From contig CAMPDV010000221.1 of NCBI GenBank assembly GCA_946699065.1, positions 1-64,000 of the forward strand: 64,000 nucleotides of DNA, written 5' to 3'. The DNA comes from Loxodes magnus (taxonomy: Eukaryota > Ciliophora > Karyorelictea > Loxodida > Loxodidae). A program made the position numbers and the translations under genes. The notes below the pieces were generated by a model, which made no database searches, was not told the origin of the DNA, and saw only the letters and a program-made list of their open reading frames with translations. Below, in pieces: positions 1-64,000 of the stretch (position 1 is its first letter; every line of letters starts with the position of its first letter).

Positions 1-3000
1 AAAAAGTAGTGTAATTTTTAGAGTAAAAAAAGCATAGTTTTATAAGTGTTTTGAAGTGAGAATACGAAATTTTAATATCAGAGGTAGTTAACAAAGTATG
101 AAAAAAAGTAGTGTAATTTTTAGAGTAAAAAAAGCATAGTTTTATAAGTGTTTTGAAGTGAGAATACGAAATTTTAATATCAGAGGTAGTTAACAAAGTA
201 TGAAAAAAAGTAGTGTAATTTTTAGAGTAAAAAAAGCATAGTTTTATAAGTGTTTTGAAGTGAGAATACGAAATTTTAATATCAGAGGTAGTTAACAAAG
301 TATGAAAAAAAGTAGTGTAATTTTTAGAGTAAAAAAAGCATAGTTTTATAAGTGTTTTGAAGTGAGAATACGAAATTTTAATATCAGAGGTAGTTAACAA
401 AGTATGAAAAAAAGTAGTGTAATTTTTAGAGTAAAAAAAGCATAGTTTTATAAGTGTTTTGAAGTGAGAATACGAAATTTTAATATCAGAGGTAGTTAAC
501 AAAGTATGAAAAAAAGTAGTGTAATTTTTAGAGTAAAAAAAGCATAGTTTTATAAGTGTTTTGAAGTGAGAATACGAAATTTTAATATCAGAGGTAGTTA
601 ACAAAGTATGAAAAAAAGTAGTGTAATTTTTAGAGTAAAAAAAGCATAGTTTTATAAGTGTTTTGAAGTGAGAATACGAAATTTTAATATCAGAGGTAGT
701 TAACAAAGTATGAAAAAAAGTAGTGTAATTTTTAGAGTAAAAAAAGCATAGTTTTATAAGTGTTTTGAAGTGAGAATACGAAATTTTAATATCAGAGGTA
801 GTTAACAAAGTATGAAAAAAAGTAGTGTAATTTTTAGAGTAAAAAAAGCATAGTTTTATAAGTGTTTTGAAGTGAGAATACGAAATTTTAATATCAGAGG
901 TAGTTAACAAAGTATGAAAAAAAGTAGTGTAATTTTTAGAGTAAAAAAAGCATAGTTTTATAAGTGTTTTGAAGTGAGAATACGAAATTTTAATATCAGA
1001 GGTAGTTAACAAAGTATGAAAAAAAGTAGTGTAATTTTTAGAGTAAAAAAAGCATAGTTTTATAAGTGTTTTGAAGTGAGAATACGAAATTTTAATATCA
1101 GAGGTAGTTAACAAAGTATGAAAAAAAGTAGTGTAATTTTTAGAGTAAAAAAAGCATAGTTTTATAAGTGTTTTGAAGTGAGAATACGAAATTTTAATAT
1201 CAGAGGTAGTTAACAAAGTATGAAAAAAAGTAGTGTAATTTTTAGAGTAAAAAAAGCATAGTTTTATAAGTGTTTTGAAGTGAGAATACGAAATTTTAAT
1301 ATCAGAGGTAGTTAACAAAGTATGAAAAAAAGTAGTGTAATTTTTAGAGTAAAAAAAGCATAGTTTTATAAGTGTTTTGAAGTGAGAATACGAAATTTTA
1401 ATATCAGAGGTAGTTAACAAAGTATGAAAAAAAGTAGTGTAATTTTTAGAGTAAAAAAAGCATAGTTTTATAAGTGTTTTGAAGTGAGAATACATAGTTT
1501 TATAAGTGTTTTGAAGTGAGAAATTTTAATATCAGAGGTAGTTAACAAAGTATGAAAAAAAGTAGTGTAATTTTTAGAGTAAAAAAAGCATAGTTTTATA
1601 AGTGTTTTGAAGTGAGAATACGAAATTTTAATATCAGAGGTAGTTAACAAAGTATGAAAAAAAGTAGTGTAATTTTTAGAGTAAAAAAAGCATAGTTTTA
1701 TAAGTGTTTTGAAGTGAGAATACGAAATTTTAATATCAGAGGTAGTTAACAAAGTATGAAAAAAAGTAGTGTAATTTTTAGAGTAAAAAAAGCATAGTTT
1801 TATAAGTGTTTTGAAGTGAGAATACGAAATTTTAATATCAGAGGTAGTTAACAAAGTATGAAAAAAAGTAGTGTAATTTTTAGAGTAAAAAAAGCATAGT
1901 TTTATAAGTGTTTTGAAGTGAGAATACGAAATTTTAATATCAGAGGTAGTTAACAAAGTATGAAAAAAAGTAGTGTAATTTTTAGAGTAAAAAAAGCATA
2001 GTTTTATAAGTGTTTTGAAGTGAGAATACGAAATTTTAATATCAGAGGTAGTTAACAAAGTATGAAAAAAAGTAGTGTAATTTTTAGAGTAAAAAAAGCA
2101 TAGTTTTATAAGTGTTTTGAAGTGAGAATACGAAATTTTAATATCAGAGGTAGTTAACAAAGTATGAAAAAAAGTAGTGTAATTTTTAGAGTAAAAAAAG
2201 CATAGTTTTATAAGTGTTTTGAAGTGAGAATACGAAATTTTAATATCAGAGGTAGTTAACAAAGTATGAAAAAAAGTAGTGTAATTTTTAGAGTAAAAAA
2301 AGCATAGTTTTATAAGTGTTTTGAAGTGAGAATACGAAATTTTAATATCAGAGGTAGTTAACAAAGTATGAAAAAAAGTAGTGTAATTTTTAGAGTAAAA
2401 AAAGCATAGTTTTATAAGTGTTTTGAAGTGAGAATACGAAATTTTAATATCAGAGGTAGTTAACAAAGTATGAAAAAAAGTAGTGTAATTTTTAGAGTAA
2501 AAAAAGCATAGTTTTATAAGTGTTTTGAAGTGAGAATACGAAATTTTAATATCAGAGGTAGTTAACAAAGTATGAAAAAAAGTAGTGTAATTTTTAGAGT
2601 AAAAAAAGCATAGTTTTATAAGTGTTTTGAAGTGAGAATACGAAATTTTAATATCAGAGGTAGTTAACAAAGTATGAAAAAAAGTAGTGTAATTTTTAGA
2701 GTAAAAAAAGCATAGTTTTATAAGTGTTTTGAAGTGAGAATACGAAATTTTAATATCAGAGGTAGTTAACAAAGTATGAAAAAAAGTAGTGTAATTTTTA
2801 GAGTAAAAAAAGCATAGTTTTATAAGTGTTTTGAAGTGAGAATACGAAATTTTAATATCAGAGGTAGTTAACAAAGTATGAAAAAAAGTAGTGTAATTTT
2901 TAGAGTAAAAAAAGCATAGTTTTATAAGTGTTTTGAAGTGAGAATACGAAATTTTAATATCAGAGGTAGTTAACAAAGTATGAAAAAAAGTAGTGTAATT

Positions 3001-3021
3001 TTTAGAGTAAAAAAAGCATAG
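1..3021. repeat. 102-bp satellite array, about 29 units
   Basis: Head-to-tail repeats of a 102-bp unit run from the window edge to about 3021, so the array is cut on the left. Units look identical by eye except one near 1440-1570, where a 26-bp internal duplication (tagttttataagtgttttga region) makes a 128-bp unit. The unit is AT-rich, with runs of A and a gtgagaatac core. Because 102 is a multiple of three, any frame repeats as a 34-residue block; the minus strand gives a 502-residue frame, which is a by-product. The 26-bp insertion breaks that frame. Near-perfect identity implies recent amplification or strong homogenisation. Nothing shows transcription. Confidence 0.97.
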
Positions 3022-3727
3022 TTTTTTATAATATTCTTTTTTTGAAGAATAATGATTATTATTTATTTTTATTTCTTATTGAATCAATGATTTAAAGTAC
3101 TGATTTTTTTATTAACTTATTTTTTATTTTAGCAAACTAGATCCTAAGTATCAACTTTTAAGGAAATTAAATTTAAAAAACTAGATAAGATATTAGATTA
3201 AAATAAGAGATTATTTATAACATCCAAATTAATAATCTCACTTATTTGATTAATATTTTCAAGACGCAATTATGTCGTCTTTAGAAACTTTGTAAATGAC
3301 CTAAAAATCTTTTAAAATCATTATTAGCATTGAATATAAATGCTTTGAAATATATGAATGATCTATCAGTAAGATAATACTACTAGTTAAAGTATATATA
3401 ATCTTGCTTAAAGATTAATTATAAAAGGTAACTTACGAGAACTTTAATTTATAAGTAAAAATTTCAATTTATTGTCGAAAAATAAAATTAAAACATTTGT
3501 TAAGGCATCTCGAAAACCATTAATAAATTATTTTAACTACCCAATCAATTAGTTTTATTATTTAATTTATAATTAAAATTATATAAATAATAATTTTAAA
3601 CAATGATATAGATTGGCTGGAATTTGTTTCTATAAAATTCTACTTACTTATATTACATAATCAAAGGAATTAATTAAGAATCATCAATGATAATATTATA
3701 TAAGAGATTATTCTATAACACGAACAA
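3022..3727. other. AT-rich spacer
   Basis: After the last satellite unit the sequence is AT-rich and of low complexity. I find no conserved motif, paralogous stretch or convincing coding composition. Confidence 0.5.
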
Positions 3728-4620
3728 AATTTAGTTTTACTAAATAGACATTATTGAATATTCATGTCAGTTTAATTCTGTATCAAATATAGCACCAATT
3801 GCTAAATATGGTCATCGACTTATTAGATCTTTTATGATTTTTTAATAAGTAGGAAGATATGACAATAAAACATTTCTAAATAAGATCTTATAGATAAGTA
3901 CAATTTCCAACACTAACAATATTAACAGTGCATCTATAAGAGCATGAATCATTTTAAACTAGCCAAGAGCAATAACATAGATTGGTTATGACAATGAAAA
4001 CCTATTTTATGAAATAGCAGGAGAGGATTCAATATCACATTCTGAACAATCCCAAGATTATTATAATTACTAAAATGCAAATAAGTATATGACATTAGAA
4101 CAAATGTAACAAAGTATTTGATGAGTTACAAATAACGCATAGCATTTAATGCCATATGCGTATAATATAAGAATCTTCATAATTGGTGAAATAATCTAAA
4201 ATCAAAATAGAACAAAAGAATATAAATGGTCAAATGCAATATCATAATATGGCATTATGTTAAATGAGTGGCAATAGTAGATTATATAATTACCAAAGTC
4301 AGCAGGTTCATTAGCAAGTATTTATGTGAAGGAGAATGAAAAAATATTTATGAGGGACAATAGAAATGATCTAAACTAAACTTGTGTGTATGATTAAAAG
4401 GTAATAATAAGGATGGATAATAATATCAAAAAACAGTATTCCTTTCTGATATAATGGCATTTATGAGAATAGTAAACTATGGATATCGAATAGTGATTAC
4501 CAAACATAAGCTAATATGATATATACTTATGACATAAGAGTGGCAAATGCTGGTAATGATAAAGAGAGATAATGGCTTTCATTATAATTGAGTATGAATA
4601 AGTGAGAGAAATAACTTAGT
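3728..4620 (+). pseudogene. TRIM/Kelch family remnant, Kelch domain only
   Basis: The stretch aligns with the Kelch half of the intact family gene at 28487. It keeps the equivalents of the STYQI-DD-L-QVGGYD block, the IQPRAI..IGYDNE block, a degraded SLVSIYV-NENE block near 4310, and the KDGQQYP and REWLSLQLS ends near 4400-4600. The RING, B-box and coiled coil are missing; their place is taken by the spacer and satellite. The reading frame shifts at least once in the C-terminal third (the block near 4400 is one base short compared with paralogues), and GG turns are lost, for example GGVD has become AGED. It is a host-gene relic rather than a working gene. Confidence 0.75.
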
Positions 4621-5579
4621 AACAAAACTAAATAAATTTACATATTAACATTTAAACATTAAATTATTAAAAATATAAAAAGGCAAAAACATAAGTTTAT
4701 TATATGATATATAAAGTATACTAAGATATAAAATAATTAAATATTTAAAGCTTCTTAAAACGAGCAAGAATTAGGGTATATTAGTAATATGTAAATGAGA
4801 AGGGCTTAAAATATATAAAATTAAAAAGAAAAAACAAATATGAAGAAAATAATTAGAGAAATTAATAAAATAAGTGAATAAATAGAGTAAAAATGTATAG
4901 AAAGAAAAAATAATAAATCTCAATAATAAAAAAGTGTAATAGAGTGAAAGCTTTATAAAAAGTTAAATATAAAATAAAGATTATTAAGAATTTATAAGAA
5001 AGTTTAAAAATAAATATTACAAAACATAATGAAAAATTAAATGATGAGAACAATGAGAGAATGGAGAAGAGTGAGTGAATGAAAAAGAGGTTAAATAGAA
5101 GATAATAGAGGAATTAATGTTCTATAATAATTTTCCTTAATAAAGATTTTAATGCTGTTTTTTAATTAGCAAGAGGTTTTATCATTCTTATTTAGGTTAC
5201 AAGAAGTAGAAATTTCGAGTTATTTTGCTTTTAAGCACTGTATCTTTTTATTAATTTTTTTCTTTCAATTTAAATTTCTTTAAAATAAAAACAGTTTTCA
5301 TTTATTTTTTCTTGACTGGATCTAAACTTTTAATCAAAATTCTAGAAGTTTAAATTATTATCTAATAACTCTGCAATATTTTCGCACAACTTTCTGTAAT
5401 TTAAACAACTTTCACTACTTCTTTGATTTAAACAATTATCTTTTAAACAACAAGTAGCTAATGGTTCTTGATGAAGGATATATATTACACTTTGAACTTT
5501 ATTTATTCTTCTTATTAGTTATAAGATGCTCTTTCCAGCCTTTTAATTGGCTTCTTTATTATCATTTTATATCTACCAC
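4621..5579. other. AT-rich spacer
   Basis: Nothing recognisable. The region is A-rich on the plus strand up to about 5110, then becomes T-rich. Short standard-code frames at 4862-5053 and 5461-5667 have no motif or paralogue; the second overlaps the start of the duplicated segment. Confidence 0.4.
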
Positions 5580-5745
5580 TCTGTGCTTGCTCGAATTTAA
5601 AATTAATGTTCTAATTCTTCTCACATATAACACAAGAACTATCAAATTTTCTGTGTTTCATGTTTAATGCCTCAAATGTACTCCATACGTATCACTTGAC
5701 TATTTGCAATTACTTACTTAAAACATTTCAGAAATGATCATCGAA
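5580..5745 (-). pseudogene. TRIM family RING remnant (duplicate A)
   Basis: Read on the minus strand, this gives a decayed RING N-terminus (FEALNMKHRKF, then CVICEK). It corresponds to EEDFNQGLRKPRQ and CILCER of intact family members. A closer relative lies at 33240-33400, where YEACGEHF is still visible. Both copies are head-to-head with a second RING remnant about 400 bp away. Too short and too eroded to be active. Confidence 0.4.
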
Positions 5746-6052
5746 CCAGTTTGTATGCATTTGATTAGTCTCTAGTCTTGGATCTATATTTATTTTTTAT
5801 AATGTTGATTATATGAAATCACTAAAATAAATCTAAAATAGTTAAGCTATTTATTATACAAAGTGTCTATAGCTTAACAAAGATATTTAGAGGTAATTTT
5901 CTTCCATTTTTAGTATAGATTTAAAAATAATTGCTTTATATCTTAATTAAGTAATAAAAGCTAATAAGAGTATTTTATATAGCTTCAACTAGTTTCTTTA
6001 GTAGTTTATTAAAGAGATTGTAGCTAATTTTTTATTTTAGATAAAAATAAAA

Positions 6053-6345
6053 TATCAATAGTTTAGAGCTGAGGATTTAAAAAGATTTAGGTTGCTGGAT
6101 TATAGATTTAGTGGAGTAAAAATATTTAAAATACCTAAAAATATAAATTATGCTTACTTGCTAAAGCAAAACATCACTACTAAAAGACTAATTGGGAAAT
6201 TCAAATTATTAGTCTAGGTATCTAATAGGAATATTGCTAAATCTTTAGGAAATCTGCTAAATTCATCATGCAGAAGCTTTGGTTTCTTTTCTATTGAGCT
6301 AAAAATTATCATCTTTATTTAAGATAGACAGCTTAATTAAAATAT
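6053..6345 (+). pseudogene. TRIM family RING/B-box remnant (duplicate A)
   Basis: A start-like context (aaaataaaatatcaatag) is followed by a sequence that aligns with RING codons of intact genes: gttgctggattatagattta replaces ttgttggattgtggatgt. Then come the equivalents of HNIITERPIETLQ and of the B-box CQIHNQ block. Most zinc ligands are lost. The matching copy in duplicate B is at 33803-34110 and begins with ATG. Confidence 0.5.
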
Positions 6346-7676
6346 GAAGTAGCAAGTTAAAATAATAGTTAAAAAAATTAGGAAAAAGAAGTGTAAAAGA
6401 GAAAAACGACTAAAATACAATGTTTATTGAAAACAGAATTAAAAGCCACATGTGTCTCTTGACTATCAATGCTCAGACCTTATTATATTATATTATTTTT
6501 ACTATTTTCTGTGTTTTGCAAGATCTTTTCCATCAACTTTAAAGCATCAAAATGCGTTTATTTTTCCCAGCTTCCTTGAAATCGTGAATAATGTTTTAAT
6601 CTTTTGCCCTACTGTATTTCTTGCTTAAGGTTTTCTATTCTAGTAAATATTAAAATATTTCGACCAACTGAATAAGTGTTTAAAAACTTACAGAAAATTT
6701 TAGCTAATTCTGTAGATTAACTAGAAGCTTCTCTTAGCTAATATTATCTCTTAGATTATCACTCATTCATGATATTTTATTGTAGTTTCCTTCATTAACT
6801 ATTATTCTTCATCACTATTTATATAGCTTACTTCGATTTTATTGTGTGAGGATGTTCAAAGTTAGGAAAATCTATAGAGTTTATATCTTAACAACGATTT
6901 TGACTATTTTTATAGGTGAAGAATCTGGTATTTAATTTTCACTATCGTTCTATTAATAAAATTATATCTAAATCTTCTTAGCAAAGAGTATTTTTATCTT
7001 TTTATTTAGGCAACTAAAGTAAAAAGTCTTAGGATTTAATGCAAAATTTTTCTTATGCTATTGCGGAGGCTCCATCTCAGTCTATCTCCAAAAATCGCAA
7101 AAATCTACTTACTTAGACGACTTTCTTTGTTATTGACAGATTTGAAAGAGATTTCCTATTACTCTTAGCTAATTCCTTAGGGTTTTTAGTTTAATTAAAG
7201 GAAATCTCAGAATATTTAATTGATTTAATTAGCTAGTATCTTACTACTTAGAATTATAATATCCTCATTGTCTCTTTTTTAAATAACTAAAAGATCTTAC
7301 TTTCTTGGTACTTAATCTGATATAAGAAAATGGTCAAGTAATGGTGTTAATATATGGATATTTGCAAGTATAAGGTAATAGATAGGTCTAGAAATGAGTA
7401 TAGTTGAGGTAATGAAATAGGATATGGTTATTTAGTGATCTATTATAGTTGTAAGTATTTGGAAAATGTAGTTGGTGTTATCTGTTTCTATATTTGGAAA
7501 GTTTGTATAAGTAAATAAGAATTTCTTGGATTAATGTTAATTTTAAAAGTAACTATTAATTATATCTTAACTAATAAATAGCCTATTATAGTTAATTAAG
7601 CTTCTTTTATTTCCTTCAGTTTCTTAGTAGTTATTTATGTGAACAACATTAAACTTATTTTTAGTTTAACATTAAA
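6346..7676. other. Duplicated non-coding flank
   Basis: No gene is visible. The sequence is recognisable mainly because it matches 34110-34990, and part of it also matches 16600-16850. The best conserved block is around 7020-7240 (ctccatctcag, then a gacagatttgaaag core). Confidence 0.5.
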
Positions 7677-8560
7677 ATCAAGTGTCAACTGCTAAGTCTT
7701 CATTAAGTGAGCAACTGTTCCATCAAGAGCTCAATGGCCTAGGAAGTTAGAATGTGAATGTATTCTCTGTAAGAGAAGTTTGAAAGGCATTTACCAGCTT
7801 TAATAAAAGTTTAAATTTAGAAAGCATAACATCATTACACAAAAGCTCATTTAATTGTTGACAAACATTGCCTCATCAAATAACCAGCAGAATATTTAAA
7901 ACTCTTTAATATAAGTAAAGCTACCAACCTCTAACTCCACATTCTATTTACCATTGTTTAGGGATATATCAGATTATAATAGCAATCATTACAGAAAAGA
8001 AGAGATTATTCCTATTATATAAGTGCAGAATATTCAGTATTTATAATAGCAGATATATGTAAGACAATAGTAAGTAATATTAGCATTTAGCAATCAAATA
8101 AGAGACATCTTACTAATATTACTTTAAGCTTTAACTAGATCAATTTTAAAGTAATAAAAGAGAAGATTAATTAAGATAAATAATACTCTATCAAAAGACA
8201 TTATAATGAAATAAAGGTGACATACTTTAAAAATCATAGAGATCATCTTGAGATATAGGAAAAATATTGAATGAGATAGAATAAATATTAAGAAAGGATA
8301 CAGAGTTTAAGATTAAGATTAATAAATTAGAGTTAATTAGTGAAAAGATGAATAAGTGAATCGATATTATTAAGAGGTATATAAGGATATTTAAAAGAGT
8401 AAGTCAAGAGATTTCGAAAATAGTCTGAAGTATAAAGAAAAAATTAAAAGTTTAAAGTAATAAGGATAAAAAGGAATAAAAATTATAAGGATAAAATACT
8501 TGAGAGAAAAGAAGTATTAAAGAAGAGAAGATGAAAATGCAAGTAAGTAGATTAAAAATT
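7677..8560 (+). pseudogene. TRIM family remnant, RING plus coiled coil
   Basis: The RING half survives as KLECECILCKRSLKGIYQLQ, then FRKHNIITQ. This equals LDCGCILCEKCLKGIYKL and NIHNVITE in the intact gene at 28487. The N-terminal zinc ligands (a KCQLL-like start at 7677) lie in another frame. Downstream is a Q-, K- and E-rich coiled-coil-like stretch to about 8560. The Kelch part is absent. Just beyond it, on the other strand, is another family relic, so the two meet tail to tail. Confidence 0.55.
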
Positions 8561-8589
8561 AAAAATATTATTCTTTACTTACTATATAA

Positions 8590-9745
8590 TCTAAAAACAA
8601 CAAATTTAAGTTTCTTTAATATCCTCTATATTCTTCTCATCTACTTCCTATTCTATGATAGTCACTTCTTCGAATGCTTAATCTATTTTTAGTCTACTAT
8701 TAAAATATTAATATCTAATCTATTTTCAAAATTTATTTAGGTAGTTATTCTACTAATCTAAGAAATATATATATCTCTGTTTTAAGATAGTTAAATTGAA
8801 TTATGTTAAGAGTACAAATAATCGATTAAGAGTAAATACTCGAGTAAACTTATTTCATAAAATAGTTTTGCATAATCTATAAATTTAATTAGATTAAGCG
8901 AATTTTTTCTAATCTCGTGATTGTTTCTCTTATAATTCTATTTCTGATTGTCTAATTGCTTCTCCAAATCTTCGTATTATAATGCATCACAAAACATATT
9001 CTATATATAATAATTTTTATAGTTTATAGTGTCAAAAGGGATCATGCTTAATTTGCTTTTGTAGTTTCCATTTGTCAAAATCTTCTTCAAGTCTCTGATT
9101 ATTATTTATTTACCTGCTTTGTCAATCTTTATCTTTACTTACTATTAAATTATAGCTTCTAATTTCTTTTAACCTTTTAATTTATAAGATTCTTATATAA
9201 GATCTCAGTAAACTTATGTAAATTTTTCTTAAAGCTATTTCATTTCAATCCTATTTAGCTTTAAATACTAGAAAAAATATCTTAGCTATCTTTTAATGAT
9301 TATTATCTTATTGATATTTACCTCAGAAACTTAAGTTGTTTAGATAATATAAAGTTGAAAAGCTCTAATTAAACTTGACATAAGTGCAAGAGATTTTATT
9401 TTTCCTCTTCTCATATTTAAGGTTTAGCATTTCTAATTCTTCAAGTAGATTTTCTGTAATCATATTTTCATATTGCATATGAAGCTTTTATTTAAAGGTT
9501 TTAGATTTTTTTCCAAGCATCTCTCCATAAAAATATTCTTAGTCTAATCTTCTTGCTTTTGTAATAACTAGGTTTGACTTTTGTTCATATGACTGATTAT
9601 TACAATTTAATTTTGGTATTTTAGTTATTTCCTCTTTAGCAATTAAAAGCTTTCCATTAGTTAATGAATTTACCTTTAGTTTAACAATTTGATTATACAC
9701 TTTTTACTTTCATACTTTTGCTTCCTAGATATTATCCTTCATCTT
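8590..9745 (-). pseudogene. TRIM family remnant on the minus strand
   Basis: On the minus strand, ERCLEKNLKPLNKSFICNM near 9530 matches the RING tail ERCLKGFY-L-KKF-CNIH of intact members. About 150 nt further on, a frame with FQLYIIQTTQ matches the B-box segment FLTLYCIQDN. A long coiled-coil-like region with QYEDLEKQLDNQKQNYKRN follows to about 8700. Different frames carry the RING part, the rest and the final acidic EVDEKNIEDI segment, so the copy is broken at least twice, unless unseen mini-introns explain the changes. No Kelch repeats remain. The related copy in duplicate B is at about 36010-36415. Confidence 0.5.
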
Positions 9746-10156
9746 AACCGTAAAAAGACTGGAAAATTAGTTAATTAATTGATTATATATGGAATTATTG
9801 TTTTAATTTGGCTTATATAATGCTAAGTAATGAAATGACAGTGATTACTGGAATAATATGGTTATTATCTATTAGTAGTCTTAAGTACTGCATGTTTCTT
9901 TTGTGTTAGTTCTAATAATTATTTGTATTTGTTTCTAAATATCTATTTCTAAGCATTTACTTTTATAAATGATTCATATTACAAAATTATGGCTATTTTC
10001 TTCCATTTTATGTAGTAATTTTAAAAGTAGCTAATAATAATTCTTTAACAAGCACTCTCATATCACTAATGTAATATGCATTTAGTCTAAATTATTTTCT
10101 TTAGTGGCAACTTACAATCAAATATTAAGTACCATTTTTCATTTTAACTCATTCAA

Positions 10157-10860
10157 AAAATTCAATGTAAGCAGCTAAGTGTGAGGCATGTAAAGAAGAC
10201 TTCAACTAATAGCTTAGAAAGCCAAGATAATTGGATAGCTGGTGTATTCTCTGTGAGAGGTGTTTGAGGCATCTACAACCTCTATTAGTAATTTACTTGT
10301 AACACTCACAACATAATCACAACAAGACCAATTGAGACATTACCTATTATGAATCTAGCTATTCAATATATATAGAATCCCACCTTCTAGGACTTCTGCT
10401 AGATGCATAACTAGTAATTGCTAACTCTATATTGCATATAGGATAACATTAGAATCTGTGTACAATGCCAGTAAGTATCGCATTAAGGGCATAGATATAT
10501 CACTACATAGGAAGCAGTCTAGCAATTCAAAAGTTACTTAGAATCAACTTTTAGAGCTATCAATTAGAGACTAGTATAATATTTATCTATATTGAATCAA
10601 TGGTACAGACAGTAAGTTAGTAGTAGATATCGAGATTAGACAACATAGTCTAAATATAGCTATAGGTCAAGTAGAATATCTAGTAGGCTTATTCGATGAT
10701 GATGAATGAATAATGAAACTAAATTGAGAAACAAATGCAATTACTTAAAGCTACATCTGATTACTATCAGCATATAGAAAGTTAGATAAATTCTATCTCT
10801 AATATCTCTTAGAAAGCACAAGAAGCAGCGGGAAAGAGTTGGAGATGAAAAGAACATATA
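10157..10860 (+). pseudogene. TRIM family 5' half, truncated
   Basis: The family start block (aactcattcaaaaa) precedes an ATG at 10157, then KCEACKEDFN, RKPRQLD, CILCERCL and the B-box block with a CQIHN-like core. These are close to the gene at 36916. The GCI part is damaged (LDSWCIL instead of LDCGCIL) and the frame is lost afterwards. Similarity ends in the coiled coil near 10860, 16 bp before a perfect palindrome. The Kelch domain is missing. Confidence 0.7.
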
Positions 10861-10875
10861 TGAACTTTATGAACA

Positions 10876-10921
10876 TAATTAAATAAAGTAACTGATTCAT
10901 ATCAGTTACTTTATTTAATTA
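10876..10921. repeat. Perfect 20-bp inverted repeat
   Basis: The left arm 10876-10895 (taattaaataaagtaactga) and right arm 10902-10921 are exact reverse complements around a 6-nt loop (ttcata). The hairpin sits where the truncated TRIM copy ends and before the minus-strand CCHC gene. It could be a small transposon end, a replication or breakage scar, or a transcript-end hairpin. No T tract follows in either direction. Confidence 0.9.
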
Positions 10922-11021
10922 ACATTTTAGTGATTTCTTCTTTTAATACTTTTAATAAAGTTTAAAAAAAAGTTAAAAAGCTTTGTTAAAGCCTTAGTAG
11001 TCAGCCATCTGATTTATTCTA

Positions 11022-11816
11022 TCAGCTTGTCTCAATTAGTTTGTCTTGAATTTCTACTAGGCTTAGTTAGGCGGTGTAGCACTTCATAGCGCACCATCCT
11101 TTAATATTCTGAATAGTTTTCATCTTGCATGTAGTCCTAATTATTTCTCCAAGGATTAAGATTTGAATTAAAGAATTTTTTCTATAAATTTTTCCGCTTT
11201 ATGTTGGATATATCCTAAATAGTTTTCTAAAAATATCTTATTTATTCTTTCTTTAAATTTCGCTTAGTTAGTAGCAGTATTTTCATTGATGTTATTTATT
11301 GCACACGTAGCATTTTATTCTTCTTTTAACCTATTATTCCTGTAACACTTATTTAATTTAAATTTGCTACTTATTTTAAATAAACGTTTACTATTTATTT
11401 TAATTTGAGGCTTAATTTTCTATTTCCATAGGATCTGATTAATTCTGCTAAAACGAAAATGGCGTTACCTGAATTTATTATTAAATTTAAAGAATTCTTT
11501 GTTCCAGTTTGTCTTCTATTTCTTATGATTATTAATATTGTTTCTCAAGTAAAGACGTTATTAGTTTTTCTAATTTTTCTACTTTATCAGTGAGGTATCT
11601 ATTTTTAAACATAAACTCTTTTAATGACTTAGATAATATTTCTATTTGAGTTTGTGTCGGAAGTTTTTTAAGTTCTGGATTTCCAAGTGGTTAATGTTCG
11701 TCATATCAATCATATTTCTCACTTTCACTCATTTTAATTATTTCGCTTTTTTATTTTTTATAGAATTTTCCTGTTTAAATGTTTTGTTCAAAGTTCTGTT
11801 ATTTCTTAGAAGCCAT
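11022..11816 (-). CDS. CCHC zinc-knuckle protein, gag/ORF1-like (264 aa)
   Basis: One minus-strand frame runs from the ATG at 11816 to a TGA at 11022-11024. The N-terminal half is charged and coiled-coil-like (KVEKLEKLITSLLEKQ), followed by the acidic tag DPMEIE, a Q-rich linker and a zinc knuckle CYVC-NKQ-HQWKYC (C-x2-C-x3-H-x4-C) near residues 170-183. The W in the knuckle is encoded by TGA. Coiled coil plus CCHC is the usual make-up of LINE ORF1 or gag proteins that bind nucleic acid. A 20-bp direct repeat (11801-11820 and 11827-11846) duplicates the start-codon region. It lies 79 bp downstream of the TRIM gene on the same strand. The last 60 residues are less convincing, and the frame may be a relic. 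Confidence 0.5.
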
Positions 11817-11894
11817 TTTATATATTATTTCTTAGAAGCCATTTTAAATATAATTTTAATATATATGTTTATATATGTATAATATTTCTTCAAC

Positions 11895-14567
11895 TCATTC
11901 ATCTATCTTACTATCACTCAGCTGTAATAAATACCACTTTTTCTCCTTAACATTACTGTTGGTTGGACCTCTTATGTCATAGGCATATATTACATTAGGT
12001 TCGGTTTTATGAATACTGCTCCACATTCATAATCTATTATTCTAATAGAGACTATTATACCAGAAGGGAGATATTTAATCATATGGATATTTTTATCCAT
12101 CCTTTATTATTTCCTTTTAATCATACACGCACGTTTAATTGAGATGATTACCATTGTCCCATATAAATACTTACTCATTCTGATTCACATAGACACTTAC
12201 TAATGATCTTGATGGTTTTGGTAATTGTATTTTATACTCTTAATAACTATTCAATATAATGTCGAATGATGATATAGAATTAGAATATTTGAAATCATTT
12301 GTGCTATTTTGATTTTAAATTTAGCCACCTATTACTCAAATTTTTTAATATTATACACATATCCCATTTAGTGATATATAGTCTTTGTAACAAGCTAGAG
12401 ACTTTGATATATTTTTTCTTATGTCATAAACCTCAAAGGTAGTATAGTAATTATAAAATGGATGAAATGGCTGAGATTTTGATGTTGGATCTCATCCTCC
12501 TATAATATACACTAATCTGTCGTTGTCATATCCCAATTATGATACTACTCCTCTTGGTTAGATTAAATTAGCTGATTCTTTTATAGTACTGTCATTTGTT
12601 TTTGAATTTGTATTTATCTATAAGATTTTATCGAGATATCTATTAGTGTCATATCCTCCCACCTATATTAACAGATCATCATTGATCTAATATGTTGATG
12701 ATCAATAACCAAATATAGGTATCATATCAGTTACTTCATTGTAGCTACATGATCTATTAACGTTGTCCATTTGGTAACTTTAGATCTTGTTAGTTTCAAA
12801 GAATGTTCTCCTATAGGTAGCTATCATAGGTGGATTATTATTAATTTTCTTGATGTTATCTTATATCTTATTGCTCCTTCCATTATCATTAAGTAATTAA
12901 ATTTATTACTTGTGTTAATCCAATTGCTCTGTTAATTATTCTATTTATTAATTAAATTACTTTAGTTAGTCACTTTAGTTATTAATTAAGTTTTCTAATT
13001 AGATCTTAGCGGTTTTTAAAATATCTTATTCACTCAATAGGATCTTTATTTAATTTTGTTAATTAAGATTCTCTTAAATTAATGTTTGTAATTAGACTTA
13101 TAATAAAGTTATAATTTGTTGACTAGTATTAGAATTTTATTGGAGATTGATTTATTATTTTTTAAATTCTTATATTTCTTATTGAGATTAAATTTTGTTG
13201 GTTTTAAACTCTTTCAATTAATCATTTAGTAGATTTATTTCTTTTTTAGATTTATTCAGTTATTCAGTTAGATCTGTAATAGTTTTTTCTTTAATTAGCT
13301 CTTATGTTATGTTATCTTATAATTAGGTTTTAAGATTACAGCTTTCTTATTATTGACTGGTGATATTGTCTTTCAAATTTTATATCTAACTATCTTTATC
13401 CTAGGATAGCTATTTTAATTAATTATTTTATTAAGCATATGTTTGTAGCTAATCTTCCTTATTTTTTAACTATAATTAATATTCAATGAGTTATTATTAG
13501 TCTACTTAAGTTCTTTCTTATTTAGTACTTTTTAGTTAGTCATTTAATTCTTATATTGTATTAGCCTAATTGATACTTAATTGATTCAACTAATATGAAA
13601 CTTATTAATTTAGCTAAGATATTTATTTGAGATGTTCTTATTAAAGTTTTTCCTATTCAAAAAGCTATTTTTAAATTTATTTATGCAATTGTTTTATTGT
13701 TTGCTATAATTACTTTACCTTATAGGCTTATGTGGTCTTTTCTTAATAAACTTAGTTATGGAAAAGTTATTTCATTAGATGAGTTAGAATTTTATTCTAG
13801 GTATTTTAGATATAGTTTTAACTAAAGATATCATTATATTATGATAAATGCTGAAATTTATCCTCAATGGCTATTTCAAGTTAGTTCAATTAGCTCTTCT
13901 TATCTTCACATTAGTTCTTTTAGGAAATATTTATCATACTATTAAACTAATTACATGCTTGATGATAGTAATCATAAGTATTTTTAAGTAACTATACTTA
14001 CTAGTTTATTTGGAACTAATCATCTTTAGAAGCTTCCTTAAAAGCTGTTTACATTTTTTACTTAATCTGTTATTATATCACAACCATATTATCTATCCTT
14101 GATATCTAGTATTATTTTAGCTGTCTTTATCATTGACTCAATTTATATATGAAATGTTCTAACTTTTGCTTTATTGCTTTTATACTAAATTCTATGTAAG
14201 TCTTGGATTGCTGAATTGCCTCTTATGGACTGATACATTTATGTGCTTGATGTAATACTTGCTTACATTAGAGACAGATTTTTATTTAATCCTATATGCA
14301 ATATAGAGTTAGCTACTACTGATGTATCTAGCAAATGTCCAAAAGATTACATTTCTATTCCTATTAGATTAGTAAATTAAAGATCTATAATGTCTCGATT
14401 GGTCTTTCAGTTATTATGCTGTGCTTTTTGCATTTAAACATTTATTGAAGCTTATAAAATCCTATCAAACATTTCTCGCATAGTATGCATTCACAGTCTA
14501 ACATTCTTGGCCTTCTAAGCTCTTAGTTGAATTCTTATTCACAAAACTCACACTTAGCTGATGACAT
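11895..14567 (-). CDS. TRIM-like RING/B-box/coiled-coil/Kelch protein (890 aa)
   Basis: A probable E3 ubiquitin ligase of tripartite-motif build. The frame is unbroken from ATG 14567 to TGA 11895-11897 with TAA/TAG as Q and TGA as W. The RING is KCEFC at residues 5-9, LDCECILCEKCL at about 23-34 and CKKH near 46-49, so a C replaces the usual third-pair H and H replaces the last C. The B-box 2 is CQIH at about 80, YC, CLQC and HQAH, about 80-112. A glutamine-rich coiled coil fills residues 120-600. Kelch-type blades follow: IQVGGYDTN, GYDNDRLVYIIGGWDP (679 onward), VWVIGG-like and LWMWSS. TGA codes W at conserved blade positions such as GGWDP. The stop follows SKIDE. Domain function is known for TRIM families; the substrate is unknown. 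Confidence 0.85.
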
Positions 14568-14880
14568 TTTATTTTTTAGTATGAAATTAAAATAAAAGGC
14601 TTCTTAATATGTTTAAAGAGATTACTAAAGAAACTAAGTAAAAGCTTAATGAATATTAATTAATTAATTGTATGAGATTACTTAATAAATTAAGAAGTAA
14701 TAAGTTAACTACTTTTAATCTATAAAGCAAAATGGAAGAACCTTTCTCCAGATTATAGAATTGCCTATAAAAACTGCTTGCTAGTTATAAGAATGTGAAA
14801 AAGAGAATAAGTCAATTAGATTAGAGAGACTTTCCACCTCAATGGAGCGAAGCTCTTTAATAAAGATTTTTAAACTTAAA
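14568..14880. other. Upstream region of the minus-strand TRIM gene
   Basis: This should hold the promoter and leader of the gene starting at 14567. The leader ends in ACTAAAAAATAAA before the ATG, like the A-rich ends of other family leaders. No promoter motif is recognisable. Confidence 0.4.
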
Positions 14881-15850
14881 AAAATTATTTTCTGAAGTCT
14901 TCCACAGTGCTAGCATTCCTTTATGAGTCTTGCATTTTATAGGGCTGTTATCGGAATGCTCCCTAAGAGATCTTAGCATTTGACTCTTTCATGGATAACA
15001 TTACTTGATGCCTTTTCAGTCTTTGTTTTCTCTCTTGGCACCTACCAAAATTCTTGTTAGGTTCTTCGTTCATAGGTACTTCCTGGTGCCAGATCTTAAG
15101 TCAATCTCAGTTGGAGAATTGCTTCTCCCTAGTGATTTATAATATATAATAATGAAATGATTTTAATTTTATATTGCTATATTTATGTTAGCTTGATTTT
15201 AGGGATTAACTTATTTATTAATATATAAACTAACTCTATTTTAATTATAGATTATAGATTAATATTAAGTTAGGCGATCTTTGAGGAATTTCACCTCTTC
15301 CCACCAATCACCGGATTGCTCCGGGCCTAAATCAAAAAATTTAAAAGTTTCTCCTCTCACATCCACTTGATCTTGTTATGGCTAGTTCCGTCTTGCGTTC
15401 CGCGAAAATTTCTTCTTATAAATGGTTCCAATTTCCTCCATTCATAGTCTTTCTTTTATTCTCCTTTGCTGCAATTGTCTACCTTTCTTTTCTGTGCTCA
15501 TTGCTTTCTCTATTTTTCCCAGTATTGGTTTTTGAAGCTCAGGAATTCTTTGCATTTTCTTCACAAGTGTTGCTCTGAATTGCAATAATAGCATCTTTTT
15601 ACAATCTTGATTGGTTTGGTCTTCTTCAAGTTCTTGTCATTTTATGGGCTGTCTTCAATGCTTGCTTCCGCTCTTCTTGTTAAATTCCAGGTTGTTAATT
15701 CAATATAGATTAGGGTTAAGATAGAGAAGATTATTAAGTCTTGATTTCCTGCTTCCTCCCTTCCTTTTTGGCTTAGGAAAAGGTGGTATAGAAGCCTGAT
15801 TTGAAACCTTCCACCATTTTATTTCCTCTATTTTAATTATTAAAAGATAG
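14880..15850 (-). pseudogene. CCHC zinc-knuckle relic (gag or LINE ORF1 type)
   Basis: The minus strand reads KIVKRCYYCNSEQHLWRKC around 15560, a clean CCHC knuckle (C-x2-C-x4-H-x4-C) with W at a TGA codon, followed by basic and K-rich sequence. This resembles the knuckle of the ORF at 11022-11816 (KRRIKCYVC..HQWKYC). The surroundings on both sides keep coding composition but change frame, so the element is a fossil with a few breaks. No reverse transcriptase or terminal repeats were found next to it. The plus-strand frame at 15378-15578 is the antisense shadow of this knuckle ORF. Confidence 0.5.
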
Positions 15851-17400
15851 ACTTAATGAGACTTTTAATCATAAATTAATAAGAGGATTTTATATTTACT
15901 CATAACTATAAATTTTTATAAATCCTCTGAGTTTTATTACTTATCTCTTTATTGAGCTTTAGAGTTTTTATTTCAAAAGTGATTGGAAGTACTAATAAAA
16001 AATCTGCAATAAAGCAAATTTACTTTATCTAGCTTAAAGCTTATTATCATTCCTTTATCCATCAAATTAGTCATTCAATTTCCTTAAAAAATTTATTTTA
16101 TTCAATCTTATTTTTCGAACCAAAATCCTTTTGATACTTTTTAGCAAGCAACTATTATAATATTATATATAAAAATTAACGTGGAATTTTGGACAATCTA
16201 GTTAGTAATTTGGAACAGGACATTCTATATTATAAGTAGTTTTAAATAGATACCACATGGATAAGAGTAAACGGGCTTTTTGGGAGATAAAACTATTTAT
16301 TCGAGGATTCTCTTTAACGGTGTGAAGGACTACCCAATGATTCAAAGATTCAGCATAGATACTTGGGAGCTGAAAACTAAGTCTTAGATTTTCTAACTTT
16401 TATAAGTCACCAACCAAAGATAAAATAGACTAATATTAAGAGACATGAATAAACCTTTTGGTAATAATTTTTTGGAAGAACATTATTTAGATGTGATTTT
16501 TATCATAAGAACTGGAATTTCCTTTATTTCCTTCTCCCCTCCAGCCATAGAAAAAAACTACTAAATCTTTTTAATAAAGAGCAGTATTATTTTTAATATT
16601 TATAATTATAGTAAGGTGTCTCAGGACAGCTTGAATATTTCTACCTATTAATATACAGAAATCCTATCTCCAAAAATTTCCCGAAATGTAAAAGATTAAA
16701 AATTAGATTACTCTTCCCAGTATCAGACAGATTTGAAAAAGAAATTTATAATTCTTAGAAAACACATACAGGTTTTTAGATTATTAAAAGATAATTTAAA
16801 GTTTTTAGTCCATTCAGTTAACCTATGCATTTCATTTAAGCAATCTATTAACTACCATTAGAAAATATCTTTAATAAAAGCTTAGTTCTTTTGTATCTCT
16901 AAAAGAGACTACTATAAGAATAACTCACTACTATGACAATTAATTGGCAAGATTCTATTGCTCTTTGAGAAATGATGCCTATATAATTAAATATTAATGT
17001 ATCAAAATTTTATTCGATACTAATAGTTCGCTTAATAATTCATTTATTTCTTTAGGTTCTTTATAAACTACCTTTGGAGGGGTTCTTATATTTAGTTTTA
17101 TTCTAAGCCAAAGTAAGGTTATAATAACTATATCTATCTATCTATCTATCTATCTATCAAAAAATCTGTTTTTGATTTATAAATATTAACCTCAAAGATA
17201 CTTGCATGTTTGAATACGTTCTTGTCAAATAGAATAAACAGTTATCTTATTATGATGAAAAAGAGTAAAAAATGGAAAATTTCTTGTCAACAGTCTCTTC
17301 TTAAAAGATTTCATCTTAATCAAGCAACGAATATTAAAAAATACTTTAAGAATTCAGAGTCATTCAACAAGAAAATTTTAACTTATTAAGACAAGTATAA
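15851..17400. other. Mixed decayed sequence with a faint Kelch-like stretch
   Basis: On the plus strand near 16270-16500 a frame reads GDKTIYSRILFNGVKDY, then IQRFSIDTWELKT, reminiscent of a Kelch blade but not matching the TRIM family closely. The block 16600-16850 matches the duplicated flank at 7020-7240 and 34730-34960. The rest shows nothing. Confidence 0.3.
17131..17158. repeat. (TATC)7 microsatellite
   Basis: Seven perfect TATC units, the only clear tetranucleotide run in the window. Confidence 0.95.
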
Positions 17401-17499
17401 GAACTAGAAAAGAAAACTTAATTTCTGATGATCACATTTCTAAATATTCTCAGTTCCTGTCTTAAGTCGAATTGCAGTCTTATTTGCTTAGGGTCTTAC

Positions 17500-18050
17500 A
17501 TGATGCTTTTTTCAAGAAGAAAATGGTAAAATAGAATAATTAGAAACTAAATTCAATCAATTTGCAGAATTGAAGGAAACCATATTCCTATCAAAGCTTT
17601 CGACGAATGATCCAATGGACGTAGAATAGCATATACCAACAACTTATATTCCCCCTAACGGAAAATTATGACATGTTGATATTGCAAGAGACCTGGAAAT
17701 AAAGTAAGAAATTGCTTCCAATTTAGACTTAAGGTTAAGAGAATCATAGAAAATCCATGGGAAAATACTTTCAGAATCTACTGCAATTTTGAAGGAAAAC
17801 TTTATAGAAAGAAAATACTCCAACTAAATAAAGAAGCTCTGCATATTTAACATGCAGTTAATGAGTTCAATAATAATTGAATGGGAATTGACCTATTGGA
17901 AACCATTAGAAAAAATAAATTAAAAATCATGAGGATTTATGATAGACTTGACCCAGACAAATTCGAAGTTTCTTTTTATTAACAAAAAACTATTAATTCG
18001 TGGAAAACCAAATAAAGATGACTCCACGTTAATCCATTATTATTATATAT
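17500..18050 (+). pseudogene. ORF1-like remnant without a knuckle
   Basis: A plus-strand frame reads LSTNDPMDVEQHIPTTYIPP, followed by about 130 residues of charged, helix-prone sequence. The NDPMDVE tag resembles SDPMEIE of the CCHC ORF at 11022-11816, so it may be a relative or the 5' remains of an older LINE upstream of the one at 18.3 kb. No zinc knuckle is seen. The assignment rests on one short tag and composition. Confidence 0.3.
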
Positions 18051-18416
18051 ATTAAAAATTGGTTAGCTTCAAGAAGGGTTTTTACACCATCTCCTCAATG
18101 TAGGAGAGAAAACCTGAAGCATTTTCTTCTACCACGTCTTCGCTTTAATTAGTCCAACCTTCTTTATTACGAATGGAAACCAGACTTATAATCCAAGCTC
18201 TCAGACTACACGTAGCCATTATCACTGATCAAAGAAATACGATATAATAATATAATCAACAGAAAAAGGACACCAATATATCTATATTTGGACAGATTTC
18301 ACTAAAAGGAGAGTATAAAATAAGAAAGGAATTAAGTGGTAAAAAAAGTCACGACCTAAGTTATAATTTAATAAAAGAATGAACAACTAATCTCGGACAA
18401 CGTCCCTGAAGAATAA

Positions 18417-19946
18417 ATGGTAAGAATCTACTAAAATGCCTATGATGATCTATCAGATATGGTGGCTGCAGTTTATTTTAACCACTATCTGGAAAATACT
18501 GATTTAGTAGAGAAAAAGGCCATAGACTAAGAAGTAATAAAAGTGCTTAGAAATCAAATATGAAGCAAGTACGGACAAGCAGTGGCCAAATTCATCGTCA
18601 AATAAAATGGAATAGTATATTTAATATTCAACAATAAAGAAAGATACTAGCAATTCACTTAATTCAGGGAATGAACTTTCAAAGGCGTTAGAATTCCTAT
18701 CCAAGCAAGAAATTAATTAGAATACTTTGACATTCATAACTACCCAGTTTACTTCATAATAAACAAATACTCAAATATTGAGGAAGTAATGGAAGTAATG
18801 AGAGCTTATGGAAAATCTAGAGGAGAGGTATAGCATACATACCCAAGCACTACGAGGCTAACAGGTAGAAGTGTAGTGTACTTAGATTTAAAGGATATAG
18901 ACGAAGCAAAGAGGATATTAGAAGTAATAGACCTGAACGGAAACAAAATGAGAATACAGCACCCAGTAAGGTTTATCTGCTGTCTATGCAAAGTGAAAGG
19001 ACACACAGATCAATAATGCAGAAGGGTGGAAGCAGCGAAAAGGAAAAAAATACATACAAGAGAATTAGAGATGCTTGAAGGAGAAATTTAATTAACAATA
19101 AACAAACCAGAATCAAAAGCAAATCAAGCAAATAAGAGGATAATTGAAGAAGGAGAGTAAATGATTATAGAGGAAGCTAGGGAAGAAGAGAAGGAAATAA
19201 AACGAGGATAATAGGAAAATAATTAAAACAACTAAACAATTGAATAATAAAAAGTCTTTTATACTAAATGAATAAATAAGAATTATTTTTCATCAAAATG
19301 GAATTGGGCATATGTAAGGCAGAGGAACAGAGAAATGTTCATAGAACTAAATAAAATAGAAAACAAACAATTATACAATAAGATATAATATAAAACAAAT
19401 CAGAGAAAAGGATAGAATAAGCGATGGTAAAAAAGCTAAAATCTAACAGAAGAAATAAGAAAAATCAAAATAACATAATGTAGTATGTAAGGAAAAGCAT
19501 TAATTAAGAAAAATAAAAAAAGAAAAAGAACAAGTTCAAGAAGAAAAAGAATAAAATGCAAGATAAAAGTGAGAAAAAAGAAACAAGCTTCAATTAGAAT
19601 TTACTATGCTAAGAAATCGAAAAACAAAAATGAACAATTACCATACAACAATTAATAGGAAAAGGCAAAAGAAGAAGAATAGAATAGATAAGAAGAAGGA
19701 AAAGATAGATAATAAGTGGAAAAATATAAAAAGGGGAAATAACTAATAATGAAGAGAATAGGGAAACAGAGAATGATAGATAAGATAAAAGAAAGATAGA
19801 GTAGGAAGATGAATAAAAAGAAGAAAGGGATGAAGAAGAAGCAGAGGAGAAGGGTGAAAAAGAAGAATAAGAATAAGTCATAAAAATAGGGACAGCAAAT
19901 GTTAGAGGAGTTAGAAGTACAAAAGAGGCACTAGCCAAATTCATGA
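18417..19946 (+). CDS. LINE ORF1, RNA-binding CCHC protein
   Basis: The frame runs from ATG 18417 to a TGA at 19944-19946 (509 codons). The first 170 residues are a globular part (YFDIHNYPVYFIINKYSN, then GRSVVYLDLKDIDEA). A zinc knuckle FICCLCKVKGHTDQQC (C-x2-C-x4-H-x4-C) follows at residues 186-201, then a long K-, E- and R-rich tail. Such proteins coat LINE RNA and assist target-primed reverse transcription. The distal part overlaps the start of the endonuclease, which reads in the -1 frame relative to ORF1, so its last 50 or so codons may not be genuine. An upstream start is possible because the frame stays open to about 18340. Confidence 0.65.
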
Positions 19947-22900
19947 CTCAAAAAAGTATCCACATAATGGTAATATAATAGATTTAGATTGAAGACTAAA
20001 AAGATATGTGTAATATAGCAGAATATAAAAACTTAATAAATGTCGGGTCAAAAAAAGGGAAAGGAGTAGCATTCTATATAAGAAACGACATATGTAAGGA
20101 GATCAAAGAAATATAGAATGTAGTCAACCAAATGACGCTTTTCGGAGGAGCGAGAGCGATGGCCATTGAAATAAGGAGAAAACTGACAGTAATAAATATA
20201 TATGCAACTGTGGCAAATGACAACTAATAATATGAGACATTCCATAACTTAGTGAACGAATTCAAACTTTAAGCAACAGAAAAAGGACTTAATGTAATGA
20301 TCATAGGAGATTGAAATGCTCACATAGAGTAATTAAAACCAAAGAAAACAAACTCAGCTGGTAAGAGAATACTACAGTTCATGGAACAGAATAATTTAAT
20401 ATGCCTTGATCCAATTGAAATAGGTACTTACATTCACTAAAACAATGAATATAAAATAGATTACTTTTTAATTGAAGAGATAATGAGAGAAAAGGTGATA
20501 AAAAATGATTTTTATTACTCATACGTAATAGGGGACCACAGACCTGGTATTATATAGATAAAGATTGGTAAATAAGTTAGAAAACCATAAAAGATAGCAA
20601 AATAAATTATCTACTATTAAAGAAAAAAGAGATCTAAGAATAATTTGAAAGATTTATAGAAGAAAATATCGAAGAAGAAGAAATAGAAAGCCTAAACAGC
20701 ATGTACCCTTATAAATGATGAAAGAAAAAGATATAAGAAGCAGCTCAAATGGTATGTGGAACAGTTAAAACATAAAATTTTAAGATAATAAATACTCAGA
20801 AACAACAAAATAGTGCAATAAAATTTTCAGAAAATGCAGCAAACAATTAAAATAAAGGATAAAGAACAACGAAGAAATAAATGAAAATCAACAAAACATA
20901 AAATATAGAGAATACCAAAGAGTAAGACAAGAATACATTTAATCAAGGAAAAAAGATAAAAAAAGCTAACTTAACATATTTATGGACAATGTAAATAAAG
21001 GAAACCTGACAGAAATGTGGAAGAAACTAAAAAACATACTTAATAGAAAAAACAATTAGTGAGTACCATTATCAAAAGAAGATGTTAAGAATTTCAGGAA
21101 CGAATGATAGCAACTATATGAAGATGGCGATAATACGATACCAACTAAATTCTTAATCAAGAGATAAATAGTGGTAAACGAATATGAAATTTGAGAAAGC
21201 ATTAATTAATTGGCGAAATGAAAAACAGCAGGACTTGATGAAATTTAAGAAGGAACAATTTTAGCTGGTGGGAAAAAATTAATAGAAGTAACTTGCAAAA
21301 TGATAGCTAAGATGATTTAAGAGGGAGTAATACCTTAGGAGATGAAACAACAATACATAATATTAATATACAAAAAGGAGGATAAATGAACCCGATGAAC
21401 TATATACCAATCTCTTTATTGAATCATGCTTTAAAAATTGTAGACGCGTGAATTTTCTAGTAATTGTAAGGATATCTTCATAATGATGAAATCGAATACT
21501 AATATGGTTTCAAAAAAGGAAAATCATGCGCACTATAAATCTTCAATCTAAGAACAGTATAGGAATGGTTAATGCGGAACAAAAAATATTTATTTGTAAT
21601 ATTTGTTGATATTAAGAAAGCTTATGACTCAGTGCAAAGAAAGGACATATGATAAATCCTAAACGATCTAAAAGTACCGGAATAGATAATTAAACTATTA
21701 ACAAAATTCTACTGTGAAGAAAAAATTTAACTGAAAATCAACGATTAAATAGCAAAGACATTCGCGACAAATAAAGGGCTAAAACAGGGAAGCATAACGT
21801 CGCCAAGACTATTTAACTTGATAATAGCAAGACTTCTCCATAGCTTGGAAGATTAAAAGCTAGGAATCACGATAGACTATAAAAACGAAGAGGGATGAAC
21901 ATAAGAAATATATGCAGGGTGTTTTGCATATGAGATGACCTAGCCTTAATAAGTGAATGAGAATAATTAGAGGAAGTAATCAAAAATTTAACTTAATGGC
22001 CAGAAAAGTATAAATTGGAAATTGCAGACAAAACAAAATGAATGATGTGAAAATCAGCAGAAAATAGTAACTGGAAAAATATTGGAAATTGCAGACAAAA
22101 CAAAATGAATGATGTGAAAATCAGCAGAAAATAGTAACTGGAAAAATATTGGAAATACTATCGAGGTGGGAAATTTAAGGATCTAAAGAGTATTGACCTT
22201 TTAGTACCTAGGTCATATAGTAGAAGAGAACATTAATTTTGAAAAAAACATGGAGAATAGACTAGAAGAAGCATGAAAAATGCAAACATGAATATTGGGA
22301 AAAATAACAATGAATAAGGGATTAACACCATATAATGCAGGAATAATGATAAAAACCTTCGTAAGCTCAGTTTTCAGTTATGGGACAGAAGTGATCCCAT
22401 ATTGCGAATAATTTGTAGGAAAATAAGAGATGGAGCAACTATAAATAATATAGAGAAGATCTTTACGAACAATCATAAATGCCCCTTTTTAAGAGCAAAA
22501 TGAGATGTTAGAACTCGAATTGCAATTTATGAAATTTAAACATCACCTATGACAAAAAACGTTGAGATTAAGAGGAAAATTAATAGGAAACAAAGGAAAA
22601 ACCGTAGACGGATTACTACTCGACCTAAGTAAAGAAGAGAATCTTATATTTGAATAATACTGCACAGCAATAAAAGTAGAATTAAAAATTGAAGATAAAG
22701 AAATATTTATAGATGATGGTAATAAAAATTAAAAAGGAAAAAATACATTAATCGTGCAATATGAGAATACAAAGTATACGTAGAAGATAGAGAAAGGATG
22801 GAGTAAATGATAACAACATTATAATATAGAAAAACATGATTTGATGAATATGTAGTAGGACCACCCAACTTCCTGAGATATAATAAAAATAGAAAAGAAG

Positions 22901-23345
22901 AAATATGCTACCTATTTAGAATAAGAACGAGATGTAATGGGAGCTAGGATTGCTTAAAAGAAAGACACCTAGTTATGACAAGCCAATGCCCTTTCTGTAA
23001 CAATGCAAGAGAAAATTAAAGGCATATCATAGAAAACTGTTCAGAATACAAAGAAGGAAGATAATAATGTATCCTAAATCTTAGAGCAATAGGAGTAGAG
23101 AGATAAGGAATGGAACTATTTGATATAATATGAGGAACGGCCAAATTCGAGAAATTCATTAGAACCTAAGAAGAGTAAAAAAAGAGCTAAAGCTGACTTT
23201 ATAATAAAAAATTATATCAAAGATATATTAGAAAAAAGGAAAAGAGGATATATAGAAAAGAAAATTGAATGAAAAAGAGAAATAGGAAAATACTATAGAG
23301 CAGGAAAAGGATAATTTTTATGACTGTATAAAAGCTTGATCAAGA
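19700..23345 (+). pseudogene. LINE ORF2: endonuclease, reverse transcriptase, zinc motif
   Basis: The endonuclease begins IKIGTANVRGVRSTKEAL near 19880. Catalytic landmarks are MIIGDWNAHIE (W from TGA at 20312-20314), KIDYFLIEE and GDHRPG. The reverse transcriptase shows KTAGLDEIQEG, MNYIPISLLNHALKIVD, YGFKKGKSCA, motif A FVIFVDIKKAYDSV and motif B GLKQGSITSPRLFN. Motif C survives only as WDDLALISE after a frame change. The C-terminal domain has SQCPFCNNARENQRHIIENC. The start is placed in the acidic linker and is uncertain. At least three frame changes lie between endonuclease and C-terminus, one near motif C, and a 67-bp duplication (not a multiple of 3) adds another. No RNase H domain was recognised. 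Confidence 0.75.
22014..22147 (+). repeat. 67-bp tandem duplication inside the LINE
   Basis: Two identical 67-bp units, 22014-22080 and 22081-22147, each starting attggaaattgcagacaaaa. Identity of the units shows the duplication is younger than the element's insertion, and its length breaks the ORF2 frame. Confidence 0.95.
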
Positions 23346-23554
23346 AGAAAAGAATTAGAAATGAAAATTATTAAGATATGTAAGAAAAAATAAATTAAGC
23401 TTGCAATAAAGATCTAATAAAGCGTAGATAGATAGAAGACAGAAGAGCAAGAGTTAACATTGAGGAAAGTGAGGTAGATATGTAACTAATAAGAGAAGAA
23501 TTTCTATTACCTGAAGGCTTGCTTGAAGAAACGGACATATATTGAGATATGTAA

Positions 23555-23592
23555 AGAGCTGCGCACCAACGAGGTTCTACGCGCTCTATAAT
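23555..23592 (+). other. LINE 3' tail hairpin region
   Basis: agagctgcgcaccaacgagg, then ttctacgcgctctataatc. The ends agagc and gctct can pair, and the centre can form a short stem (acc and ggt) around aacga. The conserved tail in the SINE-like units marks it as the likely reverse-transcriptase recognition site. Confidence 0.65.
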
Positions 23593-23615
23593 CAAATTTA
23601 TCTATTTATTTATTA

Positions 23616-24452
23616 TTATTATCCTATAAAATTTCATCCTTTAGTAATTTCAGATTAAACTTAAAGCTTGAGAGTTCTAGAAATAAAGTAACTCCTTAAG
23701 AGTTTCCATTGAAGTTCCATTCAATAAATATTAAATGAAAGAAGCATCAAAGGATGTTTAAGTTAACTGAGTTACTATTATCATAATTATTATTTAGAAG
23801 CATCCATTTACAATTACATATGATATCCTTATAATAGACTTTGTAAAATATTTTAGTATTGCTTAGGAAATAAGTGATAGAGGTATCATTTTAATTATAT
23901 AAATTAGTAGTTACTAGATTTACTAATATAATTGATGCTTAGAGACTTAATATTTTAGCACTCTTCAAAATCTATTTTATTGAAGTTTTTAATACTTCCA
24001 TCTAAGCCGAAAAGAATCCCCACAACTCTCCATATCCAAGACAATAAGGTATTATTCTATAGCAATACTATCTAAATGCTTAGCAATAAAAGAAATAGTT
24101 AGGTGGATATTTACCTAGGATAATAAAAGAGGAACGCATTTAATAAATGAGACAATCTAAAGGTTTGGATTAAAAGAAGAATATAAGCCAACTAGTAAAA
24201 TAAGCTTAAATATTTAAAGTGAAAATCATATGTCTAAGTTAAGTGTTCATATCAGTATGGGTTAATTTATCATGATAATGATAAATTTAGGAGAACTTAT
24301 CCGCTAAGAAGCTTAAAATAATTTATTTTTAGATAATAAGTTATAAAGTAGTCTTTAGAGTGTAATAAAGAATAATACTTTCATATATTTAAACTTATTT
24401 ACTAACCTAAGAATATCATTTCATTTTTTTATTTTAACTTCTTATAAATAAA
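23616..24452. other. No gene seen
   Basis: AT-rich sequence with neither family motifs nor repeat matches that I could recognise. Confidence 0.4.
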
Positions 24453-24500
24453 ATGTCAGCAACTAAGTGTGAAGTGTGCGAAGAAGAGTTCAAAAAGCTG
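24420..24500 (+). pseudogene. TRIM family 5' stub
   Basis: The family leader (attttaacttcttataaataaa) and ATG at 24453 are followed by MSATKCEVCEEEFKK, nearly identical to intact members. Similarity then stops abruptly after about 45 coding bases. It looks like a breakpoint inside codon 16, not gradual decay. The standard-code frame at 24469-24657 is a shadow. Confidence 0.6.
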
Positions 24501-25705
24501 GAATATCATGTCCACAGAATGTTTTCGCACAGTTTCCAGTCTGGAAATCTCAGATTATTATCACTTCATCTGCCCCCACCGATACAATTCATTTCTGGTC
24601 ACTTGTTATTGCTACCGATCTAACTGCTCTCACATGTCCATTCAATACTTAGACTAAAAAATTAAAGAATACTTACCTTGAGATAAGTCGTAAAGTATTT
24701 TATTTAAAAGCTTTTAGTAGCACAAGTTTGGTAAGATTTCATATTTTAAAATAAGAAAAGGTATTTCGCCTAGAGAATATATTCCTTGTCTATAGAGTTT
24801 TCTTAAAATGATACTTTTAATAAATTACTTTTCTTTATCTTCCATTTTATACCTCACTTTAATGACTGTTTAATTAAAGTAACTCATCTTGAGAAAATAG
24901 TTTTTTTAACTTAATTTAATTACAAATTAATAATTAAACTCTTTATTATTATCCCATTTTATACCGAAGAATTTCTATCCTTACTATAATAGCTTTACTA
25001 TGTATTTAGATCGAAATTCTCTTAGCTACAAAAGTTCCATTTCTTTATCAACCTTTTTGAAACGATAAACAAAATAGTACATTCTAATTACTTTGAAACT
25101 ATCTGCGATTAACTATTCCATTTCACTTATACTTGTAAATGTTTTCTTTAAACTTTTTTATTCAAAAAAAGTAAACTAAAATAAGTTTCTTAGTAGTTAG
25201 TTTATAAAAGCATACCTTGAATAAATGGAAAAGAGGTATCTAATATCTAAAGCAGAGTATTAAAATTTTTAACTTATTAGCTAAATCATTTAACTATCCT
25301 ATTTCTCATTCCTTTTCCTTCCTTTTATATGAAAACTTTTTCTCTTAAAATAATTTGCAAAAGTAGTTTACTACTTATATTTAATGCTCGCTCTAAGTAG
25401 AAACTGATTGTATGCATTTAATAAATTAAAAAAGCTACAGAAAGTAATTGTTTAAGAGAGTCTAACAAGGAAATGCTTGATCACTCATTCCAGTTTACGA
25501 TTTTTTAATTGTAACCTTTTGCTTTTCAATAAACCTTTAATATGCTTAATTATGTCTATTAAGGTTTTTCAAAAAACTAGTTAGAAAATTATAGTTGGAT
25601 TGGGGATTTTACCTTAGTAAAGAATGTATCCTTTTAAAATCTAATCATTTGCATATTAAAAAAAAATTCATTTAGCCTACTTTGGGGATTAACAAAAAGG
25701 GAAAT
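24501..25705. other. No gene seen
   Basis: AT-rich sequence with no recognisable motif, paralogue or repeat. Confidence 0.4.
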
Positions 25706-25882
25706 AAGCTAAGTCTAAAAAGCCATTCACCTAATACTGTGACATAGGCTAGATAGAGATTAAAATTGGTATAGAAGCGTACTCAAAGAATCATACTATT
25801 CAGAATACTTCTGTCATGCCTCGCTTCACTTCATCCGATTTCTCTACCCAAAAGGAGGTGAAATACTAAGAGCAGGCTAGCA
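25706..25882 (+). pseudogene. Dispersed fragment of the LRR/CNBD gene
   Basis: About 175 bp match codons about 120-178 of the minus-strand LRR/CNBD gene at 53286-57095. The copy is still in one frame: HTIQNTSVMPRFTSSDFSTQ and KEVKYQEQ are virtually the same in both. Flanks do not match. Conservation of the peptide despite third-base differences could mean the piece is recent or was under selection. It lies directly before a LINE 3' fragment, so retrotransposon-linked capture is possible. Confidence 0.75.
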
Positions 25883-25949
25883 AACAGGCTTCGAGCCATT
25901 ATTTGATATGGAAAAGGTAGTTTATGCTATCAATGTATAAAAATGTGAC

Positions 25950-26995
25950 TACCTGACATTTTATGCTTTATGCAGAATTTTATCGCTTCCTAAAGCAGAA
26001 TATGGCGGTGAACTAATGCCTTGATCTATTTAAAATGGAATTACCGAAATATTAATAAAATTGATAAAATCATGATATTGATAACAAGAAAAGCCTTTTA
26101 ACACCTGGAAATACTTTTAATGAGATTTGTTATATAGATCTTAATTGAATACCATTTATACATATCATGGCTCTAAGATTTTCTAAATTTGTTTACAAAT
26201 TACAATAAGAAAGTATAAATCTTCCTCAATCAACAATAGGCTTCCTTTTTAAGAATAAATGATAAGAAAGATATTAATTTACAGATTAAGATGTAATCAA
26301 TTTAAAATAATCAAATGTATTTCCTGAAATAACTTATACTAAGTTTAACAGACATAGAATATAAGACATAATTTCTATTTTCAAACTGAGGACCTATAAT
26401 TTCTAATACGAACTTAGTTTGTGTCACATAACCGCATAAAATGGAATTGATTGAACGTGTGGTTTAGCTCATGATGAACTCGATCATATATTTGAATGTA
26501 CTTTATATAAAGATGTCTTTTAGGAATGATCTAATCGAAAAATATTTAACGACAATGATTATAAAAAACTAATTCTGTACGAATAAAATGATATTAAAAT
26601 CAAACTTTGCAAAAAGTAAAATCCCTATGATTGACAAATATATTAAGATTTTCATCAAAAATTGCTTAAAAAAAGGATAGAAAATAAAAAATTTAGCAGT
26701 TGAAACAAAAAGAATAATTGATGGGAGAAAAAAATTTAAGAAAGAAATTTAAATAATGGTTGTGAAAACAAATAAGAAGAAAATTGAAAATAAGAAGAGA
26801 GAGAGGAAATTGCGAGAACACAATTTAAAACCAATATAGAAGAAACAAAAGAATAAGAGTAGGAAGAATTAACTAGAGGTTGATAATAAACTTACATAAA
26901 CTCTTATACTTAGCATAATTCGCATGAAATAAACTATAAGTAGTGCAATTATGTCCTAATACTCAAAGTATTAAAACTTTTTTATCTTATTATTA
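25950..26995 (+). mobile_element. LINE 3' fragment
   Basis: The frame LPKAEYGGELMPWSIQNG near 25985 is the post-catalytic region typical of LINE reverse transcriptases (a YG..L.PW-like block). Near 26410-26500 a C-terminal zinc-like motif follows: GIDWTCGLAHDELDHIFEC. Several W codons are TGA. The catalytic domain and 5' part are absent, as expected from 5' truncation. Similarity to the 18-kb LINE is only at domain level, so this is another lineage. A SINE-like unit begins right after it. Confidence 0.6.
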
Positions 26996-27006
26996 TTATA
27001 TACTAT

Positions 27007-27417
27007 AAAATGGATGTCAGCCGCGTCAGCCAAACCAGTAGGTAATCTGGTACAGTGTATACTGCATTACGAGTAATCTCGCACTAGATGCCACCACGGG
27101 GAAGGGTGGATGAGCTTCGTTAAAACATACCTGACTTACTCCGAAGGTTCTCTCTAGCAGTATGAAAATTTGACTGACGGGCCTTCTAATTACCGACTTA
27201 ATAACTAATTCTTATTTGGACCTTATTCAAGAAGACTGAAGCATTTGACTCAAGATTTTAGAATAATTTTTAATAAGAAGATTCCCCATTTGGAGAAGCT
27301 GACATAACTCATCGGAACTCTAAAATTATAACAAGAAACATGAGAACATTTTCTTAATATTAAAAAATAATATTGAAAGAGCTACGCGCCAATGAGGTGC
27401 TACGCGCTCTATAATCA
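27007..27417 (+). mobile_element. SINE-like unit, copy 1
   Basis: A 410-bp unit shares its whole length with 32105-32498 and its first 170 bp with the minus strand at 62996-63168. The head contains short stems (accag/ctggt, cgag/ctcg, ccacc/gggtgg) and the conserved block agatgccaccacgg. TGGTACAGTGTA resembles a pol III A box; a convincing B box is absent. The middle carries gacgggccttctaatta. The 3' end (27378-27416) is agagctacgcgccaatgagg, tgctacgcgctctataatc, the same tail as the LINE at 23555-23592. No protein frame is evident. The combination of no ORF, structured head and borrowed LINE tail defines a SINE. Confidence 0.7.
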
Positions 27418-27419
27418 TT

Positions 27420-28310
27420 TTTATTTATTTATATTTAGAGATTAAGTAGCGAAAATATCCTAATATTACGAAATAGATATTAATAATTAGGAATATAATA
27501 GTAGCATAAATACTTTTACTAAATATGTTAAAAGAAAGACTCAACATATATTTTATGAAATAACTACTTAAAGACTGAAAAGAATACCTACTGCTAAGTT
27601 ATTTGTAGAATAATTAGATAATAATTTTAATTCCCGTAAATTACCTATTCAAAACTTAATAAATAATATCGAAAAGAAATAATTAGTTCATACAAGCTCA
27701 GAACCTAAAATCAATATTTTTGCAAAATAATAAGAATAATCATTATTTAATTGAGAATCCCTATTGTATCTGAGGAAAATTTAAATAATTTGAACATATT
27801 CGGGATTGCAATTGCTAAATAGATATTCAAGAAAAGATGGTAGCAAAGATTGGATAATGCGGCATACAGAATTAATAATCTATGACCAAAATTATATCGA
27901 TTAATTGCCAAAAAACAATTTAGAATGCATTGATTTGCTAATCAAGATTTATCATATGATATAGCTTAAAAAGAGGTTAAAATTATTCGAATTGGAAAAA
28001 AACAAATGATAAGAAAGCTAGGAGACTAAGGGAAAAGATGTTAAAGACTGAGAAAAGGAAGAAGAGAATGATGAAAATGAGCAGGAAAAGAAGAATAAGT
28101 AGAAGATTAGAACAAATAAACTGATGACGATGACCTTTTTAAAGAAGAGGATGAAGATGAAAGAATGAAGAGTTGAAAAATTTTTAAATAACATTATAGC
28201 ATCCTTAATTAAAGGAATCAATTCCAACAATAAAAAGATGTAGGAGATTCTTTCAGTTGAATTTAAATTTATTTTTAAGAAGTTTAAGAGATTCATATTA
28301 CTAAATTAGA
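27420..28310 (+). mobile_element. LINE 3' fragment, second
   Basis: A plus-strand frame reads ENPYCIWGKFKQFEHIRDC near 27755, a C-terminal LINE zinc motif comparable to the one at 26.45 kb, followed by a K- and R-rich tail (KARRLREKMLKTEKRKKRMM) to about 28100. The reverse transcriptase core is missing. It lies immediately after the SINE-like unit, so the SINE may have inserted near or within an older LINE end, or the two may have arrived separately. Confidence 0.45.
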
Positions 28311-28454
28311 GGTTATTTTCTTGCATTCCTTGTATTAGTTTTACAAGTAATTAATAATTGTTCTTTAATTCAATAAGAAATCTTTATAATTAATATAATG
28401 CACATATAATTCCAAGTATTTTCTTTAATGATTTCTTTAAGAAATGTTAAAAAA

Positions 28455-28486
28455 TATTTTTAATTTTAACTCTTTCAAAAAATAAA
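28455..28486 (+). promoter_or_regulatory. Conserved TRIM-family leader block
   Basis: ttttaactctttcaaaaaat then aaa lies directly before the ATG. The same block (TTTTAACTCATTCAAAAA, 3-5 nt, ATG) precedes the family starts at 36916 and 10157, with variants at 42935 and 24453. It is better conserved than the sequence further upstream, suggesting a shared initiation or leader element. Confidence 0.55.
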
Positions 28487-31231
28487 ATGTCAGGATCTAA
28501 GTGTGAATTATGTGAAGAAGAATACAACTAAGAACTTAGAAGGCCTAGATAGTTGGACTGTGGATGCATTCTCTGTGAGAAATGCTTGAAAGGTATTTAT
28601 AAACTCCAAAAGAAGTTTCTATGCAACATTCACAATGTCATAACAGAAAGACCAATCGATACACTACAAATTATGAATCTAGCTATTCAATAGGAATAGA
28701 ACCTCACCCTTTAGGATATCTGTTAGATTCATAATTAGCATTTCTTAACTCTATATTGCATATAAGATAATATAAGAATCTGTGGCTAATGTGAGTAAGC
28801 AGTACATCAAGAGCATAAATGTATCAGTTCATAAGAAGCAGTCTAGCATTTAAAAATCTACATATAATCTACTTTTAAAGCTATCAAGTAGAGAATAGAC
28901 TACCATATATTAACTTTGAATCAATGGCGAGGACAGTAAAGCTAGTAGTAGATATCAAGAATAGACAATATAGTTTAAGTATAACTACAGGTAAAATAAA
29001 ATATTAATTTTGCTTGTTAGGAGATGGTAGAAGTTTAATAATTCCAAATAGAATAATAAATGCAGTTACTTAAAGATACTTCTGATTATTATCATCAAAT
29101 AGTTAGTTAGATAAATTATTTCTCAAATACATCTTAAGATAATATTGCTTAATGTGAGGAAAAGCGGAACTAATTGGACCAACTTTAGTTAGCAATATAG
29201 GATAAGTTTCAACATATATCATAATCCTTTTATATCCTATGATAAGATAATTTAAACATTCAAACTTACTAAAATAAAATTCTTGCTCATATAATGGAAC
29301 AGTTTTAACTTAAAAAAGCTTATTTAAACTATATCTTTTAAGAAAAATAGATAAAGCAATTATAGTTAGCTATAAAGCATCAATATAAAAACTTTCAAGA
29401 AGCGCATCTTTAATAAGAAAAGCAAGAATAGGAATATCGTAATTAAATCTCTTCATTAGAGCAATAAGTTTCTTATTACTTAAGTTAAACCAATAATTTA
29501 AATCAATAAATCATCAATTAAAATAAGAAGATATAGGAATTAAAGGGACTGCTAACATAAACTAAATATGAAGGTGCTCAAGCTTTCTAACAAAATACAC
29601 ATGAAATTTTATTACAGTAGAATAAGGATGAATAACTGCAAACACATAATAGGTAAATAAATTAGTTGAATTAATAAGCTCTTGAGAAGGTTTCTTAGAT
29701 ATAAAATTTGAAATAAGATCTCCTCAATAGTAAATAAGAAAGCTTAAATCTTAAAGTCTGATTATATGACAAGTTGGTATAAGAGATGATTAAAGATAAA
29801 TAAATAGCTGAATTAACTGAATAGTTTAATAAAGCTAAATAAGAAATCAGCAATTTAAGTACTACAATTTCTAACCTTAAGAGTAGCCAACTCTAATATA
29901 CTTAAGGTATTTAAGAGCTTCAATAGAAAATAGTAGATCTTCAATAGAATCTTACAGCTAGTTAATCAAATATCACTTAATTATAAGGATAGTTATAAAA
30001 ATTATCATAAGAGAACATCAATTAGCAAGAGTAGTTAAGGATCTTATTAAATGAATAAGAGAATTTAAAAGCAACTAATAATTAACTGGGAAACACTAAT
30101 AAAAATTGGATTGATTAACTAAATTAATAAAGTTAATAAATCTAAAAAGTAACATATTCTTTGGATTAATATAAGTAATAAGCCTAATAGATTTAAGTAA
30201 GCAATTGGAGTGAGGTAGTGAATGAGCCTATCTATAAATTTAGTTTAACAAAGAGAATAAATAAGGAGTCACCTAGGATAGCTGCTTATAAGAGGGTATT
30301 TTATGGTACTAATAAGATTTAAAGTTACTAATTAGAAAATGCTAATAACTCATGCAACTATAGTACGGTTTCAGCACTTACACCTATATATACAAATTTT
30401 TCATCGACATATTAGATCGATGATGATCTATTAATATAGGTGGGAGGTAAACAATCGGAAACATATCTCGATAGGATCTTATAGATCAGTATAAACTCTA
30501 ACTCCACCACTAGCAACACTAATACTAACAATATTAATTCCAACAAAAACTCAACAATAAAAGCATAAACTAATTTAATCTAGCCAAGAGTAATCAGATA
30601 GATGGGATATGATAATGACAGATTAGTGTATATAATAGGAGGAGTGGATCCAGCATTAAAAACTTTACTTACTCATAATTACTATAACTACTATAATTCT
30701 TTTGAAGTATATGACATAGGAGTAAATAAATCTAGATCTTTGGTTAGTTACAAGGACTATATCTCCTATAATGCGATATATGTATAAAATCAAAGAGTTT
30801 GACTATTAGGTGGTAGAATCTAAAATCCAAATAGAACTAGGGATTTCAAACGATCAAGCTTAATATCATCATATGACATCATATTGAATGCTTATTAAGA
30901 ACATAATATCTAATTGCCAAAGCCAGCTTCTTCTTTAGTAAGTGTTTATGTGAATGAGATTGAGTAAGTATATATATGGGACTAGAATAATTATCTTAAC
31001 TAAGCATGTGTGTATGACAATAAGATAATAATAAAAGATGGCTAATAATATCCATAATTACCTAATGCTTTCTGATATAATGGTATCTACATCAATAATA
31101 GACTATGGATGTGGAGTAGTGCTTATAAAACAGATGCTAACATAATATATATATATGACATAAAAGGAGTTACCAGAAATAACATTAAGGAGAGAGAGTG
31201 GGTTTCTTTGTAATTAAGTGAGAGCAAGTGA
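28487..31231 (+). CDS. TRIM-like RING/B-box/coiled-coil/Kelch protein (914 aa)
   Basis: The reference member of the family; unbroken from ATG 28487 to TGA 31229-31231. The RING ligands are C6, C9, C25, C27, C30, C33, C46, H49. The B-box 2 is textbook: C79, H82, C91, D94, C99, C102, H107, H110. A Q/L-rich coiled coil covers about 115-600. Kelch blades run about 610-905 with GYDNDRLVYIIGGVDP at 707 and LLGGRIQNPNR and NNRLWMWSS later. TGA codes W in RVWLLGG and AFWYNG. A TAA six codons before the end is read as Q (SLQLSESK), and a second TGA lies one codon after the stop. Expected role: E3 ubiquitin ligase, Kelch propeller choosing the partner; inferred from domains. Confidence 0.87.
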
Positions 31232-31420
31232 GTTTGAACCCTACGAGTAAGGAAATAGCATAGATAATTATATTAGAAGTATTAAAGCATTTAAAGCATT
31301 AAAAGCATTAAAAAATTAAAAATATTAAAGTATAAAGTATATTTAGAGTATATATAAAGTATATATACCTTATAACTATTTCCAAAGAGGATATTAATTC
31401 TCTCTATCATATTTTTTTAT
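31232..31420 (+). repeat. AT-rich 3' repeats of a TRIM gene
   Basis: Short direct repeats follow the stop: ttaaagcatt units, then aaagtatatataaagtatat units. The genes at 36916 and 42935 have the same kind of tail (39690-39960 and 45700-45780), so it travels with the gene as a 3' untranslated or flanking repeat. Confidence 0.6.
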
Positions 31421-32104
31421 AGGATGTAATAGAGATTTATGCATTTATCTATATGATAAGCAATTAAATCTCAAATATTTTATATAAAATTAAAACGCCT
31501 AAATTCTTAATAATTTTCTTCTTACTTCTAAAATATTTAAAACTATAAGCTTTATATTTTTTTACTTATAAAAGGAATACTAGTATTTTTTCAATTGCTA
31601 TTAGTTAATATTTCGTCAGATGTTTTTTCTTGTTTTTTTGTTTCGCACATTTATGTCACAAGTGTTACATACTGTTGAAAATGAAGAATCATTTTCTTAG
31701 TCCATAAAATATTCTTTCTTGTCTTTCTATTTCCATATAAAACCTTTCGAAATATTCTGGATATTTTCTTCATTTAGAAAGAGTTATTAATCTAATTAAA
31801 CACAATTTTTTCTGTTTTTCTCTCTCATTATTCAGATATCATTCTCTAATCCAGTTATTCATTCATAGACTCGGTTTTAGCTCTTCAGTCTACCTTAAGG
31901 ACTTTATTATAATCTTAATAATTTATGAAATCTTTACTTATTTTGAATATTTCTTGCTTCTATGCGTTTAAGTGATCTAAAATTTTTAAGATTAGTTGAT
32001 ATATTTACTGTATCATCTATATTCGAGTATTTAAGTGGTAAAAGATTGAAAATAAGGAGAAATTAAGTATTAAGGTGATAGATATTAGAATATATTAATA
32101 TAAA
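31421..32104. other. No gene seen
   Basis: T-rich on the plus strand; no motif recognised. Confidence 0.4.
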
Positions 32105-32498
32105 AAATATGGATTTATGCTGCGGTCAGGAGAACTAATAGGTAATTTGGTGTAGTATATACTGCATTGCGAGTAATCTTGCATTAGATGCCACTACGGA
32201 AAAGAGTGTATAAACTCGGAAGAGACAAGTCTAACTTGTCTGAGGATTCTCGCTAGCAGTATGAACGTTTGGATGACGGGCCTTCTAATGACTTAATTAC
32301 TAATTCTTATTTTGATTTTATTTAAGAAGACTGGAGCATTTTGTTCAAGCCTCAAAAATAATTTTTAATAAGCATATTCCCCATTTGGAGAAGCTGATGT
32401 GACTCATTGACGAATTGAATGAACAACAAGAAATTGAGAATACTTTTTTTAATATTAAACAAGTTGCGCGCCTATGAGGTACTACACGCTCTATAATA
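32105..32498 (+). mobile_element. SINE-like unit, copy 2
   Basis: The same family as 27007-27417, with roughly 75-80% identity by eye. The stem gacaag-tctaa-cttgtc (around 32241) corresponds to GATAAG-CTTAA-CTTATC in the relative at 63.1 kb: both sides changed together, which supports a folded RNA. The tail is ttgcgcgcctatgaggtact, acacgctctataat. TGGTGTAGTATA takes the A-box-like position. No target-site duplication could be recognised. No ORF. Confidence 0.7.
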
Positions 32499-33239
32499 TT
32501 ATTTATTAATTGCTTATAAAATAATATGAATATCTTATATAAAACAATATATAATTATGACTTGAAGTACTATAAATTAAAAAAAAATTAGTAAAAGATA
32601 AATTAAAATTTAAAATTAAATAAAAGAGTTTTTTTACGTCTTTAATTGCAAAAAACGCTTCCTTCATCTATAGACATAAGTAAATTTCTATAAATTGCTT
32701 TCTAATTTTGTCTTTATCTCATCCTTATTCTTTAATTAAACCTTCTTTCTACTAATCTTTAACTTCTTCCTTTTTTGCTTTCTACATTTCTAGAATTTAA
32801 AATCTTCTTGTCATTAGCTTCTTGCGAAATATTTTGATTTATAAGTTTAAATACTCCATTTTAAACCTTAAAAAGGAGTTTATATATTCTTGATTATATA
32901 GTATGAGACGTCTTTAGTCAAAATTCCCTATCTTTTCCGATAGAGAATCCCTTTTATTAGAATAGTATATACATTTAAAGGTATTCTCAAAAGTCTCATA
33001 CTCTTCACACATATAATAGGGATTATCAATAGGATAATGAAGATCTTAAAGATCCTTACGAAAATTAAAAGATTAGGTTCTAAGTTTATATATACTGATA
33101 ATTTCTCGTCTATACTATTTGTTTAATTTCGTATAAGTAATTAGTGGAAATCGCTAAATATTACAAAATTACTAGGTATATATTTTAACTGCTTTCATTC
33201 TTATTAATTTTTTAGTAGTTCCATTATAGAAATATTGTT
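32499..33239. other. No gene seen
   Basis: AT-rich sequence between the SINE-like unit and duplicate B; nothing recognised. Confidence 0.4.
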
Positions 33240-33400
33240 GTATTTTGTCTCTTATGCTTGTTAGAATTTTAAATTAGTGTTCTAACTCTTCTCATATAAA
33301 ACCCAAGAACTTTCCAATCTTCTATGTTTCATGTTTAATACATTAAAATGTTCTCCACATGCCTCATACTTGGCTATTTACATTAGCTTATTTTATAAAT
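33240..33400 (-). pseudogene. TRIM family RING remnant (duplicate B)
   Basis: The minus strand reads KYEACGEHFNVLNMKHRRLE, a decayed version of KCEACEEDFNQGLRKPRQLD, then VLYEK for ILCER. Several zinc ligands are replaced (C to Y). It pairs with the copy at 5580-5745 in duplicate A. Confidence 0.5.
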
Positions 33401-33802
33401 CAGAAGTATTCATAGAACCAGTTTGCATTTACTTGATTAGTCTTGAGTATCTAGTCTTGAATCTTTATTTTATTTTTATAATACTGAGTATATGAAATCA
33501 CTGAAATAAATCTAAAATAGTTAAGCTTTTATATATTCCAGTTCTAAGCATATCACTCTTTATCTTACTCCTATTTTTGTGTTTATCTAAATTTTAATTA
33601 TTCAAAGTGTCTATAGCTATAACAAAGGTATTTAGAGTAATTTTCTTCCATTTTTAGTATAGATTTTAAAAGTAATTATTTTATATCTAATTAATTAAGT
33701 AATCAATTAAAGCTAATAATGATTATTTATATAGCTTATATTAGTCTCTTTAGTAGTTTATTAAAGAGATATTTGCTATTTTTTAATTATAGATAAAAAT
33801 AA

Positions 33803-34110
33803 AATGTCAATAGTTTAGAGCTGAGAATGTAAAATATTTAGTTTGCTGGATTATAGATTTAGTGGAGCAATAAGAAACTTAGAATGCCTAAAAATATAAA
33901 TTATGCTCGTTTGTTCAAACGAATCATTACAATGTAAAGACTAATTGAGTAACTTCTTATCATTAATCTAGCTATCTAACATGAATAATTGCTTAATCTT
34001 TAGGAAATCTGCTAAACTCATCAAGCAGGAGCTTTTTTTTCCTTTCTATTAAGCTAAAAGGTATCTTCTCAATATAAGTTAGTTAGTCTAATTAAAGTGT
34101 AGAAGATAAA
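33803..34110 (+). pseudogene. TRIM family RING/B-box remnant (duplicate B)
   Basis: ATG 33803 begins MSIVQSWECK, then LLDYRFS where intact copies have LLDCGCI. The rest matches the B-box equivalent up to the sequence ctttaggaaatctgctaaac. Only a few ligands remain. Confidence 0.5.
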
Positions 34111-36009
34111 AAGTTAAAATAATAGTTAAAAAAATTAGAAAAAAAGGTGAAAGAGAGAAAAATGACTAGATTATAACGTTTATTGAGTATAGCATTTAAC
34201 ACCACATGTTTTGTTTACTTGTAAAGTTCTGTTCTAATTATATTATTTTATTATTCATGTTATTCTCTATATTTCAGATGACCTTTTTCATCATCTTTAA
34301 AGCATCATAATGCGCTTGATTTTTTCATTTTCCTTGAATTCCTGTATTTCTTGCTTAAGGCCTTCAATGCAAGTAAATATAAAAATATTTCGATCCATTG
34401 AGTCTGAGTTTAAAAACTTACAGAAAGTATTGGCTCACTAATTATTTTAATTAACGTGAAGCTTCTCTTAGCTAATATTAGCTCTTGGAGTTTCATGCAT
34501 TAATGATATTTTATTGTATTCTCCTACATTAACTATAACTCTTCTCCACTATTTATATAAACTTACTTCGATTTTACTGTGTGAAGATGCTCAAAATTAG
34601 ATAGAGTTTAAATCTTAATTACGGTATAGACTATTTTCATAATTGGAGATATGGGTATTTAATTTTTACTATCGTTCTATTAATAAAATATATCTAAGTC
34701 TTCTTAGCAAATAACATTTTATCTCTTAGATTAGGTGATAAAAGCAAAGCATCTCAGGACTTCTTGAAAACTTTTTCTTACGTTACTACGGAGGTTCCAT
34801 CTCAGGGTAATTCCCCAAAATTTTAAAAGTCTACATACTCGCATGGTTCTCCTCGATATTTGACAGATTTGAAAGAATTATTTACTATTCTTAGTGAACT
34901 CCTCAGAGCTTTTAGTTTAATTAAAGGATATCTATGAATATTTAAATTGGCTCAATAAGCTAGTATCTCACCAATTAGAATTATAATAACTTTCCTTAAA
35001 AAACGGAAATATCTTAAGGAAAAATTTACTCTCTTTTATCTTTTATCTAAACTAATAATCTAATATCATAATACTAGGTATCAATTTGAGATGCTATTTA
35101 GAAAATTGAATTTAATAAGCAAGTTAATCTGCTAGATTAAAGCTTCAAAATTCTTAGTATCTCAAATAGAATGTTATTAATAAAGAAAATTAGAGATAAG
35201 GATTAAATCTGATCTAATGAATCAATTTTCACTAGTAACTTGATATCTTTGATTGATTTCAAAAAATGAAACAAGTAGACAGAAGCAAACTAATTATAAG
35301 GCTAGGAGATAAATTACTCTAGGAATGCAAGAACTCTATCAACTCTTTTTATTAGTTTCTCCAAGAAGCTCAATTATATTATTTTTTGATTACAATTATC
35401 AATGCTCTCTATATAAACAAGTAACCCAAAAGAACATATAAAAATAATTAAAACTAGTGCATTCAGTAAATTCTTTAAATTGTCTTTAATTGTAAGAGGA
35501 TTACTTAATAGAAGCTTTTCTATGTTTTATAATAATGAATTATGTACATGTTTATATTTATATTTATTTTCACTCAATTTTAAGATAAAATCTAATGATA
35601 ATCTACTTTTAGTTATCCTTAAAATTCGATTATACTTAAAGAATGAAAAATTAGTTAATAAATCAATTATAAAAATAGAAGATGTAAATTTAATAATCTA
35701 TTCTAGTTTACTATTAAAATACTAACATATAATCCCTTTTACAATAATTAAATAGCTATTATGATTGATATAAATTAACTTCTTTTATGAGTTATAATCC
35801 TCTTTTATGCATCACATATTATACATATGAAATGCAACTTTGAAAATGTTCTAATTTGTGATAACAATTTTACTTGAGAAGCCTTAACGTATTTTACATT
35901 AGATATAGGTAAAAGTAGAATATTAGTTAATATGAATGGAATTCTTAAACTAAGTGATTATAAATAATTAACCTCATAAAATTTATTAACTCTTAGATTA
36001 GTAATTATA
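34111..36009. other. Duplicated flank, then unmatched AT-rich sequence
   Basis: 34111-34990 matches the flank of copy A. 34991-36009 has no counterpart there. The standard-code frame 35480-35725 has no recognisable motif and ordinary AT-rich composition. Confidence 0.4.
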
Positions 36010-36415
36010 AAGCTACTTCTTATTTTACGTCTACTCATATTTTAAGATTTTGCATTTCCAATTCTTCAATTAGATTTTCTGTAATCATATTTGCATATCA
36101 TATGTGACTTTTTTAAGGGTTTTAGGTTGTTTTCAAAAAATTCTCCATAAAATATATTCGTAACCAAATTTTCTTGGTTTTGTGTCATTTTAGTGAGACT
36201 GTTACTATACTTTAATTTATTCATGTATTCCTAGATCTTAGACTAATTACTTTAAGCAACTGAAATCAGCTGTTCAAGTCTTAGAAAATTTTCTTCTTCA
36301 TATTTTTTCAACCTAAAAGCTTTTAATAAGCTTTAGTTGAGTTATTTTTTTATACGTTTTATTATTTTCTTATTTTTCTTTACCTTGCTAGATATTTCTT
36401 CATCTTAGACGTGAA
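36010..36415 (-). pseudogene. TRIM family remnant (duplicate B, minus strand)
   Basis: Counterpart of the start of 8590-9745. The stretch MITENLIEELEMQN near 36070 equals MITENLLEELEMLN in copy A, itself the decayed RING end. A stop-free frame begins at ATG 36413, but zinc ligands are gone. Confidence 0.45.
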
Positions 36416-36915
36416 ATGTTAGAAAATTAGTTAATAGGATTAATATTGAATGATTAGTTCTTGTTAGTAGCTTAGAATGCCTTTCTCTTTTTGAAAATAT
36501 TTCTCTCATTTAATAAATTCTGTATGCGTTAAACTACTATATTATATCTTTATTGATAATATTTGTTTTGTATATTTAAAGACTTTAGCAAATATTTAGT
36601 ATCTTAGCTATTATCTATTAGTAGTCTTTAAATATTGCTTGTTTCTTTTCTGTTCGTTCTTATTATTATTTGTATTTGTTTCTAACTATCTATTTCTAAG
36701 TTCTTACTTTTAAAAATGGATCATACTACAAAATAAGAGGTTGTTTCTTCCATTTTATGTAGTAATTTTAAAAGTAGTTAATAATTATTCTTTAATTTAA
36801 TAAGTAATCTCGTATAATTATTAAATACACGTCAGTTTTTTATTTTTTTCTTTAGAAATATCTATGCAATAAAATATTAAGTAGCATTTTTGTTTTTAAC
36901 TCATTCAAAAAGTAA

Positions 36916-39653
36916 ATGTCAGCCACTAAATGTGAAGCTTGTGAAGAAGACTTCAACTAAGGGCTTAGAAAACCTAGACAGTTAGATTGTGGTTGTATTC
37001 TTTGCGAAAGATGTTTGAAAAGTATCTACAACCTCTATAAGAAGATAACTTGTAACATTCACAACATCACCACATAAAGGCCAATCGAGACACTCCAAAT
37101 CAGGAATCTAATTATCTAATAGGAATAAAATTCCACCCACTAGGATATCTGTCAGATTCATAATTATTACTTCTTAGATCTATATTGTATATAGGATAAT
37201 ATAAGAATCTGTGTAAAATGTGTGTAAGAATCGCATTAAGAACATAAATGTATTAGTTCATAAGAGGCAGTTTAACAGATAAAGAGTTACATAGAATTTA
37301 GTATAAAAGTTATTAAGTAAAGACTAGAATACTATATATCTACTTTGAATCAATGATATAGACAGTTAAACTAGTAGTAGATATCAAGAATAGACAATAT
37401 AGTTTAGATACTACTATAGGTAAAATAGAATATCTAATAAGCTTGTTAGGAGATAGTAAATAGCTAACAGTTCTAAATAGAATAATAAATGTAGTTACTT
37501 AAAGATACTTCTGATTACTTTCATTAAATAGGTAGCTAGATAAATTCTATCTCAAATATTTCTTAAGACAGTATAACTTAATATGAGAATAAGTAAAACT
37601 AATTTAATTAGCTTGAACAAGCCATTTAAGATAAATTCCAAGATATATCAAAATCCTATGAAATTATTCATTAAGATAATTTAAGAACTTAAAATATCGA
37701 GAATAAACTTCTAACTAGATTTATGGAGCAATTTTAGCATAATAAAATTTATTAAAGCTATATCGTATAAGCAAACTAGTTAAAGTAATTATAGTTAGTA
37801 ATTAAATAACAATATAAAGAATTTCAAGGAGTATACCATTACTAAGAAAAATAAGAATAAGAATATCATAAATAAATCTCCTCACTAGAACAATAAATTT
37901 CATATTATTTAAATTAGGTCAATAATTTATATCAATAAGTCATCAATTAGAATATAATAATATAGGATTTAAACAATTAACTTGCACAAACTAAATAAGA
38001 AAATGCCCAAGCTATCTAACAAAATGCAAATGGGTATCTATTATAGTTAAGGAATAAGGATGACTAACTACAGTCACATATTAGGTGAATCAATGAATTA
38101 AGGTAACAAGCTAGTGAATAAGTTACTTAGATATAAATTTTGAATTAAGATCTTCTCGGCAACAAATAAGAAAACTTAAATCTTAAAGCCTAAATATAAG
38201 AAAAGTTATAATAAGAGACGATTAAAGACAAAAAAATTACTGAATAATTTGAACAATTAAATAAAGTTAAATAAGAAATTAGTGCTCTAAGCATTTAAAT
38301 TTCTAATCTTTTGAATTAGTAATTTTAATATGAATATAATATTTAAGAGCTTTAATAATAGAAAGACAAACTTCAATAGGATCTTACTGCTGTTTAATCA
38401 ACTATCAAATAATTAAAAGAGTAATTATAAAAATTATCATAAGAAAGCAATAATTAAAAAGAATAGGTAAGAATCTTATTGAATGAATAAAAGAATTTAA
38501 AAGTCTCTAATATTTAACTGGAAAATAATAATAAAAACTAGATTGATTAACTAGAGAAATATAGTTAATAAATCTAATAAGTAACGGATAATTAAATTAA
38601 TATAAATCCAAAAATTAATATATAAAGATAAGCAATTAGAGTGAGGTAGTATTAGATCCTAACTGCAATCATAGCTTAACTTAGAGATTAAATAATGAGC
38701 CACCAAAGATAAAAGTTTATAAGAGAATATTTTATGATACTAATAAGATCTAGAGCTACTAGTTAGACAACGTTAATAAATAATGTAACTATAGTACAGT
38801 ATCAGCACTCACACCAATAACAACTAATTGATCATCGACATATTAGATCAATGATGACCTATTGATACAGGTGGGAGGTAAATACAATGAAACATATCTC
38901 GATAAAATCTTATAAATCAGCACAATAAACTTCTACGCTAACACTAACATTAATACTAATAGCTCTGCAATAAAAGCATAAGCCAATTTAATCTAACCAA
39001 GAGCAATATCACAAATGGGATATGACAATGACAGATTAGTGTATATCATAGGAGGACTGGATCCAACATCAAAATCTAAACCTTCTCATGATTATTTTAA
39101 TTACTATAATTCTTTTGAAGTATATGACATAGGAGTAAATTAAGCTAAGTCTTTATTTAATTACAAGGACTATATCTATCTTAATGCGATATTTGTATAA
39201 AATCAAAGAGTTTGACTATTAGGTGGTAGAATCTAAAATCCAAATAGAACTAAGGATTTCAAATTATCAAGACTAATATCATCATATGACATCATATAGA
39301 ATACCTATTAGGAGCATAATATCTAATTACCTAAGCCAGCATCTTCTCTAGTAAGTCTCTATGTGAATGAGAATGAGTAAGTATATATATGGGACAAAGG
39401 TAATTATCTCAACTAAACATGTGTGTATGACTAAAAGGCAATAATAAAGGATGGCTAATAATATCCATATATATCTACAAGCAAGTCTGACTTTTGATAT
39501 AATGGTCTCTTCAGTAATAATAGATTATGGATGTGGAGTAGTGCTCACAAAACTGAGGAAAATGTGATATATGAATATGACATAAAAGGAGCTACAAAAA
39601 ATAAAGAATAAAAGAGAAAATGGACTTCCTTGTAATTGAGAAAGAGCAATTGA
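36916..39653 (+). pseudogene. TRIM-like RING/B-box/coiled-coil/Kelch gene with one frame break
   Basis: All domains are present: RING (KCEACEEDF, LDCGCILCERCL, CNIH), B-box (CQIH, YC, CVKCV, HQEH), long Q-rich coiled coil, and Kelch blades (GYDNDRLVYIIGGLDP at 39018, VWLLGGRIQNPNR, LWMWSSAH). The stop TGA 39651-39653 is followed by another TGA one codon later. Compared with the gene at 28487, one base is missing near 38580-38600 at the end of the coiled coil; frames before and after are otherwise clean. The gap is not a GT-AG intron, because the following residues (INQYKSKNQYIKISN) align with coding sequence. One conserved W (SNWSE) is Q here through TAG. Young pseudogene, sequencing indel, or tolerated shift. 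Confidence 0.75.
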
Positions 39654-39970
39654 ATTTGAAATTAATTTGAAAGGAAACAACATAGATAATTTTACTAAAG
39701 TGTTAAAAATATTAAAGTATATTTAAAGTATATATAAAGTATATCAAAGTATATAATGTATATATTAAAATAAATAGTTAAAACATATATTAAATTATAT
39801 ATAAAGCTTATATAGAGCATATTAGAGCCGAATAGAGCATGCATACAGAAAATATAAAATATATAAAAGTATATATAAAGTGTATATTAAGTATAAATAA
39901 AGTACATAAAAGTGAATAAAATTATATCAAGTTGATATAAAAATGAAATTAAAAGAGATAAATGATTGAA
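39654..39970 (+). repeat. AT-rich 3' repeats of a TRIM gene
   Basis: Multiple aaagtatatataaagtatat-like units continue to about 39960, longer than the equivalent block at 31232-31420. Confidence 0.6.
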
Positions 39971-40964
39971 GTATATAAAAAATATAACGAGGGATTAAAT
40001 TTTTAATAAAAAGTAGAATGATAAAAAAAATAGATGATAAAGCAAATTTTATGTTAAAATAAAGAGAATAAATATGGCAATAATGAATGTTATAAATGAG
40101 AGTTCTTAGAAGAGTGTTAGAGAAAGTAATTAAAATTAAAAAATTAAAAATTTGAAAGATTGTTGGAGAATGAAATAAATAAACAATAAGAAGTATTTCA
40201 AAGTGATCTAAGTATGAAAGATAAAGTTTAAAATAATGAGAGAGTGAGGAGAAAGAAAGTTATGAAAAATGCGAAAATTAAAAAAATGTTTTGCACAACT
40301 TTTCACACTATAGAAGATAATTCAAACGGACCAAAAAGGATAAAAAGGCAAGTAAATTAAATTAAAAAAATAATAGAAATACTGAAGGTTTTAAAAATAA
40401 TTTAGAAAATTGAACTAATTAATTTCTGATACAGTTAAATGATTAAAATAAAATATATTTATTTTAGACTTAACGTAAAAAAATTTAGTTAGGGAAGAAT
40501 TATCTTATAAAATTTTTAGAGAAGTAAAAATAATTTGAATATAAAAATAATTTGAATATAAAAATATATATTGATGAAAAGGATAAAGAGAATAGAAATA
40601 GGCAAATTCAAAAAATAATTATAATAAAAGGAAAAAGCGTAAGAGTGTTTCACTCTATGTTTTATACTACAGAAAATTTTTAAGGATAGATCAATCTTGG
40701 ACAATTTAGTTTTTACTTTATTAAAATAATTATAAATAATTATATGAATTTACTGTAAAAAGGAATATAAACATTTGAAAAAAAAAACTAAGTAAAAGTA
40801 AATTATTGTATAATTTGAAGAGAATAAAAGGATTTTTAAGGAGTTGAAGATTAAAAGAGAATAAAGAAATTTAAAAAGAAAATAAGTAAATTAAAAATAA
40901 GAAAACAACAATAAAAAAAATAGCTAAATAAATAATGAAATAAAAATTATTCGTAAAGCAAAAT
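39971..40964. other. AT-rich spacer
   Basis: No gene seen. It includes a small tandem duplication, (aaaaataatttgaatat)2, around 40527-40562. Confidence 0.4.
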
Positions 40965-41768
40965 ATGTTGAAACTCAGAGAAAGATTCTTTTCCGCTCAA
41001 AGGAATTAGGAGTCTCGTATCCAACTACAGAATCAGGAAGTAAATAGGTCTCATAAAGCCACTAGCACCGAAGAAGTAGACGAAGTCCCTACATCAGGAG
41101 GTTTCAGAGTTTAATCCTCCTGGTCAGGCGAGCATGGAATAACTCCTCAAGATGCTGCTAAACCTCTAGGAAGAGGCTTAGAAGCTTCGGAAGGAAATCT
41201 AAAAATTTACGGAACTAGTAACCAATAGAATTGAAGACTCGATGAATTTAAGCTAACCAAGAAGAGAGAAATTGACGCATTTTGGAACTGCCAGCGAGAT
41301 CAATTCAGTTAAAAAAAATTCCTGGATATAAAATATTTAAGAGTAAAGTCAGCAGATTGAAAACGATATACATAGTTAGAAGATTTTCAAAGGTCAACTG
41401 AACCTACTAGAACACAATGTGTACAAGAAATAAAAAAATGCAAGAAACTAAATAGCGTGAAAAAATATTCTGGAAAAAATGCTATTTTTCTAATAGTACA
41501 TAACACCTGTATAAGAAATGCCAGAAATTTTAGAATTAAAAAAAATGATATTGAATACAAGAGAGGAAGAAGAGTGAACAATTTTATTGTATCAGAAAAG
41601 TAAAAATCTATAGAAGGAAAGGGAACTAAATGTAAATTAAAACAAGAAAAAATTAGACCAGGAAGAAGAATATTCCCAGATTTTAATAATCCTGCAATTT
41701 CAAGCTATAAAACTTATTTCGAATGCACAATGATCTAGCTGTTGTTAAAAAATTTAAAATAAAAATGA
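40965..41768 (+). CDS. Orphan protein, 267 aa
   Basis: A frame from ATG 40965 to TGA 41766-41768 begins MLKLRERFFSAQRNQESRIQ and has clearly coding composition in its first 150 residues (EEVDEVPTSGGFRVQSSWSG, FKLTKKREIDAFWNCQRDQF). Its first 300 bp are much richer in G and C than anything within several kb. W appears from both TGG and TGA. The last third is K-rich and could be spurious. I do not recognise a family. A neighbouring frame is also open, as expected in this code, but has a less protein-like composition. Confidence 0.4.
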
Positions 41769-42934
41769 TTCGTTAAAAAGTTAATATAATAAAAGAAATT
41801 AATGAAATTAAAAAAATTAAAAAAAATTAAAAAGATAGTAAGGAAACGATAAAAGAAGCTGAAAAACATTTAATCTTTTAGCATTTCAATTTATATTATA
41901 GAAAAATTAATAGTATAGACTGAAACATTATAAAATGAATTAAAAATAGAAGAAAAAATTAAATTAATATATATAATATATAAAAATAAAAAAAATAAAA
42001 AAAGAAAAGCATTTAATTCACAAAAAATATAAATTAAAAATGTATATATAATTTTAGAAACGCATCATAATTGTAAAGAAAAATATATAGTTAATAGTCT
42101 TAGAAAATTAATAAGCAAAATAGTAAATTTGTCTTGAAAATGATAAATCTAGAGAAAACTTAAAGAGTGATTAAGATATTTTAAAATGTGAAATATTATT
42201 CATCTTTAAATCATATGAAGATATAATTTCCATTATAATTAGACCATTTTTTAATATAGTTATGTTGAATATAGTTAAATATAAGATTTAGTTGTTTTTT
42301 ATAAATAAAAATAAAAATAAAATGTATTAAAAAGACTTAATAGATAACTTCCCCTTCTATATATTTGTTATTTATTTACTACTTTTAATCTTTAATCCTA
42401 TTTTATCAACTTTTTAGAAATAATACTCATATAAATTATTTTTTGTATCCAAAGAGATTAATTTATTCTTTTATTTTAGACGAAAATAAGAGTAATATCA
42501 TTTAATAAGCAATTAATTCGATGGCAACTTAATGGGGATAGATTTCAGTTCTTCAGAATTTTTTAAGTTTTAATGATGAAAATTTGTTATTAAGATAGAA
42601 ATGAATTTATTTATAAAGATAAAGAATAAAGTTTCTTTTTTTAAGACTTTGATAATTATAAATCCCCATATGCTAAATAACTTTTATTGGTCTTATATAT
42701 TGTTTTTAATGAAATAAATTAGATATAGCTATTATCAATAAGTAATCTAAAACATCAAATGCTTTTCTGCTGTATGTTCTTATTATAATATAAAAATGCT
42801 TCTAGCTGTTTATTATTAAGATTTATAGTATAAACTAAAGTTTATTATATAGTTATAAAAGTTATTAGTAGTCCTTTTTATTTTCTTTTGTAATTTCTCT
42901 AAGTTATCATTTTTTTACTCACTCAAATAATAAA
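41769..42934. other. AT-rich spacer and leader of the next TRIM gene
   Basis: Poly-A rich to about 42340, then T-rich. The last 40 bp (tttttttactcactcaaata) is the family leader block. No other feature was recognised. Confidence 0.45.
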
Positions 42935-45669
42935 ATGCAAGCAACTAAGTGTGAGGCATGCGAAGAAAAATTAGACTAAAAGCTTAGAAAACCTAGATTG
43001 TTGGATTGTGGATGTGTTCTCTGTGAGAGATGCTTGAAAGGCTTCTATAATATATAAAAGAAATTCTTTTGTTACACTCACAACGTTATTACTGAAAGAT
43101 CAATCCAGAAGTTAAAGATTATGAATCTAACTACTCGGTAGAAATAGAACCTCAATTATTAGGATATTTGCTAGATTCATAATTAGTATTTCTTAACTCT
43201 ATATTGTATATAGGATACCTCAAGAATCTGTGTACAATGTTAGTAAGAGTCACATCTAGGACATAGGTGTATCAGTTCATAAGAGGCAATCTAGCATTTA
43301 AAGAGCTACTTGGAATGTTCTTTTAGAGCCACTAAGTAAAGACTAGAATTTTATATATCTATGTTGAATCAATGATATGGACAGTTAAGCTAATAGTTGA
43401 AATAGAGAATGTACGATATAGTTTAAGTATAACAATAGGTAAAATAGAATATCTAGTAAGTTTGCTAGAATATTGTTAATGATTAATAGCACTAAATAAA
43501 ATAGTAAATGTAGTTACTTAAAGATACTTCTAATTACTGTCATCAGATAGGTAATTAGATTAATTCAATCTCTAATATCTCTTAAGATAGTATCGTTTAA
43601 TGTGAGAATAAGAAGAGCCAGTTGAATCAGTTCGAGTTAGCTTTATAGGATAAGTTTCAATAAATATCTTAGTCTAATAATATCTAATGTTAAGATAGTT
43701 TAAACACTCAAATTTGCAGGAATAAAATGTTAGCTCTTTTAATGGAAAAGCTTTGGAATTACAAAGCTTATTAAAACTGTATTGTCTAAGCAAACTAGAT
43801 AAAGTAACTATAGTTATAAATAAAATTCTTATATAGAAATGGTCAAGAAGTACTCCTTTAATAAGAAAAACAAGAATAAAAGTATCGCAATTAAATATCC
43901 TTTTTAGAGCAATAAGTTTCATATTACTTGAGTTAGGTCTACAATTTAAATTAATAAGCCATCAATGAGAATAAGACAATTCAAGAGTTAAAAGTTAATC
44001 TAGATTGAACTAAATAAGAAAGTGCTTAAGCAATATAATAAAATGAAAATGAGTATGTATTGCAGTTTAAGAATGAGAATGACAAGCTGCAAATAAATAT
44101 TAGTCAAGTCATTGAATTAAAGTAATAAGTTCAAGAATTTCTTACTTAGATATAAAGATTAGATTAAGATCTTTTCAATAGTAAATAAGAAAACTTAAAT
44201 CTTAAGTAATAGATATAAGACAAGTTAGTTTAAGAGGCAATTAAAGATAAATAAGTAATTGAATTAACTGAATAGTTAAACTAATCAAATTAGGAAATTA
44301 ACAATCTAAATACTTGAATTTCTAATCTTAAGTAAAGCAAACATCTTTAATATGAACATAATATTTAAGAGCTTTAATACTAAAATGTAGCACTTCAAAA
44401 GGATCTTACTACTAGTTAATCAACAATCACTCTTAAAAAGACTAGTTAAAGAAATTAACATTAGAGAACTCCAATTATTAAGAGTAAATAAGAATCTTAT
44501 TGAATGAATAAGAGAATTTAAAATATTTTAAAGAGCATTTGGAAAATAATAATGAGAAATATTATGATTAGACAAAGTAATAAAGCTAATAAATCAAATA
44601 AATGATTGAGTAATTAGATTAATATAAGCAATTAATTCAATAAATCAATGATAATGGTTGGAGTGAGCTAGTTTAAGACTCTATCTACAAGTATCACTTA
44701 ACTAAAAGAATAAATAGTGATCCTCCTAAGATAACAATCTATAAGAGAATATTTTGTAATACAAATAAGATATAGAGTTACTAGTTAGACAACGTTAATA
44801 ACTCATGTAGCTGGAGTACTGTATTAGACCTTACACCAATAACAGGTAATTGATCATCGACATATTAGATTAATAATGATCTTTTTATATAAGTAGGAGG
44901 ATATGACACTAATAGAAATCTCGATAAGATCTTATAGATAAGTACAAACTCCATCTCTAACATTAATAACGATACTACTATAAAAGCATCAGCAAATTTG
45001 ATCTAGCAAAGAGGAGTATTATCGTAGTTAGGATATGACAATGACAATTTGGTATATATTATAGGAGGATTGGATCCAAAATCATATTCTTAACCTTCTC
45101 ATGATTATTATAATTACTATAATTCTTTTGAGGTATATGACATAAGAGCAAATGTATCTAAGTCTCTAGTTAGTTTCAAAAACTATATCTCCCACAATGC
45201 GATATGTGTATAATATTAAAGAATCTGAATAATAGGTGGTCATATCTAAAATGAAAATAGAACTGATGATTTCAAGTCTTCAAATTAAATATCATCATAT
45301 GACATTATATTGAATACTTATTAAGATCATACATTATAATTACCATAACCATCAGATTCATTAGTAAGTGTTTATGTAAATGAGAATGAGTAAGTATATA
45401 TATGGGACAACAATAATCATCTATAATAAACATGTATGTAAGAATATAAGGTAATAATAAAGGATGGGTAGTCGTATCCATATAATGAATCAGCTATCTT
45501 CTGATATAATGGTCTCTACACCAATAATAGACTATGGATGTGGATCAGTGATTATCAATCATAGGTTAATGTGATGTATATATATGATATAAAAGGAGCT
45601 ACCAATAACAATGTTAAGGAGAGATAATGGACTGCTTTGCAATTGAGTAAGAGTAGCTGCGAGAAGTGA
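42935..45669 (+). pseudogene. TRIM-like RING/B-box/coiled-coil/Kelch gene with one frame break
   Basis: MQATKCEACEEKLDQK opens a complete domain set: RING (LDCGCVLCERCL, CYTH), B-box (CQIH, YC, CVQCQ, HLGHRC), coiled coil, Kelch (QVGGYDTN, GYDNDNLVYIIGGLDP, IWIIGGH, LWMWIS) and stop TGA 45667-45669. One base is missing relative to the intact paralogue near 44445 in a run of five A, in the last part of the coiled coil. Both flanking frames are clean. As in the gene at 36916, no intron signals surround the break. A homopolymer indel in sequencing would give the same picture. W codons include TGA in GNWSSTY and RIWIIGG. Confidence 0.75.
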
Positions 45670-45784
45670 CTGAGTTAAGAAAAAAACATAAATAAATTTA
45701 TTTAAGTATTGAAAGTATTAAAGTATATATAAAGTTTATTCAAACTATATATAGATTATATCTAAAATATATCTATTTCCCAGA

Positions 45785-47672
45785 TATATCAATAAATCAT
45801 TATCTATTTAATATGTTGATGATCAGATATAAGAAATAGGTGCATAGTAAAAACAATTTTGTATTGACCTTTTGTATTTCTCTTACCTATATCTTGCTGA
45901 TATTGTAGAATTTTCTCTTATATATTTTTAACTACACTTCTTAAATGAGCTACTTACTTTCATCTTTTACCTTTTCTGATATCTCTTTTCATTTCTAGTA
46001 CTCAATAATATTACCCGTTTTAATTAATCATTTATTATATACAGTCATCTAGCCAATATATTTTCTTATTTTATAGTGGAAAAAGCAACCTTATGTCTCT
46101 TATTCTAATACATCCTTAGATTATTACATCTCTCTCTCTAAGATATTATTATTTTCACCTATTTATTCATATTTTCTCTTTCCTTTACTAATTTTTCTAT
46201 ATCATCTTATCTCTATTTTATCTAACTTGCAGCTTATTTCTTTACTATTCTACATTTTATTAACCTTAATGTCATTCTTTCCTTTCTTTCTTAAACTCTT
46301 CTATCACCTTTTTCTGCTCCTTTGTTTTTGTGTTAAAAAAATCATTGATCTTCCTAAAATTATCAGCTCATTCTCTAATTCTTTGCCTAAATCTCTTTTT
46401 TAACTTAATACTAATTTAGGTTTTGTATTTGTCATAAAAATTAATTTTTTTAGTTGTTTTTATTAATTAGCTTGTTCTAACTCTTTTATCTAATTCTGAT
46501 ATTCGATATTCTTCCTAGATAATTTTAGCATCGATTCATTAAGAAATTTTATTTATTACTCTTTACCCTAAATATTCCTTTTCACTTCTTACTCTTTCTA
46601 TTTAAAGTTGAGTCATTTTCTTATGCTATTCTTTTTCTTATCCACATCAAGATCTTATAATATCTTAATTTAGCTAGCATTTTAAATTTTCAATTCATTT
46701 AAAAAGGTCTCGAACTCTTTCATTTAACTAGCAAAAGCCATGGTTAACTTTTTTCTTTACTCCTCATATTATCTTACCTAATTTAGTGTTCTTTTCATAA
46801 TGTTTAAAGAGTTTTCTCGTATACATATCTATTTATTATCTCCTCCTTTACTTATCTTATCTTACTCTCCTCCATAAGCTTTTCTACCACTGAATTTTGC
46901 ATATTATTTACGCTTAACTACTCGTATATTTATGAACGTTTTTTTATTTTATTAACTGCTTTTCTTATAACCGCAATTCCAAAACATATCTCACTCTTCT
47001 TAGTCTCACATTACTATATTGTATCCTATTGCATTTATCCAATACGCTCTACTTACTATATCATTTCAAAACATTAGTTTTAGCTTTATTTTATTTCCTT
47101 CATATACTAATAGGCTATTTCTTTTGTTCTAATTATCAATTCTTTACATGTTTAATCAATCTTAGTCTTTTACTTAAATGTAGCCTCTTATTTCTATTAG
47201 TCACCTTAACTTTAATTATGTGCTCTTATTATTAACCTAAGACTTATATATACTTATCTAGTTTTGATTTATAATACTTAAATTAAATTAAATTTAGATC
47301 TATATAACTGGAATAATCTCTTCAATACTACCCATTTGATGACTAGCATACCAATCTTAAAGACATCTACCACTGAACTCTATGCTATCCTATATGCAGT
47401 ACATAATTAGAGGCTATTAATGAACTTAACATCCATCTAAGATATGTTTTCTTAGCCCCTCTCCACTAGAAGAAGTAGCAATTTCCAATGATTCAATAGT
47501 TCTTTCTTTTAGTATGTTATGCTTATTGTATTTAAGCTCTCTTTGGAACTATGGAAACTTTTCAAGCATCTCTCAAAGAGACTGCAACCACAATCTAATC
47601 TTCTAGATCTTCTTACTTCTTAGTTGAACTATTCTTCACAGAGCTCGCATTTAACTACCTAGACTTGTTTAT
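45785..47672 (-). pseudogene. TRIM/Kelch family remnant on the minus strand
   Basis: On the minus strand, a RING remnant at 47672-47500 reads VKCELCEEQFNQEVRRSRRL, DCGCSLFERCLK. A B-box trace follows to about 47300, a long K-, E- and Q-rich coiled coil (KRDLGKELENELIILGRSM) at about 46760-46000, and a last piece of Kelch blade SSTYQIDNDLLIYLGN at 45790-45850. The start codon is not conserved, frames differ between parts, and most of the Kelch domain is missing. It meets the preceding plus-strand gene tail to tail. Confidence 0.6.
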
Positions 47673-47796
47673 AAAGACTCAATTTGAAATGTTTGTTACT
47701 ACCTTGAGAGATTCTAAAGGAAGGTTATATATAAATTGCATATATCACTTAAGTTACTAATATAGGATATTACTTCCTTTTAAAAATATTCATAAA

Positions 47797-48898
47797 ATGG
47801 AAGAAATTTCCTATATTATGAAGATAATTGAAGCAAATAGATGCTAAGTAGAGAGTGAGTGAGCAAAACGATAAAGCGATAGGTTGGGAAGGAAGATATA
47901 AGCTAACGAGCTTGAAAGGTTTTGTGGTTTACTGGACTGAATTAGCAAAGAGAGTAGTGATAGGATATTAATATGAGCTTGTATGACTAGTAATGAGCAT
48001 CTATGCTACTATAGAGTTGGCTTAGATAGAATAGCTTCTGCATTAGATATAATTTTTTAAAAGATGCTTGATTTTAACAAATCTTGAAGAATGAATCGAC
48101 TATGCTGAAGTAAAGGAAAAATATTTAAAGAATGGAGAAAACCAATAAAGTGCTTGATATAAGAGAGTAATTCAACTATAGACTGATAGAAATTTAATTG
48201 GATTAAACTATTAACAAAACAAACAAATAAACGATTAAGCTTATCAACTATGACTATTTTATTTTACAAAATAATCAGAAGAAAATAAAGCACAGATAGG
48301 CTAAACTGTCAAAATCCTAAATATTGAAGGATGTTTTTGTGCTAAGCTTTACAAGCAAAAGCTGACTTTATAGATAGGACTTAACCTTAACTGTTTTAGA
48401 CTAGTGAGTACTATTATAGATTAGGACTATTTTCTTACTATTTTTTACTTCTTTTTTTTCTTCTTTCAGAGAAAGGGAGAAGATTTTGAAAAGAGATTAT
48501 GATTAAACCTTCTTTCAAAACCCTATATCCATACTGAGAGAATCTTCCATATATAAAGCTGAGTTTCCTTTAGTTATTCATATGAAAAATCTATTATAGA
48601 TAACTGAAAATGAAGGAGTTCACATCTGTTAATTTACGCTGAGTATCAATTTCTCTCAGCTTAATAGTGAATTTATAAGAGAATAACTAACACAATACGC
48701 GTTTTTGAGGAGTGATAGCTTCCTAATGAACTGATTTAAATAAATCAAGAGAATAATTATAAAAGAAAAGAGTCCACTACCACAGATCTGTATCGAAGCA
48801 TCTTGGATAAAGAAGTAGAAACAGAGTCTATAATACACTGGTAATTGTTACAAATTCCTTATAAATAAAAAGCAAGGAAATTAACGTAGAACATCTGA
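47797..48898 (+). CDS. Orphan helical protein with a mini-intron (361 aa)
   Basis: From ATG 47797 (MEEISYIMKIIEANRCQ) the frame becomes coherent with the rest only if 16 nt (47848-47863) or 22 nt (47855-47876) are removed; both begin GT and end AG. The downstream frame reads GWEGRYKLTSLKGFVVYWTE, CLILTNLEEWIDYAEVKEKY, SSHLLIYAEYQFLSAQQWIY and stops at TGA 48896-48898. Composition is amphipathic and aromatic-rich; W is mostly TGA. A GTGAGT...TTTCAG segment near 48400-48475 (66 nt, in frame) might be another intron, since it would otherwise encode a run of seven F. No family recognised. The neighbouring frame is also open, so confidence is moderate. Confidence 0.5.
47848..47863 (+). other. Candidate 16-nt intron
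   Basis: gtagagagtgagtgag between codons TAA and CAA; removal joins the ATG-bearing frame to the long downstream frame. An overlapping 22-nt alternative at 47855-47876 does the same. Confidence 0.4.
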
Positions 48899-48919
48899 AG
48901 AATAATACAATATTTCAGA

Positions 48920-49260
48920 TAGGAAGAAAGTAAAAAGGAGTGTTCTTGTGTGCTTACTGAAAAGTATTTGAAAGGTTTCTTAAAATTTTAATAGAAACTA
49001 ATACGTAGCAAACATAGTTTTACTACCTAAAATAAATTGAATTTAAGATTAATTTACTAAGGATAAATAGAAGGATTGTAAAGAGAAATAGATAAATTTA
49101 CTAAGAAGTCTTAAATTCTTATTGCATATAGGATTAAATTTAAGTTAATAACTAGAGTAAAATAAATTAACACTGAAGTTTTGAGTAAATTTCATTAAAA
49201 ACTAAAGAGAAGAATTAGGTTAAGATAGTATGCTTGAAGAAGGATTTAAATAAATATATA
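48920..49260 (+). pseudogene. TRIM family RING/B-box remnant
   Basis: KKECSCVLTEKYLKGFLKFQ then SKHSFTTQ matches CGCILCERCLKGFYKLQ and HNIITE of the intact family, followed by ILIAYRI for the B-box LYCIQDN. All but two zinc ligands are lost. Confidence 0.5.
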
Positions 49261-50128
49261 AACAAAATTAAGTGAGTGCTAGGATAAAAAAGGAAACTTA
49301 AATGGCTTCTATAAATATATTATTTCAATTTTAAAAAGAAACTCACCAACAGATATAATAAGGATGTATAGAAATGTTCTTGATAAAAATTACTAAATAA
49401 GAAGAACTGAGATACTTAATAACGACTCTTTTTAATAAAGTAAATTAAATATGAGCTGATAGAGTTTCTCAACTCTTATAACTGTTTCTTCTTTTGTATT
49501 ATAAGTATCTATTATTGTCTATTTCTCTCATACTTTCTATCTTTTTTATTATTGAGATAAATTAAATTAGTTTGGTTAATAATAAGGAAAAATAATTTAT
49601 TGATATCCTTGTGAAATAAGGTTCATAATCTCATATTCTCCATTAAAAATAATATTACTTTTAATTGCCCTTTAGTCTGAAATTATCTTTGTTTATATTT
49701 TTTTAATTCCTCGTTTTATCATAATAGATCTTATTAAGTTAGAATAAATTTTTGAATTTCTCTTTAAATAAGTCTTAAATAAAGGGTTCTAATCTAACTT
49801 GCAAATCACTATCTCTCAATTATTCATAATTTTCTTCCTTTATTATACTAAAATGTGATATTATCTTAACTGCTTCTTCTTTCATTCCTACAATATTTTG
49901 AGTCTTTTAACTCCTATTTATTTAATTTTTTATTTGTCCTTAAACCTTTCAAGTTAATATCTATCTTAAATATAATTTTTGAAGTGTTATATTAATGCAA
50001 ATTGATCTATTTTATGTTTAACACTTATAATACTTTAAAGCTTAACCATTCTTATTAATAGACTTTGTAACTTTTAATATTTAAACTTAATCAAATTTAT
50101 ATATTTTTTCTCTATTTCTTCACAACTC
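49261..50128. other. No gene seen
   Basis: AT-rich downstream region of the minus-strand TRIM gene. No motif was recognised. Confidence 0.4.
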
Positions 50129-52186
50129 TCAATCACTTTCTCTCAGCTATAATAATTACCACTATTTCTCTTTGGTACTATCATTTGCTACTGCTCTTAT
50201 GTCATATGTTCATATCACGTTGGGATTTTATTAGTAATCATTACTCCACATTCATAGTTTGCTATTTTAATAGATGCCATTATATCATAACGCATGTGAT
50301 TGTTTTTCATGAGGATATTGCTATCCATCCTTTACTATTTCCTTTTAATCATACACCCATGTTTACTTGAGATGGCTATTCTTGTCCCATATATAAACTT
50401 ATTCATTCTCATTCACATAGATAGTTGCTATTCCAGATGCTGTCTTTGGTAATTATAAAGTATGTTATTGTCATGCATTTGTTATGATGTCATATGATGA
50501 TATTTTACTTGTAAAATAGAAATTACTTTTTCTATTTGTCCAATTTTGATTTTAGATTATTCCTCCTACTATTCATGTTCTTTGATATTATACTCATATT
50601 CCATTACCATAAATAGAGTCTTGGCAGTTATTTAGCTATCTTGTTTCATTTTACCTTATATCATATATCTCACAAGAATTATAATACTTATATAATTCAG
50701 GAACCGTTTAAGTAAATGATGTTGGATCTTTTCCTCCAATGATGTACAAGTATCTGTCATTATCATATCCCATTTATTTGATTGCTTTTGGTTATATCAT
50801 ATTAGCTTATGATTTTATAGTGATATTGCTATTTTTGTTGGTATTAGTGTCTGTTGTGTTGATCTATAAGATTTTATCTAGATATGAATTAGTATCATAT
50901 CCTCCCACCTGTATTAATAGATAGTCATTGATTTAATAAGTTGATGATCAATTCTAAGTTATAGTTTTCATATTTTATACTATGCTGCTATTACAGATCT
51001 CACTGGTGTTATCTATCTTATAAGTCTAAACTTTATTTGTACCATAGAATACTCTCATGTATTTTGTTATCTTAGACTGCTCAAAATTACTTCTCTTAGT
51101 TATGTAATATTTATAGATAGGATCTTATGTTATTTAACTTCAATCACCTATCTAGAAATTGTCATCTTATTTGAGTTTGTCAAGCTAATCAGTGAGATCC
51201 TAGATTAGTTTATCTTTAATAGTCTCTTAACTCGACCTTTCTTATAGTTATTTTTAAAGACTTGAGCTATTTTATTAGTTGATATTGAGATCTTCTTATA
51301 ATTTTTATATCATAACAAGCATATTTTAATTCTCATTTACTCATTCCTATGTAAGTTAAGCATTTCCTTATTAATTTATCTATGTTGTATTCTGCTCTAG
51401 TTATTCCTTAACAACTGTCAGATATTCTCTTATTAGTACCTAATTAGTTAAGTTATCTTAAAATATGCTATCATAAAATTATTATAAACTCTAGCATTTC
51501 TCCTCTATCTATAGATTAAGCTCTTCCAATTAGTTCCTCTTTTTCTCGCATTGGTTAATATTGTCTTATTGCATATTTTAAATAGCTTTTATCTAACTGT
51601 CTAGTTGATGGTAATAGCCAAGATAGCTTTCAATCTTCTATTTCAACTAGTCTACCTATTACTATTTAGTGTTTTATATTTCATTTTTAGCTTGTTTGAG
51701 TTTTTTATCAAGTGATATAAACTACTGTATAAACTAAGCCTTATCTTTTATTAATTACACACCTATGATTTTCTATTTTTTATTCAAAGTAGATAAGTAT
51801 TCCTCTCTTTTTTACTAGATAGCTTGGATACTGCTTTCTATATCACTCTATAACTGTGGAACTGCTTCTTCCAAACTAGATAATTTATGACCTTTATGTG
51901 ATGTTTACTCACATTATACGCATATTCTTTAACTATCCTTAATGCAATATATAGTTAACAGTTAGTTATGAATCTAGCAGATGTCCTAGAGGTTACTTGG
52001 TTATTAGATAGCTTCTAATGGTATTTTAGTAACAATATTATGTTTTCTGCATTTAAACAACTATTAAAGATTAGATATTCTTTTCAAGCACTTCAAACAG
52101 ATAGTACATCCACAGTCTTGCCTCTTTGGTATTCTATTCTATTAATTAATGCATTTTTTACAAGCTATACACTTGTCTTCTTCCAT
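50129..52186 (-). CDS. TRIM-like RING/B-box/coiled-coil/Kelch protein, short form (685 aa)
   Basis: Unbroken from ATG 52186 to TGA 50129-50131, with a second in-frame TGA two codons later. The RING is KCIACKKC, RQDCGCTICLKCLK, CRKH. The B-box 2 is CQIHNQ, YC, CVQCEQ, HKGH. The coiled coil is about 200 residues shorter than in the 890-914-aa members. Kelch blades: LLIQVGGYDTNSYLDKI, GYDNDRYLYIIGGKDP near 470, WIVGGIIQNQN, LWMWSNDY. The codon in QIGDWSQIT at 51140-51142 is TGA, while the paralogue at 28487 has TGG at the matching NWSE. This is direct evidence for TGA as tryptophan. It is more diverged from the other copies than they are from one another. Confidence 0.87.
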
Positions 52187-53285
52187 TCTATTCTTAAAGA
52201 GATTATAAGATAAGTTATCTAAAAGCCATCAGAGTTACTTTAGTAACTATAATAGATTACTTAATTAATTACGGTACTCTCATCCTATTTTAAAATAAAA
52301 GCATAAAAATGTAAGAAACTTTCATCAAAAATTTGGATGATTTTGGTTGTAAAAGACTAATGAGAAATAGAGGAAATAGACATATGAAAAGTTAGGTGAT
52401 AGAGTAATAAGGTAGAACTATAATAGATATATAGCAGGTATAGTCACTTAGCTGTATTATCATTATCTAATCAATATTATTAAATTACTTGAAATCAAAA
52501 CTGAAAATTAATCTGTATAATCTAACTAAAAATTACTAGCTTTTTTAAAGCATGGTTTAATATAAAGACTAGGTTGCAAATAACTATAGGCTCATAGATA
52601 AGAAAACTTTTAGAGATTAGAACTTCTTTAGAGAGTCTAAGATATCACAGTATCTAGAAGAACTTTTTATGTAGTTATAATAATTTTAAGGTATTAGTTT
52701 GAGATTTAAAAGCATAGATTTTATAATCGATCGAATATGTTTATTATATTTAGTGTAATCATCTATAAGATTATTTAAATATCTGAATAACCATTTGATA
52801 ATGGACTGTTCTTAGAGAAAATTGAGTTGCTAATTTATTTCGAATTTTAAGCTTTAAAGATATTTTATTCTTAAGATTCAAGTCTTATATTCATGACTCC
52901 TTTTTTGAAATATCCAGTTGCATTCCAAAAAAAATTAGGTCTTTAGCTATGTTATTTATACCTATTATAATTGCCTTAGTTTTATTTTTAGTTTTAAAAG
53001 ATACTATAACTGATGATATAAATCATTATTCATTAATATACAAAATAATTATCTACTTTTAATTACCTTTTCACATAAAAATTCTCACTCTTATTTATTC
53101 ACTTTTTAATTAGACTCTTTTAGATAATATCACATATTACTGTGATGTCTTTTCTCCAAAATTTTTGCAAGTATTCTTTCTTACTTCTGTTGTGATTACT
53201 TCTAGTAGCTTTTATAAAATTAGAAAAAAAGAGGTTTAATAATTCTAAACTCAAAAACAAATAAATTTAACATTTTACGTTCGTA
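52187..53285. other. No gene seen
   Basis: AT-rich sequence between the start of a TRIM gene and the end of the LRR/CNBD gene; no recognisable feature. Confidence 0.4.
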
Positions 53286-56200
53286 TCAGGTTTCTCTATT
53301 TAACACCACCTTCTAGACCTTTTGAAGCTTTTTATCATTTTGATCGAACTTTTCCATTGTTTTGAACAGTTTACTAAACTGCTGTTTTTACGTTTCCAGT
53401 TTTTGGAACTCTTCAAGAATACTTTAGTACTAGGATTGATTGAACTTCGATTTACTCTTTTTTTGCATTTCCTTCATTTCAGATTCTAGAAGATTCACAT
53501 CTCCTTATTTTAGCTTCATATGGTTCTTTAAATTCTTCTTGTAGTCCTTAAATTTAGCCTGAGTAAACTATGGGTCTTAAGCAACTGAAATTAGATTCTA
53601 TAGGGTTTACTGTACCTCTGCTTCATCTTCTTTCAAGCCTATAAGCTTTAGTTTCATCTAATCCTCAAGGCTTTGGTTTTTACCTTTATTTGATTACTTA
53701 ACTCCAAGAAACTTCCTCTAAAATACTGCCTCTAGCTTCTATTACTAAGGCGGTGTAGCACAGAAGAATTTACCAGAAAACAGTGCTCTTTGCTAAGGAT
53801 TTCCCACAATAGAAAATTTCTGCGTTTTAGTTCCTTCAGACTGATCTGGAAGATAAGTTGAGCATTATGAGTTCAGCTTGGCATTAAAGTTATTTCATCT
53901 TTTGGCCATTTACTTCTACCTGCTTTCCCTTAATTACTGTAGTTACTTCTAGTTGAACTACTCCCTTTATACTTCCAAGTGCTTTCTTGCTTTTCTTTAC
54001 CCTCCTAAATATTTCTCCTCTACTTCATCAAAATCACTTAAAGTCTTCAAGGTTGACTTTATTTATAGTACTTAGTCGTAGTTGATTTGGTACTAGTGAG
54101 GGAGTATTAGCTTAGGCTTAGGACAGACTGATTCTACCTCCTATAGAAATTTCTAGATTTGCTTGCTGATTTTATCCTCCTTAGAGAAAAGCGAAGCTTT
54201 CTGGGATAAGGTTAAGAAAAGATCTTCCTTTAATGACCGTCTGTTGATGCTGAACAGCGAGTTGCGTAGATAATCTTGGCTACTGATTAGTTACTTAGCT
54301 GAGAAATCTGTGGTGAGTTGCTAAGATTTGTAGATATTTATGTTTGAGGGATTGAACAAGGCATCAGGTTCATTCAGTATCTATTGAGAATTTTTGAGCG
54401 AATAATTCTTATAGATCACGTCTTTGATTATTGGAAAGTTCCTTAGGAATCGGCTAAACTCATTTTTGGATATGAAGAGTACAGCTCCAGGTTCTATACC
54501 TATTAACTTGTACTAAAGTAATTCAGGAAAAAGAAGACATTCAGCTCCAAAAATATCTCATTACCTCAGAACTTTACCAGATAGACTCACCTAAATACCT
54601 TTAGACGTTCTATACTGGATCTTGCCACTGATGAGTATAAGCATTTCACTGTTAAATACTCCCTCTTCTTTGATAACCTAGCGATAAGTAAAATTGCGAT
54701 AGCTAAATTCATTCACTATATTATTAAGTAAGCCTTTACTCACTCCACTGAATAAATAATGATTCTTCATTGTTTTTATTATTTGATTCTGCTGCATTTC
54801 GTTTTAAGGTTCGAACTTTGATTAGAACTCAACAAGCGCTTTTCTCTCTGATTTCGCATTTAGTAAAGTTTAGTACTCCTTTTAACTATTTTAAAGCATT
54901 TTAGTTTCTTAACTTACTTTCTTTTACTTTAAGCCTTTATCATTTGGGTATTCTAACATCACTTCATTATGTTCAGTGTGCTTATTCTACGCTTCCTTAT
55001 GGTTTAAATCAGACAAATTTCTTTTCCCAAATTCTTGGTCTTTAATCTCATACCTATCTGAAAAAAGGAACTCTTAGAACTTATTCTGCTTTTACTTCGA
55101 CTTTACTTCTTTTTAGTTTTTGCAGTCTTTTATCGCATTTCTATCTACACCCTTCATCTTCATACTCTAGACTTAGATGCTCGCTTCTAAATCCTATTCT
55201 TTACTCTACTCTGAGCTACTTTCGATAAGAGAACCAGAAGCACTACTTTCATTCTGAGTTTCCTGAGTTTAGGTTTATTGCTCACTTTAGTTTCTATCTT
55301 CAAGTAAAAAGGGAATCGAGAAAAAGTAGGAGTGCTTTTCAATCTAAGCTTATTTGCTTTTCCTATTTGCTGATTTGCTTGCTAATTAATAGTCTATCAC
55401 CTAGAGATCTGGCAACAGTCCTTAAACTTAATTGATGTAATACCCTTACTGCGATATTGGATTACCCTTCATAACCAGAAAGTTCAATTTTTAGTTATAA
55501 AGTAGAGGTTGCATTGATGAGCTCTACGATATGTTATTATACTCCAGATTTAGCCTCTTGAGATTTTTTATTTACTCTAAGTCTGATATCTTAGATATAT
55601 AGTTATACCCTAAGTTTAGTTCCCTTAGACTTAGGTTATTTGTTAAACCTGAAAGTCTCTTTATTCTGTTATATGACAGATCTAGTATCTTAAGACTTTT
55701 GAGCTTATCCAGGTTCTCTATTTATGCTATCTGGTTGTTACATAGTTCAAGTGACTGTATAAATAAGCTTACTTGTATGCTTGTAGGTAGTCCTTTTATA
55801 GACTAGATTTAGTTATTTCCAAGACAGAGGATTTTCAAGCTCTAGAAGGAAATCACGTAAGAAGGAATTTCCTTTATAGCCTTAAATCTCAGGTTTAGAA
55901 TATTATCCTCTGGTTGTTTCTCTGGTATTACTATTTGTATCTCTTTCTGCTAGTTTTATTTAGTGGATGGTGAATTGCTTGACTAAATCATCTAAATTGG
56001 CTCATTTAAATTAATCCGTTTTTAATCAGATTTTACGCACTGCTATTTTTTTCTGTCTTAAGTCGGGAATTTTTACTACTCCCCTGTAGCTTTATCACTT
56101 TCTGAGTCAGATGAAGGCTGATACATTTATCTTGTCCTATCTGCATTACTTCGTGAATTGAAACTCACTTCGAACTATTCTTCAGACATCTTCGCACTTA

Positions 56201-57095
56201 GATTCCTGCCTTTTCTCTTCTTCTCCATTTTCTAGGAAAAGTCGTATGATGATTTTTCTTTCTTCTCCTTGCTAAAATCACTGCTTTAAGTTTTATGCTT
56301 TGTATTATTCTATTTCCCTCTGCTTTAGCTCATGTTCTCTTAGACCTAGAGACTTCAGTGTAGAGAGTTATTTCCTAGTTAGCCGTCTGAAATGAAAGAG
56401 TTTCCTAAAGTATCTCCAAAGTTGCTCTTCTTCGATTTCCCTATCTAATCATCCTGTTCATTCAAATCACTAATCTTAGTTAACATTTAAGACTCGAAAG
56501 TCCAATCAAAGTTATCCAGAAGCTCTTAGTTACTAGTTTAGCTTAAATCGCTGACCTACTCTTAGTATTTCACCTCTTTTTGGGTAGAGAAATCGGATGA
56601 AGTGAAGCGAGGTATAACAGAAGTATTCTGAATAGTATGATCCTTCGAGCTATCTTCTATATCGATTTTAGTCCCTAACTAGCCTATGTCACAGTATATG
56701 GTGAATGGTTTTTTAGACTTAGCAATCGCTTTTTCAAATTTGTTCTATAATTCTTCATCCCACTCTATCGGGTTCTTTTCAAGGTATAAAATAGTCAACT
56801 CAGATTTATTCTTCTCAAGTAGTTTGACAATTACCTCGATCCCCTCCTTACTTAACTAATTCCCTTTGCATCTCAAAGTTCTGAAATAGCTATCAAACTG
56901 GAAGGCATTAAGTAAAGCGCTAAAGTAGTTGTTAGTCAAAGCAGAATTATCCAGGTTGATTTCTCTAGCTTATTCCTAGGCCTTTGACTCAATGATTATG
57001 CTATCTTAAGCCTGAAGTCCGAATAGCTTACAGCATTTATTGAAGTTCTTTTTTAGGTTTTATAGTGATTATTTGAAGGCATTTTGTGATGTCAT
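53286..57095 (-). CDS. Leucine-rich-repeat protein with cyclic-nucleotide-binding domain (1269 aa)
   Basis: One intron-free frame from ATG 57095 to TGA 53286-53288. Residues about 30-120 contain a ribonuclease-inhibitor-type repeat (ALLNAFQFDSYFRTLRCKGN, LSKEGIEVIVKLLEKN). Residues 130-380 are serine-rich and disordered. Residues 390-540 form five or more SDS22-like repeats (SLKILCLGNNQIQSIKGLP, LKILDLSYNRIKRLSGL, LRELNLGYNYISKISDL). A cNMP-binding fold spans about 775-890: HYLFSG, LILISGKIQY, VLRQWDIFGAECLL, with W846 from TGA. A coiled coil ends the protein. Such proteins usually act as soluble scaffolds or cyclic-nucleotide sensors. The R of the phosphate cassette is not evident, so ligand binding is uncertain. 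A 175-bp piece is duplicated at 25706. Confidence 0.87.
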
Positions 57096-57814
57096 TTTTT
57101 AAACTTGGTACCTTAAATTTATCTTCTTAAGACTATTTAAGGAATTTTAAGGATTTAATAGACTTTATTAAGTAAAAGGAAGGGAAAAAGTACTTAAAAT
57201 ATGAATGGCTAGTATTTTGCGTAACGAGGGAATTAATGGCGGGTAAGATTGGTTGGCTTAAAAGGATGAAAGTGGATATGTAGACCTATGAGATTACGGT
57301 GGCTATTTTGATGGAGAATGGGAAATTATACCTGGTTGATGACTAAGAGATCAGTGCTTAGAAGAAGGACATGATAAGTACTGACTGTATTAGTTTATAG
57401 CTTTGAATGAGAATCAATGTAGTTAGCTCTATCTATCGCCTTAGCTTAAGTTACGCTAATGGTCTTAAATAGAGCTTTCTTAAAGATCTGGAGTGAACAC
57501 TCTTGCATGTCACTCCTATTGAAATAACTTTTTTACTATTGTACATCAAAGCTCTAAATTGACGACCATCATAAGAGTTAAGCATCAAATGCCAGCTATC
57601 ACATCTATTTCTCAGTCTATAAAGCCAACTTCAACTTCAACTTCAAGTAAGAAATTGTTAGAAATTAAAGCCTCCATATGCAACTTTCTAGTTCTCCCTC
57701 ATTATTTAGCATGTTAAGATAGACAAGAATACAGTCAGTATTCTTAGCTCTTTATGTAATTGCTCTTTAATAAGTAACATATATTATCAAACAATTATTT
57801 AACACTAAAGTTCC
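57096..57814. other. Intergenic region between LRR/CNBD and potassium-channel genes
   Basis: It should contain the promoter of the minus-strand LRR gene and the 3' end of the channel gene. It is less AT-rich than most spacers and may hold a small plus-strand gene. Confidence 0.4.
57236..57562 (+). CDS. Possible small protein, 108 aa
   Basis: A plus-strand frame starts MAGKIGWLKRMKVDMQTYEI, continues VAILMENGKLYLVDDQEISA and ends at TGA 57560-57562; one internal TGA reads W. Composition is protein-like, but two overlapping frames (one from ATG 57205) look almost as good, and no family is recognised. I list it because the G content is unusual for a spacer. Confidence 0.25.
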
Positions 57815-59784
57815 TCAAATTACAGACAATATCTTAGAGTCAATTTCTTCATAATCATTTTCTAGATTTAATTACAGATTTGAGATTTTACTCATCAGCG
57901 ACTGCTAGATTTTAGATAGTCTGCTATTAGCGTTTTCGTATTCTTGCGCTTGATCTAATTAGTTGTTATCCATCTGCTCATCAAACTTGCATGTTATTTA
58001 GCTTGAAGAATTTTAGTACTGCTAGAAGCTGATGCTGTTGTCTTCTTCTATTACGTCTATATTCTGAAACTTTTTCTGAGCTACTGAACCATTTTCTTCA
58101 TAGCTATTCTCTAAATCTAGTTATTCTTACCTTTACTACTAGCAGTTTACTTTTGGGAATTCTCTTCCTAGCTTGATTTTCCAATTTGCTTGGTATTCTA
58201 ATTTCCGTTTCTTAGATCTGAAGCTAAATATTTTTTAATACTTTATTGATCGAAAATTCGTTTGAATTACTAGACACTAGCAGTTACCGAACTACTGAGT
58301 AGCTATTTTCTCTTCTTATGAGACTTAGGGCTACATCATAATAAATCTAGTGTCTTAAACTATTATAAAATCTCTTTTGCCGAACTCGTTTTTATCTAAG
58401 AATTCGGATTAAGCTTTTTGGAGTAGAGATTGAGCAAATTAATCTTATACCACAACGCTCGTTTGTACTACAACGAATTGAACTAGTCAGATTATGCTTC
58501 CACTTTACTCCTCTACTGTAAGTAGTAGAACTTCTAGTACCTCCATCTATTGATCACTTCATAGAACTTCAACTCATTGAATTTGTAGCTTTGGTTGTTC
58601 TTGCTTTTTATCTTGAATCTGTAGAACCGTTAGATACAAACAGCAGCTGTGTCAAAATGATCTTTCTTAGTTTTTTCGTTTTATAGGAACTGGAGGGAAA
58701 ACTACTCAGAGTGAGATAAACAAGCGAATTCAAAGCCAGAGTTAACCAGACCTGATAGTAGAAAGGATCCTGCTAAAGCGATGCAAATAGCTATTCCTCT
58801 ACCACCTAAGGAGCCTGGCTGAATATCTCCATAGCCAACCGTCATTAGGGTTATATAGATACTATAAAGGCAGTTGAAGTAAGATGTTGAAAGCGTTTCA
58901 GAGTAGTCTTTATCAAAGTAGTAGATAAAGCCAACTCTTTCCATAAGTCTAAGCAAATATGACAGCATAAAGGGGATAGTCAAACAGCCAAAGAAGAGTA
59001 TCTTGAAGTTATACTGGTTGTACCAAGTCTTGATGAGGAAGTTATCAGTGTAATGGAACTTATTGAGAGTAGAAAAGAACTTTCCTTTATGACCAGCAAG
59101 AGGAGAGTAATACCTGACAATGTCTTTCAGAATGATAATACGGAGCATCATAGCTAGGATGATTCAAGTTTTAATCGCGTCGTACTTCTCGCAAATGTTG
59201 ATATAGTCAAAGCCCTCTATAAAGGGAGGAATATGAATCAGTAGAATGAAAAAGTACAATATTGAATTTCCAGCTTCGTATAGGTTATAAGGAGACTTAC
59301 TGCGTGGAATCAAAAACTTGATTCTGTTTATATTAGCTTAGTTCTTAAAGCTCTAGTAGAGATACTTCATTCCAAACAGGATAATAAACTCAATAGTTAT
59401 CCTTAAATAGTTAGCCACTATAAAAGCAGCCTTCATGTTTTTAATATCACATGAAAGAAAATCAAGAGTAGTAGTAAATCCCACTGTCAAAATAACAGTA
59501 ACAGCTAGCTTTTTCTGGTTTGTCTAGAGTTAAGAATATTCACTAGAGTATTGATTGAAGATGGCTTAGCTCTTAGTATTGAGTCTTCTGTTAAAGCTGC
59601 TAAATTGCTTTTTTTGGATACTCATTTTTTTCTTTAATTTTTCCTTTTTGTTCTCTAGCTTAACCTGTTTGTACTCCTCAGCTTCTTTTATTGCTTTTTC
59701 GTTTTCGGTTTTTTTTAGTATGCCAATATTGTTAAATCGTCTTGGAGATGTTGGTAGACTTGGGTCAGTTTCGTAATACTCCAT
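57815..59784 (-). CDS. SK-like potassium channel with IQ-type calmodulin site (about 651 aa)
   Basis: Starts at ATG 59784 (MEYYETDPSLPTSPRR) and ends at TGA 57815-57817. Six membrane segments are visible: about 93-112, 119-143, 173-192, 203-224 (S4-like, AIKTWIILAMMLRI), 262-283, and after the pore. The selectivity filter TLMTVGYGDIQPG is at 312-324. After S6 comes HFDTAAVCIQRFYRFKIK (377-393), which resembles an IQ motif where small-conductance calcium-activated channels bind calmodulin. S4 has few positive charges, in keeping with SK rather than Kv type. W207 is TGA (59164-59166). The tail is S-, K- and Q-rich, ending in a coiled coil (EYENANSRLSKIQQSLMSKI) read only if a 14- or 20-nt intron is removed. 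Ciliates use such channels in membrane excitability. Confidence 0.85.
58117..58130 (-). other. Candidate 14-nt intron in the channel gene
   Basis: On the minus strand gtaagaataactag, a canonical GTAAG donor and TAG acceptor, interrupts codon G-AT. Removing it joins the channel frame to an acidic coiled-coil frame ending at a TGA. A 20-nt version (58111-58130, ending atttag) gives the same frame. Without removal the tail becomes basic and low-complexity. Confidence 0.55.
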
Positions 59785-60094
59785 TTAATGTTTGAATTTA
59801 AATTTAAATTTAAATTTGACTTCGAAGCTAAAAAGGGATTTTTTCAGTAAGGTAGATAAATAGTCAGTCTGTTAGTTAATACAGAGAAAGTTTAGAAGAG
59901 CTTTGAAAATCCCAAGATCTAAAGACTACTGCTAAGAGTTAAGAACCTTAGCGGTGAATTTTAAGAATGAAGCTAGCTTATAATGAAAGCCATGGACCAG
60001 ATTAGAAAATAAAAGCGAGATTCTCTGAGGACTGATCTTTGATTAACTACTAGTGAGTAAAAGTTCATAACTCAGAACTAAGATGGATCTTTTT
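59785..60094. promoter_or_regulatory. Upstream region of the channel gene
   Basis: 310 bp separate the TGA of the upstream gene from the channel ATG. An aaatttaaatttaaatttaa run (59797-59818) lies just before the start. No known promoter motif. Confidence 0.35.
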
Positions 60095-61271
60095 TCAGCG
60101 TATATAAGAGCTGATTTATGGATAGTTACCTTGGAGGTTAAATTGCATAAAGTCTAACAGGAGCTTAATAAATTGACCAAAATTTACTCAACCTAAATCA
60201 ACTCAACATGCAAAGCCAAAGTTTTCCTTATGATTTTTTTCACAACCATATCTACAACACCAAATTGAATCGTTCCATTCGTTGTATCAACTATAGTTAG
60301 GCAACTTAAAGTAACCTCTTATATGTAACAGGCATAAGAGCATCAAATTTGCTATACTAACCATTATCTCTCTGTCTTAGAAATCGGTTACCATAGTTTA
60401 TTATCACCTCATCAGCTAAAGTATCTCTACTATGCTCTAGTCAAGCATTAGAAGCTTTGCTCACTAATAGTTCTTAGTTGAAACATTTTCAATTCTTATC
60501 AACCTCTTAACTTCCTTTTAAATGTCAAAGAATTATAAGCTTCTAAGAAGTTTGCGTATATTTAAAAACCGAAAGATAGACTTAAGTCAGTCCTAAGATA
60601 GAGATGATTCACTATTATTGTATTAGAGATTAACAGGAAGCAAAACAACGATTAATTACCGTAAGTCTTGCAAATAAGGATTAGAAGTAGCACCAAGAAT
60701 GACTCTTTTAGAATAAGGGTAAAGAAAATGTAGTTAGCATGTTAGGTAAAAAAGGTAACAACAAATATAAAGATATTATGTTGACTTATCTCAATTGCAG
60801 CCTTGGTTACAAGATATTACTTAAAATATCTAAGCCACTATCATAGCCCTTAAGTTTTAGATTTAAAACCTTAAGAGCAGGAAAAAGAAGCATAAAATGA
60901 TGCTCAATACTTTAAGACGCTAAAAAGGAAGAAATCTGCCTGTCTTTTTCAACTTCAATTAACATATTCAGCATAAGAAAAGCACTTGATCTACTTCTAA
61001 ATAATGCAGACTCTTTAGAAAATTACTCGTTTACTTAGGTGTCAATAGGGATAGCTTTTTAGTAGCCTCCTTCTTAACAAATCTCATATACTTGCTTATT
61101 AACATTCCTTTATTTATCAAATGTTATCTAGAGCTAGATAAATAAGTTAACCCAATAGAGTAAACTTGACTATAATCTCACTATCTTAATATTAATTTCC
61201 ATTTCCTCCTCTTCTACCATTCTTCCTCTTCTATGCTTCTCCTCTTTTCGATCGCATTTGCTATTTTTCAT
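60095..61271 (-). CDS. Helical protein of unknown function with a 19-nt intron (385 aa)
   Basis: ATG 61271 opens MKNSKCDRKEEKHRRGRM. The first exon reads VYEICQEGGYQKAIPIDTQV, SAFLMLNMLIEVEKDRQISS and FPALKVLNLKLKGYDSGLDI, then stops making sense. Removing a 19-nt GT-AG segment (60802-60820) restores a frame with KRVILGATSNPYLQDLRQLI, WLKSIFRFLNIRKLLRSLQF and VNFGQFIKLLLDFMQFNLQG, ending at TGA 60095-60097 with another TGA 11 codons on. About seven W codons in the second exon are TGA. Leucine-rich helices suggest an armadillo-like or scaffold fold, but I recognise no family. It lies 310 bp upstream of the channel on the same strand. Confidence 0.5.
60802..60820 (-). other. Candidate 19-nt intron
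   Basis: On the minus strand gtaatatcttgtaaccaag lies between the two coherent frames of the gene at 60095-61271, phase 1. Confidence 0.4.
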
Positions 61272-61840
61272 TTTGCTAATTTGCTTTCAAATTTTTACCT
61301 TAGTTACTTATATAACTTAAAGCTTTTAAAAATTGTAGAGTAGTATAGTGAGAGAAAAATAGGTAATCAAAGTAGGAAAAAGAGAGAGTCGCATTAATTT
61401 ATAGGACTAGATGTTGATGGAATAGGTTCAACATATTTAGAAGGTTTTATAATGATAAAGCAGTTAATGCTTTGTAACACAGCTCCAACTTTAACTGTGA
61501 CAGGGTAATTAAATCTTGCAATGAGCTGTTAAAGTAGCAATACAAATGAAAAAAGAGAGAAGAAGAGCAGGTAATAATAATGAGTTCAACTTGTTGATTC
61601 AATCACGAAAGTGGTGTATTTACAGGTTAGTAGTGAGTAAGCTTATTTTAAACTGGGTTGAATTATCTACTTAGTAGCGTTTAAAAAATATACGCTAAAG
61701 CCTCAATAGAGAATATACTCTGATTGTAAAATCTCTAAAAGATAAACGATATAATAATAACTATCAAATCGATATAACCACATAGTGGCTAAGGAAATAA
61801 GGCTGTTATTGTAGGAGAATAGTCAAAAATGTCTGTATTA
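61272..61840. other. No gene seen
   Basis: Upstream region of the minus-strand gene starting at 61271; AT-rich without recognisable motifs. Confidence 0.4.
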
Positions 61841-62275
61841 ATGAGAAAATTTTTGATTTCATAGATTAGTTAAAAGAGGACAAGAGAAAGCTAGATAGAC
61901 CAGAAAATAAAGTGAGATGTTTGCATATTAAGTCACACATTAAACTTTTAGTAAAGCTAAATGGCAATTAAACTAGTGTTACATATAGAGCTTATAAGTC
62001 ATTGATGGTATTAAAGTTTAATATAATCTATAAGTAAGCAAAAAATAAAGCCTGATTAGTTTAATCTATTTATTAGGGAAAATTTAAGAAAATAGTTTGG
62101 TTGTAGTGTGAAATTGCTTAAAGATATGCATTAATGAAAATTCAACTAGAGTAAAGAAACTAATGAGGCTTATAGAGTATACAAGTCAATTCTAAGAGAT
62201 GTAAATCAAATGTAGTAACTTAGTCATAAGGATATTGAAAGGGGTAAGCAACAACCCTTAAAGATGAAACATTGA
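61841..62275 (+). CDS. Possible protein, 144 aa
   Basis: Frame from ATG 61841 to TGA 62273-62275. The C-terminal half is coding-like (PDQFNLFIRENLRKQFGCS, KETNEAYRVYKSILRDVNQ, QQLSHKDIERGKQQP). The N-terminal half is better in a neighbouring frame (KIFDFIDQLKEDKRKLDRPE), so an intron or frame break may lie near 62020. Family unknown. Confidence 0.27.
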
Positions 62276-62735
62276 ACTAGAAGATCTTCTAAGTGTAGCT
62301 GAGATTAGCAAAGAAAGATTCAATTTAATCAATACCAAATATAATAATAATTAAGGGCTCAAAATGTTAATTGGCTAATTAAAATTTAAGAGCTTATGGA
62401 CATCTTTAATTATAAGAATCGCTTCATACAATCAAAGATATTCAAAATTCTTAAGAGGAAACAAATCAAAATTTCTTCAGTTTATTTAACTTAACTCTTA
62501 TTCTTTCCTCTTCATCTAATACATCCAAGAATTAAACTGCGAAAGACAGCAACATTCTATTGAAAATTTGATCTAAAAATTTGTAGAATCAAATCATAAA
62601 ATATCAATCTTCTTATATTATGATTACCAACCTATTATTAAAATCGTTCCCTTAAATGCTAAGAACATATCATAACTTAATATATTTATGTGCTGTTACC
62701 TTTATTTGGCTTGCTTTAATTAAAAAGTTATTATT
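62276..62735. other. No gene seen
   Basis: AT-rich; no feature recognised. Confidence 0.4.
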
Positions 62736-63168
62736 CTTTTTTTTTAATCTAGTATTTCAAATCGAAATCGATTACCTTTTTCTTCTTGAGTCTTGAATAA
62801 CTTCCTGAAGATTTTAGAATGAAGACCATAAAATTTTGCATATGGTCTAAATTCTTCTAAGGTTAAATTAAAATTAGTTTTAGTCGTACTTTTCCAAACT
62901 GTCTAACTCTTGTCTATGTCAGTGACATGTAAACTCAAGTCCGTTTCTTGAGACTCGGACTTCAGAACCTGATTAATCAAGCTTCGACACAAAGTCGTTA
63001 ACCAGACTTTCATAACGCTAGAGAGAACCCTAGGATAAGTTAAGCTTATCTCAAGGATCCCATTCAACATTATCCGTGGTGGCATCTAATACCAGATTAC
63101 TCGTATGGCATTATACGCTGTTACAAATTTCCTATTATCTGGCTAACGACTCACTATCCATATTTTAT
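62736..63168 (-). mobile_element. Relative of the SINE-like head, with A tail
   Basis: On the minus strand the first 170 bp (63168-62996) match the heads of the units at 27007 and 32105: same order of blocks, including agatgccaccacgg and gggttctctctagcg. After that it differs, with further strong hairpins (aagtccg...cggactt; atgtc-act-gacat), and it ends in an A run at about 62745-62736. It lacks the LINE-type tail. It could be a second SINE subfamily using an A tail, or a copy of the parent small RNA gene from which the SINE head derives. The standard-code frame at 62903-63085 is a shadow. Confidence 0.5.
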
Positions 63169-63270
63169 AACATAACATAATAAATTAACTATAACCATTT
63201 TAGGTTTACCACGGTTTACTTTATTCAGTTTTCAAACTAGTTTAACTAACCTTTTTACTTATCATATCCT

Positions 63271-63588
63271 TCATATTACTTCTTGCTGAGCAATTTCTTC
63301 TCCTAGTAGTTCCATTTAATCTTGATCAAATCAATTCAAGTCTATTTCCAGCATTAGATCATAATACATACTCATCATAATATTTCCATTAATATTGTAA
63401 TCTCCTCATTCATATTTAGTACTGTCAACAGACAAACTATAGTCTTATAATTCCAGCCGAAACTTATAAAGTTGAGTTCTCTTTTATATCAGCTAATACT
63501 TTCTCTTCCATAATGCCTATTAATTATTGATTATGTTAACTCTGGAAACTAAGAAAGTTGGGTTAGATATGTCATTCTGTTAATTCAT
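63271..63588 (-). CDS. Orphan small protein, 105 aa
   Basis: ATG 63588 to TGA 63271-63273, with a second in-frame TGA two codons later. It reads MNQQNDISNPTFLVSRVNII, then LYKFRLELQDYSLSVDSTKY and MMSMYYDLMLEIDLNWFDQD. Two W codons (YEWGDY, LNWFDQ) are TGA. Acidic C-terminus, no signal peptide or membrane span. The paired-TGA ending resembles that of the confirmed genes. No family recognised. Confidence 0.45.
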
Positions 63589-63639
63589 TAGTTGAATACA
63601 TTTTTTAATCTAGCTTAGAAAAAGCTTTTTTAGACTGAA

Positions 63640-64000
63640 TATTGAATTATAGTATCAAAGCTCTATAGCATATAAGCATAGTTAAAGTCTGATCATTTTC
63701 ACACTGATAAGCCATCGATTTATAAATTTAGATCTAGATAAAAAGCATCAGGAGAAAGGACTGAAAGATTTATGGTTGTCTGATTGTATCTCTGACTTAG
63801 AGAGGTCATTGATTGGATCCAAGATCTTGAATCTAGTACATTTGAATAATTATCTAACCTTGAGGAGTGAGAAATCTACGATTATAGAGAATGCAGTCAT
63901 TGATAATAGAGGTTCTTGTCTGAAGAACTGATCAGCGAATATCCTGCTATATCCACTAGAAGATTGTTTAGAGAAAGTATTGTAGAAAGAGTTTAGTTGT
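63640..64000 (+). other. Coding-like edge region
   Basis: The plus strand carries two overlapping plausible frames, one leucine-rich (LKDLWLSDCISDLERS, SKILNLVHLNNYLTLRS), suggestive of an LRR protein that continues beyond the window. The start is not identifiable. Confidence 0.25.

Follow-up and report, generated by a model that had tools for sequence, protein, structure and literature searches.

Animal TRIM proteins frequently play a role in immunity. A family combining the RING, B-box and coiled coil (RBCC) order with Kelch repeats in a ciliate would add a further branch outside animals, or else a second origin, to a design that is central to animal innate immunity. The available text of Sardiello 2008 describes the tripartite motif as exclusive to metazoans, while mentioning unpublished B-boxes in some protists, and its list of C-terminal TRIM domains does not include Kelch (PMC2533329). 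By the RBCC rule in the same text, the coiled coil lies within 120 residues after B-box 2 (PMC2533329). TRIM37-type genes with a MATH domain are reported from alveolates and other eukaryotes (Marin 2012; PMC3503706), and one TRIM37 orthologue of Dictyostelium is named in the accessible part of a review (PMC5758549). The initial annotation of the DNA analysed here called the motif typical of animals, which holds in part but is contradicted by the TRIM37-type genes of alveolates and others in the portion of Marin 2012 available (PMC3503706). Among the matches listed from the open-licence literature, we found no report of an RBCC-Kelch or TRIM-like family in ciliates; B-box and Kelch are named in separate proteins in the text available of one further article (PMC3498115).

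Four groups of proteins invite comparison. In BTB-Kelch proteins (KLHL, KEAP1), the Kelch propeller is the target-binding part of a ubiquitin ligase, and NHL repeats also form a propeller. The NHL-type TRIMs (TRIM2, TRIM3 and TRIM32; Marin subfamily C) have, like the family described below, a RING, a single B-box 2 and a coiled coil, which in these TRIMs are followed by NHL repeats, according to the available text of Sardiello 2008 (PMC2533329). The TRIM37 type (Marin subfamily A), reported in alveolates, has a RING plus one B-box in common with it, according to the available text of Marin 2012 (PMC3503706). The Tetrahymena protein Zfr1p is also a ciliate protein with an N-terminal B-box; it has 448 residues and a C-terminal hydrophobic region, and the accessible text mentions no RING, coiled coil or Kelch among its features (PMC3519685).

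Gene layout and genetic code

We analysed a window of 64,000 nucleotides, which is AT-rich throughout (GC 0.23–0.34 in 4-kb steps). The gene at 28487–31231 (+), here called G28, consists of 914 codons plus TGA in a single frame under table 27, and the coordinates and frame initially assigned to it are thereby confirmed. It encodes, in this order, a RING-like module, a B-box 2, a coiled coil and a Kelch region. Four further full-length copies lie in the same window.

Under the standard code, the window contains two frames of at least 200 codons, both inside a tandem array; once TAA and TAG are taken as Gln, the number rises to 72. We counted 375 TAA and 162 TAG codons over the five family copies. 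When the copies were aligned, TAA or TAG stood opposite Gln in 1367 of 1961 ordered comparisons and TGA opposite Trp in 67 of 113 (15 of the 67 being TGG). A TGA was also found at most five codons from the last aligned residue in every copy. We conclude that the code of the window is the karyorelict code (table 27), in which TAA and TAG encode Gln and TGA serves as both Trp and stop. The Condylostoma code (table 28) was considered as well, but the TGA codons close to the ends of the copies and the reading of TAA/TAG as Gln throughout fit table 27 better. A ciliate host for a TRIM-like family fits these data, the code being compatible with Loxodes; the code of Loxodes magnus is the subject of 2024 work (PMC11441545).

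Four internal TGA codons of G28 are read as Trp. At two of them, codons 252 and 425, the remaining copies do not carry Trp, so that there is a small chance of a premature stop there.

RING-like module and B-box 2

The RING-like module of G28 (residues 6–49; 28502–28633, +) has the ligands C6, C9, C25, C27, C30, C33, C46 and H49, and the B-box 2 (residues 79–110; 28721–28816, +) has C79, H82, C91, D94, C99, C102, H107 and H110. All 16 zinc-ligand columns, eight in each module, are invariant across the five copies. Only two other Cys or His residues occur in residues 1–115 of G28, H85 and C112, and both vary among the copies. Of the first 115 columns as a whole, 35 show no variation; the hypergeometric probability for the ligands is 2.7×10−10, a value that is indicative only since the copies are related. 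The canonical B-box 2 ligands (C-H-C-D-C-C-H-H) that had been claimed are thus all present and invariant in five of five copies. The same applies to the eight ligands listed for a RING of unusual ligand order, which is C-C-C-C-C-C-C-H.

The Pfam B-box model scored above its cut-off of 24.1 bits in all five copies: 28.6 bits in G28 (residues 77–114) and 25.7, 26.3, 32.8 and 37.1 bits in the other four, two of which were scanned whole and two as N-terminal pieces. The model zf-RING_UBOX was also listed in each copy, in none above the cut-off (G28, residues 6–46: 17.8 bits versus 25.2; the others: 12 to 16.3 bits).

We compared a profile of residues 1–260, covering the RING to the early coiled coil in six rows (one being a decayed piece), with PDB sequences. 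With E values no higher than 1, it retrieved 44 distinct sequences, of which the top 24 were TRIM-family chains, some of them engineered fusions. The lowest E value was obtained with TRIM3 (1.4×10−7), followed by TRIM5 (4.4×10−7), MID2 (2×10−5), TRIM28 (8×10−5) and the TRIM32 RING (1.3×10−3). In the TRIM3 match, the aligned region takes in the B-box and continues into the coiled coil; the RING stretch by itself does not reach significance (i-Evalue 23). A RING-only profile (five rows) matched 15 PDB sequences with TRIM32 first (6.8×10−4), then an RNF4 construct, Roquin and TRIM23; it also picked up FYVE domains weakly (E 0.055 and worse). The best matches therefore come from NHL-type TRIMs, TRIM3 for the B-box and coiled coil and TRIM32 for the RING.

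AlphaFold modelled residues 1–260 with a mean pLDDT of 56.0 (near 50 in the RING and mostly below 40 in the B-box), values too low for the model to confirm or contradict the RING and B-box folds. Foldseek with this low-confidence model gave 597 matches when E values as high as 10 were allowed and none at E 0.001, and there was no TRIM among the best 50 of the 597.

Coiled coil and Kelch region

The long coiled coil noted at the outset (G28 residues ~115–575, about 460 residues; 28829–30211, +) was delimited by the start of the model helix and by periodicity. A period of 3.4–3.65 residues follows the B-box in five of five copies, exceeding the level in 300 shuffles by 4.5–9.9 s.d.; the Kelch region, used as a control, gave −1.3 to 0.4 s.d. 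Each copy has zero or one proline over the 246–461 residues of the coiled coil. The AlphaFold helix begins at residue 115, where pLDDT is ~54, and reaches at least 70 from about residue 130. The coiled coil thus starts within 120 residues of B-box 2, in agreement with the RBCC spacing rule.

The Kelch region of G28 (residues 576–914; 30212–31228, +) was assigned by Pfam and a PDB profile, and six repeats were counted by eye. Pfam Kelch_1 exceeded its cut-off in one of the three full copies scanned whole, the copy at 11895–14567 (G14m), and G28 was below it; with an E limit of 1, the same model was listed for five of six Kelch-region rows. The Kelch profile matched 23 PDB sequences, the best a Kelch protein at 2.5×10−7, a value that sums two stretches reaching 0.21 and 1.4 separately. 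The remaining sequences were SAKe6 constructs, KEAP1 and KLHL3, the latter two weakly (E 0.3 and above). Invariant columns amount to 35% in the Kelch region versus 9% in the coiled coil. The Kelch blades of the initial annotation are accordingly supported as repeats, by Pfam Kelch_1 and the PDB match; that they form a propeller is a prediction, and the mean pLDDT of the region is 31.7.

Other domains of the related groups were sought with Pfam. With the E limit set at 10, the five sequences (three whole copies and two N-terminal pieces) yielded no MATH model, and neither did the six Kelch-region rows with a limit of 1; in such searches the HMMER filters drop most weak matches. NHL repeats were listed in neither set, and neither a BTB nor a filamin domain was listed in the five sequences. 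NCBIfam gave matches far under their cut-offs, most within the coiled coil. Compared with the NHL-type TRIMs, therefore, Kelch takes the place of the NHL repeats, no filamin domain was found and the coiled coil is long, at ~460 residues; by the RING alignment, the family carries Cys at ligand position 4 and His at position 8, where TRIM32 has His and Cys. The MATH domain characteristic of the TRIM37 type was found by Pfam in no copy, and, unlike in BTB-Kelch proteins, the zinc modules are on the same chain as the Kelch region.

Pattern searches of collections not meant for ciliates gave 15, 207 and 58 matches in viral contigs (whole-protein, Kelch and RING alignments, respectively) and 114 in bacterial and archaeal contigs (Kelch alignment), none of which was confirmed; phages gave no match to the family.

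TRIM-like architecture and its origin

What the sequence of the window itself shows is the order of the domains, the zinc ligands, the coiled coil and the Kelch repeats, together with constraint on the protein and turnover of its copies. The TRIM-like architecture proposed for the family is upheld by the B-box in five of five copies, the TRIM-family chains among the best PDB matches and the invariant ligands; judged by sequence, it is very probably correct, and by its predicted design the family would operate as a TRIM does. We consider it likely that the locus represents several copies of a TRIM-like (RBCC) family whose proteins end in a Kelch region, and that the host is a ciliate using the karyorelict code. 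Such a family widens the known range of the TRIM design and would open the question of the role of the TRIM architecture outside animal immunity.

A RING-like finger, a B-box and Kelch repeats might also have been assembled convergently in ciliates, apart from the animal TRIMs. This alternative is compatible with the preferred explanation, and we give it roughly one chance in three. The RING ligand order is unusual, Pfam listed in no copy the MATH domain of the TRIM37 type that alveolates are known to have, and the main article text of Sardiello 2008, from which the list of C-terminal domains comes, has zero occurrences of the word Kelch (PMC2533329). However, RING, B-box 2 and coiled coil follow one another as in TRIMs, and a single profile aligns with TRIM3 over the B-box and on into the coiled coil, both of which speak against convergence.

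Proposed mechanism

By analogy with animal TRIMs, the proteins of the family are probably oligomeric substrate receptors or E3 enzymes. The coiled coil would form dimers or larger assemblies carrying the B-box and the RING, and the predicted Kelch propeller would bind a target protein. The RING would then recruit an E2, leading to ubiquitylation of the target. Assembly and target binding follow from the predicted domains. We rate the chance of RING-dependent ubiquitin-ligase activity as about even, and this is the weakest step of the mechanism, because two positions that we take to be the usual E2-contact sites are altered. At the first, two residues past RING ligand 1, the five copies have Leu, Phe, Ala, Ala and Ala, where TRIM32 has Ile. 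At the second, following ligand 7, none of the five has the Pro found in TRIM32. The residue following ligand 8 is Asn or Ser; TRIM32 also has Ser, so this position does not discriminate.

The same substitutions (Ala in three of five copies at the first position, no Pro in any at the second) are in line with a TRIM-like scaffold devoid of ligase activity, in which the zinc modules and coiled coil would serve assembly alone, on the cytoskeleton for example, and Kelch would bind a structural partner. The great length of the coiled coil also agrees with this explanation, as does Zfr1p, whose B-box is required for correct positioning at the conjugation junction in Tetrahymena, according to the available text (PMC3519685). 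On the other hand, the RING ligands are invariant, and dN/dS in the RING is 0.08–0.36 in nine of ten pairs (one being saturated), low values owed in part to a high dS (0.84–2.62) over only 55 codons. We regard the scaffold as a possible but rather unlikely explanation.

Copies, fragments and turnover

Besides G28, full-length copies are located at 11895–14567 (−; G14m), 36916–39653 (+; G36), 42935–45669 (+; G43) and 50129–52186 (−; G50m). The five extend over ~40 kb (11.9–52.2 kb), or over 3.6–52.2 kb with the fragments. G14m has one frame throughout, with its likely stop TGA at 11895–11897. G50m also has one frame, with nine internal TGA codons and a shorter coiled coil (~246 residues). In G36 a single base is deleted near 38587 (probable stop 39651–39653), and in G43 a single base in an A run near 44435 (probable stop 45667–45669). 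The five complete or near-complete genes first proposed are thus present, three of them (G28, G14m and G50m) in a single frame and two with one 1-base deletion each. The karyorelict code has no fixed stop, so an open frame alone is no proof of a gene, and what counts is the alignment of the family in one frame. Relative to G28, indels are multiples of three in 9/9 cases in G14m, 11/11 in G50m, 3/4 in G36 and 5/6 in G43. The single-base losses of G36 and G43 therefore probably happened recently or reflect assembly errors. Introns were rejected as the cause of these frame changes, as the shifts are 1-base deletions without extra length.

Seven fragments (two weak) were counted between 3.6 and 49.2 kb, fewer than the 'at least ten' first reported. 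Excluded from this count were N-terminal profile hits at 5356–5670 (E 0.007) and 9335–9586 (E 0.02) and coiled-coil-only tblastn matches (some of 27 rows). The fragment at 3630–4593 (+), near the 102-base tandem array, comprises only the Kelch part with broken frames, and the one at 7729–7914 (+) is a decayed RING in which the zinc ligands C33 and C46 are replaced. The fragment at 10165–10818 (+) contains the RING, the B-box and the coiled-coil start and is frameshifted. A RING and B-box in two frames occupy 47297–47658 (−), and coiled-coil-like sequence continues to ~45772. The weak fragments are an upstream region with RING/B-box remains at 33635–34117 (+; E 1.6×10−5) and RING/B-box remains in two frames at 48929–49200 (+; E 9.8×10−5 and 0.059). 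Indels relative to G28 are multiples of three in none of two cases in the 10165 fragment and in three of nine in the 3630 fragment. The 10165 fragment probably died recently, as third-position changes are still in excess. The seventh fragment, at 24425–24499 (+), has only the leader and first codons and ends at a WD40 fragment.

In the stretch 24425–24657, this TRIM-like start (+) adjoins a single WD40 repeat (−; 26.4 bits versus a cut-off of 27), as if two gene relics had been joined.

A diverged segmental duplication (5584–10811 versus 33255–37565; 72–82% in pieces) takes in the 10165 fragment and the start of G36. Pfam found nothing in 31900–36800 and one weak, chance-like match in 4600–9500. 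Whole genes beside decayed copies support a local birth-and-death turnover of the kind suggested for the family.

Selection

By the Nei-Gojobori method, whole-protein dN/dS was 0.30–0.41 in all ten pairs. By part, it was 0.13–0.41 in the B-box, 0.26–0.53 in the coiled coil and 0.29–0.42 in the Kelch region (10/10 pairs). Whole-protein dS was 0.60–1.37, and the copies are therefore not recent. pN exceeded pS in one of 90 sliding windows (30 windows in each of three pairs), located in the coiled coil at residues 451–495 of G36 versus G43; pairwise dN/dS and windows could miss selection at a few sites. We conclude that the family is under purifying selection, without sign of an arms race.

These values leave the role in recognition or conflict initially put forward unsupported. 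Under such an explanation, pathogens or retroelements would have shaped the family, as in the TRIM5-type expansions of animals, and the birth and loss of copies within 49 kb and a LINE-type reverse transcriptase inside the gene cluster would be in keeping with it. We consider it improbable, as the single window with pN > pS is in the coiled coil and the predicted target-binding Kelch region has low dN/dS in every pair and the higher share of invariant columns. Still more improbable is a karyorelict branch of TRIM-Kelch proteins, parallel to the animal expansions, in the role of cell-autonomous restriction factors, with the LINEs filling a genome without DNA elimination as one conceivable target.

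That all copies are pseudogenes is very improbable: two of five are frameshifted, seven fragments are decayed, two internal TGA codons of G28 lie where other copies lack Trp, and the absence of stops is no evidence of intactness under the karyorelict code, but three of five align from end to end without a change of frame, with indels in multiples of three, the ligands are invariant and dN/dS is ~0.3.

Other features of the window

ARAGORN (bacterial code) and Rfam (gathering thresholds) gave no match in the window. An array of a 102-base unit occupies positions 1–3025 with ~30 nearly perfect copies and one irregular junction near 1493; the Kelch fragment of the TRIM-like family begins ~600 bases past it. 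A LINE-type element, recognized by coding signal, lies within the TRIM-like gene cluster at ~18171–23500 (+), with an endonuclease domain at 20186–20545 and a reverse transcriptase at 21374–21865. Inside it, a 67-base unit is exactly duplicated in tandem at 22014–22156. The stretch 54438–58944 (−) carries an ion channel domain (58729–58944) and leucine-rich repeats (~55368–55850), together with a cyclic-nucleotide-binding domain below cut-off (54438–54698, −). Short interspersed repeats at 25708–25876 and 56555–56723 are 89% alike and inverted, and further ones are located at 26990–27429, 32106–32511 and 62996–63183.
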